Assembly (NCBI GenBank): GCA_018396995.1
Contig: JAGTQB010000002.1
Location: 1 to 64,000, forward strand
Source: Candidatus Bathyarchaeota archaeon
Lineage (GTDB): Archaea; Thermoproteota; Bathyarchaeia; Bathyarchaeales; DTEX01
Length of the DNA: 64,000 nt
Direction: 5' to 3'
Below are positions 1-64,000 of the stretch, piece by piece. Made by a program: the position numbers and the translations under genes. The notes below the pieces were generated by a model, which worked only from the letters and a program-made list of their open reading frames with translations, did not search any database and had not been told where the DNA came from. How positions within the stretch are numbered: the first letter of the stretch is position 1; each line of letters begins with the position of its first letter.

Positions 1-1
1 A

Positions 2-373
2 GAAGAAAAGGCGAAGGAGCACGGTGTTCCAGTAGTATACGTGAACCCGAGGAACACCTCTAGGCTATGCCCAACACACGGAGCCTTGATCAAATACAGC
101 AGCTCGAGGGTGGGCGTCTGTAGTACTGGCGGCGAGAAGTGGCATAGGGATGCTGCTGCATGTCTCAACCTCCTCCTCAAAGCCCTGGGCAGTGATGAGG
201 GCAATGCCCTAAGCCGCCCAAGGCTAGAACTAGATGGGAGCCACGTTCCGTTAGGCTTGACAGCCACCCATGAACCCACGCAGATATCCAAATCCGCGTG
301 GACAAGGTGGAAGTCCTTGGATATGAAAGAACATGAACAAACAAGAATGAATATCCAAGGACAAACGGCATGA
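2..373 (+). CDS. tnpB: TnpB / IS605-family OrfB, 3' end only (5' truncated by window edge)
   Basis: Open frame from base 2: EEKAKEHGVPVVYVNPRNTSRLCPTHG...CSTGGEKWHRDAAACLNLL, the C-terminal zinc-ribbon/RuvC-III region of TnpB. Confidence 0.85.
   Translation, partial: EEKAKEHGVPVVYVNPRNTSRLCPTHGALIKYSSSRVGVCSTGGEKWHRDAAACLNLLLKALGSDEGNALSRPRLELDGSHVPLGLTATHEPTQISKSAWTRWKSLDMKEHEQTRMNIQGQTA
313..362. repeat. Perfect 12-bp inverted repeat (gtccttggatat / atatccaaggac, 26-nt loop) at the 3' end of the TnpB gene
   Basis: gtccttggatat at 313-324 and atatccaaggac at 351-362 read directly. Confidence 0.85.
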
Positions 374-388
374 ATATTTTGCAGGATA

Positions 389-2167
389 CTACTCCCCAAA
401 TGATAAGATGAAGTTGAGTAGGGCTTGTCTCCCTTCCTCACTCACAGCCTTTAAAGCCCTCTTCAAAGCTGGCTGAACCTCGGAGGGATCCTCAACGGTC
501 TCAGCGTAGCCGCCCGCAGCCTTACATATAGACGTGAAGTCCAGAGATGGCTCAAATCCACTTAACGCCTTAACATAGCCGTACCGTACAGCCCAGCCCT
601 CAGGATACTCTTGGAGAAGAATCCTGTGCGGCACACCCCAACCCTGATTATTATAAATTATTGTTAGGAATGGGAGATTGTATTTCTTAGATGTTAGGTG
701 AGCTGCTACCGGATTACCATATATGTAGCTTCCATCACCCATGCAGGCTATTACCGTCTTGTCTGGCGCAGCTAGCTTTGCTCCGAGAGCTGCTCCAAGA
801 CCCCACCCAAGGCAGGCTGATGGGGGCGTTCCAAAATATGTGCCGGGGATAAACCTGCCGGAGCCCTGATACATATAGCCGTAATTATTTATTAATATAA
901 TATCGTCTTCATTCTTCACTAAACCTATGCAATAATTAATCCACCGTCTGTCAATCGGCTTCTTATCTCTAACCGATAGAGCTTCCTTTATCAATGCGTT
1001 CACCTGGGCATTATGCGCCTCTCTTATACGCTTAAACCTCTCACCTATCTCTGTCCTCCTGGCAGGGTTCTTAGAGAGGAGTCTTAAGGATGCACGATAA
1101 AGCTGCGCCAAAGCCTCCGCCGGGTCAGCAAATATAGAAATATTCGCCGGACGGAAGCCAGACAAGGGATAAAACTTCATGTAAAGTGGGTCGATGGCAA
1201 GATTAATATATTTGGCTTGTGGATTTGGGATGAGCCTGCCGGATGGATAGGGGCTCTCAATCATAAATATTACGTCAGCATCCTCCAATGGCGCCGACAC
1301 GCTCAGTGGATGATCCGGTGGAAAATTCATGTAGCCAAACTCCTTTAAGGCTCCATTTACAGGTATTGCCAGAAGCTCTGCAAGCCTCATGAGCTGGCGT
1401 ACCGCAGCGGGTCTTCTCCCAAGCTCATCAACTACTATCACCGGGTTCTCAGCCTTAACAAGCAGCTCCGCAGCCTTCATTATGGCGGAGGGGTCAGGCC
1501 GAGGTGTAGTTGGGGGAACATATAGGTTCGGAGACGGAATGTTTATACGCGTTATCCTCATAAGAGCAACTTCATTAGGTATAGTGATATATACTGGGCC
1601 GGGCGGCTCAGCTTTTGCTATCTGTAGGGCCCTTTGCACTATATAGGGTATCTGCTCCCCCAACTTGACCTCGCAATCCCATTTAATGTACTCCCTTAGT
1701 GGAGCTGCCTGATCCCTCGACCCCTGTGCAGGTGGCCCCTTAATCTTCTCGGTGATCCACCCGCTTCCAGCGAGGAGGAGTAATGGTACGTGGGCTGTGA
1801 AGGCGTTTGCTATGGCTCCTAAGGCGTTGTATGTGCCTACGGTTCCATGATAGCCTACTAGTGGGATGTCTCCGCTCACCATGGCGTATCCATGAGCCAT
1901 ACTTGTCGCCGTGAACTCGTGGGGACAGATTATTATCTTAGGCCACTCGGAGCCCTTAGCCCATATCTTGGAGACAGCCTCCATAAACGGCGGCCACTCA
2001 GTCCCAGAATTAACAAACCAATATTTGATTCCACAGAGAGTTAGAGTTTCCACGAGAACCTGTGCAATACTCTCTTTCTGCTCTGCCTCTGTATTACATG
2101 TATGCTGCTCAAGTCTTCCCTCAAAAACGCCTTTATGGGGGGTCTTTAGTTGAGAGTCGTCTTGCAA
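389..2167 (-). CDS. Thiamine-pyrophosphate-dependent enzyme (acetolactate synthase large-subunit-like)
   Basis: 592 aa; N-terminal PYR-domain-like region (INSGTEWPPFMEA...GYHGTVGTYNA) and C-terminal TPP motif GDGSYIYGNP...NNQGWG. Confidence 0.8.
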   Translation of the reverse strand: MQDDSQLKTPHKGVFEGRLEQHTCNTEAEQKESIAQVLVETLTLCGIKYWFVNSGTEWPPFMEAVSKIWAKGSEWPKIIICPHEFTATSMAHGYAMVSGDIPLVGYHGTVGTYNALGAIANAFTAHVPLLLLAGSGWITEKIKGPPAQGSRDQAAPLREYIKWDCEVKLGEQIPYIVQRALQIAKAEPPGPVYITIPNEVALMRITRINIPSPNLYVPPTTPRPDPSAIMKAAELLVKAENPVIVVDELGRRPAAVRQLMRLAELLAIPVNGALKEFGYMNFPPDHPLSVSAPLEDADVIFMIESPYPSGRLIPNPQAKYINLAIDPLYMKFYPLSGFRPANISIFADPAEALAQLYRASLRLLSKNPARRTEIGERFKRIREAHNAQVNALIKEALSVRDKKPIDRRWINYCIGLVKNEDDIILINNYGYMYQGSGRFIPGTYFGTPPSACLGWGLGAALGAKLAAPDKTVIACMGDGSYIYGNPVAAHLTSKKYNLPFLTIIYNNQGWGVPHRILLQEYPEGWAVRYGYVKALSGFEPSLDFTSICKAAGGYAETVEDPSEVQPALKRALKAVSEEGRQALLNFILSFGE

Positions 2168-2204
2168 ACTAATTCCTCTCTAATATCCAGATAAAATGAT
2201 TTGC

Positions 2205-3260
2205 TTAAATTATGGAGTATGGAATTGTTAATCCAGTCTTATGAAACTTCCCTTTTATAGCTATTTGCTTTCCACATTTTGGACAACGCATATCCTCAGT
2301 TAAATTCCATTTAATGATCTCGAAGCCAAGTCTCTTTATCACGAGTTCATGGCAATTTGGACAATAAGTGTTCTCATACCTATGGCCTGGAACATTACCC
2401 AAATAAACGTAGTTTAATCCAGCCTCCTTAGCAGCCTCATAAGCCTTTTCCAAGGTCCTAATTTCTGTTGACGGTATATCAGTCATCTTATAATCTGGGT
2501 GGAATCTCAGTAAGTGGAGTGGCGTATCTTCACCAAGGTTATTTCTAATCCACGAAGCTAGATCCTTTATCCTCTCGATAGAGTCGCCAACCTTCGGTAT
2601 AACGAGGTTTGTTACCTCAACATGGATACTATGCTTCTTCATAGCCTTCAAAGCCTCAAATATGGGCTCAACCGACGGAACCATAGAATACTTCTTATAG
2701 AATTCTGGATCACCACCACCTTTAAAATCGACCGTTGCGGCATCTAGGTATGGCGCTATTACCTCTATCGCTTCAGGTGTCATATAGCCATTTGTGACGA
2801 ATGTATTAAATAAGTTGTGTCTCTTTGCAAGGACAGCTGTGTCATAAGCATACTCAAAAAAGATTGTTGGTTCAGTATACGTGTAGCTTATGCCGTGGCA
2901 GCCATACTCTATTGAGGCATTAACAACCTCCTCTGGCGGAAAATCCCTCCCAACAATATCTTTCTCTTGGCTTATAGTCCAGTTGTCACAGAACTGGCAC
3001 CTGAAATTGCATCCAACGGTCGCTATGGACATTACAAGCGCCCCGGGATGGAAGTGTGAGAGCGGTTTCTTGCCAATTGGGTCTACATTTGCGGCGCATG
3101 CCTTAGCGTAGTTGAGCGAGTAAAGTTTCCCTCCCTCATTCTTTCTAACGCTGCAGAAGCCGAAGCCTCCCTCGATTATCACGCATCTGCGGGCGCAGAG
3201 GTTACACCTAACTCTATTATCCCCAATTTGCTCGTAAAGCATTGCTTCACGCTTAACCAT
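2205..3260 (-). CDS. amrS: AmmeMemoRadiSam-system radical SAM enzyme (AmrS-like)
   Basis: NLCARRCVI..GFCSVRKN, CNFRCQFCDNWTISQ radical SAM CxxxCxxC, C-terminal CPNC..CPKCG. Confidence 0.85.
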   Translation of the reverse strand: MVKREAMLYEQIGDNRVRCNLCARRCVIIEGGFGFCSVRKNEGGKLYSLNYAKACAANVDPIGKKPLSHFHPGALVMSIATVGCNFRCQFCDNWTISQEKDIVGRDFPPEEVVNASIEYGCHGISYTYTEPTIFFEYAYDTAVLAKRHNLFNTFVTNGYMTPEAIEVIAPYLDAATVDFKGGGDPEFYKKYSMVPSVEPIFEALKAMKKHSIHVEVTNLVIPKVGDSIERIKDLASWIRNNLGEDTPLHLLRFHPDYKMTDIPSTEIRTLEKAYEAAKEAGLNYVYLGNVPGHRYENTYCPNCHELVIKRLGFEIIKWNLTEDMRCPKCGKQIAIKGKFHKTGLTIPYSII

Positions 3261-3279
3261 GAGGAAACCGTCCCTAATG

Positions 3280-3558
3280 TTAGTCTTTTATCCCCTCGAG
3301 CAAGCTCATAACGTTCCAGAGTCTTACCCTTGTGTAGGGCGGCATATTTGGATCCTGCAGTATTTCATCTATAACTGATATTGCGTTTGAGGCCCTGACG
3401 GCGAGCGTGTACTGTGTTGACTGTAAGATATCCATGGCCTCTTTAGCAGTCCTCCTAATGTTTCTTGGAGTTGTCGTGTCCTCGGAGACTTGACCAAGTA
3501 TTGCCAGAGCCTGCTTAATCCTCTCCTCATACTCCTGAAGCTTCTTCTTGCTGACCAT
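3280..3558 (-). CDS. UPF0147 family protein
   Basis: 92 aa; NIRRTAKEAMDILQ...AISVIDEILQDPNMPPYTRVRLWNVMSLLE is typical of UPF0147. Confidence 0.85.
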   Translation of the reverse strand: MVSKKKLQEYEERIKQALAILGQVSEDTTTPRNIRRTAKEAMDILQSTQYTLAVRASNAISVIDEILQDPNMPPYTRVRLWNVMSLLEGIKD

Positions 3559-3645
3559 AATGTTCCCCCCATAATTGGAGATTAGTTACAAGAAATTAAT
3601 TTCTAAGATGTCTTATACACTTTTCTTTGATAAATCTTAAATAAG

Positions 3646-4614
3646 TCATGCTAGGAGTATTGCCCCACTTGGCTCATATCTCCCCTTAATATCGTATCCA
3701 ATTAACTCTGCCAGCTTACTCGCAAATCTCTCTATATCCTCCATATAGGGCATAGCTTCCTTTGGAAGCCTATGGCGGCTCTGGCCCACCCACTCATATG
3801 CTTTAACTTCGATGAAATCTGGCTTAGACACGTTAGCCATCTTGGCATAACCCTCAATATTCGCCGTGTTAAAGCCCTTAATTACGGTAAACCTCAAAAC
3901 TTTACGTGTATTTAGGCTTGGGAGGACCCCTAATGTCTTGTTTAGGCGTTCCCATGCATCTTTAATGAGCGGTCTTGCAAGCCTTATATATGTATCCTTA
4001 TCTGGCGCAATGATGCTGACATATAGTTGGTATGGCAGTTTTCTCATACTTTCCAGCGCTTCTGGTATGGTTCCATTTGTGACTAAAAATGTTATCATCC
4101 CCCTCTTTTCAGCCGCCTCAATTAGCTCTGATATCCATGGATATAACGTTGGCTCTCCGGTTAAGCTCATAGTCATCATAGTTGGCTTCAAAGCCTCCTC
4201 AAACTTCTTCTTGTCAACCTTCTCATTCCCCTTCCAGCCCGATAGGAGCTCCTTCCTCTTCCTGAGGAGCTCATCTATGATCTCAGAGGGTTCATCAAAC
4301 TCTTTGAGGTCTAAGGGGAACTCCCTCCAAGTGAGCCCCTCCCTATCCCCCGAGTGAACCCTCCAGCAGTGTAGGCAGTGGCAGTTACACCCAATGTATG
4401 GCGTCATTTGCATACACCTATGGCTCTGAACAGGGGGATACCAGAGCTCCTTATAGCAGGCTCTACCAGACCTTAGGCTCTCTTTAGTCCAATAGCATAT
4501 TTTAACAGCACTATGAAGGTGCTTACCAACAAGCCTATAACCCTGCCTATAATACATCCTGATTATTTCCGGCTTAAGTGGTTGTAACAATTCCTTCTCC
4601 ATTTCCCACATCAC
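3646..4614 (-). CDS. taw1: tRNA 4-demethylwyosine synthase (Taw1/TYW1), radical SAM
   Basis: 322 aa; CNCHCLHCWR cluster motif, MTMSLTGEPTLYPWISELIE, FIEVKAYEWVGQSRHRL. Confidence 0.85.
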   Translation of the reverse strand: MMWEMEKELLQPLKPEIIRMYYRQGYRLVGKHLHSAVKICYWTKESLRSGRACYKELWYPPVQSHRCMQMTPYIGCNCHCLHCWRVHSGDREGLTWREFPLDLKEFDEPSEIIDELLRKRKELLSGWKGNEKVDKKKFEEALKPTMMTMSLTGEPTLYPWISELIEAAEKRGMITFLVTNGTIPEALESMRKLPYQLYVSIIAPDKDTYIRLARPLIKDAWERLNKTLGVLPSLNTRKVLRFTVIKGFNTANIEGYAKMANVSKPDFIEVKAYEWVGQSRHRLPKEAMPYMEDIERFASKLAELIGYDIKGRYEPSGAILLA

Positions 4615-4651
4615 CGATTAATTGTACAGAGCAGAAAATATACGATTCCCT

Positions 4652-5239
4652 TTAACCTACATCAATAGATTTACCCGTCTCCCCTCTCTCCAGCTCTATC
4701 AGCCTCTTATCAATGTTTGTTATAAGGTTATTTATGACCTCATTAGCCCTCTTAAGAGTCTCCTTTAGATCCTTTAGGAAATTAATTTTATCCTCTTGGG
4801 ATGCTATGCCGCCGGACAACAGTATTTTCATCGCTAATGGAATAATTCCAGAGGAAACGTCCAGTCCCTCCATAGGATGTATTGGGGTGAGCTCTTTAAG
4901 TAACCACCTCCTAATAGTTAAAACTAGGTTAAAGTGTCCCTCAACAACTTCCCTAAAAATCTTCTTACCCCTCTCAGTCACCCTGTAAATTTTCACCCTC
5001 CTTTTCCCCCCAGCCCACTCCCCAACAATAAATCCATTTCTCTCAAGGTCCCTTAAAGCCGGGTAGAGAGAGCCTGCCGTTGGGGAGATTAAACCCAGCG
5101 TACTCTCTCTAATCCTCTTAAGCATTTTATAGCCATGCGTAGGTCCCTCTAGAAGTGTATATAAAATTGCTAGCTTAAGATAGCCCCTCTTAAGCTGCTC
5201 TTTCATCGACCTTGCAACTCTATCTTCGCTCATGCCCAA
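4652..5239 (-). CDS. PadR family transcriptional regulator
   Basis: KLAILYTLLEGPTHGYKMLKRI...SPTAGSLYPALRDLERNGFI...YRVTERGKK winged helix. Confidence 0.88.
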   Translation of the reverse strand: MGMSEDRVARSMKEQLKRGYLKLAILYTLLEGPTHGYKMLKRIRESTLGLISPTAGSLYPALRDLERNGFIVGEWAGGKRRVKIYRVTERGKKIFREVVEGHFNLVLTIRRWLLKELTPIHPMEGLDVSSGIIPLAMKILLSGGIASQEDKINFLKDLKETLKRANEVINNLITNIDKRLIELERGETGKSIDVG

Positions 5240-5320
5240 GTAAATTTTATATAAATCAATACCTTAAAATATTTTGGTTTCATATATATCGGTTTCCAAT
5301 ATAATATAAGGCGATATCTT

Positions 5321-6058
5321 ATGACCAATTCACGAAGGGTACTGGTTGAATTAGCGGGCGTCACTAAAGAGTATAAGGTTGGTGAGATCAGCACGATCGC
5401 TCTCAAAAACATTTCATTTATGATTTATGAGAGGGACTTAGTTGCCATAATGGGGCCGTCGGGATCGGGAAAGACGACATTACTCAACATGCTAGGTCTC
5501 CTTGATAGGCCAACGCAAGGCAAAATATTCTTTGAGGGAAGAGATGTATCGAAGTTGAGTGATAAAGAGCTCGCGTATTTGAGGAATATGAAACTAGGCT
5601 TCGTCTTCCAGACATTTAACCTAGTTAATAGATTATCTGTACTTGAGAATATTGAGATGCCGCTGATACCTAGAGGGATACCGCGTAGTGTTAGGTTTGA
5701 GATGGTTAAGGAGGCTATACTTAAAGTTGGCGGTGAGATTGAGTGGCTTAAGAAAAAGCCTAATCAGCTGTCTGGCGGGCAGCAGCAGAGGGTTGCAATC
5801 GCTAGAGCTATTGTTGGAAAACCATCAATAATTTTAGCTGACGAGCCCACGGGAAACCTTGATAGGGCTTCAGCTAGAATAGTCATAGAAACCTTTTTAA
5901 ACCTAAATAAAGAGGGGCACTCAATAATCGTTGTGACGCATGACCCAGAGGTTGCAAATTGTATGGAGAGAATATATGTTATTAGAGATGGGATGATAAT
6001 AGGCCAATATAATGCTAATCCAGGGGATTCCCTCTTGAGTAAGGTGCCGAGGGCGTAA
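5321..6058 (+). CDS. ABC transporter ATP-binding protein (LolD/MacB class)
   Basis: Walker A GPSGSGKTTLLN, signature NQLSGGQQQRVAIARA, Walker B IILADEPTGNLD. Confidence 0.93.
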   Translation: MTNSRRVLVELAGVTKEYKVGEISTIALKNISFMIYERDLVAIMGPSGSGKTTLLNMLGLLDRPTQGKIFFEGRDVSKLSDKELAYLRNMKLGFVFQTFNLVNRLSVLENIEMPLIPRGIPRSVRFEMVKEAILKVGGEIEWLKKKPNQLSGGQQQRVAIARAIVGKPSIILADEPTGNLDRASARIVIETFLNLNKEGHSIIVVTHDPEVANCMERIYVIRDGMIIGQYNANPGDSLLSKVPRA

Positions 6059-6068
6059 GGGGATAAGG

Positions 6069-9000
6069 ATGAGTGTTAAAAGAATATTTAGCTTAATATT
6101 GGTTGCGCTACTCTTGGCAGATATCCTGTTGCTTTTAAACCCGGTGAGCCATATATGCGCCCAAGATAAAAGATTCGCAATTATTAGTGTTATTGCCAGA
6201 TCTTCCATCGGCTCACCGAAAATATACCCTGGGAGTAGAAGAGTTAACCTACGTATCGAGGCAATGTATATCGCTAATAAAACGGCCTTCTCGGTTGTCG
6301 GCCACCTAAACACCACTAAAGGCATAGAGTTTAGTTATGGGAGCGGGCCATCCGCACTCGCCAAATCACTTGAAGGTTCAGTTCTTACGAGCGTTAAAGA
6401 GGGTGACCATGTCCTCTTCGAGTATTACTTGGATATAGATAAGACATTGAGCCCGGGCACATACCCCCTACAGCTCAACATAACCTATCTCTTAGAGGGC
6501 AGCAGTGAAATTCTGTTTGAGCTGCATAGTATAGAAATTGAGGTGTCTCATTACCCTGAAGTCCAACTAAGATTTATTGAAGCTTATCTTAACCCAGCCT
6601 CTTATCCAGGATCCGTTAACACGAACTTATACGTTGTCCTTGAGAACTCTGGAGAGTCTAGTATAGCATCTGCAACCTTCAGGATTAATCTCCCATACGG
6701 CTTCACTATAAATAATCCTAGGGCAAGCATTGGCGTGGTTAATGTTGGAGAAAGATTTACTCTGCGCTTCAGTGGAATATCCATTCCACAGAACGCCGCC
6801 GTTGGAGTTTACAGCGCCGTCATCTCTGCGGACCTTTCCATGAGAACCGAGGATAACGTGTACTATAATTCTACGGAGTCCATATCAATACAATTCAGCG
6901 TTACTGAAGCTCCGAGGGAGGATCCGATAATAGTCTCGTCCATCTCTGTTCTATATCAAGGTTCGCCAGCTCCCCTACTACCATCAGCGAAAGGCGTAAC
7001 AATTAGAATTTCCTTTGTTAATAGGCTTCCAGAGGCCGTGGGCGGCATGGTTATTATTCCAGACCAGTTAGATGGCATTAATGTTAGGTCTCTTTCAGGG
7101 ACATATGTTAACGGGATGCCGCCCGGCGGCTCCTGCTTCGTAGATATAACCGTTGATGTGAATGATGGTGTTAGGCCAGGTAAAATAAATATCCCCCTCA
7201 AAGTATTCTTTGTCAGGATTGTTTCAGATTCATCCTTCCTTGGGCGTCAGGATGTAAGTGTTGACGTGATTATTGAGAGTCCACACGGCTACCTGCCTGA
7301 GGTATCACTTGTCTCAGCCTACTGGGGCTACCCAACCCCATCACCAGTATACGCCAAGTCACGCTATGCCCCGCTCACCCTACGTCTCATAAATAATGGG
7401 CGATATAGTATTGTTGGAGCCGTCATTGAGGCATCCTCAGATTACCTTAAGCCAATAAAGAGCTCTGAGACCTTGGCGGCCAGATTAGCTCCCGGATCAT
7501 ATTCCGAAGTTACGCTCTACTTTGATGTGGGTGCGGATGCTGGCGAAATCCCCATTAATGTTCAAATAAATTATGTTTTTAGTGAGTTTGGGACGCACAT
7601 AGAGGTCGCTAGGGAGTTTACCGCCCATCTAGTGGTTGAGGAGTATCCTGCTGCTGCAAGCTACCTTGAAATTGTTGGTTATGGCTGGCAGAACAATTAT
7701 AATGTCTTTCCAAGGACCGATAACGCAACCTTCCAGGTTACTATCGCGAATAGGGCGCCGTTCCCGATAAGCGGAATAATACTCCACCTCATCCTACCAG
7801 AGAATATGTCCTCGAGGGGGGAGAGGTCTGCAAGGGCATATGTAGATGGCCCAGTCAGGAGCCTAAGCACTTTCACGGCAACCTTCTTAATAACTGTTGG
7901 GGGAGTGAAGCCTGGCAGGCATGCAGCTAAGTTAATAGTAGACTTTATTCTGCAGTCCGGCGGTCCCGGAGAGAGGTGTAGTGAGAGTTTCAGTCTAGAT
8001 ATAAGCATTAATGATGATAGTAATGCTGTAGAGTTTGTTAGTGCTAGCTGGTATGAGGGCTCTGTTGGCCCATATACCTATGGCGCTCGCCTTCTCATAT
8101 CTGTAAGAAATAACCTTGTTGATAATATGAGGGGTGCTGTGCTGGAAATACGTCTTCCAAAGGGGTTTGTGAGTGCCGTAGATAATTCATCACTTGTGAG
8201 AGCTCCGCCATCAACCATAAGCCCCCTCCCAACCTTGCCACAGTTGCCATTTCAAGTTTCAGGCACCATATTAGAGGAATATTTAAGGGTCTATCAACCC
8301 CCTCAGGAGCAGGTCTCCAGCCGGGGCGATATATTAACTTTCATAGTTCCCCTCCATATATTAGACGTTGATCTTGGGCTCCATAATTTTATGGGGAACC
8401 TATCTTACATCGATCAGTGGGGTACAAGGAGAACCGTTGGGCTGATTATTCCAGTAGCCGTGCTGGGTAGGACTGTGTATGTGGATGTTAGGATAGGCGG
8501 CAATATAAATGTTAAGAGCCGCTTCACGAACACATCCCTAACAATAGAGAATCGTGGAACATCCCCACTACACGATGTATATCTAATAGTTTCGCCGTAT
8601 CAGGGGATGCCCCTCTTAATAGCCTCACCTGCCGTCACATATATTGAGAGGATTGATGCTGGTAAGAAAGTTGACATTCCATTGACGCTAATTTACAATC
8701 CATTTGGCTTTATAACACAGGTTGGCGGAACAACGGTTGTAACATATGGTCCAGTTCCATTAATTACGTCAATTATTTATAGGGATGCCAGCGGAGCTGT
8801 TAAAAGACTTAACAATACTGTAACAGTTGTTGTCGAACCATTCATCGATATTCTCGTAAGGGATATTAACGCTGTTGGTAAACGCTTCTCTTCAATGGTG
8901 AGCGGAGTTATCGCGAACCTAGGCTCAGCTACGGCATACAGGGTGAGAGTTGTCCTAAAGGCTGGAGGCACTAGCTCATGGACTCTAGTCGGAGATGTTG

Positions 9001-9269
9001 CGCCAGCAGATGAGTTGGCATTTAGAATAGAGGTGCCCGAGTATAGTGAGACGTGCTCCCTAATAATAGAATATTATGATGCATTCAACCAGCTCTTCTC
9101 AAAGGAGATAACCGTTAAGATTGAACCTCAGCCAGAGACTCCGACGATACAGCCTCAAGAGGGGGCTCTGGGCGTTGAGACGTGGATTGTTGTTGGGGCG
9201 GTTATAGTCTTTCTGGCAATAGCGTTAGTCCTGATTTACAGGGCTTTAAAGGCCCGTTCAATGAAGTGA
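6069..9269 (+). CDS. Large secreted, membrane-anchored beta-sandwich (COG1361/NEW3-like) surface protein
   Basis: 1066 aa; N-terminal signal-like hydrophobic stretch; repeated Ig-like segments; C-terminal TM GVETWIVVGAVIVFLAIALVLIYRALKARSMK. Confidence 0.75.
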   Translation: MSVKRIFSLILVALLLADILLLLNPVSHICAQDKRFAIISVIARSSIGSPKIYPGSRRVNLRIEAMYIANKTAFSVVGHLNTTKGIEFSYGSGPSALAKSLEGSVLTSVKEGDHVLFEYYLDIDKTLSPGTYPLQLNITYLLEGSSEILFELHSIEIEVSHYPEVQLRFIEAYLNPASYPGSVNTNLYVVLENSGESSIASATFRINLPYGFTINNPRASIGVVNVGERFTLRFSGISIPQNAAVGVYSAVISADLSMRTEDNVYYNSTESISIQFSVTEAPREDPIIVSSISVLYQGSPAPLLPSAKGVTIRISFVNRLPEAVGGMVIIPDQLDGINVRSLSGTYVNGMPPGGSCFVDITVDVNDGVRPGKINIPLKVFFVRIVSDSSFLGRQDVSVDVIIESPHGYLPEVSLVSAYWGYPTPSPVYAKSRYAPLTLRLINNGRYSIVGAVIEASSDYLKPIKSSETLAARLAPGSYSEVTLYFDVGADAGEIPINVQINYVFSEFGTHIEVAREFTAHLVVEEYPAAASYLEIVGYGWQNNYNVFPRTDNATFQVTIANRAPFPISGIILHLILPENMSSRGERSARAYVDGPVRSLSTFTATFLITVGGVKPGRHAAKLIVDFILQSGGPGERCSESFSLDISINDDSNAVEFVSASWYEGSVGPYTYGARLLISVRNNLVDNMRGAVLEIRLPKGFVSAVDNSSLVRAPPSTISPLPTLPQLPFQVSGTILEEYLRVYQPPQEQVSSRGDILTFIVPLHILDVDLGLHNFMGNLSYIDQWGTRRTVGLIIPVAVLGRTVYVDVRIGGNINVKSRFTNTSLTIENRGTSPLHDVYLIVSPYQGMPLLIASPAVTYIERIDAGKKVDIPLTLIYNPFGFITQVGGTTVVTYGPVPLITSIIYRDASGAVKRLNNTVTVVVEPFIDILVRDINAVGKRFSSMVSGVIANLGSATAYRVRVVLKAGGTSSWTLVGDVAPADELAFRIEVPEYSETCSLIIEYYDAFNQLFSKEITVKIEPQPETPTIQPQEGALGVETWIVVGAVIVFLAIALVLIYRALKARSMK

Positions 9270-9290
9270 GATGCGTTAGGGTGGAGTTCT

Positions 9291-10502
9291 ATGGCACTCC
9301 GCATTTTTCTAGATTTCATAAGACTTGCGTTAAAAGCCCTAAGCGAGAGGAGGACGAGGGCTGTGCTCACGATAATTGGCATATCTATTGGCCCCTTGGT
9401 TCTAGTTATGATGAGTTCTGTTGTGAGGAGCTACTCAGATTATATTGTGGAGAGAATAACTTCGCTGGGTCAGAACGCAATTGCCATCTTTCCGCGGGAG
9501 AACTATAGGTTGAGTGAGGACGACCTCAGTTTCATAAGGTCTATGCCAGAGATAATGAGGGCTGAGCCATTCTATTCTACACAGGCGTTGCTTAAAAGGG
9601 GCTCTGAGGAGATTAGAGTTTCAGTATTCGCCATAGACTATAACCTTCTATTCGAGGCTATTGGGAGCCTAAAAATAATGGATGGCGCCGTCCCCTCTGA
9701 TCCCCTCGGCTCAATAGTTGGAAAGAAGGTCGCCTTCAGGGGCTCCGGGGAGCAGCACTTCGCACTTGGAGACGTCATATCGCTTATGGTTCCAAAAATT
9801 GAGGGTGATAAAGTAGTTGGGAGAAGGAACGTGAACGTTAGGGTTGGCGCTATACTTGAGGAGTATGGTGGTGCGCTGATAGTTGACCCGGATCTAACAG
9901 TCTTCCTCAACCCTGAAGCCGGTAAGAAACTGCTTGGGATGAAGAGCTGGTCCGGCATATTCGTGCTCACGCGTGATCCATCGCTAGTCAAGGGCGTGGT
10001 CTCAAGCTTAAGGGAGAAGTATGAGGATAGGCTCCAGGTAATAGCCTTCAGCGCTATAGCTGAGGCGATCTCAAGCGTCACCAGGGCAATAGACTTCATA
10101 AACTTCTCAACGTCTCTCTCAGCGTTCGCTGTTGCTGTAGCTGGTGTCGCGGCAACAATGATAACCTCTGTTATGGAGAGGATACGTGAGATAGGCGTAA
10201 TGAAGGCTATAGGCTACACAAGCAGCCAAATCCTGCTATTAATCCTTTTGGAATCAATAATAATGAGCTTGATAGGGGGGTCGATTGGAATATCACTTGG
10301 GATAGTTGGGGCGCACTTCCTATCCCTTAGGGGATTAGTTATAGGTGGACTCGAACTAACCCTTATGCTCAGCCCAAAGATAACCATAGACTTAATAGCG
10401 CGAACCCTCCTACTAACTATGGCCGTTGGGTTAGCTGGCGGAATACTGCCAGCATATAGGGCCTCAAAGGTTCCGCCCGCAGTGGCCTTAAGATACGAGT
10501 AA
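9291..10502 (+). CDS. ABC transporter permease (FtsX/MacB-like)
   Basis: 403 aa; ALSERRTRAVLTIIGISIGPLVLV N-terminus; REIGVMKAIGYTSSQILLLILLESIIMSLIGG; AYRASKVPPAVALRYE C-terminus. Confidence 0.9.
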   Translation: MALRIFLDFIRLALKALSERRTRAVLTIIGISIGPLVLVMMSSVVRSYSDYIVERITSLGQNAIAIFPRENYRLSEDDLSFIRSMPEIMRAEPFYSTQALLKRGSEEIRVSVFAIDYNLLFEAIGSLKIMDGAVPSDPLGSIVGKKVAFRGSGEQHFALGDVISLMVPKIEGDKVVGRRNVNVRVGAILEEYGGALIVDPDLTVFLNPEAGKKLLGMKSWSGIFVLTRDPSLVKGVVSSLREKYEDRLQVIAFSAIAEAISSVTRAIDFINFSTSLSAFAVAVAGVAATMITSVMERIREIGVMKAIGYTSSQILLLILLESIIMSLIGGSIGISLGIVGAHFLSLRGLVIGGLELTLMLSPKITIDLIARTLLLTMAVGLAGGILPAYRASKVPPAVALRYE

Positions 10503-10545
10503 AATTTATTCCCTTCTTCTTCCAATACTTTGCTGGTGAGTTTAT

Positions 10546-10977
10546 TTGATAATTTCAATTGGGTCGGACGATCTATATCCTGTCGCCGTGACACTTTACG
10601 AGGAGCTGAAGAAGAGAGGTTTTGAGGTCAAGGCTTACGGCGCCCTGGTCACTGGGAGGGTTGAGCCATGGCCGGATGTAGCCTTCTCAGTGGCGAATGA
10701 TGTTGCCTCAGGGAGGTCTAATTTTGGAATAGTGATATGTTATACGGGGACCGGCGTCACAATCGCAGCTAATAAAGTTAGGGGTGTCCGGGCGGCCCTA
10801 TGCTTCGACGCGGAGTCTGCTAGGGGAGCTAGATTATGGAATGACGCTAACGTCCTAGCTATAAGCGGTAGACTAACAACCCCACAGGTTGGCAAGGAGA
10901 TACTTGAGGCATGGTTCTCTGTGAAGGGCCCTGACCAAAGCGAAATTGAGAATATAAAGAAGATTATGGATAAATAA
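10546..10977 (+). CDS. RpiB/LacA/LacB-family sugar-phosphate isomerase-like protein
   Basis: 143 aa; SNFGIVICYTGTGVTIAANKVRGVRAALCFDAESARGARLWNDANVLAISGR. Confidence 0.85.
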   Translation: MIISIGSDDLYPVAVTLYEELKKRGFEVKAYGALVTGRVEPWPDVAFSVANDVASGRSNFGIVICYTGTGVTIAANKVRGVRAALCFDAESARGARLWNDANVLAISGRLTTPQVGKEILEAWFSVKGPDQSEIENIKKIMDK

Positions 10978-10986
10978 AGAGGTGTT

Positions 10987-11751
10987 TTGCGGGGCTTCAT
11001 TATGGTAAGCCGCCTTGCTAAGCTAACCGAGTATGATTTAAGGAGGTATGATAGGCAAATACGCATAAATGGATTTGGTGTGGAGGGTCAGAGGAAGTTG
11101 AAGGGAGCCACCGTGCTAATTGCTGGAGCTGGTGGGCTAGGGTTCCCAATATCAGTTTACCTCGCAGCTGCTGGTGTTGGGACAATTAGAATAGTTGACC
11201 CAGACATCGTGGAGCTGGACAACCTAAACCGCCAGCTTCTCCACTGGGATAAGGATATCGGGAGGAAGAAGGTTGATTCAGCGCGTGAGAAACTCATCCA
11301 GATAAATCCGACAATAAATGTTGAGGTGTATGATGAGAAGATAACTGAGGAGAACGCTCTATCATTGGTTAAAGATGTTGATGTAGTTGTTGATGCGCTT
11401 GACAATTATGAGGCCAGGTTCGCCCTCAATAAGGCATGTGTAAGAGAGAAGATACCGTTCTTCCATGGAGCAGTTCATGGCTTGATGGGGCAGGCGACAA
11501 CAATAGTGCCTGGGGAGACTGCTTGCTTAAAATGTATAGTTCCAAGGCCGCCAAAACCAGAGGTCTTCCCGGTACTCGGCCCAGTAGCCGGAATCATAGG
11601 AGCGATACAGGCTACTGAGACAATAAAATACCTGGTTGGAATAGGGAACTTACTGAAAAATAAGCTCTTATTTTATGATGGCTTATATATGGAATTCACT
11701 ATGATAGAGGTTAAGAGGAATTCTGAGTGCCCTGTCTGCAGTAGGCTCTAA
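10987..11751 (+). CDS. ThiF/MoeB/HesA-family E1-like adenylyltransferase
   Basis: YDRQIRINGFGVEGQRKLKGATVLIAGAGGLGFP...DNLNRQLLH...ALDNYEARFALN; CxxC pairs CLKC and CPVC. Confidence 0.92.
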   Translation: MRGFIMVSRLAKLTEYDLRRYDRQIRINGFGVEGQRKLKGATVLIAGAGGLGFPISVYLAAAGVGTIRIVDPDIVELDNLNRQLLHWDKDIGRKKVDSAREKLIQINPTINVEVYDEKITEENALSLVKDVDVVVDALDNYEARFALNKACVREKIPFFHGAVHGLMGQATTIVPGETACLKCIVPRPPKPEVFPVLGPVAGIIGAIQATETIKYLVGIGNLLKNKLLFYDGLYMEFTMIEVKRNSECPVCSRL

Positions 11752-11809
11752 ACATGGTAGCTATTCAAGCACGTTAAATTTAGAGCGGGGTTTTGGCTGT
11801 AATCTGAAA

Positions 11810-12220
11810 TTAAACTGTTTCTAACTCAACCTTCACTGGTATTGGCTCTTTAAAAATTAGGAGCACCGGGCAATTCGCCTCAGTCCTCCTCCAAGCAGCC
11901 TCAATTAACTCCTTCCTCGCATCGGCGGATACCCTAACCTTAACACTTGCCTCACTTGGCTTAGGTGAGTCTGTTGGTCTCTCAATCTCAGCTGTTACCT
12001 CTAGCCTATTAAGCTTAATATTACTCCTCTTACACACATCAGCAAATATCGTTAGGGCGCAATCAGCTAAGGCCATCGCAGCTAACTCAAGGGCCATGGG
12101 ACCAGTGTCACCCCCACCAGACGCCACTGGGAGATCACAAACCACGCTATGGGACCGTGAGTTGTCAACAACGGAACGGACATTCTCAATCCACTTAGCC
12201 GTAGCCTTATATTTGACCAT
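11810..12220 (-). CDS. OsmC family protein
   Basis: SGGGDTGPMALELAAMALADCALTIF...ANCPVLLIFKEPIPVKVELE. Confidence 0.85.
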   Translation of the reverse strand: MVKYKATAKWIENVRSVVDNSRSHSVVCDLPVASGGGDTGPMALELAAMALADCALTIFADVCKRSNIKLNRLEVTAEIERPTDSPKPSEASVKVRVSADARKELIEAAWRRTEANCPVLLIFKEPIPVKVELETV

Positions 12221-12330
12221 TCAACCACCAATATCTCTATAATATAACATTGTTTATTTAATTTTTAGGTTGCGCAAAGTGCGCCGTTTTTCTCTTAGAA
12301 TTCTGGGTGAAAACTCGGTGTTCTTGAACT

Positions 12331-12510
12331 TTAGGGTCCAATAAAGCCGCATTTCGGGCATTTATATTGGCGTCTTAGCTGCCGGCACTTTGAGCACCGC
12401 CATATAGTTATGTCTCCACAGTTTGGGCAGAAGAATGAGACCGCGTTTGTTCCAGGCGGTATTATTCTGTTGCATGAGGTGCATATTGGCATTGGAACTC
12501 TTCCGCTCAA
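12331..12510 (-). CDS. Small archaeal zinc-finger protein (HVO_2753/DUF1610-like), absent from the supplied ORF track
   Basis: Own translation of the minus strand: LSGRVPMPICTSCNRIIPPGTNAVSFFCPNCGDITIWRCSKCRQLRRQYKCPKCGFIGP-stop; four CxxC knuckles. TTG start assumed. Confidence 0.85.
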   Translation of the reverse strand: MSGRVPMPICTSCNRIIPPGTNAVSFFCPNCGDITIWRCSKCRQLRRQYKCPKCGFIGP

Positions 12511-12549
12511 TCTATATTTACACCCCGGACTGTTGATTCGTAAATGATT

Positions 12550-13857
12550 CTATCTCCCCTTTATATACTTACTGCCTTCCCCAACTACGCTGCCAATTAT
12601 AGTACTTAACGCCATTGGTATGAATTTTAAGATTCTCGCCCTCAAGGTTTTCATGAGGGTTATTGCCTGATAATCCATGTCAGCTCCTAAAACAATCTTC
12701 TCATGAACTTTCTCCCTTAAAGCCATTAAGAATATCTTGTCTATGTCCCTGTCAGAGAACCTGTCAAGAATTCTTCTAATTAATAGGGCTATTTTGAGCT
12801 CTCCGCCTATCATTGACCTCCAGCTCTCTTCATAGGCCTTAAGAAACTCTCCACTAACATTGTCACTCAATATTGCCCTAGAGGCCACCCTTCCAGCTAT
12901 CTTAGCACAGAGCCCGCCAAATATGACCCCGCCACCAGTTATCGGCTTAGTATGCCCAGCTGAGTCGCCGACTATTAACAAGCCATCACTATATGTTCGC
13001 TCAATTGGGCCGCAGGTAATAATTAGGCCAGTAAAATATTTGATGGGCTTAAGTTCCTTAAGGGTTCTTTTAAACCTCCTCTCCACAAACTTGGTGAACT
13101 TTTCCCTTATATCACGAGTTTTACATGCGAGCCCAACCCTCACAACCTCATCGTTCAGCGGTATAACCCACGCAAAGAGTCCTGGGGCAATATTCCTACC
13201 AAAATATACTTCGACATAATCTGTACTTAGACTAGATACTGAAAGGTCAGCTTGTATGCCTTTGAGGAGTCTCTCTGCGCCGTGAGTTTTTAATCCGACC
13301 ATTTGTGGTATCCTTGGCGTGGCTCCCTCGGCATCTATTAATACCTTCGCCTTAACGGCATCTCCGCCACTGGTTTCCAGGAGCCACCCATCCCCCTTCC
13401 TATAGGCTCGTTTAACTCTTGCCCCCAACATTATAAGTGACCCCCTTCTCCTAGCCTCGCTGGCTAAAAATAGGTCAAAGAGGTGGCGGTTAACCACGCA
13501 TGCTACCGGGCTCTCCCACTCAACGGTGATAGATATTTTTGATGGGGAGAATAGGTGTGCTCCTCTAATCATGTTAAGTGTGTATACTCCACTACTCGGC
13601 ACACCTATCCTACAAAGCCCCCTGATACTTAAGAGCCCGGCGCAGTGGCAGGGCAGCCCTATCTCGCCATGCTCCTCTAAGACTACAACCCTCAACCCCA
13701 TTCTAGAAGCTTCTTGGGCTGCAATTAGCCCTGATGGCCCAGCTCCAATAACGGCTACATCTGTCTCCTCCACCATACTAAAGATTCCCTTCGATACCGC
13801 ATTATAATTTAATTGAAGCGTAACTTTAAAATATTTCAAATGAGCATTACTGTTCAT
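12550..13857 (-). CDS. Geranylgeranyl reductase family FAD-dependent oxidoreductase (true start probably inside, at MVEETDVAVIGAGPSG)
   Basis: VAVIGAGPSGLIAAQEASRMG; LPCHCAGLLS; GLLIVGDSAGHTKPITGGGVIFGGLCAKIAG. Confidence 0.87.
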   Translation of the reverse strand: MNSNAHLKYFKVTLQLNYNAVSKGIFSMVEETDVAVIGAGPSGLIAAQEASRMGLRVVVLEEHGEIGLPCHCAGLLSIRGLCRIGVPSSGVYTLNMIRGAHLFSPSKISITVEWESPVACVVNRHLFDLFLASEARRRGSLIMLGARVKRAYRKGDGWLLETSGGDAVKAKVLIDAEGATPRIPQMVGLKTHGAERLLKGIQADLSVSSLSTDYVEVYFGRNIAPGLFAWVIPLNDEVVRVGLACKTRDIREKFTKFVERRFKRTLKELKPIKYFTGLIITCGPIERTYSDGLLIVGDSAGHTKPITGGGVIFGGLCAKIAGRVASRAILSDNVSGEFLKAYEESWRSMIGGELKIALLIRRILDRFSDRDIDKIFLMALREKVHEKIVLGADMDYQAITLMKTLRARILKFIPMALSTIIGSVVGEGSKYIKGR

Positions 13858-13875
13858 TAACTTGGGGGCTTGTGA

Positions 13876-14145
13876 GTGGCTAGGGTTGTGATATCTCTAA
13901 AAATATTTCCCGCGGACGTGGGTATCAATCTGGAGGACTTGAAAGAGAAGATTAAGAATGCTCTGCCGAACTATGCTTCAGTTTATGGTTTTGAGGAGGA
14001 GCCGATCGCCTTTGGCCTAGTAGCTCTAATAGCGCACATAATATTGCCAGAGGATCTAGCTGGTGGCTTAGATGAGATTGAAAGCAGGATTAAAGGTATA
14101 GCCGACGTGAGTGATATACAGACTATTATGGTGAGAAGAGCATAG
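13876..14145 (+). CDS. Elongation factor 1-beta (aEF1B)
   Basis: 89 aa; KIFPADVGINLEDLKEKIKNALP...EEEPIAFGLVALIAHIILPEDLAGGLDEIESRI. Confidence 0.92.
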   Translation: MARVVISLKIFPADVGINLEDLKEKIKNALPNYASVYGFEEEPIAFGLVALIAHIILPEDLAGGLDEIESRIKGIADVSDIQTIMVRRA

Positions 14146-14218
14146 AAAACTCTATCACCACATTTATATATCCAGCCTTCTTACAATTAATGAATGAATA
14201 AAATAAATAATTATTCTA

Positions 14219-16411
14219 GTGAGGAAGACCCCAATGGTCAATGAGGTTCAGCTCAGGGTGGGCGATGCGAGGCAGAGGGATGTATATAGGGGTATCGCTA
14301 GAATAGATCAGAAGACAATGGAGAAGATGGGGGTATCCGCAGGCGACGTAATTGAGATAATAGGTAAGAGGAGAACATCGGCCATAGCCTGGCCTGCATA
14401 TGCTGAGGATCAAGGTAAGGGTATTATAAGGATTGATGGCATAACCCGTAAGAATGCAGGTGTATCAATAAATGAATATGTTATTGTCCGGAAGGCCGAG
14501 GTTACGGATGCTGTTAGCGTCACCCTCGCTCCAGTAGACATGAGACTGAATGTTGATGAAGACTTCATAAACTTTGTCAAAAATAGGCTCCTTGAAAGGA
14601 CCTTTGTTGAGGGTGATACAACATTAGTGATGATGCTCGGACACCCAGTCCAATTCGTCGTCACGAAGACTAAGCCGCATGGAATCGTGAGACTAACTTA
14701 TGACACCCATCTACAGATTCTCCCAGAACCTGTTCCAGAGGTTAAGGGTGTACCAAGGGTCACCTATGAAGATATTGGCGGACTAAAGGAGCAGATTCAG
14801 AGGATTAGGGAGATGGTTGAGCTACCGCTAAGACACCCGGAGATATTCCAGAGACTCGGAATAGACCCGCCTAAAGGGGTATTATTGCATGGGCCTCCAG
14901 GCTGCGGTAAGACTCTCCTAGCGAAGGCTGTAGCAAATGAGTCGGACGCATACTTTATATCAATAAATGGTCCAGAGATAATGAGTAAGTTTTATGGAGA
15001 GTCTGAAGCCAGGCTCCGTGAGATATTCCAGCAGGCTCAGCAGAATGCTCCAAGCATAATTTTTATTGATGAGATTGATGCTATAGCGCCTAAGAGGGAG
15101 GAGGTTACCGGAGAGGTTGAGCGGAGGGTTGTGGCGCAGCTACTCGCACTAATGGATGGGCTCTCTGAGAGGGGTAACGTGATAGTCATAGGCGCTACGA
15201 ATAGGCCTAACGCCCTCGACCCAGCCCTTAGAAGGCCTGGCAGATTTGACCGAGAGATAGAAATAGGCATCCCGGATAAGCAGGGGAGATATGAAATACT
15301 TCTGATCCATACTAGAGGTATGCCGCTTGCCGAGGATGTTGATTTAAAGAAGCTGGCTGAGATGACCCACGGCTATACTGGAGCTGACCTGGCAGCCCTA
15401 TGTAGGGAGGCGGCGATGAAGGCTCTAAGAAGATACCTCCCAGAGATAGATTTAGAGCAGGAGAGGATACCAACAGAGGTTCTCGAGAAGATGGAGGTTA
15501 AAATGGAGGACTTCTTAAACGCCTTTAAGGAAATAACGCCAACGGCGCTTAGGGAGGTTGCAATAGAAGTTCCGACAGTCCATTGGGATGACATTGGCGG
15601 GCTTGAGGATGTTAAGCAGGAGCTGAGGGAGGCTGTTGAGTGGCCAATTAAGAACCCGGAAGTATTTAAGAGAATGGGTATTAAGCCGCCTAAAGGCATA
15701 CTGCTCTATGGGCCTCCAGGCTGCGGTAAGACTTTATTGGCTAAGGCTGTTGCGACTGAGAGTGAAGCGAACTTCATAAGCATTAAGGGTCCCGAAATAA
15801 TGTCTAAGTGGGTTGGCGAGTCGGAGAAGGCTATAAGAGAGGTCTTTAGGAAGGCTAGGATGTCGGCGCCCGCGGTCATATTCTTTGATGAGATAGACTC
15901 GATTGTTCCAAGGAGGGGTCTGGGATACGGAGACAGCGGTGTAACTGAGAGGGTCATAAGTCAGCTACTCACGGAGATGGATGGAATACAGTCTCTAGAG
16001 GACGTTGTCGTCCTCTCTGCAACCAACAGGCCGGACCTAATTGACCCAGCGATACTTAGGCCTGGTAGATTTGATAGACTGATATATGTGCCGCCGCCTG
16101 ATGAAGGAGCTAGACTATCAATTCTCAAGATTCACGTGAAAAATATGCCCCTCGCTGGCGATGTAGACCTGAAGATATTGGCCAGTATGACGAAAGGCTA
16201 CTCTGGGGCGGATCTTGAAGCCCTATGCCGTGAGGCGGCCCTCATAGCTCTAAGGCGCGACATGAATGCGAAGGAGGTTACTATGAGAGACTTCCAAGAA
16301 GCCATGAAGAAAATTGGGCCGAGCATAACTCCTGACATGGAGAACTGGTATAAGAGCTGGGGCCAACAGTTTAAGAAAATGCAGAGGGCGGCGCCACCAT
16401 TAATAACTTAA
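14219..16411 (+). CDS. CDC48/VCP-type AAA ATPase, two AAA domains
   Basis: 730 aa; N-domain plus two [15 protein letters not shown] Walker A motifs, FIDEIDAI and FFDEIDSI Walker B. Confidence 0.97.
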
Positions 16412-16420
16412 GATTAATGT

Positions 16421-16669
16421 GTGGTTATTGTTATGGCGGTAAAAACTTGGAAGGCGCAGCCCCTCCACCTGGCCATACTTGATATCCTTGAGAGGAAAGG
16501 CTCGATAACAGATGTGGAGCTCCTTGAGGCTTTAAAGAGCTCCTCAGGCTATAAGGATGTAAGCTTGAATGAACTGAATAAGGCTCTAATGAGGATGGAG
16601 ATAACAGGTCTCATTTTAGTGTCATCTTTGGCTAGGGGTAGGCGTCTCATACAGTTAGCTAAGAAATGA
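16421..16669 (+). CDS. Small winged-helix protein
   Basis: 82 aa; LHLAILDILERKGSITDVELLEAL...LNKALMRMEITGLILVSS. Confidence 0.6.
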   Translation: MVIVMAVKTWKAQPLHLAILDILERKGSITDVELLEALKSSSGYKDVSLNELNKALMRMEITGLILVSSLARGRRLIQLAKK

Positions 16670-16675
16670 TGCTTT

Positions 16676-17452
16676 TTATACCTTATCCCCAATAAATATT
16701 TCCACTTTAACTTTATCCCCATCTTTTAGCCCTAGCTTATTCCGGAGATAGACTGGCGCTATAACCTCCAGGACGTTTTCACTATAGTGGCTTCTCTCCG
16801 CAAGGACTACAGCGCCCCTCTCACAATCATTAATTGTTGCTAAAAAGCATTTAACGGGGCCGAATGCCCTATTCTTATTTCTAAAACCCTTAATTTCTAT
16901 CCCTGGGTAGACATTTAATGCTGTCCTCATAATAATCCCCCTTTTATCAGTTATCCTTAGATTTAGTGTTCCGGGATATGGATCAAATCCCAACTTCTCT
17001 ATAAATTGTCTTCTATATCCCTCCTGGGATACATAATAGGCTCCCTCACCTAGCCCGCTGAAAACCTCCCCCTCAACCACTATTAAGCGTGGTCTCCCCT
17101 CGAAGATCGCATTTAACTCGAGGTATACATCCCTAAGGAGCTCTTCGCCAGCCTTAGAAATTTTAACTAAGCTCCCCTCCCTATCTATGCTCCGTTCCAC
17201 AAGCCCCTTCTTCTCAAGATTAACTAGGTACCTTGATACGCTCTGCTGGGATGCCCCAATTTTCTCAGCAAATTTTGTAGTTGATATTCTTATTGGTTCG
17301 TTATGCGCGCCCATCTTGGCGAGAGCATAGAGGAGCATGAAATCCCTAATCATCTCCTTACTAACTATTCTCTCTCCTCTCATGCCCAGCCCCGCAATTA
17401 ATCTTGTGCGCGGGTATTCGCCTTCCTCCACCCATAATACTATTCGCTTCAT
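16676..17452 (-). CDS. ribK: CTP-dependent riboflavin kinase (RibK, DUF120) with N-terminal HTH
   Basis: RLIVVEGEVFSGLGEGAYYVSQEGYRRQFIEKLGFDPYPGTLNLRI; N-terminal HTH ISTTKFAEKIGASQQSVSRYL. Confidence 0.9.
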   Translation of the reverse strand: MKRIVLWVEEGEYPRTRLIAGLGMRGERIVSKEMIRDFMLLYALAKMGAHNEPIRISTTKFAEKIGASQQSVSRYLVNLEKKGLVERSIDREGSLVKISKAGEELLRDVYLELNAIFEGRPRLIVVEGEVFSGLGEGAYYVSQEGYRRQFIEKLGFDPYPGTLNLRITDKRGIIMRTALNVYPGIEIKGFRNKNRAFGPVKCFLATINDCERGAVVLAERSHYSENVLEVIAPVYLRNKLGLKDGDKVKVEIFIGDKV

Positions 17453-17801
17453 TAAATTTTCTCTTTAACGCTTTTAATGTTCCAGAGATTAAGAGCGTGT
17501 GCACCACGGTTTCCTCATCCCCAACTTTAGTTATTGCCGCCATTGCAGCCCTCATCATTGGAAGCGCCTTGTGGGAGCAGCGGATTATAGCGTAGCCTCC
17601 CTCTTGATTATACTCAATTACCGATAAATCTATTTGGCTGGCACCGTACTCGCCAAACAATCGTGTTATGCTACCCCAGAGAGCCCTCTCAAACTCTCTC
17701 TCCTCCGGGATTCTTCTAGCGTCAATTTTGGCCAAGATGTAGCGATGCCTAACCTTCCTCAACAGTCCTCTCCTCTCCTTACTATATAAACTCCTGGACA
17801 A
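17361..17801 (-). CDS. RNase P protein component 2 (Pop5)
   Basis: RHRYILAKIDARRIPEEREFERALWGSITRLFGEYGASQIDLSVIEYNQEGGYAIIRCSHKAL; C-terminus overlaps the annotated RibK start. Confidence 0.85.
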   Translation of the reverse strand: MSRSLYSKERRGLLRKVRHRYILAKIDARRIPEEREFERALWGSITRLFGEYGASQIDLSVIEYNQEGGYAIIRCSHKALPMMRAAMAAITKVGDEETVVHTLLISGTLKALKRKFNEANSIMGGGRRIPAHKINCGAGHERRENS

Positions 17802-18487
17802 ACATAGTCTTCACTTAGCTTCCTTCTATTCCGCTCAACTATAGACTTTGGGGCTTCAGAAAGAGCCCTCCTAGCACCGTTGAGGTCTAGGTCTATAAGA
17901 TATGCTAAGAAAGCATAGTCTTCTGGTCTCCTAAGCATTAAGGGTTTATCAGCCCCACTTGAGATAACTATGGGCACGCCATATTTTATAGCTACTGCAG
18001 TCTCTTTACGTAAAACCCTAAGAAGATTTATTCTGGAGGGACCAGATAAGTAGAGTAGTGGGGAAATGTTAATTTCTAGGGCGGCGCTCTTCTCTGAGGC
18101 GAGCTTTGCTTCGGAATCGCTGAAAAAGTGTTTTTTCTGGTCTTCTAAAGCATGGAATAGAATGTCTGTCCTCCTATCTTTAGCTGCCTGTAAGGCAACC
18201 TCCCTCGTGGTGCACTCTACAGCAACCACCTCGAACCTCCACCTAACTTTACCCAAAAGCTTCAGCAACTCACCAGCGCTCCTCGGCGACAAATCAACTC
18301 TCGTGACAAGATCTACCCCCGGAAACTCCCTTTTTAAGGCTTTAACAACCTCGGGATCCACGTCTATTGGGAGTGATAGTCCAATTATTTTATAGCCGAG
18401 GTCAACAGCTCTCCCTATTAAGTTTCTCGTCTCATCCATATGACTTAACTGCGGGCGTAAGTGTAGATCTGCGAATACTCTCTTCAT
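17759..18487 (-). CDS. RNase P protein component 3 (Rpp30)
   Basis: MKRVFADLHLRPQ...PIVISSGADKPLMLRRPEDYAFLAYLIDL; gene order with Pop5. Confidence 0.87.
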   Translation of the reverse strand: MKRVFADLHLRPQLSHMDETRNLIGRAVDLGYKIIGLSLPIDVDPEVVKALKREFPGVDLVTRVDLSPRSAGELLKLLGKVRWRFEVVAVECTTREVALQAAKDRRTDILFHALEDQKKHFFSDSEAKLASEKSAALEINISPLLYLSGPSRINLLRVLRKETAVAIKYGVPIVISSGADKPLMLRRPEDYAFLAYLIDLDLNGARRALSEAPKSIVERNRRKLSEDYVCPGVYIVRRGEDC

Positions 18488-18924
18488 GGTATGAGCCCTA
18501 TTTCCTGACAGGTCTTTCTAATATCTTCAATATTTGACATCTTAAATCTCACACGTATCCTTATCGGATCAGCCCTACAGAGCCTGAATCTCCCCATATA
18601 TGCCTCCTGCTTATCAAGCCTGATATAGAGGTTACCCCCCTCTAAATGTAGATCTAAGTGTCTGCCTAAATCCTCTTTATCAACAAGTGGGAGGTTTGTC
18701 GATATGTTGAGTAACAATGACTCAGCTATCTCAGGCTCCCTTATCTGAGTTTTAAAGAAGATTATTGGGTTGCCATATTCTCCGGTGAGCCTACTTCTGC
18801 TAAAAGAGACCCTCTCCGCATGTTCTCCTGGAAAGAGTTTTTTGGCCGCGGTAAGGACTTTCTCTTGATCTTCTGTGGCATGTGCAAAAAAGCTTAAATC
18901 TATATATGCGATTCTACCCTCCAT
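18484..18924 (-). CDS. COG1325-type RNA-binding protein (exosome-subunit-like)
   Basis: IDLSFFAHATEDQEKVLTAAKKLFP...LTGEYGNPIIFFKTQI; adjacent to RNase P genes. Confidence 0.7.
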   Translation of the reverse strand: MEGRIAYIDLSFFAHATEDQEKVLTAAKKLFPGEHAERVSFSRSRLTGEYGNPIIFFKTQIREPEIAESLLLNISTNLPLVDKEDLGRHLDLHLEGGNLYIRLDKQEAYMGRFRLCRADPIRIRVRFKMSNIEDIRKTCQEIGLIP

Positions 18925-18973
18925 TCCGCTGCCACTCTACCTAGCCATTTCTCACATCAATTATTTCCCATTT

Positions 18974-19183
18974 TTAAGCTTTCCTGCCTATTTGGGAGAG
19001 ATGCTTCCTTAAGGTCTCTATGTTCTCCTCATGCGCAGTTTTCCTTCTTTCATCAACTGGTATGTTTAGTTTTAATGCTTCCTCAATCGTTAGGCTGACT
19101 GCCTTAAGTTCCCCTCTGCTGAAGCCCTTGCCAACCCGCCTCTTACCCTTACTATAAACTATTGGCTTAATCTTCGAGTTCAT
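18974..19183 (-). CDS. rpl13e: 50S ribosomal protein eL13 (L13e)
   Basis: GKRRVGKGFSRGELKAVSLTIEEALKLNIPVDERRKTAHEENIETLRKHL. Confidence 0.82.
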   Translation of the reverse strand: MNSKIKPIVYSKGKRRVGKGFSRGELKAVSLTIEEALKLNIPVDERRKTAHEENIETLRKHLSQIGRKA

Positions 19184-19360
19184 CCGCTTTCCACATCCCC
19201 CAAAATTTATTGCATTAATTAGATCGAGATTTTAAACCTTTTTGTAAACTTATCTTCGCGAAAAAGGATTTTTTGCTTGCTTTTTTAAATTTATGGCATT
19301 TTTATTTAGCATTTTCTGTTAGAAAAAGTTTTAAGAGGGAGCTTTATTTTCAATTGTTTC

Positions 19361-19924
19361 ATGGACGTGGTGATGAGCATAATTCCAACGAAGATGTTTT
19401 TCACGAAGGGTGTAGGAGTTCATAAAGATAGGCTAATCTCTTTTGAGCTAGCGTTAAGGGATGCTGGTATAGAAAAGTGCAACCTTGTTTGTGTCTCAAG
19501 CATCTTCCCACCTGGCTGTAAAATAATTTCTAGGGAGGAGGGGCTTAAACTGCTAAAGCCGGGTCAAATAACTTATGTAGTTATGGCAAGAAATGAGACG
19601 AATGAGCCGAACCGCTTAATTGCCGCGGCTGTTGGCCTAGCCCTACCGAAGGATAATAACAATGGATACGGCTACCTGTCAGAGTACCATTCATTTGGTG
19701 AAACTGCGAAGAAGGCAGGGGAGTATGCTGAGGATCTTGCGGCAACAATGCTCGCAACAAGCCTTGGAATAGAATTTGATCCGGAGAAAGCTTGGGATGA
19801 GAGGAAGAAGGTGTATAAGGCTAGCGGCAAAATCTTTAGAACGATGCATATATGTCAATCAGCTGAGGGTCATAAGGATGGTCTCTGGACAACCGTTATA
19901 GCTGCAGCTGTCTTTCTCCCATAA
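19361..19924 (+). CDS. pdaD: Pyruvoyl-dependent arginine decarboxylase
   Basis: [44 protein letters not shown] with Ser-Ser autoprocessing site. Confidence 0.92.
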
Positions 19925-19953
19925 GCCCGCTAACCTCGTCTTCCAGCTCTTTT

Positions 19954-20469
19954 TCACTTGGCGAGTAAGCCACGCACTTTTCTTCCAGCGCTCGTTAAAC
20001 CCCTAAAGACTTTACCCCTACCCTTCCCAAGATGGATTTCTGGATGAAGAGTTCTATCAACCATTATTACTTCAAACCACTTATAACGCCCATCCTCCCA
20101 AACCCAGTAGGAATTTAGAACTTCTAGGTTTGGGAATCTTCTAGCAGCTCTTTCCTCGGCTATTAGCCTTAGGCTCTTAGCCAATTTATATTTTATTACA
20201 CCCATCGCCTTAGGTCTCCTACCGGAGCTCGGTCTCTCCTTCCTGAAGCCGCTTTTCCTAACTCTGACACGCACTACTATAAAGCCGGGCTTATCCTTGT
20301 AGCCTAGTCTCCTAGCCTTATCAATCCTCGTCGGCTTATCAATCCTAACTATCGACGGCTCTCTACGCCACTCAATAACCCTCTGACGCATAATCTCCGC
20401 TATATATGAATCATGCATCCTTCTCCAGGCTTTGCTCATATACTTGTAAGCCAAGTCAGCTCCCCGCAA
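19954..20469 (-). CDS. rpl15e: 50S ribosomal protein eL15 (L15e)
   Basis: [70 protein letters not shown]. Confidence 0.93.
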
Positions 20470-20579
20470 ACCTAATCCTACGCAATGCTAAATAAACACA
20501 GGGTTAATTTAATCTTTTTGTTCACAAAGTTTTTCTTATTAGTTGCTTAGATCTTGCTAGTTGGGGCGAAGTAGAGGGC

Positions 20580-21443
20580 ATGTGCGTTAGCTGGATCGAT
20601 GGGCTTAAGGGATCCGTGAGAGTGGCGTTTCAGGGGGAGATAGGGGCCTATAGCGAAAGCGCTGTCTACGAGTTCTTTGGGCCGCATGTCTACTCAGTCC
20701 CTTGCAAGCGCTTCTCAGATGTATTTAGGTGCGTTGAGAGTGGAGAGACAGAGTTTGGGGTTGTCCCAGTTGAGAATTCACTTGAGGGTAGTGTAACACA
20801 AGTCTACGACTTATTCCTTGAGCATGACGTCAAGGTTTGTGGTGAAGTTATTTTAAAAATAGTTCACTGCTTAATCGCTAATCCCGGTGTAGACATAAAT
20901 TCAATTAAGGTTGTTTACTCACACCCACAAGCGCTTGGGCAGTGTAGAAGCTTTCTTGAGAGGCTTGGCTGCGAGCTTATTTCCACATATGATACTGCTG
21001 GAAGCGTTAAGATGATTAAAGAACATAGGATGCTTAATGCTGCAGCAATAGCTAGTGAAAGGTGTGCGGAGATTTATGGTATGAGTGTTCTTGCTAAGGG
21101 TATAGCGGATAGCCCAAATAACTACACTAGGTTCTTTATTCTAGCGAAGTTTGATGCCCCGCCAACTGGAAACGATAAGACATCAATTATTTTCTCAACT
21201 AAACATGTTCCCGGAGCATTATGGAGGGCTTTGGGAGAATTTGCATCAAGAGAAATAAATTTGACTAAAATAGAGTCCAGACCGACTAGGCGGAGGCCAT
21301 GGGAGTATAATTTCTATCTTGATTTTGAGGGGCATAGGACGGAACCTAGGTGCATGGAGGCCCTTGAAGGATTAAAGGCGAATGCCCTATTCGTTAAGAT
21401 TTTAGGCTCCTATCCTAAGGCCCAAGAAAAATATGAAGAGTAA
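20580..21443 (+). CDS. pheA: Prephenate dehydratase
   Basis: VAFQGEIGAYSESAVYEFFG...VVPVENSLEGSVTQVYDLFLE...NNYTRFFIL; C-terminal ACT ESRPTRRRPWEYNFYLDFEGH. Confidence 0.93.
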   Translation: MCVSWIDGLKGSVRVAFQGEIGAYSESAVYEFFGPHVYSVPCKRFSDVFRCVESGETEFGVVPVENSLEGSVTQVYDLFLEHDVKVCGEVILKIVHCLIANPGVDINSIKVVYSHPQALGQCRSFLERLGCELISTYDTAGSVKMIKEHRMLNAAAIASERCAEIYGMSVLAKGIADSPNNYTRFFILAKFDAPPTGNDKTSIIFSTKHVPGALWRALGEFASREINLTKIESRPTRRRPWEYNFYLDFEGHRTEPRCMEALEGLKANALFVKILGSYPKAQEKYEE

Positions 21444-21455
21444 TTCAGGTTACTT

Positions 21456-21680
21456 TTACTCTTTCTTCGAGAGCCACCACTGTAGGTACTCCCTTCTAAG
21501 CTTCTTCCTCTCTTCCTCCTCACTAACCTCTTTGCTCCTCCTCAAACTCTCTCTAACTTCAATTAGCTCCTGTAGGGTTAACGTGAGCCCACAGTTCTTG
21601 CACGAATACTGTTTAATCCGACTTATATAGAGCATCTCTCCTCCACATTCTGGACAGTAGGGCATAACCTTACCCTTCAA
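21456..21680 (-). CDS. Small zinc-ribbon protein
   Basis: MPYCPECGGEMLYISRIKQYSCKNCGLTLTLQELIEVRE; two CxxC. Confidence 0.65.
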   Translation of the reverse strand: MKGKVMPYCPECGGEMLYISRIKQYSCKNCGLTLTLQELIEVRESLRRSKEVSEEEERKKLRREYLQWWLSKKE

Positions 21681-21749
21681 CTACTTAAATAAAGATAATG
21701 ACAAATAGAAATGTCTTTTGCTTAAATGATTGCTTAGATTTCACACCTA

Positions 21750-22670
21750 TTAGCTAGAAATGGCAATGGAGACCTCCTCAAGCATCTCTAACCTCGGTCT
21801 ATGAGACCCATTTGGGATAATCTTCACTAAAGGTCTTGATAGGTAAAGATAAAATGATAGCTTCACGGAGACACCCTTCGCCTCAAAGCTCTTGTTGAGA
21901 CACCGGGCAACACATGCACCCGAATGAATATGCTCAACAACTCCGATTTCCCTACCACAGAGCTTAACTGAGCTACCCCGTGAAACTTTTTCTTCATTCT
22001 CTATGTGGACCCCAAAGAAACCGTAATGTGGGATGCCCCCATCAATTAGACCAATCTCTCCACACACCTCGACGGGTACTCCATACATTAAATCTCCATC
22101 TAAAGCCATCAAAGCGTACTCTGGCTTCAATCCAACGATTACTCCGCGCATCTCTTCCACAGCTCCAATATTCCCTCCATTGAAAGTGAAATTCCTTTTT
22201 AGTCTAAGCCCACCCCTAGCGCGGATTGGGTCTGATGGTTCTCTTATTTCAACGTGCATATGTGGGTCAGTCCAGTAGTCAAAGAAACCGGATCTTAATA
22301 GCGCTCCTAGGTTATCTCCAACCTTAACGGCGTCACCAACATTTATGAGAGGTTCTAGATGTAGTATCTTAACCCATAATTTTGGGTTCTCTAGGCTTTG
22401 CATGAGGATAACATAATCATAATTTGTGCTTTTGAAGGATTTTTTCTCCGGGCAGGCTACTCTCCGAATGAGCTTAACTTCTCCGGAGACCGGTGAGGGC
22501 GCTATTGAACCAAAGTCCTCATTTAAATATATGTCGATTGCCGTATAGGTTCTGTGCGCCGGGTATGGACTATTGAAGAAAGAGAACCTCCCATCCCTCG
22601 GACAATATATTGATACGCCCCCCGAGGAGGCAATCTTCACCATAACACGCCCGCCATAACCTAAGCTCAT
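21750..22670 (-). CDS. M23-like (duplicated hybrid motif) domain protein
   Basis: SGEVKLIRRVACPE...VKILHLEPLINVGDAVKVGDNLGALLRSGFFDYWTDPHMHVEIRE resembles the M23 lysostaphin fold. Confidence 0.5.
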   Translation of the reverse strand: MSLGYGGRVMVKIASSGGVSIYCPRDGRFSFFNSPYPAHRTYTAIDIYLNEDFGSIAPSPVSGEVKLIRRVACPEKKSFKSTNYDYVILMQSLENPKLWVKILHLEPLINVGDAVKVGDNLGALLRSGFFDYWTDPHMHVEIREPSDPIRARGGLRLKRNFTFNGGNIGAVEEMRGVIVGLKPEYALMALDGDLMYGVPVEVCGEIGLIDGGIPHYGFFGVHIENEEKVSRGSSVKLCGREIGVVEHIHSGACVARCLNKSFEAKGVSVKLSFYLYLSRPLVKIIPNGSHRPRLEMLEEVSIAISS

Positions 22671-22743
22671 AACGGCACTTTCACACTTCCCTTTAGCATA
22701 ATTTTCCGGGACAAAAATAGAATTAAAATTTATGGGGAGAAAA

Positions 22744-23007
22744 TTATAACCCCTTAATCTCTATTATATGTCTTCTTTCAAGCCTCTTTAGGGCGTCAAA
22801 GAGCTCACTTTTTTGCTTTCCATTGAAGCTAAAGTATTCGACCATTTCATTTATGGAGGAGTGGGCCGTTCCATATCTTCTTAACCTATTTTGAAGGTAC
22901 TCAATTATGAGCCGCTCAATCTTACCGCACTTCCATGTCGTATTCCGCAGGAGGACTACGACGGCCTTGAACATCTTTTGGGTTTCCCTTCGAGATCTTC
23001 TAGCCAT
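22744..23007 (-). CDS. Hypothetical protein, winged-helix-like
   Basis: 87-aa ORF with basic N-terminus and no overlapping better ORF. Confidence 0.5.
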   Translation of the reverse strand: MARRSRRETQKMFKAVVVLLRNTTWKCGKIERLIIEYLQNRLRRYGTAHSSINEMVEYFSFNGKQKSELFDALKRLERRHIIEIKGL

Positions 23008-23146
23008 CTCTCATCCTAACTAAGAAGATATTTGGTTAAAGTATTTATGCGTTTATGGCAAAGATTATTCCAGCTACACATATTTAATTTACATATGCGA
23101 TAATAATAACTTAATTTTTTAAGAGAGAAATTATCTTTGTGAGTGG

Positions 23147-23809
23147 TTGGTTGTTATGAGGATGCTAATATTTGGTCCGCCCGGCTCTGGGAAGGGAACA
23201 TATGCCTCTAGACTCATGAGTATACTTAGTGTGCCGCATATATCTACTGGGGATCTTGTGCGTGAGGAAATAAAGAGGGGATCAGAGGTTGGGATAGTCG
23301 CTAAGCAGTATGTTGAGAGGGGCGAGCTCGTTCCAGATAAAATAATTATTGATCTCTTGACTGAAAGGCTTCAGAAACCAGATGCTGAGAGAGGCTTTAT
23401 ACTTGACGGTTTTCCGAGAACAATTAATCAAGCAATGTTCCTCGAAGAGAACTTTAAGATCGATTTGGTTATTAATCTTGTTGTTCCGGACGAGGTTATA
23501 ATTCAGCGCCTTTCTAATAGGCTGATATGTAAGCGGTGTGGAGCAATATATAATCGGCTCACGCTGCCGCCTAAAGTGGACGAAATATGCGACATATGTG
23601 GTGGAGAATTATATCAGAGGGAGGATGATAGGCCGGAGGTTATAAAGGCGCGCCTAAAAGTGTATAGGGAGAATACCGAGCCACTAATAAACTACTACAG
23701 GGAGAGGGGGCTTCTGCGAGATGTCTACTGCAACGACTTAATGACCCCACCAGATATCATCGTCAGAAAGATACTTGAGATTATTGAGGAAATAAAGAGT
23801 GAGAAATGA
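23147..23809 (+). CDS. adk: Adenylate kinase
   Basis: FGPPGSGKGTYASRL...ISTGDLVREEIKRGSEVG...LDGFPRTINQA; zinc lid CKRCGAIY..CDICGGELYQREDDRPEV. Confidence 0.95.
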   Translation: MVVMRMLIFGPPGSGKGTYASRLMSILSVPHISTGDLVREEIKRGSEVGIVAKQYVERGELVPDKIIIDLLTERLQKPDAERGFILDGFPRTINQAMFLEENFKIDLVINLVVPDEVIIQRLSNRLICKRCGAIYNRLTLPPKVDEICDICGGELYQREDDRPEVIKARLKVYRENTEPLINYYRERGLLRDVYCNDLMTPPDIIVRKILEIIEEIKSEK

Positions 23810-23837
23810 ACGTATGGTAAGTTAATTGGAGGGTAGG

Positions 23838-24617
23838 TTACCTCCTAAAGTTCCATTCCCTCGTCGAGTATTTTTCATCTCTGAGTTTTGTGGCTAGCTT
23901 TTCCTCAAACTCAGTCACTTCTCCAGGAACCAATTTTATATTAAAGGCTTCTTCAAAGCCCCTTATCAGAGCGCTCTTTAGCTCATCGAAGCTAATTTCC
24001 CGTCCAAGATACTTCTTTATCGAAGTCACCCTCTCCTCAACAGACTTTATCATCTTATCCCTAATTTTCTCACTCGGAACCTTTAATACCGTGAACATAA
24101 GCTTCAGGTTTACATCACGCAGTATTGTGCCGTGCTGGTGAACAACTCCCATACTCCTAGTCTGAGCGTTGCCAGAAATCTTCTTCCCCTCAACAACTAT
24201 GTCGTTTATGGGCCTAAATTCCGCCGGGACTCCCAGCACCCTTAAACCCTTAACCAGTCCGGAGCATAGGACTTCATATGTCTTCTGTAGGTCTCTTGAT
24301 ATCAGCTGGTGCCCCTCGTCTACAACAATGCTATATGTTAGCTCTCCATCCCTATCATGGTAGACGGCCCCTCCACCAGTCCTCCTCCTAACATATTGTA
24401 TGCCTAGCTTGTTGCATGTCTCTATATCGACCTCCTCCTCCATGCTCTGGAAGTATCCTATGGAGACTGCTGACGGCTCCCATCGGAAGAAACGTATTGT
24501 GTTCGGCACGAGCTTTTTAGACCTAGCTATCGCTATAGCTTCATCAAGCGCCATGTTGTAATATGCGTCCCTAAGACCTGTATCTAAAAGTCTCCACTCC
24601 TCAACCACTGCCACCAC
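23838..24617 (-). CDS. lplA: Lipoate-protein ligase A, catalytic subunit
   Basis: LLDTGLRDAYYNMALDEAIA...RRRTGGGAVYHDRDGELTYSIV...GKKISGNAQTR. Confidence 0.9.
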   Translation of the reverse strand: MVAVVEEWRLLDTGLRDAYYNMALDEAIAIARSKKLVPNTIRFFRWEPSAVSIGYFQSMEEEVDIETCNKLGIQYVRRRTGGGAVYHDRDGELTYSIVVDEGHQLISRDLQKTYEVLCSGLVKGLRVLGVPAEFRPINDIVVEGKKISGNAQTRSMGVVHQHGTILRDVNLKLMFTVLKVPSEKIRDKMIKSVEERVTSIKKYLGREISFDELKSALIRGFEEAFNIKLVPGEVTEFEEKLATKLRDEKYSTREWNFRR

Positions 24618-24897
24618 CTGCCTTAACTATACACTTAGCGAAATCTTCTGGGGTTGCGCCCAGCAAGATTACCCCCCTATCCTCTACAAACCGTCTTATA
24701 GTTTCAGCAATAATGTTTTCATTTATCACACATCCCACCAGAGACTTTTCAAGATCCTCGATGAGCTCCTCAGGGTGCATGAAGAAGTCTCCGGTAATCT
24801 TTATAAAACCTATCCTATTATCCTCCTTGCTGAGCTGGACTTTTATCAGCTTTCCCCCCTCAGCCTTGTACTCCGCCCTCAGCATACAGTCACCCAA
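24601..24897 (-). CDS. lplB: Lipoate-protein ligase C-terminal-domain subunit (LplB type)
   Basis: 98 aa; GKLIKVQLSKEDNRIGFIKITGDFFMHPEELIEDLEKSLVG; overlaps lplA by 17 nt. Confidence 0.82.
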   Translation of the reverse strand: MGDCMLRAEYKAEGGKLIKVQLSKEDNRIGFIKITGDFFMHPEELIEDLEKSLVGCVINENIIAETIRRFVEDRGVILLGATPEDFAKCIVKAGGGSG

Positions 24898-25003
24898 GTG
24901 AGAAGTTTCATAGTATGAATCATAAGTTTAACTTAAAAAAAGTTTATAAAAAAGACTTAAATAAAATCAAAGTTTTAGTATATCGTCAAATAGAGGGATT
25001 ATT

Positions 25004-26206
25004 ATGCCACAAGTCTCAGAGAGAACTAAGCTCCTTGGAACGGAGACAGCCTTTGATGTCCTAAAAGAGGTTGAGGAGTTAACCCGTAGGGGTAAGAGTG
25101 TAATGAACTTCTGTATTGGGCAGCCGGACTTTGACACACCAGAATATATTAAGGAGGGTGCTATAAAGGCTATAAAGGCGGGGAAAACAGGGTATACGCC
25201 ATCCCCCGGGATACCGGAGCTCAGGGAGGCTGTTGCCCAATTCTTCTCTAAAACTAGAGACATAGACGTTAAGCCCGAGTGGGTTGTTGTCGCCTGTGGG
25301 GCTAAGCCATTCATTGGATATACAATATTGTCTGTGACGGATCCTGGAGTTGGGCATGAGGTGATATATCCTAATCCAGGCTTCCCAATATATGAGTCCC
25401 TTATAAGGGCTTATGGAGCCGTACCCGTTCCTCTTCCAGTACTTGAGGCTAAGAACTTCAGTATCGACGTGGATTATCTTGAGAAGCTGATTAACGAGAG
25501 GACTAGGCTCATCATACTTAATTCGCCGCATAATCCTACTGGCGGTGCTCTTGATAAAGATACACTCGAGCAGATAGCTGACATAGTTAAGAGGCACGAG
25601 AACATATGGGTCTTCTCAGATGAAGTCTACTCTAGTATGGTTTACGAGGGGAAGTTTGTTAGCATAGCGTCAATAGACGGCATGCAGGAGAGAACTATAA
25701 TTGTTGATGGTGTCTCAAAGACTTATGCTATGACTGGATGGAGGATAGGGTTTGCAACAAACCCGAAGCTCGCCCCATACTTGGCTAGATGGGTGACGAA
25801 CACAGACTCGTGTGCTCCGCACCCAAATCAATACGCCGCCCTAACAGCCTTAACTGGACCACAAGATGACTCAAAGAGAATGATTGAGCGCTTTAGGCTC
25901 CGGAGAGACCTGATAGTAGATGGCTTAAATAAAATTGAGGGCGTTAGGTGCATAAAGCCTAAGGGAGCCTTCTACGTTTGGCCTAACGTTACTGAAGCAT
26001 GCAAAATTGTCGGCGCAAAGGATTCAGAAGAGTTTAGGAAGCGGCTGCTTTATGAAGCTGGCGTCGCAATTTTATCGGACATACATTTTGGACATAAGAA
26101 TGAGGGTGAGGGGGAACACGTTAGATTTTCATATGCAGCCTCCGAGGAGAACATTAAAGAGGGCCTGAGGAGACTTAAGGCCTTCATAGAAGAGAACAGA
26201 GTCTAA
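25004..26206 (+). CDS. PLP-dependent aminotransferase (class I/II)
   Basis: 400 aa; NFCIGQPDFDTP, NSPHNPTGGALDK, VDGVSKTYAMTGWRIGF. Confidence 0.93.
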   Translation: MPQVSERTKLLGTETAFDVLKEVEELTRRGKSVMNFCIGQPDFDTPEYIKEGAIKAIKAGKTGYTPSPGIPELREAVAQFFSKTRDIDVKPEWVVVACGAKPFIGYTILSVTDPGVGHEVIYPNPGFPIYESLIRAYGAVPVPLPVLEAKNFSIDVDYLEKLINERTRLIILNSPHNPTGGALDKDTLEQIADIVKRHENIWVFSDEVYSSMVYEGKFVSIASIDGMQERTIIVDGVSKTYAMTGWRIGFATNPKLAPYLARWVTNTDSCAPHPNQYAALTALTGPQDDSKRMIERFRLRRDLIVDGLNKIEGVRCIKPKGAFYVWPNVTEACKIVGAKDSEEFRKRLLYEAGVAILSDIHFGHKNEGEGEHVRFSYAASEENIKEGLRRLKAFIEENRV

Positions 26207-26221
26207 CACCGCAGCCCCCAC

Positions 26222-27040
26222 TTATTTTCTTAGCCAATTTTTTAGGGTATATGGGCTTGCCCCCAGAAGCCAGCCGGATAAGACTAATATTGTCGCTGGA
26301 AATGCTCTGAAATATTGTATAAAGTTATGTGCTATTATGTCGAATAATAAGAAGATTATGCTTATTGAGAGCGCCGTGATGAGGCCTGCCTTTGGGTTAT
26401 ACTTTGATACCATACGTGTTGCTATAAGACCTGATAAAAATACGTCGCCTAAGCCGAGTGCAGTTAGTTCCTTTAGTGATGGGAGTCTTGGAAGTAGGAT
26501 CATTAAGGGTAAACCTAATTTCATAATTTTGCCGGCAGCCTCAACCATATGCCCCGTAACAAAGACGTGAAAAACATCCATAACAGTTAATAATCCAGCA
26601 AAAATAATCGTCACCCTCCATGAAAATAATGGGCTTAAGAGTGTAACCGCTATTATCGCAAAAATTGCTGAGAATATATCTGTTATCAAAATAACTGCCA
26701 GAACATCCTCTATTAATAGGAGATTTAGGAGTAGTAAGGCTGCTATAAATATTATGGGCGGGATGACCGCTACTATAATTTTTTTCGTGAAGAGGTATGT
26801 GAAGATAAGTAGGGTGTAGGATATTGCTGCTCCAAACAGTATTTGGACGGCGTATCCCGGAATCAGACCCATTACCGTGACGAGGATTCCCATAAAAATG
26901 ACAATGACTATTACTTCACGTATACTGATTTCTTTACTCCCAAAGAACTCCTTAATCCTCCCCATAGCCCTCCCGTATACCAGGACTGATAACATGATTA
27001 TTGTGAAGAGTGATATTGGAAGTAGAAAGTTAACTTCCAT
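26222..27040 (-). CDS. Presenilin/signal-peptide-peptidase-like A22 intramembrane aspartyl protease
   Basis: Multi-TM; candidate catalytic Asp in TVMDVFHVF, GLGD in ELTALGLGDVFLSG, PAL-like FPATILV near C-terminus. Confidence 0.78.
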   Translation of the reverse strand: MEVNFLLPISLFTIIMLSVLVYGRAMGRIKEFFGSKEISIREVIVIVIFMGILVTVMGLIPGYAVQILFGAAISYTLLIFTYLFTKKIIVAVIPPIIFIAALLLLNLLLIEDVLAVILITDIFSAIFAIIAVTLLSPLFSWRVTIIFAGLLTVMDVFHVFVTGHMVEAAGKIMKLGLPLMILLPRLPSLKELTALGLGDVFLSGLIATRMVSKYNPKAGLITALSISIIFLLFDIIAHNFIQYFRAFPATILVLSGWLLGASPYTLKNWLRK

Positions 27041-27062
27041 GAGACTCTCACCTAAAAAAGAC

Positions 27063-28601
27063 TCAGCGGCTCTGCCCCCTTAGCTTGGCGTGGCTCATCG
27101 GGTCATTCATCACCCTCGGGATCCAATTGATAAGATCTGAAGCAACCATATGATAACCCTTCTCCTCCCTCACAAAGTCTCCAGCAGCCCCATTAATGAA
27201 TGCTCCAGCCACGGCTGCCTCAAATGGGCTAATACCCTGAGCTAAAAGTGCTCCCACTATTCCAGAGAGGACATCACCTGTGCCGCCGACCGTCATCCCG
27301 GGGTTCCCAGTAAAATTAAACTTTACCCTATCGCCATCAGAAATTATGTCCACGTGAGACTTTAATAGGATGACAGCGTTGAGCTGCTTGGCCTGTCTCT
27401 TTATATACTCGGCTCTCTCCTCAGGCTTACTGGGCAGCTTCTCTCCGGTTAAGATTGCGTATTCGCCGGCATGTGGTGTAAGGACGGCTGGGGTTTTGAG
27501 ACTATGCTTAAAAGTTGCAAATGCCTTAAGACCATCAGCATCCAAGAGGATTGGGATACCCCTACCCTCAGCCTCCTCTATTATCTTCCCCACAGCCTCT
27601 TGGGTCTCCTTATGGAGGCCCAGGCCCGGACCTATAACGATGGCTGTAGCCCTCTCCATATAACCCCTTATCACCGAGAGGTTCCGCGTACTTAAGTAGT
27701 CACCCTCAAGTTTAATTGTTATCAAGTCTGGTGAGATGGATGAGATTGCGTAAGCGGTCTCGCGTGGGGTAGCTATGTAAACTAGGTCCACACCAGCTCT
27801 CAGGGCTGCTAGGGCTGTTAGGGTTGGAGCACCGCTGAAGGTCTCGCTGCCGCCGATCACTAGGAGCCTTCCAAAGTCTCCTTTATGAGCCTCCGGTGGC
27901 CTAGGCTTTATAACCATTAGAACGTCCCCGGGTCCTGCAAACGTCTCTATTTCTTCAGGGATTCCAATAGATTTAACAACCAGCTCCCCTACATACTCCT
28001 TAGCTTTCAATAGTCCTGGCTTAGCCTTGTGGAAAGTAACTGTTAGATGGGCTTTGACAGCTTCCCCTAAAGCTTCACCAGTATCCGAATTTATTCCACT
28101 TGGGATGTCTACTGCAACCCGATAGGAGTCCATCTCATTAATCCTCCTTATAAGTATGGATATTGGTGGACGTGGCGGTCTCTCTAAGCCTATGCCTAGG
28201 AGAGCATCTATCACTATATCCGCCTTAACATCCGGGATGAGTGTTGAATCATAAACCTCAATAATATTGATTGACCTGCGGAGGCTTTTTAGGGCCTCCC
28301 AATTTTTCCTCGCCTCATCATTAATTATATCTGAACCCCTCCCAGCTAGTATCACGTCAACCCTAAATCCCATACCTACTAAGTGTCTCGCTGCAACGAA
28401 TCCATCTCCTCCATTCCCGCCAAGACCACAGAATACTGCAATCTTTTCGTCTCCCCGCTTAGCGCGTAATGCTACCTCCTCAGCAACACCCCTCCCAGCA
28501 TTCTCCATAAGCTGGAGCCTAGAGATGCCGAAGTATTCGGCATTTATGTCCAATGCACGCATATCCCTAGTCGTTATTACCCTCTCATCCGGCATAGGCA
28601 T
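27063..28601 (-). CDS. nnr: Bifunctional NAD(P)H-hydrate epimerase / ADP-dependent NAD(P)H-hydrate dehydratase
   Basis: FCGLGGNGGDGFVAARHL; NPGMTVGGTGDVLSGIVGALLAQG; PAVLTPHAGEYAILTG. Confidence 0.95.
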   Translation of the reverse strand: MPMPDERVITTRDMRALDINAEYFGISRLQLMENAGRGVAEEVALRAKRGDEKIAVFCGLGGNGGDGFVAARHLVGMGFRVDVILAGRGSDIINDEARKNWEALKSLRRSINIIEVYDSTLIPDVKADIVIDALLGIGLERPPRPPISILIRRINEMDSYRVAVDIPSGINSDTGEALGEAVKAHLTVTFHKAKPGLLKAKEYVGELVVKSIGIPEEIETFAGPGDVLMVIKPRPPEAHKGDFGRLLVIGGSETFSGAPTLTALAALRAGVDLVYIATPRETAYAISSISPDLITIKLEGDYLSTRNLSVIRGYMERATAIVIGPGLGLHKETQEAVGKIIEEAEGRGIPILLDADGLKAFATFKHSLKTPAVLTPHAGEYAILTGEKLPSKPEERAEYIKRQAKQLNAVILLKSHVDIISDGDRVKFNFTGNPGMTVGGTGDVLSGIVGALLAQGISPFEAAVAGAFINGAAGDFVREEKGYHMVASDLINWIPRVMNDPMSHAKLRGQSR

Positions 28602-28664
28602 ACTGTTACACCACGATAAAAATTAGAAAGATTTTAATATTATATAAACTAAAGTGTATCTTGG

Positions 28665-28919
28665 GTGCCGGAGATGCCGGTGGCATTTGTGTTAATAAAT
28701 TCAGAGATTGGTTCAGAAGGGGAAGTTTTGAATGAGCTTAAAAAGGTTGATGGTGTTGAGGAAGCATACAGTGTCTATGGGGTCTATGATATAATTGCTA
28801 AGGTTAGGGCTGAATCAATGGAGAAGCTTAAAGATATAGTTACGTGGAAAATTCGCAGGATAAATAAGGTTAGATCAACATTGACGATGATAGTTATTGA
28901 GGAAATGAAGAGAGAATAA
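28665..28919 (+). CDS. Lrp/AsnC ligand-binding (RAM)-domain-only protein
   Basis: 84 aa; VAFVLINSEIGSEGEVLNELKKVDGVEEAYSVYGVYDIIAKVRAESMEKLKDIV. Confidence 0.85.
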   Translation: MPEMPVAFVLINSEIGSEGEVLNELKKVDGVEEAYSVYGVYDIIAKVRAESMEKLKDIVTWKIRRINKVRSTLTMIVIEEMKRE

Positions 28920-29112
28920 ACTGAGATTTTGTATGAAAATTTATTTGCCGTCAGTTTAACTCTGATCTATCATCTAATCAATTAAATGCCTTTTCTTCAT
29001 CCGGCAAGAATAAATTCATATTGGAGAATATATTAGCGTTGCCCCCAAAGAAACATGAAATAACCTTTGCTTAGCAATAAGTATTTTTAGTAGTGGGGTT
29101 TAGTAATTAGGT

Positions 29113-29511
29113 ATGATTCCTTGGGAGCAGATTCTTCGCTTAATTCTAGCCGTGATCATGGGTCTCGCCATTGGTCTTGAGAGGGAGAAGTCTCATAAGC
29201 CAGCTGGATTAAGGACTCACATGCTTGTCTGTTTAGGTTCATGTCTCTTCACATTAGTCTCACTAGAGTTTGGCTTAGACCCGGCGAGAGTGGCTTCTGG
29301 CGTGGTTGCTGGCATCGGTTTTCTCGGAGCTGGGGCGATAATAGCTGAGCGGGAGAGGGTTGTTGGCTTAACTACGGCGGCCAGTCTATGGGTGACCGCG
29401 GCGATAGGCTTAACAGTTGGTGTTGGAAACTATATTTTAGCGATCGTATCGGCGATTCTCACGTTACTTATATTGTTCTCCCGTGCAATCTTCAAAAAGA
29501 ACTTATTTTAG
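29113..29511 (+). CDS. MgtC/SapB family membrane protein
   Basis: GLAIGLEREKSHKPAGLRTHMLVCLGSCLFTLVS...VASGVVAGIGFLGAGAI...GLTTAASLWVTAAIGLTVGVGNY. Confidence 0.93.
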   Translation: MIPWEQILRLILAVIMGLAIGLEREKSHKPAGLRTHMLVCLGSCLFTLVSLEFGLDPARVASGVVAGIGFLGAGAIIAERERVVGLTTAASLWVTAAIGLTVGVGNYILAIVSAILTLLILFSRAIFKKNLF

Positions 29512-29525
29512 AGGTTTATCTATAG

Positions 29526-30884
29526 ATGCGTGCTGACATGCTGCATATAGGCTTTGATGACACCGACTCCCCTAGGATGGGTTGCACAACATATGTTGCA
29601 GCCCTCATAATAGAGAAGCTAACTGAGATGGGCATTAGGTTCATAGATTACCCAAACTTAATTAGATTGAACCCCAATGTCCCCTGGAAGACACGCGGGA
29701 ATGGCGCCCTATGCCTTAGGGTTCTATGTGAGGACAATCTCTATGATGATGTAAAGGAGACTGTGGCCGAGATCATTGAAGAGAACTCAGATCTCGAGTA
29801 TGAGGGAACGGAGCCTGGGGTAGTGTTTTTAAGGGGTGATGTCCCCCAGAAGATCAGGGAATTCGCTAGAGAGGCTATCCAGGGGATCGTGAGCATAAAG
29901 AGCGCACTGAAACTAATAAGGGTGTCTGGAGCGGAGGCAATAGGCTATAAATCTGGGCGTGGCATAATTGGTGGGCTAGCCGCTGTAGGAGAGCTCCTCT
30001 TAGGAGACCATACCTTCGAGTTAATAGCTTACAGGAGGAGGGAGTTTTGGGGGACGCCTAGAAGAATCGATAAATCATCCGTTCTAGAAATGGATAAGAG
30101 AATGAGAAACCAAACTTTCAACAATGTTGATCCAGAGACCGGCCGGATCTTGATAACACCCAGGGGGCCGGATCCAGTGCTTTATGGCATTAGGGGTGAG
30201 AGCCCAGAAGCCGTGAAGACAGCCCATGAAATGATCCGCTCCCATGAACCCATTGAGCGCTGGGTTATCTTTAGAACAAATCATGGCACAGACGCCCACT
30301 TGAAAACAGTTCCATGGATAAAGGATGTCAAACCATATCGCCCAGTAATTGTTCAGGGAACGGTTGAGCGTCCTCCTAAAATAATTCCTGGAGGCCACGT
30401 CATATTTAGGATTAGGGATGAGAGCGGAGCTATAGACTGCGCGGTTTATGAGCAGGGAGGAGCGCTTAGGAGGGTGGCCAGCGGGTTAATTGAGGGTGAT
30501 GTGGTGAGGGTTTATGGTGGTGTCCGCCCTCCTTCAAACGGGAACCCCATAACAATAAATATTGAGAAGATTGAGGTTATCAGCTTAGCCGAGAAAGTGG
30601 TTTTCCAGAACCCCCTCTGCCCTGTCTGCGGAAAGAGGTTGAAGTCTATGGGTAGAGGAAAGGGGTTTGAGTGCTATAAGTGCGGCTTCCATGGGCCGAA
30701 TCTCACTAAGATGGCCATTAGGGTTGAAAGGGATATTAGGCCGGGCTTGTATATTGCGCCTCCCAGATCTGAGAGACACCTAACAAAACCATTATCGAGG
30801 TATGGTCTTGAGAAGAGATGGACTGAGGGCTTTAGGATAATGCGTTCTGAGGAGTTTTGGGGTAAGCCGCACCAGTCTCCTTAG
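29526..30884 (+). CDS. tiaS: tRNA(Ile2) 2-agmatinylcytidine synthetase TiaS
   Basis: HIGFDDTDSPRMGCTTYVAALI...NPNVPWKTRGNGAL; OB domain; zinc ribbon CPVCGKRLKSMGRGKGFECYKCG. Confidence 0.95.
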   Translation: MRADMLHIGFDDTDSPRMGCTTYVAALIIEKLTEMGIRFIDYPNLIRLNPNVPWKTRGNGALCLRVLCEDNLYDDVKETVAEIIEENSDLEYEGTEPGVVFLRGDVPQKIREFAREAIQGIVSIKSALKLIRVSGAEAIGYKSGRGIIGGLAAVGELLLGDHTFELIAYRRREFWGTPRRIDKSSVLEMDKRMRNQTFNNVDPETGRILITPRGPDPVLYGIRGESPEAVKTAHEMIRSHEPIERWVIFRTNHGTDAHLKTVPWIKDVKPYRPVIVQGTVERPPKIIPGGHVIFRIRDESGAIDCAVYEQGGALRRVASGLIEGDVVRVYGGVRPPSNGNPITINIEKIEVISLAEKVVFQNPLCPVCGKRLKSMGRGKGFECYKCGFHGPNLTKMAIRVERDIRPGLYIAPPRSERHLTKPLSRYGLEKRWTEGFRIMRSEEFWGKPHQSP

Positions 30885-30957
30885 AGCAGTATGTAGTATG
30901 TTTTGGAAACCTTTAATTGCATCAACCCTGATATAATTTGGTTGACTAATTAGTAAG

Positions 30958-31326
30958 GTGATGTGGGTAATGAGTGGGGAGGCTCAGCTACCACCAGCCG
31001 TTCAGGAGAGGCTCCTTAGGTTACAGCAACTACAGGAAACGCTCCAAACAATCTTAGCGCAGAAGCAGCAGCTCGACTTAGAGATTCTAGAGATTGATAG
31101 GGCTCTCAGTGAGCTTGAAAAGGCGCCTGACGACATTGTTATTTATAAGTCTATTGGCTCATTGCTAATTAAAACGGATAAGGCTAAGGTTACAAGCGAG
31201 CTTAATGAGAGGAAGGAGCTTGCTTCAATGAGGGTCTCCGTCTTAACTAAGCAGGAGGAGAGGTTGAGGAGTCAAATAAAAGAGCTTCAGGAGAAGCTTC
31301 AGAAAGACTTACGTCCAATGACCTGA
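30958..31326 (+). CDS. pfdB: Prefoldin beta subunit
   Basis: LPPAVQERLLRLQQLQETLQTILAQKQQLDLEILEIDRALSELEK...VYKSIGSLLIKTDKAKVTSEL. Confidence 0.93.
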   Translation: MMWVMSGEAQLPPAVQERLLRLQQLQETLQTILAQKQQLDLEILEIDRALSELEKAPDDIVIYKSIGSLLIKTDKAKVTSELNERKELASMRVSVLTKQEERLRSQIKELQEKLQKDLRPMT

Positions 31327-31346
31327 TAGCCATTGCTGTCAATGCG

Positions 31347-31676
31347 GTGCCATACTTGGATGAGAGACCGATCTCCTCGCTAACCTATGAAGAGTTAGAG
31401 AGAATTTGTGAGGTGGCTGAGGAAGCTGCTAGAAAATATATTTTCTCTAGGGTTAAGAAGGAGTATATCTCTGACCTATATATTTCCGTTGATTTAGAAG
31501 GTCTTGATGTATTAAATGTTAACGTTGAGGTTGAGATTGAGTTCTCGCCCTTATGTAGGAAGGTAAACGCCAAGGAGATAGCGGATGGCTCCGTTAAAGC
31601 CGCCTTTGAGGCGATCGAGAATCATCTTAAAAAGATTAGAGGCCAGAAAGTTTCTAAGTCCGAGGAGTCCACATGA
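31347..31676 (+). CDS. DUF3194 family protein
   Basis: 109 aa, directly downstream of prefoldin beta; DLYISVDLEGLDVLNVNVEVEIEFSPLCRKVNAKEIAD. Confidence 0.65.
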   Translation: MPYLDERPISSLTYEELERICEVAEEAARKYIFSRVKKEYISDLYISVDLEGLDVLNVNVEVEIEFSPLCRKVNAKEIADGSVKAAFEAIENHLKKIRGQKVSKSEEST

Positions 31677-32683
31677 ATTCCTTTAAGGAGATAATAAATA
31701 TCCTTGATGAGAGAAGTGTAAGACGAGTTCTCATTTTATGTCACAAGAATGCTGATCCAGACGCTATATGCTCATCCTATGCCCTCTTAAACCTCTTGAG
31801 GGCTCTTAAACCAGATCTAGAGGTAACCGTAGCCGTTCCAGAAAGCGTGAGTAAGGTTTCGAAGATGGTTTTAGAGAAGTTTCCAATGAGTGTTACTCAT
31901 GAGGAGCCCGACTTTAAGGCATTTGATGTGGCGTTTATGGTGGACACTAATACACCGCGCCAGTTAGGTGAGTGGTGCGAGCGCTTATGTGCATCATCCT
32001 TGCCTATAATAGTCATCGATCACCACGCACCCCACCCAGAGACAGAGAAAATTGTATCCTTGTGTATCTGTAGAGAGGATGTCTCAGCGACATGCGAGGT
32101 AATCTACGAGTTATTTAGGGAGGCCGGTGTAAAGCCATCGAGGGAAGTTGCTGAAGTTATGCTCCTGGGGATAGCTTTTGATACAAGGCACTTCGCGTTG
32201 GCTAAGCAATCAACATTCAAGGTTATCTCAGAGATAGCTGAGATGGGGGTGGACATCCAGGAGTCGCTAAAAATCCTGACCGTGCCAATGGATATCTCAG
32301 AGAAAATAGCTAGGCTTAAGGCATGTAAAAGAATGAAGACGATGAGGATACAGGGCTGGATTATTGCTTTTTCCCATGTTGGGTCATTTCAGGCGTCGGC
32401 GGCTAGGGCGATAATAGATGTTGGTGCAGACGTCGCCATTGTGGGCTCTGAGGATAAAGGAGAGCTTCTAATCAGCATGAGGTCGAGCAATGAATTCTAC
32501 AATAGAACTGGAATACACCTAGGCAGAGACATAGCGGCCCCGCTCGGACAGATCCTTAAGGGCATGGGTGGTGGGCACACAACATCTGCTGGAGTTAATG
32601 GTAAAGGTGATCTTGAAACAGCCTTTAAATTTGCTGCGAAAATATTGAAGGAGAAGATTAAGGGATGCCAACCTCAGCCGTAG
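31673..32683 (+). CDS. DHH-family phosphoesterase (NrnA-like)
   Basis: CHKNADPDAICSSYAL...FMVDTNTP...IVIDHHAPH; C-terminal GGGHTTSAGV (DHHA1). Confidence 0.92.
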   Translation: MNSFKEIINILDERSVRRVLILCHKNADPDAICSSYALLNLLRALKPDLEVTVAVPESVSKVSKMVLEKFPMSVTHEEPDFKAFDVAFMVDTNTPRQLGEWCERLCASSLPIIVIDHHAPHPETEKIVSLCICREDVSATCEVIYELFREAGVKPSREVAEVMLLGIAFDTRHFALAKQSTFKVISEIAEMGVDIQESLKILTVPMDISEKIARLKACKRMKTMRIQGWIIAFSHVGSFQASAARAIIDVGADVAIVGSEDKGELLISMRSSNEFYNRTGIHLGRDIAAPLGQILKGMGGGHTTSAGVNGKGDLETAFKFAAKILKEKIKGCQPQP

Positions 32684-32692
32684 GCACAATTT

Positions 32693-32842
32693 AGCTTCGC
32701 AAATGATTCAACACCAGTTGACAAGCTCTCAATAACCTTTAGTGGCCTACTTATACCGGAGTTCAATGGGATAGCACCATTAATCCTATTGATTTTAATA
32801 GCGTCCATTCTCTTAGTTGTTGGAAAGCGTTTTATGTCTTAA
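32693..32842 (+). pseudogene. Orphan C-terminal anchor fragment of a surface protein (PEF-type motif plus TM), no start codon
   Basis: Own translation after an in-frame TAG: SFANDSTPVDKLSITFSGLLIPEFNGIAPLILLILIASILLVVGKRFMS-stop. Confidence 0.5.
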
Positions 32843-33830
32843 AGTTTGTCGGTATTAAGTTAATTGGGTAAGATCTTATCCCCATCTTTTTCTCAATATA
32901 CTTTGCTAGTACTTCATTATATGCTCCGCCATGGTAAGTTAGAACAAGCTTTGGGTTGCATCTCTCAATAAAATCTATTAGGCTTGGAAAATCCGCGTGG
33001 TCGCTTAGGGGGAAGGATTTGCGTCTAAATTTTAAAGCCCAGCCCGTAACCATCGCCTGAGTAAACCTATGCTCTGGGGATAAATTCACCCCCTTTGGAA
33101 CAACAACCACAGCCCCCGCGGAGGAAAGGAGGGCGGACGCTTCCCTAGAATTAATGTCAATATAGTTTATATTGCGCATGTACTGTCCATAAATCTCATT
33201 TATCCTCGAGACCCTCCAATGGGATACAACTGGTACATTTGTATTCTCATTAAAGATTCTTATGATCTCCTGAGCGTTCCCAATGGCATCCGTCTTGAAG
33301 ACCGGAATCTTATTCTCACGCAAAACGCCGCTCGCCCATCTTATCATTTCACTAGCAACTTCTTCGTCTGGTGGAAAGACGAATTCTGGGGTTCCATATG
33401 TTGCTTCAATGATGAGTACATCACATTTAATGGCTTCAGCTGGCTTCACAAGTCTCCCCTCCCTAGTGTTAAGGTCACCTGTAAAGAGCGCGACTCCATC
33501 CGGCGTGCGTACTTCAAACTCGTAGGAGCCGAGAATATGTCCCGAGAAATGTGGCATAACTTCTATATCATCTATCTTAATCCCCCTGTTCACGTTTAGG
33601 GGCTGCCAGTTGCCGATCCTTATCCCCTCAACTGAAGCCAACTTCATGGTCTCTTCGGATGAAAATGAAGGTATGCGTCTAATTCTTAGTGAATATGAGT
33701 GATCTGTATGTGCATGGGTTACAAATGAAGCCCTACATCTCGGGATTCCTGAGTTGGGGTCGAAAGCTACTTTATTTTCCCCGTACTCCACTAAAGCCCC
33801 ATTCTCCCAAGTAATCCTCAAAGAGGACAA
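32832..33830 (-). CDS. MBL-fold / beta-CASP-like nuclease
   Basis: SFVTHAHTDHSYSLRI; ALFTGDLNTR; FPLSDHADFPSLIDFI. Confidence 0.87.
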   Translation of the reverse strand: MSSLRITWENGALVEYGENKVAFDPNSGIPRCRASFVTHAHTDHSYSLRIRRIPSFSSEETMKLASVEGIRIGNWQPLNVNRGIKIDDIEVMPHFSGHILGSYEFEVRTPDGVALFTGDLNTREGRLVKPAEAIKCDVLIIEATYGTPEFVFPPDEEVASEMIRWASGVLRENKIPVFKTDAIGNAQEIIRIFNENTNVPVVSHWRVSRINEIYGQYMRNINYIDINSREASALLSSAGAVVVVPKGVNLSPEHRFTQAMVTGWALKFRRKSFPLSDHADFPSLIDFIERCNPKLVLTYHGGAYNEVLAKYIEKKMGIRSYPINLIPTNFKT

Positions 33831-33973
33831 CCACCAACTATATACAACTAAGAAAATCTAAATTTTTCTCGGGTATATGAATAGTTCATAGTTTTTATAT
33901 AAGCGCTTAAATTATTGCATCCTCTTCAAATATATGAATTAAACTAGTGATGTAGTTAAGGTGTAACTATACT

Positions 33974-34828
33974 TTGGCAGTCATTGAAGCAAGAAACCTA
34001 ACATACTCATATCCGTTTGCAGATAAACCAGCTATCGAGGACATAAACTTGGCAATCGAGAGGGGAGAATTTGTCCTCCTCACTGGACCCAGCGGCTGCG
34101 GAAAAACCACGCTCTGCAGATGCTTTAATGGGCTTATACCACACTTCTATGGCGGTAAGCTTGAGGGCGAAGTTTGGGTTGCTGGATTAAAAACGGATGA
34201 ACACCCAATCCATGAGCTGGCGAAACACGTCGGCTTAGTCTTCCAGAACCCTGAGAACCAACTGTTCGCCCTCACTGTGGAAAAAGATGTAGCCTTTGGG
34301 CTAGAGAACCTCGGGCTCCCAAGAGACGAAATTCGTAGGAGGGTTGATTGGGCCTTAAAGGTTACAGGGATATATGATTTAAAGGATAGGGCTCCCTTCG
34401 AGCTCTCTGGAGGACAGCAGCAACGCGTCGCAATAGCATCAATCCTCGCAATGCAGCCGGAGATTATGGTTCTAGATGAGCCAACGTCATTCCTTGACCC
34501 CCTCAGCGCCAGAAGCATTTTAGAAACAATTTATCAGCTGAACAGGGAGCTAGGGATAACAATTATATTGATTGAGCATAGATTGGACCTGGCCGCAAGG
34601 TATGCTGACCGCATTATTGTTATGGATCGCGGCCACATTATTTTAGATGGGGAGCCAAGGAAAATCTTTTTGGACGACAGAATTAAATTGGTTGGTGTTG
34701 GATTGCCGAAGGTTGTTAGGCTTTATCTTGCTCTAAGGGATGATAACGTGAACCTTAAAAGGGTTCCACTGAGCCCGGAGGAAGCCTCTAGATTAATTGC
34801 GGAGGTGCTCAACTCTGATAGAAGCTGA
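33974..34828 (+). CDS. ecfA1: Energy-coupling-factor transporter ATPase EcfA1
   Basis: GPSGCGKTTLCRCFNGLIPHFYGG; VFQNPENQLFALTVEKDVAFGLENLG; LSGGQQQRVAIAS. Confidence 0.92.
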   Translation: MAVIEARNLTYSYPFADKPAIEDINLAIERGEFVLLTGPSGCGKTTLCRCFNGLIPHFYGGKLEGEVWVAGLKTDEHPIHELAKHVGLVFQNPENQLFALTVEKDVAFGLENLGLPRDEIRRRVDWALKVTGIYDLKDRAPFELSGGQQQRVAIASILAMQPEIMVLDEPTSFLDPLSARSILETIYQLNRELGITIILIEHRLDLAARYADRIIVMDRGHIILDGEPRKIFLDDRIKLVGVGLPKVVRLYLALRDDNVNLKRVPLSPEEASRLIAEVLNSDRS

Positions 34829-35639
34829 AAACGTCTACTTCATATACCCAAATGGGGTTGAGGCCCTTAAAGGCGTTTCTCTTAGGATAAATGATGGAGA
34901 GTTTGTTGCAATAATGGGTCAGAACGGTGCGGGAAAGACTACATTAGTAAAGCATTTTGTAGGTTTATTGAAGCCGACTAAAGGTAGGGTCTTGGTAGAT
35001 GGTGTTGACACGAGAACCGTTAGCGTAGCTCAGCTCGCCAGGAAAGTTGGCTTCGTCTTTCAGAATCCAGACCACCAATTGTTCAGCGAAACAGTTGAAG
35101 ATGAAATAGCCTTCGCCTTAAGAAACTTTGGTTTCGATGAGAAGACCGTTAGGGAGAGGGTTGACTGGGCGCTAAACCTCCTAGACTTAACTCAGTACCG
35201 AAAGACATCGCCATTTATGCTAAGCGGCGGGGAGAGGAAGAGGGTTGCCTTAGCCTCAGTCTTGGCATGGGATCCAAAGATACTGATACTTGATGAGCCG
35301 ACCATAGGGCAAGATGCATACCAGAAGGAGAGACTGAGACACTTTATAATCCAGATGAATCAGCAGGGTAAGACCGTAATAATCGTTACGCATGATATAG
35401 AGTTTGTTGCTGAATGCGAGCCTAGGGTGATTTTAATGGTTAATGGTAGGATAATCGCCGACGGGGATGCTAGGGAGGTTCTCACCGACACAGTAGCTAT
35501 AAAAGAGGCATCTTTAGTGCTGCCTGAGATAACACAGGTGTTTATGGGACTCAATGACCTGGGCTTTTCGTGGAAGGTTTTAGGGGTTTATGAGGCTAAA
35601 TGCTTAATACTTGAGAGGCTCCGTGGGGTTAGGATATGA
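34797..35639 (+). CDS. ecfA2: Energy-coupling-factor transporter ATPase EcfA2
   Basis: MGQNGAGKTTLVKHFVGLLKPTKG; FQNPDHQLFSETVEDEIAFALRN; LSGGERKRVALAS. Confidence 0.92.
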   Translation: MRRCSTLIEAENVYFIYPNGVEALKGVSLRINDGEFVAIMGQNGAGKTTLVKHFVGLLKPTKGRVLVDGVDTRTVSVAQLARKVGFVFQNPDHQLFSETVEDEIAFALRNFGFDEKTVRERVDWALNLLDLTQYRKTSPFMLSGGERKRVALASVLAWDPKILILDEPTIGQDAYQKERLRHFIIQMNQQGKTVIIVTHDIEFVAECEPRVILMVNGRIIADGDAREVLTDTVAIKEASLVLPEITQVFMGLNDLGFSWKVLGVYEAKCLILERLRGVRI

Positions 35640-36427
35640 GCATATTTGAGGGCTTAAGGTTTAAAACTATTTCGTCACCAATACATAGAATTGATCCCAG
35701 AGCCAAGTTCATCTATGTGTGCGTTTTATTCGCCATTGCAGTATTATTCAGCCAGCTGATTCCGCTCCTAATATTATTCTTCTCCCAGATGCCACTAATC
35801 ATAATAGCTAAGCTAAAGAGGGAGTGGCTGCGCTTAATGAGGGGGTCAATGTTCTTTGCCGCGATAATCTTTATTGCCAACATGGTTTCACTATACTTTT
35901 ACGGTGGCACCCAATCCTTAGCAGCAGTTGTAGAGCATTCCCTAGCAATGACCACGAGATTTCTAATTCTAGTAGAATCCTTCTCAATATTCTTCGCAAC
36001 CACATCCCCAGATATGCTCAGCCTATCTCTTGAGCAAATAGGCGTACCCTACGAATTCTGCTTCGCATTCACAACAGCTATCAGGTTTGTCCCAGTTCTG
36101 GCGGAGGAGGCGCAGACAATAATGGACGCACAGAAGGCCCGCGGGTTGGAGCTTGAGCGTGGGAACTTTATAAAGAGGGTAAAAAACTATATACCAATTC
36201 TGATACCGCTGATTGTTAGCGCCATAAGAAGAAGTATGGAACTTGCGGAGGCCATGGAGTCAAGAGCATGGGGCGCATCAAAGAAGCGGACAAGCTTGTA
36301 CTCATTAAAGATGAAGACTAAGGACTATATTTTCATCGTAGCTTCAATTATAGTTCTCCTAGTCTCCATATATGTGCGTTTCTTTATTAGCATACCGAGT
36401 GTAACAGAGCTAATGCATCTCGGCTAA
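35636..36427 (+). CDS. ecfT: Energy-coupling-factor transmembrane protein EcfT
   Basis: HRIDPRAKFIYV; QTIMDAQKARGLELE; LAEAMESRAWGA (EcfT coupling motifs). Confidence 0.92.
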   Translation: MSIFEGLRFKTISSPIHRIDPRAKFIYVCVLFAIAVLFSQLIPLLILFFSQMPLIIIAKLKREWLRLMRGSMFFAAIIFIANMVSLYFYGGTQSLAAVVEHSLAMTTRFLILVESFSIFFATTSPDMLSLSLEQIGVPYEFCFAFTTAIRFVPVLAEEAQTIMDAQKARGLELERGNFIKRVKNYIPILIPLIVSAIRRSMELAEAMESRAWGASKKRTSLYSLKMKTKDYIFIVASIIVLLVSIYVRFFISIPSVTELMHLG

Positions 36428-36918
36428 GCTCTTTTCACATAACACTTGCCTATCGCATTTACGAGTGCTCCAGCATACCTCTTAACAGCATCCCTAACCT
36501 CCGGGCTCATCTTCTCCCCTAAGCCGAGGTTTCTCGGCTCTACGCCTAACAAAATAACCTTTGCATTAGTCTCCTTCTGTATTAATGATGTTAGCAAACT
36601 AAGCGGCATCGCATGCGTAGATATAGTTTCGTCTGGTATCTGCTCCGGGGGTATGAGCCTAGCTTCACCCGGCTCCTTGCCGAAGAGCGCTGCATCGATT
36701 ATAAGGACATGAGATGGCTTAAACCTCTTTATTTTGCCAATGAAATTCTCGGGAGCCGACCCGCCATATACCACCCTAACGTTTCTTGGAACCTTACCCT
36801 TTATCTCCTTCACGATCTCCAGCCCTAGGGAATCATCTCCTCTAAGGGGGTTGCCAACACCAATTATGACAAGTCTTCTGTAACCGCTTAGCCAAGTCTT
36901 AAGCTCGTCTTCAACCAT
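36424..36918 (-). CDS. [NiFe]-hydrogenase maturation endopeptidase
   Basis: VIIGVGNPLRGDDSLGLEIV; LIIDAALFGKEPGEARLI; STHAMPLSLL; LLGVEPRNLGLGEKMSPEV. Confidence 0.92.
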   Translation of the reverse strand: MVEDELKTWLSGYRRLVIIGVGNPLRGDDSLGLEIVKEIKGKVPRNVRVVYGGSAPENFIGKIKRFKPSHVLIIDAALFGKEPGEARLIPPEQIPDETISTHAMPLSLLTSLIQKETNAKVILLGVEPRNLGLGEKMSPEVRDAVKRYAGALVNAIGKCYVKRA

Positions 36919-37039
36919 TTTTGTGTCATAACATTTCCTATAAAGAATAGGAGATTTAAAGGTTACCTTCCTGCAACTTAAAGAAAGTCCTATATACTCT
37001 AAGTTTAAAATATATGTAATTTAAAATTGAGGGAAATGT

Positions 37040-37510
37040 ATGAAGAGTAATACAGCTGAGCAAAAGGTTCTCCTATACGACCCTACAAGGTGCACTGGAT
37101 GTCTCTTCTGCCAAATTGCTTGTTCCTACCAGCACTTCAAAGAAATCGGTTTAGAGAAAACCAACCTTCGAATAATATTTGATGAGAAGACAGGCGAGTT
37201 TGAGGCAATTTACTGCCAGCATTGTGATGAACCTCTTTGCGTCGCTGCATGCCCAAATGAGGCTGCCGTAAAAGATGAAGTGACAGGCTTAGTGAGGATA
37301 AATCCAATTAGGTGTATTGGCTGCAAAACATGTACTGTTGCCTGTCCCCTCTCAGCTCCATGGTTTAATGCTGAGCGGCGCATCTCCATGAAATGCGACT
37401 TCTGTGATGGAGATCCTAAATGCGCAAAATTCTGTTCACCCCAAGCTATCAGGGTTGCGTTGAGAAAGGAGGCGTGGGAGTTTAATAAAAACCGTTATTC
37501 AGGGGTGTAA
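37040..37510 (+). CDS. Poly-4Fe-4S ferredoxin (HycB/CooF-like electron-transfer subunit)
   Basis: CTGCLFCQIACSY; CQHCDEPLCVAACP; CIGCKTCTVACP; CDFCDGDPKCAKFC. Confidence 0.9.
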   Translation: MKSNTAEQKVLLYDPTRCTGCLFCQIACSYQHFKEIGLEKTNLRIIFDEKTGEFEAIYCQHCDEPLCVAACPNEAAVKDEVTGLVRINPIRCIGCKTCTVACPLSAPWFNAERRISMKCDFCDGDPKCAKFCSPQAIRVALRKEAWEFNKNRYSGV

Positions 37511-37513
37511 TAT

Positions 37514-38197
37514 ATGGTTGTGCAACTCGAATCCGAGATAATAAATTACTTGAGGGAGATTTTAGGAGACGACCTAATAAAGGTTTATAGGCAGCGGGAG
37601 AGGAGAATATTCGCTATCATTAAGCCAGCAGTCCTTAGGAGAACAATTGAAGCCTTAAAGAGCAAGTATAGCGACATGCGCTTCATGACTCTCTCCGCGG
37701 TTGATAATGGCTTAGATATGGAATACCTATACCACTTCAACATCAACGGCATAGTCCTAACAATAAGAGTTTTAAGGCCGAAGGAGGAGCCTATACTTGA
37801 ATCCATAGCCGATATCATCCCAGCAGCAAACTTCATTGAGAGGGAAATATCAGACTTATTTGGAGTGAAATTAGTGAATCATCCGGAGCTCGATCCATCT
37901 GGCTTAATATTGACTAAGGACTGGCCCGAAGATCAGAGACCTTTAAGGAGACCCTTTGAGGGAGTCCTGCCATTAAAGGCTAGGCCTGTTGCCGAAGCAT
38001 TAATAGCGAGCGGTTGCGTGGCTCCTATATCAACCTTTGTCCAAAAGAAGCGTGAAGAAAGTGGCCTACAAAAATCTCCCCCCTTCCCCTTCACCAATGA
38101 AAAGATTTTGGGCGAGTATCATGGTATCATTAAGGCCTCCGGTATTGGTGATAGGGTTGGTTTTGACTGGGAGAAGAGGAGACTCCGGTATAAGTAG
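37514..38197 (+). CDS. Group 4 hydrogenase / NuoC-like 30-kDa subunit
   Basis: PAANFIEREISDLFGVKLVNHPELDPSGLILTKDWPEDQRPLRRPF (NuoC signature). Confidence 0.88.
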   Translation: MVVQLESEIINYLREILGDDLIKVYRQRERRIFAIIKPAVLRRTIEALKSKYSDMRFMTLSAVDNGLDMEYLYHFNINGIVLTIRVLRPKEEPILESIADIIPAANFIEREISDLFGVKLVNHPELDPSGLILTKDWPEDQRPLRRPFEGVLPLKARPVAEALIASGCVAPISTFVQKKREESGLQKSPPFPFTNEKILGEYHGIIKASGIGDRVGFDWEKRRLRYK

Positions 38198-39085
38198 TTG
38201 AGGGTGATGGATATGGTTAAGTATGCCTTCTTCCTAGGTTGCCAGATCCCGATGCGGCTGCCAAATATTGAGGTGGCTACGAGAAAGGTTTTTGAGAAAC
38301 TTAATGTAGAGGCTGTTGACCTACTTGGTTATTCATGTTGCCCCGAGCCAGTTGTATCCCGCCTAGTGGATGAGGAGACTGCATTGGTTATATCCGCAAG
38401 GAATTTAACCTTAGCTGAAGAAATGGGGTTAGACATGATAACTCTATGTAATGGATGCTATGAAACTCTAGCCGAGGCAAACGAGGTTCTGAAACATGAT
38501 GCCGAGAAAAGGAGCAAAGTTAATGAAATCTTGAGGAAATATGACAGGGAATATGAGGGTAAAATTGATGTTAAACATGTTATCGAGGTTCTTTACGAGG
38601 ACATAGGTTTAAAGAAGATTAAGAGCCTAGTTGTTAAGCCCCAGAAAATGCGCGTTGCATTGCATTACGGTTGCCACCTATACCGCGAATATAAGAGTGC
38701 TGACATAATGCGTAAGCCGAGGATGATGCGGGAGATGGTTGAGCAGACAGGTGTTCAGGTAGTGGATTATGGTCTTGAGAGGATGTGTTGTGGTTACCCA
38801 AGTATGCAGGCGAGCGAAGAATTCTCGCTTAAGGAGAGACTAGCTCGTAAACTAAGCAAGGTTGTTAGTGCTGGAGCGGATGCCGTGGTCACCGCTTGCC
38901 CAGCCTGCATGATACAGTTTGAGCTTGGCCAAGTAATGTTGAGGGCGCACGGGGTCCAATTTAATGTGCCATGCATAAACCTAATGGAGCTATTAGCCTT
39001 GTCATTTGGTGTTCCATCCAAAGAGTTACTCCTAGAGTTTCATAGGAGCCCTGTTTTACAGTTAATTAGAAGGTTGGAGGGATAA
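38198..39085 (+). CDS. Heterodisulfide reductase subunit B-like (CCG domain) protein
   Basis: FFLGCQIPMRLPNIEVATRKVFEKLNVEAVDLLGYSCCPEPV; CNGCYETL; HYGCHLYREYKSAD; MCCGYPSMQASEEFSL; TACPACMIQFELGQ. Confidence 0.9.
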   Translation: MRVMDMVKYAFFLGCQIPMRLPNIEVATRKVFEKLNVEAVDLLGYSCCPEPVVSRLVDEETALVISARNLTLAEEMGLDMITLCNGCYETLAEANEVLKHDAEKRSKVNEILRKYDREYEGKIDVKHVIEVLYEDIGLKKIKSLVVKPQKMRVALHYGCHLYREYKSADIMRKPRMMREMVEQTGVQVVDYGLERMCCGYPSMQASEEFSLKERLARKLSKVVSAGADAVVTACPACMIQFELGQVMLRAHGVQFNVPCINLMELLALSFGVPSKELLLEFHRSPVLQLIRRLEG

Positions 39086-39090
39086 GTAAA

Positions 39091-40218
39091 ATGCCGGAGA
39101 AAGTTTATATTGGGCCTTACAGACCACAGCTGGTTGAGCCTGAACGTTTTGAGCTCCTTGTTGAGGGAGACAGGATAATTGATGCTAAGATGGAGCTCGG
39201 TTACATGCATAGGGGCATAGAGAAATTATTTACCACGAGAACATATATGCAGAACTTAGCTTTGGCTGAAAGGATATGCGGGATATGCAGCGGAGTACAT
39301 ACCCTATGTTATGCGCAGACGGTTGAAAGATTGATGGGCGTAGATGTCCCAGAGAGGGCGAGGTACCTAAGATGCATATATATGGAGCTTGAGCGCCTAC
39401 ACAGCCATTATCTATGGTTCGGAATACTGGCCCATAGCCTACATGAGCATGAAATCTTCGCAAAAATAATGGGTGAGAGGGAGATAATTCAAGACTTATT
39501 CGAATACTTAACAGGAAACAGGATTAACTATGCGATAAACACCATTGGCGGTGTGCGTAGGGATATAACGCCGGAGAAGGCTGAGAAGATACGTAAAGTC
39601 TTAAAGACGCTTAGGTCCCTCTCAGACTACATAATGTCGCTACTAGACGATAATGGGGTCCTCACGAAGAAGACTAAAGGTGTAGGCGTGCTACCAAGGG
39701 ATAAAGCCATAGAGGTCGGTGCGGTAGGCCCAGTTTTAAGAGCCTCCGGAGTTACTAGCGACGTAAGAAAAGATGATCCATATGCAGCATATGATAAACT
39801 TAACTTCGAAGTCATTGTTGAGAAGGATGGAGACCTCCGCGCCAAATCTCTTGTTAGGGCTAGAGAGACGTATGAGAGCATGAAAATTATTGAGCAAGCC
39901 TTAGATAATCTCCCATCGGGTGATATAGCCGCAAAGCCTGGAGAGCCTAAGGTTGGCGAGGAGATAGGCAGGACAGAAGCTCCGAGGGGCGAGCTAATAT
40001 ATTACATTAAGTCTAATGGCACAAATATTCCAGAGAGAGTTAAGGTTCGCACCCCCTCATACGCCAATAACTTCGCCATCCTTGCAATGCTCCGCGGCGA
40101 GTACCTTAAAAACGCTAGGGCAGTGATAGAGAGCATTGATCCATGCTTCGCATGCACGGACCGTGTGGTGGTTGTTGATGCTAGGACTGGTGTAAGGAGG
40201 ATTATGAATTTAAAGTAG
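39091..40218 (+). CDS. [NiFe]-hydrogenase large subunit, group 4/NuoD-like
   Basis: GYMHRGIEKLF; N-terminal Ni ligands RICGICSGVHT; C-terminal ligands DPCFACTDR plus C-terminal extension. Confidence 0.92.
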   Translation: MPEKVYIGPYRPQLVEPERFELLVEGDRIIDAKMELGYMHRGIEKLFTTRTYMQNLALAERICGICSGVHTLCYAQTVERLMGVDVPERARYLRCIYMELERLHSHYLWFGILAHSLHEHEIFAKIMGEREIIQDLFEYLTGNRINYAINTIGGVRRDITPEKAEKIRKVLKTLRSLSDYIMSLLDDNGVLTKKTKGVGVLPRDKAIEVGAVGPVLRASGVTSDVRKDDPYAAYDKLNFEVIVEKDGDLRAKSLVRARETYESMKIIEQALDNLPSGDIAAKPGEPKVGEEIGRTEAPRGELIYYIKSNGTNIPERVKVRTPSYANNFAILAMLRGEYLKNARAVIESIDPCFACTDRVVVVDARTGVRRIMNLK

Positions 40219-40234
40219 TTGGGGGTGAAGTTTA

Positions 40235-41143
40235 ATGGATAAGATTTCTGTTTATCGTTTCTTATCTGCTGGCTGTAATGCGTGCGATGTGGAGGTTCTT
40301 GAGTGCCTTGCCCCGCGTTATGGTCTTGCTAGCCTTGGCGTTGAGGTTGTTGAGGAGCCTGAGAAAGCAAATGTTCTAATTTTGACTGGTGCTGGAACAG
40401 TTAAGGGTAGGGAGGCGCTTCTAGAGGTATACGAAAAGATAAATCCACCGAAGATAGTTATTGCTGTTGGAAACTGCTCGATAACAAAGAACATCTTCGA
40501 TAAGGGTTATCCAATAATTGGCCCCCTAAATAAGCTTATTCCAGTCAACTATTATATTCCCGGGTGCCCGCCTAGACCGCAGGCGATAATTAAGGCTGTA
40601 GCCGATATACTTGGCGTGAAGATTGAGGAGAGGGAGGAGTGGTGGCAAACTCCAGAGGGCTTTCGTGGTAGGCACGAAATAGATAGAGAGAAATGTATTG
40701 GATGTGGGGCATGCGCCCAAATATGTACTGCCGACGCAATAGAAGTTATTGACGGCCCAGAGAAGAGGATAATCAAGGTCAATTATGTGCATTGTACTTT
40801 CTGCGCCTTCTGCCAAGATGAGTGCCCCACAAAGGCGCTGAAACTCACAGGAGCATATCATTTATTGACAAATGATCTCCAAAAGGCTAGGGTTGAGAAC
40901 GAGGTTAACCTACTTACCTGCGCTATATGCGGGGGGACATTCTTCCCGGAGAAGCAGATAGATTGGGCGCTAAAGCGTATTGTCGAGGAGAAGGCTCCAA
41001 TATACAGAGACTTCAGCAGCGAAATTTTAGATGCCGTTAAAATATGCACTAATTGTAGAAGAAGTGTGGAGAGTATTAAGAAGGCGAAAAGACTTCTAAC
41101 TAAGCTCTCGGAAAAAGCTAGGGCTACAGTGCTCCGGAAATAG
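40235..41143 (+). CDS. [NiFe]-hydrogenase small subunit (NuoB-like) with two 4Fe-4S motifs
   Basis: AGCNACDVEVLECLAPRYGL; GNCSITKNIF; YIPGCPPRPQAI; then CIGCGACAQICTADAI and CTFCAFCQDECPTKAL. Confidence 0.92.
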   Translation: MDKISVYRFLSAGCNACDVEVLECLAPRYGLASLGVEVVEEPEKANVLILTGAGTVKGREALLEVYEKINPPKIVIAVGNCSITKNIFDKGYPIIGPLNKLIPVNYYIPGCPPRPQAIIKAVADILGVKIEEREEWWQTPEGFRGRHEIDREKCIGCGACAQICTADAIEVIDGPEKRIIKVNYVHCTFCAFCQDECPTKALKLTGAYHLLTNDLQKARVENEVNLLTCAICGGTFFPEKQIDWALKRIVEEKAPIYRDFSSEILDAVKICTNCRRSVESIKKAKRLLTKLSEKARATVLRK

Positions 41144-41217
41144 ACATATTTTTATCTTACCCCTTCCTTTCTATCTCTTTAAAAGAGGATGAGGTCTCCT
41201 GTTAAGGAGGATTAAGG

Positions 41218-41763
41218 TTGGCTGAGGAGAGCATATCCATCTCTTCCAAAATAGATCCGAAGTTTAGGTATGAAGTTATTAGGATGCCTGGTGGAGAAAA
41301 GCTTCTGCAATGCTTTCAGTGTGGGACATGTACATCTGATTGCCCAGTTGCAAGGTTTAGTGATAAATATAGGCCGAGAAAGATTATTAGGATGGCTCAG
41401 CTCGGCCTGAGGGAGAAGGTTTTAAGCAGTGACTTCCTATGGCTATGTGCCTCATGCTTCACGTGTACTGATAGATGCCCACAAGGGGTTGAGGTTGCAA
41501 GTGTAATAAGGGTTCTAAAGAACATGGCTGCTGCCGAGGGGCGGATACCAGAAGTATTTAAGGTTCTTCTAAGCAATCTAATTAAAACTGGCTACATATA
41601 TGAGATTCCAGAGTCGAGGATTAAGAAGCGCGAGTCTCTAGGTCTACCACCCCTACCAAAGGTTAACATTGAAGGCTTAAATAAATCGCTGCAGGGCATG
41701 AGTATTGAGAGTTTCCTTAAAGGGGTTTCTGAGAAAGGTAGGGAGGCTAAGTTGTGGGTATGA
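41218..41763 (+). CDS. Heterodisulfide reductase subunit C-like protein
   Basis: LLQCFQCGTCTSDCPVARFSDKYRPRKIIRMAQLGLREKVLSSDFLWLCASCFTCTDRCPQGVEVASV. Confidence 0.93.
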   Translation: MAEESISISSKIDPKFRYEVIRMPGGEKLLQCFQCGTCTSDCPVARFSDKYRPRKIIRMAQLGLREKVLSSDFLWLCASCFTCTDRCPQGVEVASVIRVLKNMAAAEGRIPEVFKVLLSNLIKTGYIYEIPESRIKKRESLGLPPLPKVNIEGLNKSLQGMSIESFLKGVSEKGREAKLWV

Positions 41764-42632
41764 GCCAGAAATACCTGTTTTATTTGGGGTGCGCCATACC
41801 TTACAGGGTCTCGTCATATGAGGTTTCTGCTAGAAAAGTTTTGGAGAAGTTAGGTGTGGAGTTAGTCGAGATGCCGGAGTTTAATTGCTGTGGTCTCCCA
41901 CTTGAACCATTAAGCCATGAGCTAATGTTAATCTTATCTGCGAGGAACCTTGCTGTAGCGGAGCAAACGGGATTAAACATTTTAACTCTCTGTCCAGGAT
42001 GCTTCAGTACGCTAAGGAAGACTGGTAAGACGCTTAAGGAGAATAAAGCTCTTAAAGAAGAGATTAATAGGCATCTAAAGGAATCCGGCTTAGAATTTAA
42101 GGGAGGCATTGAGGTTAAGCATATCTCCCAAGTCTTAGTTGAAGACATTGGTCTCGATAAAATTAAAAAGGCAATTGTTAAGCCATTGAGAAATCTTAAG
42201 CTCGCAGGACATAGCGGATGCCACCTCTCAAGACCGAAGAAGTATATTGGGTTTGAGGATCCCGAGAACCCAAGAGTTCTGAAGATGCTTATTAGCGTAA
42301 CTGGAGCGAAGCCAGTAGAGTATTTAGGCGAGACGGAGTGTTGCGGCTCAACGATAGCCGCCCTAGATGACAAGGTTTCGCTGTCATTAGTTAGAGAGAA
42401 GCTCCTCCATGTCAAGGAAGCTGGCGCCGATGCGCTGATAACAATTTGCCCAGCTTGTCACATGATGTATGAGGCTAATCAGATACGAGCTGAGAAAATG
42501 TTTGGTGAGAAATACGGTATTCCGGTGCTGCATTATACGCAGCTCCTCGGCCTGGCAATGGGTATGCAACCGGGGGAGCTAGGATTCGATGAGCTACGGG
42601 TTAAGCCCACAAAAATCCTAGAGAAGATTTAA
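41754..42632 (+). CDS. Heterodisulfide reductase subunit B-like protein (second copy)
   Basis: FYLGCAIPYRVSSYEVSARKVLEKLGVELVEMPEFNCCGLPLEPL; CPGCFSTL; SGCHL; ECCGSTIAALD; ICPACHMMYEANQ. Confidence 0.93.
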   Translation: MGMSQKYLFYLGCAIPYRVSSYEVSARKVLEKLGVELVEMPEFNCCGLPLEPLSHELMLILSARNLAVAEQTGLNILTLCPGCFSTLRKTGKTLKENKALKEEINRHLKESGLEFKGGIEVKHISQVLVEDIGLDKIKKAIVKPLRNLKLAGHSGCHLSRPKKYIGFEDPENPRVLKMLISVTGAKPVEYLGETECCGSTIAALDDKVSLSLVREKLLHVKEAGADALITICPACHMMYEANQIRAEKMFGEKYGIPVLHYTQLLGLAMGMQPGELGFDELRVKPTKILEKI

Positions 42633-42697
42633 GCGTCTAAAAAATAACATCTTCACTAACATTATTTTTATGAAGCATAATTATAGAGAATTGTGTT

Positions 42698-44980
42698 ATG
42701 CGTTTAAAGATAATTGTTTCTGGCATTGTTCAGGGGGTTGGTTTCCGCCCCTTCATATATAGAACTGCTGTTAAGAACCGCTTGAAGGGTTATGTTAGGA
42801 ATAGAGGGGACTCGTGTGTAGAAATAGTTGTTGATGGCGGGGACGAAGATATAAAAAGATTTCTAAGAGATCTTATTGAGAAGAAACCTCCGTTAGCCAG
42901 GATTTATGAGGTTATAACTACGCCCATTGAATCCACTGGGGAAAATTACGAGGACTTTAAAATATATAGGAGTTCTGATGAAGCGGAGTTATCTGGCTCG
43001 GTTATACCCCCAGACATAGCTATATGCGACGAGTGTCTTATGGAGATGCGTGATCCATCAAACCCAAGATACGATTACTTCTTCATAACATGCGTAAACT
43101 GTGGGCCTAGATATACGATCATAGAAGATGTCCCATATGATAGGGAGAACACCACGATGCGGGACTTCCAAATGTGCGGCTTCTGTAAGTCGGAGTACAT
43201 GGATCCCATAAACAGGAGGTTCCACGCGCAAACCGTCGCATGTCCGAGGTGTGGCCCAAGGGCATATTTACTGGATGCTAATGGTGGCATTGTTGAGTGT
43301 AGGGATCCAATTAGGGAAGCTGGTAGGCTCATTTCTGAGGGGTGTATTATTGCGGTTAAAGGTTATGGAGGCTTCCATATAGCTGCCTCAACCCTTCTCG
43401 ATGAGCCGCTTAAGAGATTAAGGGCTGCAAAGCATAGGAGGCAGAAACCATTCGCTATAATGGCTAGGAGCTTAGAGGCTGTGAAGAGCTTTGCTAAGGT
43501 AAGCTCCTGGGAGGAGAAGGTATTAACATCCTATGAGCGCCCAATAGTTTTGTTAGAGAAAGGCGAAAACTACTATTTATCTGAGCTTATTTCTCCGGGC
43601 CTACATAATGTTGGTGTAATGTTACCCTATACTGGATTACATTACATGCTGTTTGACTGGGTTAAAGATCCGGCTTTTGTCATGACCAGCGCCAACCCGC
43701 CAAACCAGCCGATAATTAAAGATGATGATGAAGCCCTAAGGAAGTTACGCGGCCTAGTAGACTATTTTCTAATGCATAATAGGCGTATAGCCCATAGGTG
43801 TGACGACTCGGTTTTACGCTTGCATGGATATAAGCCAGTCTTTATAAGGAGGTCGAGGGGTTATGCACCGGAGCCGATTAGGCTGAGACTTAAGGCTAGG
43901 AGCTCCGCACTCGGGCTTGGGGGCGAAAAGAATAATACTGCGTGTCTCGTGGTTGGCGATAAAGCCTTCCTCTCGCAGCATATAGGTGACGTTGAGAACC
44001 TTGAGACTCTAGTGTTCCTTGAGTCCGCATCCAAGAGACTTATGCGCTTAACGAATAGTAATGTTGATGTGGTTGCATGCGACCTACACCCAAAGTTCGC
44101 CACCACAATGCTGGCTAGTAGACTCTCTGAGGAGTATGGCTGCAGGGTTCTTCAGGTTCAGCATCACTACGCCCATACAGCCGCCTTGTTAGCTGAACAT
44201 GGGCTAAATGAGATTATAGCCATATGCTGTGATGGCTATGGATACGGTTTGGATGGAGGTGCGTGGGGCGGAGAAATAATATTCGGCTCGCTCAATCCGC
44301 TGGAGTTTAAGCGACTGGGCCATCTAGAGGAGCAGCCACTGCTTGGAGGGGATATGGCAACAAGATACCCTATTAGGGTTGCAGCTGGCATACTATATAA
44401 GCGCGTGGATATAGAAGAATGGCTTATGGAGAACAGTATTAATTTGCCCCATGGGCTTAGAGAGGCGCAGCTCATACTCTCAAAGCTTAAGAGGGGTGAC
44501 GTTAGAATTAAGACAACCAGCTGTGGTAGAGTTCTGGATGCAGCCTCGGCAATTCTGGGAGTATGTTATGAAAGAACATATGAGGGTGAGCCTGCAATGA
44601 AGCTCGAGTCGGCGGCAATAAACGGTAGAAATGTTATTGAGCTTGAACCGCAAATCAGGGGGACAACATTAGAGACAACTAACATAATAGTCTCGCTATT
44701 CGAGGGAAGAAAGGTTTACTCTAGGAGGGATTTAGCCTACTCTATTCACTATTATTTGGCTAGGGGATTGGCTAAGCTGGCCGTTGATCTAGCGATAGAG
44801 TATGGTGTTAAGAGCATCGGCTTTACTGGGGGCGTCGCATGCAATCAAATAATTACTGACATTATGCGCAGTTTCATTGAGGAGAGCGGACTAAATTTTT
44901 TCGTTCACGAAGCCGTGCCACCCGGCGATGGTGGTTTATCATTTGGCCAAGCAATCGCGGCTGCTTTCTCTCAAGATTAA
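42698..44980 (+). CDS. hypF: Carbamoyltransferase HypF
   Basis: Acylphosphatase IVQGVGFRPFIYRTA; zinc motifs CDECLMEM...CVNCGPRYTI, CGFCKSEYMDPINRRFHAQTVACPRCGP; carbamoyltransferase C-terminus. Confidence 0.97.
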   Translation: MRLKIIVSGIVQGVGFRPFIYRTAVKNRLKGYVRNRGDSCVEIVVDGGDEDIKRFLRDLIEKKPPLARIYEVITTPIESTGENYEDFKIYRSSDEAELSGSVIPPDIAICDECLMEMRDPSNPRYDYFFITCVNCGPRYTIIEDVPYDRENTTMRDFQMCGFCKSEYMDPINRRFHAQTVACPRCGPRAYLLDANGGIVECRDPIREAGRLISEGCIIAVKGYGGFHIAASTLLDEPLKRLRAAKHRRQKPFAIMARSLEAVKSFAKVSSWEEKVLTSYERPIVLLEKGENYYLSELISPGLHNVGVMLPYTGLHYMLFDWVKDPAFVMTSANPPNQPIIKDDDEALRKLRGLVDYFLMHNRRIAHRCDDSVLRLHGYKPVFIRRSRGYAPEPIRLRLKARSSALGLGGEKNNTACLVVGDKAFLSQHIGDVENLETLVFLESASKRLMRLTNSNVDVVACDLHPKFATTMLASRLSEEYGCRVLQVQHHYAHTAALLAEHGLNEIIAICCDGYGYGLDGGAWGGEIIFGSLNPLEFKRLGHLEEQPLLGGDMATRYPIRVAAGILYKRVDIEEWLMENSINLPHGLREAQLILSKLKRGDVRIKTTSCGRVLDAASAILGVCYERTYEGEPAMKLESAAINGRNVIELEPQIRGTTLETTNIIVSLFEGRKVYSRRDLAYSIHYYLARGLAKLAVDLAIEYGVKSIGFTGGVACNQIITDIMRSFIEESGLNFFVHEAVPPGDGGLSFGQAIAAAFSQD

Positions 44981-44991
44981 ATTACTTTTCC

Positions 44992-45954
44992 CTATAAGCC
45001 TAGAATTTCCTCCTTAATGGCCCTATGGGTCTCCGAGATGGGTGCAACTGTATTCACGACATATATGTCCAGGAGATTGAAGAGGTTCATGAAGAACCTC
45101 CTTCTCAAATTCGTTTTCCGTTCATCTCTAACTAATAGATGTGGATTGCAAAAGTCGGAGTTCTCAACACATTTAAGGGCTTCGCTTGGTGATAGCCTGC
45201 TAAAGATTGTCTTATCCTCAGGATCACGCTTCAAAATTATGGCCTTTTTAAGGGTCGTCATCGGAATAATCTTTCCCCTCCCAACGATCCACCTAACATT
45301 TACTATGGCTCTACCCATAGAATCAAACTCGGCTTTATCAACCAGCCTCTTATACTCTCCCCAAATCTCTGCTACATCTGCCTGGATATAAAAGTTCTTT
45401 TCTGACGCAAATGCAAGAGCTTCTCCCCCCATTAAGCGCACAAAGAACCAGTCGTCTGAGACAGCGCGCACCCCTTTAAGTCTTAAAAGCCCATAGGTAT
45501 GCGTTGTTTTCCCCGTACCTGGTGGCGCCATTAGGCAGACCCCCTGCCCATCTATATCTATACATGCACCATGAACGGAGTTTATTCCATGCTCATCCTC
45601 CAGTATATCGCTCGCAACGCTAAGGGCTATCGATTTGACCCAACCATAGTAGTCCACGTTTATTAAGAAGGCTGTTTTAGAAAGCGGATCGTATAGAACC
45701 TGCATCCTCCCATCCGTCTCACTTGTAACTACTAGTCTACCATGGGAGCGAATGCTCGCTGACATGGGATAAAAGCTTTCCTCCCATCTCTCCTTCACAT
45801 GCCTTTCATCAGTGAGGAGCTTAATACAGCAACCATAAATGTCAGCCTTAACTTCATAGAGAAACCGGCCACTATACTTCTCCATTAATTTATCCTTCTC
45901 CTCAATCGAAATTAATTTAACCTCATACTTCACAAGAATCCCCAAAATACACAT
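44992..45954 (-). CDS. HPr kinase/phosphorylase-like P-loop protein
   Basis: SVHGACIDIDGQGVCLMAPPGTGKTTHTYGLLRLKGVRAVSDDWFFV; HprK/PEPCK-like P-loop layout. Confidence 0.6.
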   Translation of the reverse strand: MCILGILVKYEVKLISIEEKDKLMEKYSGRFLYEVKADIYGCCIKLLTDERHVKERWEESFYPMSASIRSHGRLVVTSETDGRMQVLYDPLSKTAFLINVDYYGWVKSIALSVASDILEDEHGINSVHGACIDIDGQGVCLMAPPGTGKTTHTYGLLRLKGVRAVSDDWFFVRLMGGEALAFASEKNFYIQADVAEIWGEYKRLVDKAEFDSMGRAIVNVRWIVGRGKIIPMTTLKKAIILKRDPEDKTIFSRLSPSEALKCVENSDFCNPHLLVRDERKTNLRRRFFMNLFNLLDIYVVNTVAPISETHRAIKEEILGL

Positions 45955-46065
45955 AAAATGCGGAAAATTAAAATGCTATGGCTGCGTGCACATAGGTTTA
46001 TGATAAAGAAGATGTGCTGGAAAGGTATTTATTCTCCGCGTCCCATATTCTGAAGAGATTGGAAG

Positions 46066-46299
46066 ATGTGCTTGGCTGTTCCAGCCAAGGTTATCGAGAT
46101 AAATGGTGATTTGGCTAAAGTTGATTTTGGCGGCGGGGTAATTAGGGAGGCAAACATATCGCTTGTAGATGCCAAAGTTGGCGATTATGTCCTCATCCAC
46201 GCAGGCTATGCAATACAAGTCTTAGACGAGGAAGAGGCTAAAGAGACCCTGAGACTATGGATGGAGATTCTAAAAGCTGAGGAAGGGATGAGAGAATAA
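46066..46299 (+). CDS. hypC: HypC/HybG/HupF family hydrogenase chaperone
   Basis: MCLAVPAKVIEINGDLAKVDFGG...VGDYVLIHAGYAIQVLDEEEA. Confidence 0.95.
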   Translation: MCLAVPAKVIEINGDLAKVDFGGGVIREANISLVDAKVGDYVLIHAGYAIQVLDEEEAKETLRLWMEILKAEEGMRE

Positions 46300-47396
46300 T
46301 GCTCCTTAAAGATTTTAGGGATCCATGGCTCGCTAAAAGGATAGTTGAAAAGATACATGAGATTTCTCCTAAAAAAGACGTGGTAAAAATTTGTCATGTA
46401 TGTGGGACTCATGAATGGACGATATCACATTACGGCATAAGAAGTCTATTGCCAAGTAACGTTGATGTTATTGCTGGCCCAGGCTGCCCGGTATGCATTG
46501 TCCCAGCTTCAGAAGTGGATGAGGCCATTGAGCTAGCGTTAAAGGGGGCAACTCTCATATGTTTTGGTGATGCAGCTAGGGTTCCGGGCTCACAGCTGTC
46601 TCTTATAGAGGCTAAAGCCAAGGGTGCTGATATCCAAATAGTTTATAGTGTTATGGATGCCGTGAAGGTGGCTGAGAAGGAGCCGAATAGAGAATTCGTC
46701 TTCTTTGCAATAGGCTTTGAGACGACGGCCCCCTTAACCGCTTATGAAGTGCTCAAAAAGCCTCCTAGAAACCTTAGTTTCCTAATATCTCATAGGCTTA
46801 TTCCACCAGCCATGGAGCTCATGCTAGGTATAGGTGACTTGCAAATAGATGCCTTTATAGCCCCGGGTCACGTCAGCACAATTATAGGGTTAGAGCCATA
46901 CGAGGTATTCCCGAAGGTTTATCGGATGCCGACAATCGTAGCTGGTTTCGAGCCGATAGATGTCCTCCTTGCAATATACATGGCCTTAAAACAGATTAAG
47001 AACCGCATAGCAATTCTAGAAAACGAGTATAAGCGGGCGGTAAAATGGGATGGCAATGTTAAGGCAAAGGAGCTTATAAAAAAGGCCTTTAAAGTCGTTA
47101 GCGGAAATTGGCGTGGTCTAGGCAGAATACCAGACTCAACATTGGCACTTAGGGAGGAATATTTGGAGTATGACGCCCATGAAAAGCATGGTGTTAGAAT
47201 TGAGAGGGGGATGGATATCCCCCCGGGGTGCCAATGCCACCTGGTTATAATAGGGAAGATAAAGCCAATAGAGTGCCCACTATTTATGAAGGCATGTACC
47301 CCCCAGAAACCAGTAGGGTCGTGCATGGTTGGAATAGAGGGAACATGTAGAATATGGGCTTCAGCCCGGCAAGAATTGAAGCCAAAGTTTATCTAA
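46299..47396 (+). CDS. hypD: Hydrogenase formation protein HypD
   Basis: VCGTHEWTISHYGIRSLLPSNVDVIAGPGCPVCIVP; PGHVSTIIG; CTPQKPVGSCMVGIEGTCRIW. Confidence 0.97.
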   Translation: MLLKDFRDPWLAKRIVEKIHEISPKKDVVKICHVCGTHEWTISHYGIRSLLPSNVDVIAGPGCPVCIVPASEVDEAIELALKGATLICFGDAARVPGSQLSLIEAKAKGADIQIVYSVMDAVKVAEKEPNREFVFFAIGFETTAPLTAYEVLKKPPRNLSFLISHRLIPPAMELMLGIGDLQIDAFIAPGHVSTIIGLEPYEVFPKVYRMPTIVAGFEPIDVLLAIYMALKQIKNRIAILENEYKRAVKWDGNVKAKELIKKAFKVVSGNWRGLGRIPDSTLALREEYLEYDAHEKHGVRIERGMDIPPGCQCHLVIIGKIKPIECPLFMKACTPQKPVGSCMVGIEGTCRIWASARQELKPKFI

Positions 47397-47449
47397 AGGT
47401 ATATTATTAAGGTTTAAATAAACCCCTTACAGTTGCATCAAAATTTCTG

Positions 47450-47974
47450 GTGATCCCTTTGGAGCTTGAGATTATTAATGCCAAGATGAACCCCCTAAGT
47501 GATGAAGATATTAGAGATATTGTTGAGATAGAGTGCCATCCATTGGTTAGGAAATGGCTTGTAGAGTACACGATTAAGGGATTTGAGGAGGAGCTTAGGG
47601 AGTACAAGGATTTCTTTAGTAAGCTACGCGGCAATGATAGGGTTGAGGTTTTGGTTGCAAAGATGAATAACCGGGTCGTTGGTTTCTTAGCCCTCTGGTG
47701 TGTTGATAATTGCGATGAGCAGGCAATGAGTATAGGGATAAGCGTTCACCCGGATTACTGGGGTAAAAATATAGCATCGACCCTCGTTAGGGAATCGATA
47801 AAGCTGGCTAAAAATAGGGGTGTGAAAAAGCTTATTATAGAGACTTTGGAGGAAAATGGTGCCATGAGACGAGTAGCGGAAAAACTTGGTTTCAAGCTTG
47901 AAACAGTTAGGAGGGGGATAATTTTTAAAGATGGTGTATGCCATAATGAGGTTGCTTATACGCTGAGGATATGA
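47450..47974 (+). CDS. GNAT-family N-acetyltransferase
   Basis: AMSIGISVHPDYWGKNIASTLVRESIKLAKNRGVKKLIIETLEENGAMRRVAEKLGFKLE. Confidence 0.87.
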   Translation: MIPLELEIINAKMNPLSDEDIRDIVEIECHPLVRKWLVEYTIKGFEEELREYKDFFSKLRGNDRVEVLVAKMNNRVVGFLALWCVDNCDEQAMSIGISVHPDYWGKNIASTLVRESIKLAKNRGVKKLIIETLEENGAMRRVAEKLGFKLETVRRGIIFKDGVCHNEVAYTLRI

Positions 47975-48039
47975 ACCACGGTAACTCTAAAAATGTTAAT
48001 AGAAAACTTTAATAGTTAGTGTATTTGGCATACATACTT

Positions 48040-48065
48040 ACTGTAGCACCATTTGGTGCTACAGT
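48040..48065. promoter_or_regulatory. Perfect 11-bp inverted repeat (actgtagcacc-attt-ggtgctacagt) upstream of the kamA-like gene
   Basis: Read directly; ends 18 nt before the annotated ATG at 48084. Confidence 0.75.
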
Positions 48066-48083
48066 GGGCGCGCGAAATAAAAT

Positions 48084-49199
48084 ATGGGGGAAGATTGGAA
48101 AAGTATTCTCCGGAAAAGCATTACTAGACCGGAGCAGATTCTTGAAAGGTTTAAGGTTGACATTAAGCCCATAAAAGCTGTTGCCGAAGTTTACCCAATG
48201 TTTGTATCAAAGTACTATTTCGATCTTATAGAAGAGGTTGATGACCCGATATGGAAGCAATGCATACCAAACCCACTTGAACTCCAGGATCCATATGGAT
48301 ACGAGGATCCGCTTAATGAGGAAGGGGATAGCCCGGTGCCCGGTTTAGTGCATAGGTATCCTGATAGAGTTTTGATGTGTGTTTCAAATAGCTGCGCAAC
48401 ATATTGTAGATTCTGCACTAGGAAGAGGAAGGTTGGTAAGCCCTCCATTAAATTCTCGGACGACATTTATCTAGCGCAAATCAAATATATTCGTGAGAAT
48501 CCAGGAATCAGAGACGTTCTTCTCTCAGGCGGAGACCCCTTTATGCTGCCGGATGAGAAAATAGAGTTCCTTTTAAAGAAACTTAGGGCTATTCCACACG
48601 TTGAGATACTGAGGATAGGGACTAGAGTTCCATGCACGCTGCCCCAGAGAATAACTCCAAAACTATGTAGAATCCTTAAAAAGTATCACCCATTGTACGT
48701 GAATGTCCACTTTGAGCACCCACGTGAGATAACTGAAGAGAGCGAGCGCGCATGTGGATTATTAGCCGACGCTGGGATACCACTTGGAAACCAGTCCGTC
48801 CTATTAAGGGGCGTTAACGATGACCCAGAGATCATGAAGAACCTAGTCCATAAGCTCCTTAAGATACGCGTTAGGCCATATTATTTATTCCAAATGGATC
48901 TCGTGAAGGGAACGTATCATTTTAGGACTAGGGTTGAGGTTGGACTTAAAATAATTGAAAGTCTCATTGGATGGACTTCTGGGCTAGCCGTGCCGAGGTT
49001 CGTTATAGATGCGCCGGGCGGTGGGGGAAAGATTCCAATCCAGCCAAACTATATTGTCTCAATAGATGATGAAAAAATTGTTCTAAGAAACTATGAGGGG
49101 AAGTTATTCGTTTATCCGCAGATACCTCCAGAGGGGCGAGACTACAAAGTTTATATGCAATACTTAACTCCTTTGAATTCCCCAGGTAAAGTGGCTTAG
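48084..49199 (+). CDS. KamA-family radical SAM aminomutase (lysine 2,3-aminomutase-like)
   Basis: SNSCATYCRFCTRKRK cluster; LFQMDLVKGTYHFRT; FVIDAPGGGGKIP with PLP Lys. Confidence 0.92.
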   Translation: MGEDWKSILRKSITRPEQILERFKVDIKPIKAVAEVYPMFVSKYYFDLIEEVDDPIWKQCIPNPLELQDPYGYEDPLNEEGDSPVPGLVHRYPDRVLMCVSNSCATYCRFCTRKRKVGKPSIKFSDDIYLAQIKYIRENPGIRDVLLSGGDPFMLPDEKIEFLLKKLRAIPHVEILRIGTRVPCTLPQRITPKLCRILKKYHPLYVNVHFEHPREITEESERACGLLADAGIPLGNQSVLLRGVNDDPEIMKNLVHKLLKIRVRPYYLFQMDLVKGTYHFRTRVEVGLKIIESLIGWTSGLAVPRFVIDAPGGGGKIPIQPNYIVSIDDEKIVLRNYEGKLFVYPQIPPEGRDYKVYMQYLTPLNSPGKVA

Positions 49200-49222
49200 G
49201 AGCACTGGGGTGCTTTTTTCTA

Positions 49223-50278
49223 ATGCCCCTCAGAGTTGGCTTAACATATAACCTTAGGAGAAAAGTTAAGCCTGGTGATAATTTACCAGAAGACTTCTAT
49301 GTAGAGTTTGATGAGGAGAGCACTGTTAACGCTATTGCTTCGGCTTTGAGGAAGGGTGGATGTAGAGTAATAAAGATTGAGGCTGACGAAAACGCCTACA
49401 TGAGATTACGTAGATGCAAGCCAGACATAGTGTTTAATATTGCTGAGGGGCTTCTTGGCGAAAGTAGGGAGTCGCATATACCAGTTATACTTGAGATGCT
49501 TGGCATACCATATACTGGCTCAGGCCCGGCAACCTTAGCTATATGCCTAAATAAAGCTATGACGCATAAGGTTTTAAGCGCATATGATATCCCATCACCG
49601 AACTTTCAGGTTTTTAGACGAGCCGACGAGAACCTTGATAGTAGTCTCAATTTCCCGCTAGTTGTTAAACCATTACTTGAAGGTTCAAGTAAAGGGATTA
49701 GAAGCAGTTCTCTTGTGAGAGATGAGGAAAGTCTTAGGAGGCAGGTCTCATGGATTATAGAAAACTATCATCAGCCAGCCATAGTTGAAGAATTTATGCC
49801 GGGTAGAGAATTCACCGTTGGATTAATAGGTAATGATGAGCCATATGTCCTACCAATAGTTGAGATACAGCTTGACAAGCTACCAAAAGGTGTAAGCCCA
49901 ATATACTCCTATGAGGCTAAGTGGGTTTGGGACACTCTTGAGAAACCCCTGGATATATTTAGGTGCCCAGCAGACATTCCACCTGAGCTTAATGAAGAGA
50001 TAAGGGAAATAGCCATTAAAACCTTCGAGATTTTGGAGTGCAGAGATATATGCCGCATAGACATAAGGTTAGATGGGGATGGGGTTCCGAGGGTCTTAGA
50101 AGTCAATCCATTACCGGGACTAATACCAGACCCCGATGCCCACTCATGCCTACCAGAAGCAGCTAGGGCCGCTGGCTTCACATATGAAGAGCTTATCTGC
50201 ACAATCCTTTGGCAGGCCTTAAAGAGGTATGGGATCCATCACCTCTTCGTGAAGAGACATTTGGTGAAGCTTCCATAA
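49223..50278 (+). CDS. ATP-grasp ligase, D-alanine-D-alanine-ligase family
   Basis: VFNIAEGLLGESRESHIPVILEMLGIPYTGSGP; PLVVKPLLEGSSKGI; RVLEVNPLPGL. Confidence 0.9.
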   Translation: MPLRVGLTYNLRRKVKPGDNLPEDFYVEFDEESTVNAIASALRKGGCRVIKIEADENAYMRLRRCKPDIVFNIAEGLLGESRESHIPVILEMLGIPYTGSGPATLAICLNKAMTHKVLSAYDIPSPNFQVFRRADENLDSSLNFPLVVKPLLEGSSKGIRSSSLVRDEESLRRQVSWIIENYHQPAIVEEFMPGREFTVGLIGNDEPYVLPIVEIQLDKLPKGVSPIYSYEAKWVWDTLEKPLDIFRCPADIPPELNEEIREIAIKTFEILECRDICRIDIRLDGDGVPRVLEVNPLPGLIPDPDAHSCLPEAARAAGFTYEELICTILWQALKRYGIHHLFVKRHLVKLP

Positions 50279-50297
50279 GAGATCATCTTCCATGCAG

Positions 50298-51308
50298 CTA
50301 AGAACCTCTATCAGCCCTCTCCAGAGCAAACTCTAATATCTTTTTAATAAAGTCTTCAAAGGAGATTCCCGCAACCTTTAGAGATCTAGTGAATCCAGCC
50401 TCCGGGGATACGTCGGGGTTTGGGTTAACTTCGAGGACATACGGCTTTCCAGTCTTATCCTCAAACCGTATATCAACCCTTGCGTAATCCCGGCATCCCA
50501 GCACTCTATAAGCCCTTAACGCCGCGTCCTCCACCTTACTTCTAACATCTTCATCCAGCTCCGCGGGGCAAACTGGTCTGGTCTTAATATATTCCTCGCT
50601 TTCCTTAAACCACTTAGCCTTATAGTCAACTATTTTCGGCTCATCTTCAAAATCAAAAATTATTTCAGATATTGGGAGAACGATTGGGCTCTCATTGCCA
50701 AGTATTGACACGTTAAATTCTCTTCCACTTATATATTCCTCTACGAGGGCTGGCTGCCTATAGGTATCATTTATATACTCAACTTGGCTCTTGAGCTCCA
50801 TTAGGTTCTTAACGAAGCTGCGCCGAGTAATGCCTATGCTCGCATCTTCTCTCAATGGCTTAACAATTAACGGAAAACTTAGAGATACATGAGGCTTATC
50901 ATGTTTCATCATGATGCAGTAATCTGGCGTTGGCACACCATAAGCCTTCAAAACAGCCTTCGCTAGACCCTTATCTTGGCAGAGTCCCAGCGTTAACGGT
51001 GTAGATCCAGTGTATGGTATCCTCAGAAGCTCAAGGATAGATGGTATACACATCTCAAGGCTACTATCCCCCATAAAGCCCTCACAAAGATTTATGACGG
51101 CGTCCAGCTCACTGGTTTTTAGGGCCCTGATAACTTCCTCAATGTCATCCCCTACTGGAAGAAGGCAGTAATGGATGCCAAGTCTTTCAAGGGCCTCTTG
51201 TACAGCATTTACCTGGTCTAAGATTTCTTCCTCAGCTAAGTAGTCTATTTCTTCGCCCTTCAGCGGCTTCATAGGCAAATTAAAGAGTATACCAACTCTA
51301 AGGGCCAT
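50298..51308 (-). CDS. ATP-grasp ligase, D-alanine-D-alanine-ligase family (paralog)
   Basis: VINLCEGFMGDSSLEMCIPSILELLRIPYTGSTP; PLIVKPLREDASIGI; YVLEVNPNPDVSPEAGF. Confidence 0.9.
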   Translation of the reverse strand: MALRVGILFNLPMKPLKGEEIDYLAEEEILDQVNAVQEALERLGIHYCLLPVGDDIEEVIRALKTSELDAVINLCEGFMGDSSLEMCIPSILELLRIPYTGSTPLTLGLCQDKGLAKAVLKAYGVPTPDYCIMMKHDKPHVSLSFPLIVKPLREDASIGITRRSFVKNLMELKSQVEYINDTYRQPALVEEYISGREFNVSILGNESPIVLPISEIIFDFEDEPKIVDYKAKWFKESEEYIKTRPVCPAELDEDVRSKVEDAALRAYRVLGCRDYARVDIRFEDKTGKPYVLEVNPNPDVSPEAGFTRSLKVAGISFEDFIKKILEFALERADRGS

Positions 51309-51450
51309 ATCCCCATCACTTCTAAAATACTTTTAAATTTTATAGAGATCGCTGGGCAGCCCATCATCTTTAATCAAACCTTATATTTAACCAGCCCTTA
51401 AGGCTATCTGAATATAGTTAACAGATTAACCTGGTGTTCTGTGGCTTGAA

Positions 51451-51737
51451 TTATACCCTATAACTTGCTATTTCATCATCACTCAATGGCACTACAGTTA
51501 TCTTCCTCTTCCCTATCTTTGTGTCTACATAATACTTTTACCTTGTAGTTATCGCCGCAATCTATGCAGGGGTTCATTTGGCTTCCATAATCATATTTCG
51601 GCTTGACGAGCATGTCTAAGTAGTCCTGACTCAGAAAGATGAAGTGCACTTTTATGTTGAAGTCCTTAGTAATCTTATCTGATAAAAAATTGTAGCCATA
51701 TTTAGAGGTCTTAGACCCAAAATTAATTGTTTTTTCT
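51451..51737 (-). pseudogene. Decayed ORF, probably a PP-loop tRNA-thiolase-like gene fragment, with a frame change
   Basis: Own translation: GSKTSKYGYNFLSDKITKDFNIKVHFIFLSQDYLDMLVKPKYDYGSQMNPCIDCGDNYKVK, then KYYVDTKIGKRKITVVPLSDDEIASYRV-stop in another frame. Confidence 0.5.
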
Positions 51738-51738
51738 T

Positions 51739-53679
51739 CTACCTGAATATTTCCAGCGCCATGAGGGCTCTATAAAATAGACCGCCTAAAAGGATTGCAA
51801 AAAATACTTCAATAACTGCTATTAACATAGCTTTCTTCCAACCAAATTCCTTGATACATGTCGCTATTGTTGCAACGCAGGGCACATAAAGCATTACTAT
51901 AAGCGAGAATGTGAGCATCTGGAGTGGTGTCAGGTGCTCGTGAAGATTTTGTGAGCCCAGTAGAGTGGCAAGCAATATTAGGGTGAGCTCCTTCCTCAGC
52001 ACGCCAAGTATCAATAATACTCCAAGTATCTCTGGCAACCCAAGCCAAACCACTGTTACCGGACTCATTATCTTTGAAACAATATACAGAACGTTTAAAA
52101 GATCCATGGCTTTAATTATTAATCCACTAATAACTATCACCGGAAAAGCTATTTTTAGGAACTCTTCAAGCCTGAACAACGTCTGTTTAATAACGGTCTT
52201 TAAATGTGGTGTCTTATAATCAGGCATCTCCATTATGAGCGCCATTGCCTCCCCGGGAAGAACCTTAAATGCGATTCTGCCAAAGATGAACACTATTGCT
52301 AAGTCCACCACATAGAGGTAGAGGGCCCATTCTACTCCAAGATACTTTCCCACAAGCCCAAGTATTACAACGGAGCGGGCTGCGCATGGAATAAGTGTTG
52401 ACAAAAAACCAGCTATAAGTCTCTCCCTCTCAGTCTCCATTATTCTGCAACCTAGGCAGGCTGGAACATTACATCCATAACCAAGTATTAGGGGTATGAA
52501 GGCCTTACCGTGTAACCCAATCTTATGCATAAATGCATCCATTAAAAATGCTATTCGAGCCAGATAACCAGAATCCTCTAAGGCATAAAGTATTAAGTAA
52601 AATGGGACTATGTAGGGTAATGCTATAGTTATTGTCGCTATCACCCCCTCTATAACTCCGCCCCAAATAAGGTCTCTGAGCAGACCTGAGCCTAAGATCC
52701 CAACAAAAATCGTCTCATAACCGTAAAGTACATTAGTTAGAACTTCTGAAAGGAAATTTCCCAAGCCGAAGACCGCATAAAAGGTTACCAAAATGGTTAT
52801 GGCCATTATGATGTAGCCATAAACTTTATGCGTCGTTAAATAATCTATCTTATCACTTAGTGGAAGCTTTATTGTTGGGAGGATCCGTTGAACCTCCCTA
52901 GCGATCTTGCCAGCAACCTCGTATCTCTCTGAAGTTATTACTGTTGGACATGGGTGGCCATGTATTTCTTCGATCTCTTTAGCCATCTTTTCTGCTAGAG
53001 TTAGGGCCTCCGGTCTAACTCTCCTAACCTCCTTTATAACCTCCTCATCTCCCTCAAGGATCTTTATGGCAGCCCATCTAAGCGGATACCTTAAACCCGC
53101 GCCCCTTAAAGCCTCCTCCAACATCTTTATTCTAGTCTCAATCTCGCTGCCATACTTTATGGGGGCTGGCTTTCGAAACCCTTTCTCAAAGCCTTCAATA
53201 ACTTTAAACAGCAGTTCATGTATGCCCTTACCCCTAATGGCAATTGTTGGGACGGTTGGTACGCCTAATATCTCCTCAAGTCTTCTATAATCTATTTTTA
53301 TCCCTTTTCTTTCAGCAACATCCACCTGGTTAAGGGCTATGATTAGCGGGATCTCAAGCTCCATCAGCTGGAGCGTAAAGAAGAGGTTTCTCTCTAAGAC
53401 AGATGCATCAACAACGTTAATAACAACGTCTGGCCTTTCATTAATTATATATTCTCTTGAAATGAGCTCCTCGAGTGAGAAAGTTGATAGCGAGTATATG
53501 CCTGGTAGATCAATAATTTCTATTGTGTATCCTTTAAAGTGAAGTTCACCCTCAGCCTTCTCAACAGTCTTACCGGGCCAATTACCGATATGCTGGTGAA
53601 GGCCTGTTAACTGATTAAATATTACGGATTTCCCAACGTTCGCATTTCCAGCTAGTGCAACCCGTATCCTCTTCTCCAT
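51739..53679 (-). CDS. feoB: Ferrous iron transport protein B
   Basis: GNANVGKSVIFNQLTGLHQHIGNWPGKTVEKAEG; DLPGIYSLSTFSLEE; GYGCNVPACLGCRIMETERERL. Confidence 0.97.
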   Translation of the reverse strand: MEKRIRVALAGNANVGKSVIFNQLTGLHQHIGNWPGKTVEKAEGELHFKGYTIEIIDLPGIYSLSTFSLEELISREYIINERPDVVINVVDASVLERNLFFTLQLMELEIPLIIALNQVDVAERKGIKIDYRRLEEILGVPTVPTIAIRGKGIHELLFKVIEGFEKGFRKPAPIKYGSEIETRIKMLEEALRGAGLRYPLRWAAIKILEGDEEVIKEVRRVRPEALTLAEKMAKEIEEIHGHPCPTVITSERYEVAGKIAREVQRILPTIKLPLSDKIDYLTTHKVYGYIIMAITILVTFYAVFGLGNFLSEVLTNVLYGYETIFVGILGSGLLRDLIWGGVIEGVIATITIALPYIVPFYLILYALEDSGYLARIAFLMDAFMHKIGLHGKAFIPLILGYGCNVPACLGCRIMETERERLIAGFLSTLIPCAARSVVILGLVGKYLGVEWALYLYVVDLAIVFIFGRIAFKVLPGEAMALIMEMPDYKTPHLKTVIKQTLFRLEEFLKIAFPVIVISGLIIKAMDLLNVLYIVSKIMSPVTVVWLGLPEILGVLLILGVLRKELTLILLATLLGSQNLHEHLTPLQMLTFSLIVMLYVPCVATIATCIKEFGWKKAMLIAVIEVFFAILLGGLFYRALMALEIFR

Positions 53680-53946
53680 TTATCTCTGAACCTCCACAAA
53701 GATTCTTTCAGCAATATCTCTGCCGATAGCGAGCTTATAGCCCCTAACATGAGCCTCAATCGGCCCGTTAAGTGGCGCGGACCTAATGATAGTGACCTTT
53801 GTCCCCGGCGTTAAGCCCATATCGGCGAGCCTCTTCCTAATCCCGCGGCCCCAACGCCATCCCCTACCAAAACCAATCTCTATCCTAGTGATCACGCCGG
53901 TCTCTCCTTCCTTCAGCTCCGTCAGCGGAATCTCCATGTAAATCAC
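53680..53946 (-). CDS. feoA: Ferrous iron transport protein A
   Basis: KRLADMGLTPGTKVTIIRSAPLNGPIEAHVRGYKLAIGRDIAERIFVE. Confidence 0.93.
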   Translation of the reverse strand: MIYMEIPLTELKEGETGVITRIEIGFGRGWRWGRGIRKRLADMGLTPGTKVTIIRSAPLNGPIEAHVRGYKLAIGRDIAERIFVEVQR

Positions 53947-53961
53947 CTCAATTAAAACCTT

Positions 53962-54600
53962 CTAAGTTTTTCTAACCATTATGAGTGAGGCAACTTCACG
54001 GCTTAATGTGCGGGCCCCTCCATTTACCTTAATTATTATTAAGTCATTTAGCGGACTTTTCTCCATGACCTCTATGATCTTTTCAGGCTCCACTCCAATT
54101 CCTTCAAGGTAACTTAAGGTGGCGCCCTCCTCCTTAAGTATCCTTGAGATCTTGGCTCTTTCACCAACATTAACTTCGAAGAGCGGATGCTCCACCTCCT
54201 CAAATATTTTACCATCCTCTGTTGGGATCGGGTTCCCATGAGGGCACTTCTTTGGGAAGCCTAAGATATGCTCGATCTTTTTGGCAACGTAGTCATTTAT
54301 CCAGTGCTCAAGGTTACAAGCTAATTCATGAACCTTACACCACTCAACCCCCAAAATGTCAAATAAAAGTCTCTCTAAAAGCCTATGTCTCCTAATAATG
54401 TTAAGGGCTATTTTCTTACCTTTTTCAGTCAATTGCACACCTTTATAGGGCTCACGAATAACTAGAAGCATCTTCTCAAGTCTTTCAATAGTATTTGTTA
54501 CTGTCCCAGGGGAGACCCCTAACATATCTACTAGATCACCTGTCTTAGCGACACCATAGCGCTCCTGAAGCCTATAAATCACCTCAAGATACTCCTCCAC
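53962..54600 (-). CDS. DtxR-family metal-dependent transcriptional regulator
   Basis: YLEVIYRLQERYGVAKTGDLVDMLGVSPGTVTNTIERLEK...HRLLERLLFDILGVEWCKVHELACNLEHWI. Confidence 0.93.
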   Translation of the reverse strand: MEEYLEVIYRLQERYGVAKTGDLVDMLGVSPGTVTNTIERLEKMLLVIREPYKGVQLTEKGKKIALNIIRRHRLLERLLFDILGVEWCKVHELACNLEHWINDYVAKKIEHILGFPKKCPHGNPIPTEDGKIFEEVEHPLFEVNVGERAKISRILKEEGATLSYLEGIGVEPEKIIEVMEKSPLNDLIIIKVNGGARTLSREVASLIMVRKT

Positions 54601-54637
54601 AACACTAGATACTTCAGTAATAATGTGCCCCCCAGTT

Positions 54638-54671
54638 ACGATTAGTCGTAAAAATTTTTACGACTAATCGT
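54638..54671. promoter_or_regulatory. Perfect 34-bp palindrome acgattagtcgtaaaaatttttacgactaatcgt, candidate operator of the dtxR-feoAB operon
   Basis: 17-bp arms exactly complementary; 37 nt upstream of the dtxR start (minus strand); TATA-like ttttaaat just beyond it. Confidence 0.85.
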
Positions 54672-54736
54672 ATTTAAAATTTGCGGTTAATAGCTGACAA
54701 TAAGGATTATTTTAGAGGAAGTAAGATAACCGTATG

Positions 54737-55165
54737 TTAGGGAGACACTACAGCAACTTTAACTTGTTTAACACCTTTTTTCGTCATTATTTCCTCAGCT
54801 AGTCTCTTTATTTCGCCCACTTTCCCATTAACCGCAATTATTTCTAGGCATGTCTCTTCCTTTAAATGTATATGTGTTGTTGAAGTTATGATGTCCATAA
54901 ACTTATGTTGTAAACCTATGATCTCCTCCACAAGATTTGGCTTATCCAACTGATATAAGATTAAGATAGCGCCAGCTACATGCTCAGTCTCAGAAGATGT
55001 CCACTTAAACTCGCTTATAAAAGCTTGAATAGCATCGTGAACCGCCTTAGAGCGGTTTCCATAACCCATGCTTTTCCAAACATTATCAAATTTTTCAACG
55101 ACTGATGGAGGAAGCGAAACACTAAAACGTATAACACCAGCTTTATCCTGCATCCACGCACCCAA
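54737..55165 (-). CDS. nikR: Nickel-responsive regulator NikR (CopG family)
   Basis: RFSVSLPPSVVEKFDNVWKSMGYGNRSKAVHDAIQAFI...TSTTHIHLKEETCLEIIAVNG (His/Cys ligand region). Confidence 0.93.
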   Translation of the reverse strand: MGAWMQDKAGVIRFSVSLPPSVVEKFDNVWKSMGYGNRSKAVHDAIQAFISEFKWTSSETEHVAGAILILYQLDKPNLVEEIIGLQHKFMDIITSTTHIHLKEETCLEIIAVNGKVGEIKRLAEEIMTKKGVKQVKVAVVSP

Positions 55166-55316
55166 AAAATTATTGTGTTTGCCCTAATAAATTGTTAGTT
55201 AGTTTTCCCTACGCTAATGATCTGTTCTATTTTTCAGGGGGCTCCGAGGATCTAATTGAAGAAGTCGAAGCACGCGGGGTTGAATCCCTTGAAGAGAAGG
55301 AGAGGGAGAGGCTTCG

Positions 55317-55621
55317 ATGACCATTCTCGATACAAGCGTTACCGTGGATAGGGCGAAATCTAGGAAGCCCATCAACGAAGATATAACAGCTGTAACATTG
55401 GTTGAATTCCCTAGAATAGTCTACTATAAATTTTTTAGTAGTAGAGTTATATTCCCTATCCGACATGACTTCATAATGGCCCATAGGCTCCTTGAATTAG
55501 GTAAGCCCCAAGCTCTCTCAGATCTACTAGTGGTCTCAATAGCCATAAACAGGGTGAAGAGCTAATTACATGGGACAGGGATCTTGAAGTCATTAGTAAT
55601 GCGGCTAAAAGATCAGGGTAA
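55317..55621 (+). pseudogene. VapC-like PIN-domain toxin, disrupted by a frameshift near the 3' end
   Basis: Frame 1 MTILDTSVTVDRAK...QALSDLLVVSIAINRVKS-stop; continuing in another frame EELITWDRDLEVISNAAKRSG-stop at 55619-55621. Confidence 0.65.
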
Positions 55622-55641
55622 GAAATAAAATTAACAGTCAT

Positions 55642-55860
55642 CTAATAGGCAAGAAAAGAAAACAACTTAGCTTTCTTATCAGTCGAAAGGAAAATTCGTC
55701 TAAGCTCTTGCTCTGTTGGGGCGCGCTCATCTCGGAGCGATGGCGTGTTGCGGGCACCCTTAATCTTCCCATTAACCTCGATGCCTAACATCAACATCTC
55801 ATTAAGTAAATAACTATACTTGGCCCGACTGGCCAACCAACAACCACCAAAATAAAACAA
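55642..55860 (-). pseudogene. Truncated archaeal tyrosine-recombinase/integrase fragment
   Basis: PSLRDERAPTEQELRRIFLSTDKKAKLFSFLAY matches the conserved segment before the catalytic domain; no catalytic R-H-R-Y. Confidence 0.5.
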
Positions 55861-55876
55861 TAGAGATTATATTTAA

Positions 55877-55889
55877 GGGACTTGAACCC
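55877..55889 (-). repeat. T-arm-like remnant GGGTTCAAGTCCC beside the tRNA gene, sharing an 11-bp direct repeat with its T-loop
   Basis: ggacttgaacc at 55878-55888 repeats at 55910-55920. Confidence 0.5.
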
Positions 55890-55895
55890 AAAAGG

Positions 55896-56010
55896 TGGTG
55901 GGCCGGGCCGGACTTGAACCGGCGACCTTACAGAACCCTCTTAGAGGGTTTCTGCGCCTCCCGGTTCTCGCTGTCAGGCAGACGTCCTAACCATGCTAGA
56001 CGACCGGCCC
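55896..56010 (-). tRNA. tRNA-Val (GAC), encoded CCA, apparently with two introns (about 15 nt in the anticodon loop, about 22 nt at the variable region)
   Basis: Acceptor GGGCCGG/CCGGCCC, T-arm GCCGG-TTCAAGT-CCGGC, ACCA end; anticodon stem TCTGC/GCAGA closes CTGACA only if GCGAGAACCGGGAGG is removed; AACCCTCTAAGAGGGTTCTGTA lies before the 5-nt variable loop. Confidence 0.82.
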
Positions 56011-56104
56011 GCTTCCTAATTTTATACCTTCACAATATTCTTATAATTCTTGCTATAAAGTTTTTGTGTTCTCTGATAAGATTTAAAAAAGAGAGGGAGA
56101 GTAG

Positions 56105-56338
56105 TCAGGTTAAGCCTAGGATTCTTTGGGCGATGATTATAAAGCCTGCTGGTGGAAATGTCCGTGTTAAGGGGCCTATTAGTAGGCCTATAATTGCCGC
56201 GATTACCGCCACGGCAATCAGCATAGCTATTATCTGAACCAATAAATAGGCGAGCCAAAACTTAAATGAAGAACCAAAGTCTATTGTCACTTTAAGTTTC
56301 TTTTCCTCTTCCGTCAATTCATGCACCCACTTTATCAA
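56105..56338 (-). CDS. Small membrane protein, hypothetical
   Basis: 77 aa, two hydrophobic segments (FWLAYLLVQIIAMLIAVAVIAAIIGLLIGPL). Confidence 0.55.
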   Translation of the reverse strand: MIKWVHELTEEEKKLKVTIDFGSSFKFWLAYLLVQIIAMLIAVAVIAAIIGLLIGPLTRTFPPAGFIIIAQRILGLT

Positions 56339-56457
56339 AATTATTTTGAGGGTATAAAAGACTTCTGATAAATGGTTTCTTGAGAGAGTTCAGCAGAATT
56401 CTAGAGGATTTTTGCTCTCTTTTCAGCTGGATGTATGTCAAGCATGGAGAAATGGGT

Positions 56458-56976
56458 CTAAAAGTTGTCTTTTAATTTAATTGGGAAGAAGACTGGCCTA
56501 ATAATCATCGTTGAGTATAATTGGTTTTGTCTGAGGCCTAAAGCTATTTCTATAAATTCTGGTATCACTTTATGGATAAGCTCCGCTGACGGTTCGCCCC
56601 AGCGTATTCCAGTGCAGAATGGATCTATGTAAACGTAGAACTTTTGATCTAGATACTCAAAGAGCGCCTCAGAAGCGTGGCCGTATTTCGGTTTGCTGAG
56701 GATTTTAAATGGCCAGAGCTTGCACGCCAATGGTTTAATATGCTGTAAGCCGCATAACCACCTCCCATTTGGGCCCGGATATAGGAAGACGCATGAGCCA
56801 TCAGCTCTTTTACCTATATAAAGCTTATTTAACCCAGCTTTTGTGACCCCCACCCCATAAATCTTTGTTATATTCAGCCACTCTTTAAATGTCAAGACTA
56901 CTTCAAACTCCCTGCAACATAGTCCACACCCGTTACAGCGCCATAAATTCACGTATCTCCATGGGACAAAGACCAT
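56458..56976 (-). CDS. YkgJ-type cysteine-cluster protein
   Basis: WRCNGCGLCCREFEVVLTFKEW...CVFLYPGPNGRWLCGLQHIKPLACKLWPF. Confidence 0.83.
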   Translation of the reverse strand: MVFVPWRYVNLWRCNGCGLCCREFEVVLTFKEWLNITKIYGVGVTKAGLNKLYIGKRADGSCVFLYPGPNGRWLCGLQHIKPLACKLWPFKILSKPKYGHASEALFEYLDQKFYVYIDPFCTGIRWGEPSAELIHKVIPEFIEIALGLRQNQLYSTMIIRPVFFPIKLKDNF

Positions 56977-57115
56977 ATATGACTCCCTGTTCTAGAAATA
57001 CCTAGAAAGAATGCTTCCTAATAAACATTAATTTGTGAATATGAAGTAAAGAAGTGTCTAGGACCTAAGATTTGCTTCAGAAATATTTTGTGAAATGGGT
57101 CTTAAAGGAGTAATT

Positions 57116-57598
57116 TCATCTTATTTCTTTCTTATAGAGATATAATGTATGTGTTGGAAAGCCAAAACGGTTATCCTCACAGAAGCGTTCAACTCTAACT
57201 GGCTTCCAACCTATTATTTCATAGTCATGTGAGACAACTCTCGCGCCCTCCTTAAGCTCGTTCTCAAGTTTAGGCCTGATCTTTTCATTCGCACTGGTGG
57301 TTAGATATAAGTAGACGACATCCGCCATACTTATGTCAACATCGAATAAGTTGCCATGAATAATTTTAACTCTATCCTGTAAGCCCAGCTCAATCACTTT
57401 CTTCATAGCCTGTTTAACTAGGTCTTCTCTGAGCTCTACGCCAATTGCATATGCCCCAAACTCTTTAGCAGCAATTATTACTGGTCTACCATCACCCGCG
57501 CCCAGATCAAAAAATATTTCACCGGGTTTCAGCTCAGCCATTTGTAAAAGTCTGCGTATAACTGATTCAGGAGAAGCTACAAATGGAGCTATAGCCAA
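57116..57598 (-). CDS. Class I SAM-dependent methyltransferase (FAM173/DOT1-like)
   Basis: PESVIRRLLQMAELKPGEIFFDLGAGDGRPVIIAAKEFGAYAIGVELREDL. Confidence 0.87.
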   Translation of the reverse strand: MAIAPFVASPESVIRRLLQMAELKPGEIFFDLGAGDGRPVIIAAKEFGAYAIGVELREDLVKQAMKKVIELGLQDRVKIIHGNLFDVDISMADVVYLYLTTSANEKIRPKLENELKEGARVVSHDYEIIGWKPVRVERFCEDNRFGFPTHTLYLYKKEIR

Positions 57599-57848
57599 CT
57601 AGTTCACCTCCACCCTCCTAATTTTCACCTAAATGTTTAAAGCAATATTTTTGCCTTACGCTTTTGCCGTGTTCTACTAGGCTCTTTTCTTAATCACCCA
57701 CTTCAATAATTTCAACTTCTCGGGACTCAAGATTGAGAAGAAAACTATGGTGATACTGAAAATTTATTTATCTCAAAAATGGATGAAACGACAATTTCAG
57801 AAAAATAAAAAAGTCTTAAATAATGGTTGTTCTCTTCACTGAAGTGAG

Positions 57849-59798
57849 GTGTTTAAATTGAATTCAAAGGCTGCGGCCAGTTTGTTCCTGACAGCTCTTC
57901 TAATACTCATTATACTTGCAACGCCAATAACGCCTACCGCGAGAGCTGAAGAGTATATATTGCGTATTCCCACGGACTGTCCGCCAAGAACGTTTAACCC
58001 ATTACAGGCGGCTACCGATATTTGTCAAACAGTGTGGTTTTCAGGTTTACTTTATGAAACCTTGATCTTAAAAACATTTAATGATAGCTTAGTTCCTTGG
58101 TTAGCTAAAAGTTGGGAGATACTTGATAATGGCACTAGATATGTTTTCCACCTTGACGAGAGGGCTAAGTGGAGCGATGGAAAACCAGTCACTGCGAAAG
58201 ACGTAGAATTCACGTGGAAGTTAATAATGCAGTATGCATTTCCATCAATATTGCAGGGTATTCTTCAAGAGGTTAGAGCCGTTGACAATTATACCGTGGA
58301 ATTTATAACGACTAAGCCTTGGTTCAGATGGGATGTGGATTTTGGAATCAGTATCGTGCTGCCATCACATATATGGAGTGAGCTAGCCGACCCGCTGGGC
58401 TACGACTTTATTGATGACCCCAGCAAGCATATAACCTCCGGCCCATTCATTTACGATTCATATAAGCCTGGTGAATGGTGGCTCTTTAAGAAGAGACCGA
58501 ACTATTGGAAGACTGAATCGATACCAAAAATAGACGGCGTCTTACTCAGGTTCGTTGCCGACTTCTCATTGTATCCATTCCTTCTCCTGAAGGATGAGGT
58601 TGACATAGCTGAGCTACCCTTTTACCTACTACCCCAAGTTGTTGGTAAACCTAATATAGAGATCTGGATTAACCCAGTTCACAGAAATCAAGAGATCCTC
58701 TTCATAAATACGAGAATATATCCGCTTAACATTAAAGAGGTTAGGCTGGCAATTGAGTTAGCCATAGATAAGGTTGAGATAGCAAACTTCTACTTTATGG
58801 GTTACGGTGTACCCGCTAATTGTACGCTCTGGGACTTCACCACGTGGCGTGAAGTTTATGTTCCAGAGGCTGTATGGCCAGGGTGGGGTAAAACTAAGGA
58901 GGAGCGTATAGCTGAGGCTAATAGGATCCTTGATGAGTTAGGCTTTCATAGGGGGCCGGATGGTGTAAGAGTAACGCCAAATGGGACAAGACTGAGCTTT
59001 AAGTTTCTTGTGGAGATGGTTCCATTAACGGCAGTAAGACTGAGGGTGGCGGAGGCAATTTCCAGTTATTTGAGGGAGATAGGTATAGAGATAAGCAGTT
59101 TCCAGCCGCTAATGATACCGGACTTCTTTGCGGCAGTATTCTTTGCTGAAGAGGGCAAGCGAGATTACGGTTTTGCCGCCTTCACAGACGGAGAAATCTC
59201 GAATATATGGTCTGACCTAGGATGGTTCCTGATGCCAATAAGGGGAATCAACTACTTGGCGGCTACAGGCTGGCATATAACCGCACCCGAAGCAGCTGAG
59301 AGGGTCAATGAGTTAGTCAGAAGAGCTTTTGAAAGCTTAAGCTATGAAGAAATGGTAGAATGCATCAAAGAGATTGTCAAAATACAGGCGGAGCATCTGC
59401 CATTAATAACTATAGTACATTACCCGCTCTGGATATGGGCCTATAGAACAAATAGATTTACCAATTGGAACTTTGACGTCGTGACAAGGTGGACTGGTGG
59501 CGGAGGATTCCGTATACCTTGGAGACCCTTAGCAGTACAGGAGCTTACTCCAGTTGGTTGGAAGCCGCCTACTGCGCCGCCCACCACTCCACCAACAGCT
59601 CCGCCCACAACACCACCTACAGCCCCACCAACTACTCCTCCAACTGCCCCGCCCACCACTCCACCCACGGCTCCACCAGAAGCACCAGCAGCCCCAACAA
59701 TACCAATAGAACAAATAATTACCATAGTAGTAATAGTAGTAATCATAGCTGTTGCAGCAGGCTACTTTGCAGTTAGGGCCAAACGAAAAGCTAAATAG
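57849..59798 (+). CDS. ABC transporter substrate-binding protein, family 5, with Pro/Thr linker and C-terminal TM anchor
   Basis: CPPRTFNPLQAATD...WEILDNGTRYVFHLDERAKWSDGKPVTAKDVEFTWKL; PPTAPPTT repeats; C-terminal TM IITIVVIVVIIAVAAGYFAVRAKRKAK. Confidence 0.92.
   Translation: MFKLNSKAAASLFLTALLILIILATPITPTARAEEYILRIPTDCPPRTFNPLQAATDICQTVWFSGLLYETLILKTFNDSLVPWLAKSWEILDNGTRYVFHLDERAKWSDGKPVTAKDVEFTWKLIMQYAFPSILQGILQEVRAVDNYTVEFITTKPWFRWDVDFGISIVLPSHIWSELADPLGYDFIDDPSKHITSGPFIYDSYKPGEWWLFKKRPNYWKTESIPKIDGVLLRFVADFSLYPFLLLKDEVDIAELPFYLLPQVVGKPNIEIWINPVHRNQEILFINTRIYPLNIKEVRLAIELAIDKVEIANFYFMGYGVPANCTLWDFTTWREVYVPEAVWPGWGKTKEERIAEANRILDELGFHRGPDGVRVTPNGTRLSFKFLVEMVPLTAVRLRVAEAISSYLREIGIEISSFQPLMIPDFFAAVFFAEEGKRDYGFAAFTDGEISNIWSDLGWFLMPIRGINYLAATGWHITAPEAAERVNELVRRAFESLSYEEMVECIKEIVKIQAEHLPLITIVHYPLWIWAYRTNRFTNWNFDVVTRWTGGGGFRIPWRPLAVQELTPVGWKPPTAPPTTPPTAPPTTPPTAPPTTPPTAPPTTPPTAPPEAPAAPTIPIEQIITIVVIVVIIAVAAGYFAVRAKRKAK
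59565..59696 (+). repeat. Pro-Thr/Ala coding repeat (8-aa period PPTAPPTT)
   Basis: Translation PPTAPPTTPPTAPPTTPPTAPPTTPPTAPPEAPAAP with varied synonymous codons. Confidence 0.85.
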
Positions 59799-59980
59799 GA
59801 AGGGGCTCAAAAACTACAGCTACATTAAATATTTTTCAATACCCCACAAAATTTTTAATCTATGCCACTTCTATAATAATAGCCTTATTAAATCCACTTT
59901 TAACACTAAACTTTTTCTGATGTAGGAGACTAGGCGCTATAGAGGGGGCTGAACACCCTCTCTCCAACTCTTCTCTATTT

Positions 59981-62887
59981 TTACCAGAACCTTCTTTTAA
60001 GAGCTTCCCGCTCAGCCTCTATTATTAATTCAAAAAATCTATCTGTCAGGGTTCTCTCCTTAGAGAGTATTTCTTTCACATCGCTTATTCGGAGCCTTTT
60101 ACCGGAGAGGGCTATGGCTGCAGCCTTACCATACTCTGCGACGAGACTCGCCGTTTTAAGAGCCTCCTCCCTGAGATACTCCTCACATTTATTTAGTTTT
60201 TCCTCTTTCTTCTCTATAAGTGGATACGCTTCCTCCTCTTCAACTTCAAGTATACCGAGTCTGGGAGAACCACATTTCGGGCACAATGGCTTATCGGGTA
60301 GATCCTTCAAGGTTATCATCTCTATGTAATCCCAGCACTCGGTGCAGATGAAGGTTCTCGTCTCTCCTAGAAGCCTAGCTTTAGCGGACTCTATCAGAAT
60401 CCTCCGCATCTTATCTGGCGGTATTAAATCGGTTTTCATACTCACACGCTCCATTCCGACACGGGCTATGGGCGTGAGCTCACCGCCAGTCTCCATATAT
60501 ACTATCTCTATCTCACCTCGCCTTATCATGCCGAAAACCTTTATCAAATTTTTAAGATCTAGGTCTTTCGTGAAGACCTCCTTTAAAGCTTCTTCATAAA
60601 TTACAGTATCCTCAAAACTCTTAACCAGGTTTCTTAAGCTTATGCTCTCAAAGTCAACATCTTTCTGTATCGCACCGAACCTTCTAGCAACATGTATTAG
60701 GCGTCTCTTAAATATGCCAGTTTTAATAACAGCTCTGGTGATGAGATCCCTTATTTGCTCCTCATTATAATCCTTTAGGTCATAAATGATTTTGATAACG
60801 GTTTTTGGCTCGGCTCTCTCTACGGCTTGGATGAATATTCTGTAGGGGTCATGTTGGGTTATTATCGAGTAGCCAGTCACCTCTGAGAGAACGTGGCCTA
60901 AAATTTGTGCGAGAGCCCTATTTGTTAAGGAGCCAAAGTTACAGTGTAATACTATGAAGTCCTCCCACTCCTCCACTACTATACGCCTATCTGTTGGAGC
61001 GGGATAGCCGAGCTTCACGTGCTCAACAGTTTCAGCTATTGCATCGAGTATCGTCTTCTCGTCCGCTGGATATTTCTTAGAGAGTTCCCTCGCCAACTCG
61101 TTTGGAGTGAAGCCAGCTTTAATCTTCTCCTCCACAAACGCTCTTATTGAACCCACTTCCTGTGCGACCTCAAATGGGACGGGTATCTCCTCCCCAACCC
61201 AGCTCGGAATGGCCCCGGTTGGATCCTCAACTGATTTCACATAAATCCTGTCGCCCTCTATGCTCACTATCTTCCACGGACTACCACGGATGATGAACTT
61301 AACCCCCGGTTTACCATACTCGGCGACGAAAGCCTCGTCAAGTAAGCCCACGGCTGTATCAGTCTCCTTATCTATCACCAAGTAGTGTTTCTCGTCTGGT
61401 ATCATTGAGAGGTTCTCGAAGAAGTACTCAAAGAGAGCTTTCGAATTGCGTGGTTTAAGGAGTACACCCTCGTCGAATGATACCCAGGCCAGTCTCGGAA
61501 ACCTATTATGCATGTAATCTAAGACCCTATTTATTTCGTCGATAGATAGGTCTCTATATGGGTATGCTCTTCTATAGAGATCATATATTTCTTCGACCTT
61601 TACGCGTTTTTTCTTAAGTAAGAGGGCAGCTATTTGGTGGGCGAGGGCATCCAGCGGCTTCTCCGGTATATCTACTGGCTCAAGCTCTTCAGCATAAGCC
61701 TTTCTGCCTATGACCATCGCTTCTAATGTGTCATCCGAGTCCATGGTAATTATCACGCCATTAGCCATGTGACCAATCCTATGACCACTCCTACCAACCC
61801 GCTGTATTAATCTTGTTACCTGTCGTGGGCTCATATACTGGATAACTAAATCTATTCTACCAACGTCTATGCCGAGCTCCAGGCTACTTGTGCAGACAAG
61901 ACCTCGTAGCTCCCCCTCCTTCAACCCCTTCTCGGCAGCTATCCTAGATGGCTTAGCTAAGGAGCCGTGGTGGATCGAGACTGGAAAGTTCACATCCCAT
62001 ATCTTAAATCTACTTGCTAGGATTTCGGAGATCGTTCTAGTGTTCGTAAAGAGGAGGGTTGAATTATGCTTCTCTATCAGCTGACGCATGACCCTGAGTC
62101 TCGCAGCGACTTCCGGGTGAGTGTATAGCTTTGAAGCCAATTCATAATCTTGTGGTTCTGGTTTAGGATAAAGTATCTGTATCTTCATTAGTCTGGCAAC
62201 TGGAACCTTAATAACTTCTATTGGTCTGTTATTACCGACCAGGAATTGGGCAACTTTCTCCGGAGTACCTATCGTTGCGGAGAGACCTATTATCTGAAAA
62301 TCCCTGTTAGATATGGCTCTAAGCCTCTCAAGAGCTAATGCTAGCTGGCTTCCGCGTTTGCTATCGGCTAGCTCGTGAACTTCGTCAACTATTACCCAGC
62401 GTATTGACTGGAGGTGGCGGCGCATGACCCTGCCAGCTAATATTGATTGGAGGGTTTCAGGCGTAGTTATTAGTACGTCAGGGGGGCTTCTTGCCTGTCT
62501 TGCCCGCTCATTTATATCTGTATCACCATGTCTAACGGCCAGCTTGATATCTAAGTTATTACACCACCATTCCAACCGCTCAAGCATGTCACGGTTTAGG
62601 GCCCTTAGAGGCGTAATATACAGGACTTTTATTCCATGCTCTTTCCTGGGCGCTTGAATGAGCATGTGTAGAACTGGGAGGAAGGCTGCTTCTGTTTTTC
62701 CGCTGGCTGTTGGCGATATTAAAAGCACATTCTTTCCTTCGAGTATCTTTGGTATAACCTTCTCCTGTGGCTCAGTAGGAGCCTTAAATCCTTTCTCTTC
62801 AATGAGCTTACGTAGAGGACGGGCTAGCAAATCGAATGCATTCTTCATCCTCTTCTCCTGAATCTGCTGCTGATCTGCTGCGCTCAA
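59981..62887 (-). CDS. Lhr-family superfamily 2 DEAD/DEAH helicase
   Basis: SPTASGKTEAAFLPVLH; VIVDEVHELADSKRGSQLALALERL; SSLELGIDVGRIDLVIQYMSPRQVTRLIQRVGRSGHR; zinc motif CTECWDYIE...CPKCG. Confidence 0.95.
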   Translation of the reverse strand: MSAADQQQIQEKRMKNAFDLLARPLRKLIEEKGFKAPTEPQEKVIPKILEGKNVLLISPTASGKTEAAFLPVLHMLIQAPRKEHGIKVLYITPLRALNRDMLERLEWWCNNLDIKLAVRHGDTDINERARQARSPPDVLITTPETLQSILAGRVMRRHLQSIRWVIVDEVHELADSKRGSQLALALERLRAISNRDFQIIGLSATIGTPEKVAQFLVGNNRPIEVIKVPVARLMKIQILYPKPEPQDYELASKLYTHPEVAARLRVMRQLIEKHNSTLLFTNTRTISEILASRFKIWDVNFPVSIHHGSLAKPSRIAAEKGLKEGELRGLVCTSSLELGIDVGRIDLVIQYMSPRQVTRLIQRVGRSGHRIGHMANGVIITMDSDDTLEAMVIGRKAYAEELEPVDIPEKPLDALAHQIAALLLKKKRVKVEEIYDLYRRAYPYRDLSIDEINRVLDYMHNRFPRLAWVSFDEGVLLKPRNSKALFEYFFENLSMIPDEKHYLVIDKETDTAVGLLDEAFVAEYGKPGVKFIIRGSPWKIVSIEGDRIYVKSVEDPTGAIPSWVGEEIPVPFEVAQEVGSIRAFVEEKIKAGFTPNELARELSKKYPADEKTILDAIAETVEHVKLGYPAPTDRRIVVEEWEDFIVLHCNFGSLTNRALAQILGHVLSEVTGYSIITQHDPYRIFIQAVERAEPKTVIKIIYDLKDYNEEQIRDLITRAVIKTGIFKRRLIHVARRFGAIQKDVDFESISLRNLVKSFEDTVIYEEALKEVFTKDLDLKNLIKVFGMIRRGEIEIVYMETGGELTPIARVGMERVSMKTDLIPPDKMRRILIESAKARLLGETRTFICTECWDYIEMITLKDLPDKPLCPKCGSPRLGILEVEEEEAYPLIEKKEEKLNKCEEYLREEALKTASLVAEYGKAAAIALSGKRLRISDVKEILSKERTLTDRFFELIIEAEREALKRRFW

Positions 62888-63002
62888 AGTAATCAGCCAA
62901 TCTCTCTAAAATAGATTACTGGCAACACTAAGAATAAAGTATTAATGAGGAATAAAAGTAAAAGTGTTTTGCTAGTCTTTTACACTCATATAGACCCGAA
63001 TA

Positions 63003-63659
63003 TTAACGTGACATTGCTGTCGAGAGAATTATGTGGGCCGCGAAAGTGACGAGAAAGGCTGAACTAACTAAGAGTATTATTTTAAGGGCCTTCTCGTTTA
63101 GAACTCTTCTACTTTCATGCGCAGAGTAGCTTACAAAGCTAAACCAGAGAAGGTCTGCGGAGGAGTGCCCAACCAGGAAGAGAATGAAGCCAAGAGCCCC
63201 GGCTATAGATATAGAGTTAATCATTATTGGGAAACCCGTTGTTAGCCACCACAAAAAGAAATATGGATTTGAGCAACTAGTTAAGAAGCCTAGAGAAATC
63301 AGCTTATACATAGGTGTCTTTTTATGCTCAACTAAATCTTTTTTACTCAATGTATTGTCAATTCGCATTCTAAATGCATCAAAAATAGATTTTAAGCCCA
63401 TAAGAACTAGTATGATGCCGCCAATATAGCCAACTGCCATCTTAACCCCCTCAAACTGCAGAACATGTTGCAAACCCGTAAAGGCCATTAACATCATTAC
63501 ACCCTCGATTGAGAAGTGTCCTAAAATAATTAGGGGGCCAGCAGCCTTACCATTTTTAATTGATTCTGAGAAAACTACTGCGAAAACTGGTCCTGGAACT
63601 GTGGCTCCTGAGAGGGCTGCTAGAAAAGATGAGGAGGTTATCCAGAATAGATTAATCAT
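63003..63659 (-). CDS. LysE-family translocator
   Basis: GATVPGPVFAVVFSESIKNGKAAGPLIILGHFSIEGVMMLMAFTGL...FLTSCSNPYFFLWWLTTGFPI. Confidence 0.87.
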   Translation of the reverse strand: MINLFWITSSSFLAALSGATVPGPVFAVVFSESIKNGKAAGPLIILGHFSIEGVMMLMAFTGLQHVLQFEGVKMAVGYIGGIILVLMGLKSIFDAFRMRIDNTLSKKDLVEHKKTPMYKLISLGFLTSCSNPYFFLWWLTTGFPIMINSISIAGALGFILFLVGHSSADLLWFSFVSYSAHESRRVLNEKALKIILLVSSAFLVTFAAHIILSTAMSR

Positions 63660-63668
63660 AGTCTAACC

Positions 63669-64000
63669 CTAGTAGACCGAGACTTTCTCCACACCCTTTA
63701 TTTTAAGGAACTCTGGTATCAGATCGCCAGGTATTTTTGTCTCAGTTATCAAAATCAGTTTCGGTTCTGGCGTGAGCTCCGGATCGTCGACCACTGCCTG
63801 TCGTATGCTTATATTTTTGCTGGCTATTAGGGAGGCGGCTGCAGCCAATATCCCTGGCATCCTAGCGTCCACGGGTGTTATCTCAAGAACCCCGAAGTTT
63901 AGGTATTTTGCCACCTCACGGAGAGAGGGGCCTGCAGGGCTTAGATTTTCAAAAATAACCTTTAGTTCTGGATTACTTTCTATCATCTTTATCGTTTGGA
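63669..64000 (-). CDS. ACT-domain regulator of amino-acid metabolism (COG2150-like), N-terminus beyond the window
   Basis: PSLREVAKYLNFGVLEITPVDARMPGILAAAASLIASKNISIRQAVVDDPELTPEPKLILITE; frame open to the window edge. Confidence 0.8.
   Translation of the reverse strand, partial: QTIKMIESNPELKVIFENLSPAGPSLREVAKYLNFGVLEITPVDARMPGILAAAASLIASKNISIRQAVVDDPELTPEPKLILITETKIPGDLIPEFLKIKGVEKVSVY

Follow-up and report, generated by a model that had tools for sequence, protein, structure and literature searches.

What does a group-4-type [NiFe] hydrogenase do when its genes are interleaved with a gene for HdrB and lie beside neither a membrane subunit nor HdrA? The defining feature of group-4 hydrogenases and complex I is a redox arm coupled to a membrane pump. 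The window analyzed here, a 64,000-nucleotide stretch of Candidatus Bathyarchaeota archaeon DNA (contig JAGTQB010000002.1), carries seven ORFs at 37040–42632 on the plus strand. As a sequence-only reading had described, these ORFs share one strand and are tightly packed, with intergenic gaps of 3, 0, 5, 16 and 74 bp followed by a 10-bp overlap of HdrC and HdrB2, and all of the NiFe and noncubane-cluster cysteines are present. Judged from its sequence, 37040–41143 probably encodes a soluble [NiFe] hydrogenase-disulfide reductase: a peripheral arm of the formate-hydrogenlyase/Mbh type that no longer has its membrane arm and carries HdrB where formate dehydrogenase would be.

The five-gene unit and its flanking genes

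Proteins of the window itself served as seeds for collecting the comparison loci. The conserved unit comprises five genes in the order FeS1-NuoC-HdrB1-NuoD-NuoB::NuoI, and was found in 18 intact sampled loci besides the window, representing about nine family-level groups. The hosts are Bathyarchaeia of hot springs and sediments.

FeS1 (37040..37510, +; Fer4_11, 4e-14) is a polyferredoxin with four [4Fe-4S] motifs, similar to the HycB/AorA electron wires. Its 16 cysteines are invariant in 19/19 members, and its best PDB match is the AOR subunit 8c0z_C (1e-28), with HycB (7z0s_B) matching at 1e-17. The large subunit, of the NuoD/HycE-C type (39091..40218, +; PF00346, 3e-69; PF00374, 4e-16), matched MbhL (6cfw_L) at 2e-75. 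It contains RICGICSGVH (L1) and DPCFACTDR (L2), whose CxxC pairs are kept in all 21 clade members, and a short C-terminal tail follows L2, as in processed hydrogenases. NuoB::NuoI (40235..41143, +; NuoB families; PRK12387, 3e-26) combines a NuoB half carrying the proximal cluster with a NuoI/HycF-like half carrying two [4Fe-4S] clusters plus a CxxC..CxxC tail. All of its cluster cysteines are invariant (20/20 members), and the structural matches are MbhJ (6cfw_J) and HycF (7z0s_F). Among the sampled loci this fusion was seen only in the NuoH-less clade, whereas NuoH-bearing relatives have separate genes. The formate-hydrogenlyase-like parts of the core are thus those homologous to HycB, HycE, HycG and HycF.

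Maturation genes flank the operon on both sides. A HycI-type protease (36424..36918, −; TIGR00142, 139 bits versus a cut-off of 119), of which the large subunit is probably the client, also adjoins the core in L004, L005, L011, L016, L017, L032 and L108. Downstream lie genes for a HypF-like protein (42698..44980, +), HypC (46066..46299, +; PF01455, 6e-29) and a HypD-like protein (46299..47396, +). The HypF-like gene was assigned by sequence reading and by its same position in relatives; it neighbors the core in L004–L006 and occurs in another order in L017 and L032. The HypD-like gene was likewise read from its sequence, and is a conserved neighbor of the core in relatives.

HdrB1 and the HdrC domain fused to NuoC

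HdrB1 (38198..39085, +; TIGR03288, 4e-86) has two CCG domains and 10 noncubane-cluster ligands. In each of the intact window-type loci, its gene is flanked by those for NuoC and NuoD; the 10 cysteines are invariant in 20/20 members, both CCG motifs are complete, and the structural matches are 8rvu_b and 5odc_B. In the HdrB tree, the core HdrB formed a shared, dedicated lineage, split from HdrABC-type HdrB with an SH-aLRT of 100.

The preceding gene, NuoC (37514..38197, +; Complex1_30kDa, PF00329, 1e-18), encodes a protein whose fold matches NuoC, MbhK and HycE. By profile comparison, its C-terminus (residues 143–227; 37940..38194, +) is an HdrC C-terminal domain. When searched against the PDB, the tail profile A2 matched the five distinct HdrC sequences there (E 4e-13 to 4e-6), with the next match at 0.37, and hhalign aligned the tail with the HdrC C-terminus at 96.5%, whereas none of 30 column shuffles exceeded 1.8%. 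AlphaFold modeled the N-terminal domain of NuoC well and the tail with low confidence, and was therefore left out of this assignment. In Ehd/Ehe loci, the HdrC-tail domain has an ORF of its own, located between those for FeS1 and HdrB1. We infer that the NuoC tail is the dock for HdrB1. The conserved gene order, the dedicated HdrB clade and the HdrC-like domain on NuoC together support the earlier proposal that HdrB1 forms part of the hydrogenase unit itself.

Missing membrane arm and known relatives

As the sequence-only reading had it, HdrA and membrane subunits are absent from the window, but both are present elsewhere in the genome. Besides several HdrA genes, the genome carries a complete HdrA-MvhD-HdrC-HdrB-MvhG-MvhA cluster on C42 and a single NuoH on C23. 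This NuoH lies together with its own NuoB, NuoD, NuoI and antiporter, and the C23 set is a separate membrane group-4 hydrogenase. No NuoH or antiporter was found beside the five-gene unit in the window or the sampled loci. Furthermore, PF00146 had no match in four operon-bearing genomes, G174 (97% complete), G172 (92%), G169 (89%) and G166 (72%), and operon-bearing G185 (94% complete) was not among the 160 PF00146 matches listed; absence from five genomes is hard to explain by MAG incompleteness alone. In hydropathy profiles, no core subunit had a peak above 1.5, compared with 2.35 for NuoH. The missing NuoH, both beside the unit and throughout these genomes, supports the proposed soluble complex. 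The five-gene complex is thus most likely soluble, and could still attach to the membrane via a partner.

The HdrB-linked group-4 hydrogenase is a known kind, published as Drh, Ehd, Ehe and Ehg, and "Ehd-like" Bathyarchaeia sequences have been mentioned (PMC9723716); the locus is thus not an undescribed kind of complex, as had been suggested. In a large-subunit tree built without the Methanocella Drh and Nezhaarchaeia Ehg sequences, all HdrB-linked large subunits fell in one group, with support of only 91/64. Within it, the NuoH-less ones made up a single clade (100/100) whose sister group is formed by HdrB-linked enzymes that have retained NuoH. NuoH, antiporters and HdrA do occur in loci of the sister group, which the sequence-only reading had itself named as a result that would count against it. 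The large subunits of Ehd (Methanomethylicia) and Ehe (Culexarchaeia) probably belong to this sister group, and their loci share FeS1, the HdrC-tail domain, HdrB1 and the NuoC, NuoD, NuoB and NuoI homologues (PMC9723716). However, these loci retain NuoH and in most cases an antiporter, both missing from the window type, and often have NuoC fused to NuoD and a separate HdrC tail, whereas the window type has the HdrC tail on NuoC and NuoB fused to NuoI. Drh of Methanocella combines a hydrogenase with HdrB without an antiporter, and H2-dependent disulfide reduction has been proposed for it; by description it is set apart from the window type as putatively membrane-associated and as belonging to a methanogen with CoM-S-S-CoB (PMC6046458, PMC9723716). 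Hfo and Fpo-like complexes of Bathyarchaeia (PMC7886697, PMC8407382) come from the same archaeal class and have NuoB/C/D homologues, but Hfo is an 11-subunit membrane complex, and the HdrC-NuoC fusion is described in neither report. An hdrB2 has been noted in a hot-spring fpo-like operon (PMC8407382), which is possibly a window-type locus.

Formate hydrogenlyase (7z0s) has the same peripheral arm of HycB-, HycE-, HycG- and HycF-like subunits, combined with FdhH and a membrane arm where the window type has HdrB and no membrane arm. MvhADG-HdrABC (5odc, 8rvu) likewise links H2 to an HdrB with two noncubane clusters and to an HdrC C-terminal domain, but does so through group 3c MvhA, MvhD, flavin HdrA and bifurcation; the window unit has a NuoD-type large subunit and no HdrA. 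Membrane-bound energy-converting group-4 hydrogenases share the NuoD-type L1/L2 motifs and differ in having the NuoH-like subunit. In complex I and Fpo, the NiFe ligands are lost and quinone or phenazine is reduced at a NuoH-bound site, whereas the window type keeps the ligands and lacks NuoH. As far as we found, the new elements are the NuoH-less five-gene unit, the NuoC-HdrC fusion and the placement of HdrC-HdrB2 outside the core; in the text of the open literature, no description of the fusion or of a NuoH-free member was found.

Electron path, alternatives and substrate

In the proposed complex, electrons would pass reversibly between H2, the NiFe site of NuoD and the proximal cluster of the NuoB half, then through the two clusters of the NuoI half and the four clusters of FeS1, and finally through the two noncubane clusters of HdrB1 to a disulfide/dithiol. 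FeS1 would stand in for the ferredoxin half of HdrC, with the NuoC tail as the other half, holding HdrB1. Because the unit has neither an ion pump nor HdrA, it would work as a redox valve near equilibrium, coupling H2 uptake to disulfide reduction or dithiol oxidation to H2 release.

The remaining two ORFs, a full-length HdrC with a ferredoxin domain (41218..41763, +; TIGR03290, 2e-35) and HdrB2 (41754..42632, +; TIGR03288, 2e-86), had been taken for core subunits; tree and neighborhood place them instead as an accessory pair of the Mvh-HdrABC type. A seven-subunit complex, in which they form extra arms so that one hydrogenase feeds two HdrB sites, would fit their overlap and their co-directional position next to the core, seen in L004, L005 and L006 as well as in the window. 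However, HdrB2 falls in the HdrABC/Mvh-type clade of the HdrB tree (57% identity to the Mvh-linked HdrB of its own genome, 63% to that of L016), most cores, including those of the close relatives L007, L008, L009 and L108, lack the pair next to them, and in L016 the homologous pair lies within MvhD-HdrC-HdrB2-MvhG-MvhA. The 74-bp gap, which contains a T-rich stretch, also precedes HdrC. We thus consider a seven-subunit complex improbable and service in an HdrA/Mvh complex more likely; HdrC shares 51% identity with the Mvh-linked HdrC of its own genome. Somewhat less improbable, yet still unlikely, is that HdrA joins HdrC-HdrB2 or HdrB1 in trans, so that a group-4-type hydrogenase would take the place of Mvh in a bifurcating H2:ferredoxin/disulfide complex. 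The genome's several HdrA genes, the HdrA-HdrC-HdrB set beside the core in L013, the HdrA near the core in L016 and those beside the Ehe-type loci L037 and L118 are in line with it. Nevertheless, the core lacks a nearby HdrA in the window and in most members, FeS1 and the NuoC tail give HdrB1 a split HdrC equivalent of its own, and C42 already encodes a complete HdrA-Mvh set.

HdrB1 might instead be an electron-transfer or scaffold subunit, with FeS1 trading electrons with ferredoxin or an AOR-like oxidoreductase and the hydrogenase thereby linked to ferredoxin or aldehyde. Subunits of the HycB type serve to couple a variety of enzymes, and the closest solved relative of FeS1 is the AOR polyferredoxin 8c0z_C; a pure scaffold, however, would not need ten noncubane ligands invariant in 20 members, and we rate this reading just below HdrA in trans. 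Very improbable is a membrane-bound complex borrowing the NuoH and antiporter of the C23 hydrogenase: the genome does have a NuoH and almost every outgroup complex sampled is of a membrane type, but the C23 NuoH has its own partners, and five operon-bearing relatives have no detectable NuoH (for G185, none among the matches listed).

If the soluble hydrogenase-disulfide reductase is real, a natural clade has the redox arm wired to HdrB without NuoH, and the arm can work alone. It would offer a soluble, tractable model for Ehd, Ehe and Drh, themselves predicted from genomes and not purified, as well as a concrete prediction that HdrB is attached via the NuoC-HdrC fusion. It also raises the question of which disulfide non-methanogenic archaea use to tie H2 to their metabolism. 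McrA was not found in the window's genome, which makes CoM-S-S-CoB an unlikely substrate. Our leading guess is protein-bound lipoate (GcvH-like), based on gene neighborhoods in relatives and on its occurrence in the window's genome, where the C38 GcvH is lipoylatable (ESVKAVSD). Tentatively, the enzyme may be a soluble, non-bifurcating H2:dithiol/disulfide oxidoreductase of the group-4 lineage minus its membrane arm, its complex-I-type hydrogenase arm serving an HdrB that is held by the NuoC-fused HdrC domain and has lipoyl groups, or some other disulfide unrelated to methanogenesis, as its substrate. The GcvH near the C42 Mvh-Hdr cluster was rejected as a substrate, having ETWMF with no lysine at the lipoyl position; it is fused to a ribbon-helix-helix-like stretch.

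A conserved five-gene hydrogenase core

The seven genes that the sequence-only reading placed at 37040–42632 on the plus strand (FeS1, NuoC, HdrB1, NuoD, a NuoB–NuoI fusion, HdrC and HdrB2; NuoD is the [NiFe] large subunit) were all recovered as described by ORF mapping and family searches. The archaeal genome that carries them comprises 1.46 Mb in 42 contigs and is 98.5% complete. The closest relatives of the window are Bathyarchaeota metagenome-assembled genomes, with a large subunit 91% identical at locus L004. The large subunit, HdrB1 and FeS1 served as queries to collect related loci, whose gene neighbours we then mapped. In 18 loci of the window type with sufficient contig, as well as in the window, the order FeS1-NuoC-HdrB1-NuoD-NuoB was invariable. 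The HdrC-HdrB2 pair immediately follows the core in only three of the mapped window-type loci (L004, L005 and L006); in L016 it also follows the core but lies within an MvhD-HdrC-HdrB2-MvhG-MvhA run. Consistently, an HdrB tree placed HdrB2 among Mvh- or HdrA-linked HdrB proteins, separate from every core HdrB1 (SH-aLRT 100); the neighbourhood map identifies three core-side rows tagged "other" (L097, L118 and L120) as HdrB1 genes belonging to complex loci. Because HdrC-HdrB2 rarely adjoins the core and HdrB2 groups with Mvh- or HdrA-linked HdrB, the core consists of five genes (37040–41143), and the proposed seven-gene complex is reduced to these, with HdrC-HdrB2 outside.

HycI, HypF, HypC and HypD genes on the flanks of the operon are consistent with a functional NiFe enzyme. 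Directly upstream of the hydrogenase protease lies the energy module of an ECF-type transporter, comprising two ATPases and one membrane subunit (33974–36427); this module is also present in L004 and could serve nickel or cobalt uptake. An HPr-kinase-like P-loop protein with weak family matches only is encoded antisense between hypF and hypC (44992–45954). Further downstream, consecutive genes (47450–51308) encode a GNAT acetyltransferase, a protein resembling lysine 2,3-aminomutase and a pair of ATP-grasp ligases; they might form an N-acetyl-beta-lysine or beta-lysine ligation cluster.

An HdrC-like tail in NuoC

The C-terminal 85 residues of NuoC match short ORFs of ~90–125 residues found between FeS1 and HdrB1 in loci of the Ehd/Ehe type, two named HdrB-linked group-4 hydrogenases (hhalign 99.5%). 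When a profile combining the NuoC tail with these ORFs was compared with all PDB chains, the top matches were five distinct HdrC sequences, each at its C-terminal part (E-values 4e-13, 6e-13, 2e-9, 2e-6 and 4e-6, with noise starting at 0.37). The HdrC match probability was 96.5%, compared with at most 1.8% for column-shuffled controls. The window NuoC tail alone had a single match in NCBIfam, to HdrC, with an E-value of 0.001. As the tail matches the C-terminal parts of HdrC, HdrC is split in the core, its C-terminal part residing in NuoC and its ferredoxin half missing, with FeS1 alongside. FeS1 would then functionally replace the ferredoxin half.

Absence of the membrane arm and relation to known enzymes

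No NuoH or antiporter gene was found in any sampled window-type locus by neighbour mapping, and NuoB and NuoI are fused into one gene in this type. In the sister loci, which are HdrB-linked relatives, NuoH is present (5–9 hydropathy peaks), NuoI and NuoB are encoded separately, and there is often an antiporter as well. The sole NuoH match in the window's own genome is on contig C23, beside its own NuoB, NuoD (CGIC and DPCLSC), NuoI and antiporter. The lack of membrane subunits noted in the window holds for the sampled window-type loci but neither for their sister loci nor for the genome as a whole. A class-wide search gave no NuoH match in four operon-carrying genomes, G174 (97% complete), G172 (92%), G169 (89%) and G166 (72%); G185 (94%), which also carries the operon, was not among the genomes listed with a match. 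In the large-subunit tree, the NuoH-less rows form a single clade (100/100) beside HdrB-linked rows with NuoH, so that a single loss of NuoH is the simplest history. The node joining the two sets of rows is supported at 91/64, a value that is not strong. A window-type member on a long branch, L091 in genome G213, lacks NuoH and has a variant L1 motif, RVCGICSNSH. At locus L092 in genome G223, two divergent HdrB-linked hydrogenases are encoded back to back: one resembles Ehd/Ehe and has a short HdrC-tail ORF, and the other, of an intermediate type, has full NuoC as well as NuoH.

As a kind, the complex, a candidate undescribed one in the sequence-only reading, is already described: Ehd, Ehe, Drh and Ehg have been published as HdrB-interacting group-4 hydrogenases and modelled as membrane-associated (PMC9723716), Drh also being reported as putatively membrane-associated (PMC6046458). 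The core described here would work like these enzymes but lacks the membrane subunit that is among their defining features. An Ehd-like cluster with Bathyarchaeia is mentioned in PMC9723716. In one bathyarchaeal family from hot springs, hdrB2 is mentioned as lying inside an fpo-like operon (PMC8407382), which may be a window-type locus. In text searches of the open literature, neither a NuoH-free member of the HdrB-linked group-4 hydrogenases nor a NuoC–HdrC fusion was found to be reported. As far as we found, these two features are new.

Proposed electron path and candidate substrate

By homology, the subunits correspond to the formate hydrogenlyase peripheral arm. FeS1 resembles HycB, NuoC and NuoD together resemble HycE, the NuoB half resembles HycG/MbhJ, and the NuoI half, which ends in a CxxC..CxxC tail, resembles HycF. 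Where formate hydrogenlyase has formate dehydrogenase, the core has HdrB1. Every metal ligand of the core is invariant. From these parts and ligands, we propose that electrons could flow in either direction between H2 and a disulfide/dithiol via approximately seven [4Fe-4S] clusters and two noncubane clusters. Given the potentials of H2 (about −414 mV), lipoate (about −290 mV) and CoM-S-S-CoB (about −140 mV), the best putative partner for a reversible, uncoupled enzyme is a low-potential dithiol. A genome search found no McrA in the window's genome. Contig C38 of this genome encodes a lipoylatable GcvH, and a lipoate-ligase-like ORF was read from the sequence of the window at 23838–24617. GcvH-like genes adjoin several sister loci in the neighbour mapping, and their occurrence beside Ehe has likewise been noted (PMC9723716).

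The organism has a second, group-3c-type Hdr-hydrogenase, because contig C42 (28000–39000, locus L073) carries a canonical HdrA-MvhD-HdrC-HdrB-MvhG-MvhA-HycI cluster, whose HdrA (1001 aa) has tandem HdrA-like halves. A 197-aa GcvH-like protein (C42:39543–39917; also at L110 and L134), encoded close to Mvh-Hdr or core hydrogenase genes, begins with a ribbon-helix-helix-like stretch at its N terminus and lacks a lysine at the lipoyl position; it looks like a regulator derived from the lipoyl-carrier fold.

Follow-up and report, generated by a model that had tools for sequence, protein, structure and literature searches.

Is the tRNA-Val(GAC) gene on the minus strand of the window (the whole stretch of 64,000 nucleotides from a Candidatus Bathyarchaeota archaeon that was analysed) a working gene, and how would its interruptions be removed? 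The gene (56010..55899, read directly) is 112 nt long and gives a canonical 75-nt tRNA only once 15 nt and 22 nt are removed from it. Comparison of related sequences suggests, with a probability of about 0.9, that it is a working tRNA gene with two introns, which are removed at bulge-helix-bulge (BHB) motifs at 36|37 and 44|45. The features of the locus are listed in the table.

Features of the tRNA-Val(GAC) locus (positions in the window; mature tRNA numbering where positions 1-73 are given)
Feature	Position	Strand	Basis
Exon 1, mature positions 1-36; anticodon GAC at 55973-55975	55973..56010	-	near-identical to intronless orthologues, few positions differ
Intron 1, 15 nt, AGCGAGAACCGGGAG, preferred site 36|37	55958..55972	-	orthologue comparison and BHB geometry
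Exon 2, positions 37-44, 8 nt, GCGCAGAA	55950..55957	-	orthologue comparison and excision search
Intron 2, 22 nt, ACCCTCTAAGAGGGTTCTGTAA, preferred site 44|45	55928..55949	-	orthologue comparison, BHB geometry and excision search
Exon 3, positions 45-73	55899..55927	-	Rfam match and orthologue comparison
CCA end, encoded	55896..55898	-	read directly
BHB1 central helix, 5' strand CCUG (31-34)	55975..55978	-	
BHB1 central helix, 3' strand CGGG within intron 1 (CAGG in other species)	55960..55963	-	
BHB2 central helix, 5' strand GCAG (39-42), also the 3' strand of the anticodon stem	55952..55955	-	
BHB2 central helix, 3' strand CUGU within intron 2 (CUGC in others)	55930..55933	-	
Probable TATA box CTTTATAG, ~45-50 nt upstream of the gene	56053..56060	-	upstream regions compared by eye

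Identity of the gene and its intronless relatives

The Rfam tRNA model matches the gene with a score of 46.3 bits (E 1.1e-6) and opens insertions in two places, the anticodon loop and the variable region. ARAGORN calls no tRNA at this locus in its default mode and miscalls it as Ser(GCT) in its intron mode; the two introns explain why a standard finder misses or miscalls the gene. The genome (1.46 Mb, 42 contigs, 98.5% complete) yields 47 candidate tRNA hits with no second Val(GAC) gene among them, and this gene is the sole valine tRNA gene detected there for the GUC/GUU codons.

Both inserts are present in all ten other species of the genus, with genes of 111-119 nt and identities of 83-91%. 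The genome G022, which represents another family of the order, also has a Val(GAC) gene with both inserts at the same two positions, and these shared positions could have arisen by common descent followed by losses, by transfer, or by gains that recurred at the same sites. The sister genera g3 and g5, which belong to the same family as this genus, and further families carry a contiguous gene, TCTGC CTGACGC GCAGA AGGTC. The mature exons are fixed, because the sister genera carry the same tRNA without the inserts. Excision of AGCGAGAACCGGGAG and ACCCTCTAAGAGGGTTCTGTAA from the window gene leaves exactly the arrangement of these intronless orthologues, by which both inserts are judged to be missing from the mature tRNA, and the equivalent double removal yields 75 nt in 11 of the 11 sequences compared. 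The exons are near-invariant across 11 species, while the introns diverge, varying in sequence and length outside the strands of the central helices. The CCA end is encoded in 10 of the 11 related genes, the exception being G010 (CTA), and a TTTATAA-like core upstream of the gene is common to the genus, as compared by eye.

These results bear out what the earlier note on this DNA had proposed, namely the isotype Val(GAC) (from the Rfam match and the orthologues), the two introns of 15 and 22 nt (from the orthologues, the BHB geometry and the unique excision product described below), and a 75-nt tRNA that arises only after both removals. The host is not a member of the Thermoproteales, the group in which, according to the note, such introns are mainly known. 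It belongs to a Bathyarchaeia lineage, since a protein encoded nearby has its closest named relatives in the Candidatus Bathyarchaeota MAGs JZ_bin_36.1, JZ_bin_14, JZ_bin_36.3 and JZ_bin_36.2 (72-80% identity), whose isolate names suggest a hot-spring origin.

Directly 3' of the gene, after a T run, the minus strand carries a T arm-like stretch, GGGTTCAAGTCCC (55877-55889). Stretches that resemble it are also present 3' of the Val(GAC) gene in G004, G009 and G002. A terminator, a promoter region and the remnant of a tRNA are all possible identities.

BHB motifs of the two inserts

When the cuts are placed at 36|37 and 44|45, both introns show the same arrangement. The exon segment just before the 5' cut forms a 4-bp helix with the intron segment just before the 3' cut, and each cut lies 2 nt beyond a strand of this central helix. 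At intron 1 (BHB1), CCUG(31-34) pairs with CGGG or CAGG at all four positions in 11 of the 11 sequences. At intron 2 (BHB2), GCAG(39-42) pairs with CUGU or CUGC at all four positions in 10 of the 11 sequences, and at three of four in G022. The strict hBHBh' form (two 3-nt bulges and both flanking helices), which is not demanded of all members, is not seen. BHB1 is relaxed in that its 3' bulge is 5 nt rather than 3 and that the window gene has almost no inner helix, and BHB2 is relaxed in that its outer helix is short (2-3 bp). Relaxed motifs are known substrates of (alpha-beta)2 enzymes (PMC7714728). When the introns of the window gene are shuffled, the central helix arises by chance in 3.9% and 1.5% of cases for introns 1 and 2, respectively, and both arise together in 0.05%.

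An unbiased search covered every excision with BHB geometry, one alone or two in sequence, and kept those after which a strict cloverleaf remained. For every one of the ten genus sequences, which are from related species and thus not independent trials, double excision gives exactly one product, always identical to the intronless orthologue. Single excision gives no cloverleaf in these ten sequences. The search gives no solution for G022, because its BHB2 has three pairs. When the inserts are shuffled, some BHB-consistent double-excision cloverleaf is obtained in 4% of trials with the window gene alone. Actual cleavage of both introns, the exact phosphates that are cut and the order of removal discussed below are all inferred.

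The inspection for BHB motifs that the earlier note had recommended thus reveals, at both inserts, the geometry used by the archaeal splicing endonuclease, in relaxed form. The anticodon-loop intron that it had proposed is confirmed, with the exact site better placed at 36|37, one nucleotide upstream of the canonical 37/38. The competition that it had noticed between an insert and the anticodon stem is present as the GCAG(39-42)/CUGY pairing; this pairing is not a side effect, but the central helix of BHB2 and the conserved part of the insert. The hairpin CCCTCT/AGAGGG can form in the window gene, but its tip differs among species.

Three other readings of the gene were weighed. Intron 1 may be located at 37/38, the commonest archaeal intron site, such that the mature tRNA has A37 instead of G37. 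In the same BHB test, excision at 37/38 is compatible with the genome's Val(CAC) gene, and A37 is found in intronless orthologues from other families. However, the central helix would then require CUGA/GGGA pairing, which fails, and U37 would result in the species G003, G001 and G010; the unbiased excision search returns only 36|37, and the sister genera have G37. This placement is improbable. It is highly improbable that insert 2 is retained as a long variable arm. Insert 2 of the window gene can fold into a strong hairpin, but several species have a weaker or altered version of it, whereas the segment that can pair with the anticodon stem is conserved. Retention would leave the competing pairing in the mature RNA, and the variable loop of the orthologues is 5 nt. 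Valine tRNAs belong to class I. A decaying pseudogene, for which the failure of standard tRNA finders at this locus may speak, has the smallest chance of the three, given that the introns diverge around near-invariant exons, that the CCA end and the promoter-like element are retained, and that no other Val(GAC) gene is detected in the genome.

Two roles were considered for intron 1. Its GAACCGG stretch can pair with the T arm, but is not conserved in relatives, and a role as a guide RNA is therefore rejected. To the outer helix of BHB2, intron 1 adds one pair in most species and none in G008 or G022, and we do not claim that this helix requires it.

Competing motifs and the order of splicing

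Nucleotides 39-42 form the 5' strand of the BHB2 central helix. In the anticodon stem, which makes up the outer helix of BHB1, the same nucleotides form the 3' strand. BHB1 and BHB2 are mutually exclusive, because both need these nucleotides, and the introns would therefore have to be removed sequentially. In constrained folding of the full precursor with ViennaRNA, which takes no account of protein binding or tertiary structure, the ten genus sequences all favour BHB2 over BHB1, with margins of 3.7-12.7 kcal/mol at 37 C and 2.2-7.8 kcal/mol at 70 C. The order of stabilities is reversed in G022, in which BHB1 is favoured. This folding suggests that intron 2, in the variable region, is probably removed first and intron 1 second, because the BHB of intron 2 is more stable in the full precursor.

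In the mechanism that we propose, BHB2 would sequester the 3' strand of the anticodon stem, such that intron 1 is not recognised until intron 2 is gone. The splicing endonuclease would excise each intron at its BHB motif. Removal of intron 2 would release GCAGA, the anticodon stem would re-form as the outer helix of BHB1, and tRNA ligase would join the exons to give the 75-nt tRNA. We put at about even the odds that the precursor is a folding switch of this kind, which forces ordered splicing, in a Bathyarchaeia lineage that independently has many disrupted tRNA genes in a Thermoproteales-like manner, including the permuted tRNA-Arg described below. It is possible, rather than probable, that the order is free or that intron 1 is removed first, an alternative that concerns the order alone. 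Once intron 1 is removed in silico, the anticodon stem remains less stable than BHB2 at 37 C in each of the 11 sequences, such that either route may give the same product, and G022 favours BHB1 first. The preference for BHB2 in the full precursor of all ten genus sequences argues against this alternative. It is already recognised that closely spaced introns can impose an order of removal (PMC8450103), and nested introns are likewise cited in a review (PMC3978253).

Splicing endonuclease and other disrupted tRNA genes

The genome contains two PF01974 genes, as do most of 60 relatives. The alpha protein (188 aa) matches Aeropyrum pernix EndA (3p1z_B) with an E value of 1.1e-44 and keeps the Tyr/His/Lys triad. 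Its K42 and K44 align with K44 and R46 of A. pernix, so that the crenarchaea-specific loop is present with its conserved Lys and a nearby Arg/Lys; these loop residues are described in PMC12397907. The beta protein (201 aa) also matches EndA, but lacks the His at the catalytic place and thus the full triad. The two genes are predicted to encode a catalytic alpha and a non-catalytic beta subunit, which is the (alpha-beta)2 pattern associated with relaxed BHB motifs (PMC7714728; PMC4090602). The Bathyarchaeia enzyme resembles that of A. pernix (3p1z) in having a catalytic alpha with the crenarchaeal loop K..K/R and a separate non-catalytic beta, but differs from it in that beta is similar to alpha in length and best matches the solved EndA alpha chains. 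Its assembly into an (alpha-beta)2 heterotetramer and its activity, with cleavage of relaxed motifs, are predicted.

According to the same excision test, two BHB excisions are needed for a cloverleaf of tRNA-Val(UAC) and tRNA-Arg(UCU), on contigs C1 and C23, and one is needed for Val(CAC), Ala(CGC), Arg(CCU), Thr(GGU), Gln(UUG), Arg(CCG) and Asn(GUU). Two-intron tRNAs are not unusual in this genome, because Val(UAC) and Arg(UCU) also need two excisions. Inserts at similar positions also occur in the Val(UAC) gene of G011, a genome of a sister genus. By eye, L040, L041, L125 and L127, which are Lys(CUU), Asn(GUU), probable Trp(CCA) and Tyr(GUA), respectively, apparently have at least two introns, and the probable Trp(CCA) gene contains box C/D-like motifs; the excision test gives no strict solution for L040, L041 and L127. 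No gene for tRNA-His, Glu(UUC), Leu(UAG) or Arg(UCG) is recognised in the whole genome, even at a loose threshold, possibly because these genes are heavily broken, split or permuted, or fall into assembly gaps.

The same contig carries, outside the window, a circularly permuted tRNA-Arg(GCG) gene (C12:84956-85071, minus strand), in which the order of the halves is swapped, such that the 3' half, including the CCA, comes first and a 9-nt linker separates it from the 5' half. The halves join at 37/38 via a BHB formed by the two transcript ends, with a central helix of CUGC/GCAG, bulges of GG|A and AG|A and an inner helix of 7-11 bp. The permuted gene is present in 12 species of two genera, and compensatory changes alter the sequence of the inner helix while its pairing is kept. 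In G007 and G011, the gene is in ordinary order with the same joint. A 2014 review gives only two archaeal permuted tRNA genes, both from Thermofilum pendens and both at 59/60 (PMC3978253). No later archaeal report was found in the searchable literature, which does not prove its absence. The permuted gene is perhaps a more notable result than the two-intron Val gene.

Multi-intron tRNA genes are of a kind already known from Thermoproteales and Caldiarchaeum, and came previously mostly from another archaeal order. In Thermoproteales (Pyrobaculum, Thermofilum), a single tRNA gene may carry as many as three small BHB introns, at canonical as well as noncanonical sites, and some of these lie so near each other that the BHB of one can form only after the other has been excised (PMC8450103; PMC4033280). 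The Val(GAC) gene likewise has small, closely spaced BHB introns, but it belongs to the class Bathyarchaeia, its sites are 36|37 and 44|45, and its two motifs contest the same four exon bases. The tRNA-Thr(GGU) gene of Caldiarchaeum subterraneum, a non-Thermoproteales archaeon, has two noncanonical introns at 24/25 and 45/46, with population variants that have fewer introns (PMC3293823). It is similar in having two introns, one of them in the variable region, and the Val(GAC) gene differs from it in isotype, in sites and in that both introns occur across a Bathyarchaeia genus. No earlier report of two-intron tRNA genes in Bathyarchaeia was found in the literature searched.

The Val(GAC) gene extends multi-intron noncanonical tRNA splicing to Bathyarchaeia, and the 11 related genes provide a series for studying competing splice motifs, intron gain and ordered splicing. 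Together with the permuted tRNA-Arg, it suggests that disruption of tRNA genes tracks the type of splicing endonuclease, and not one archaeal order.
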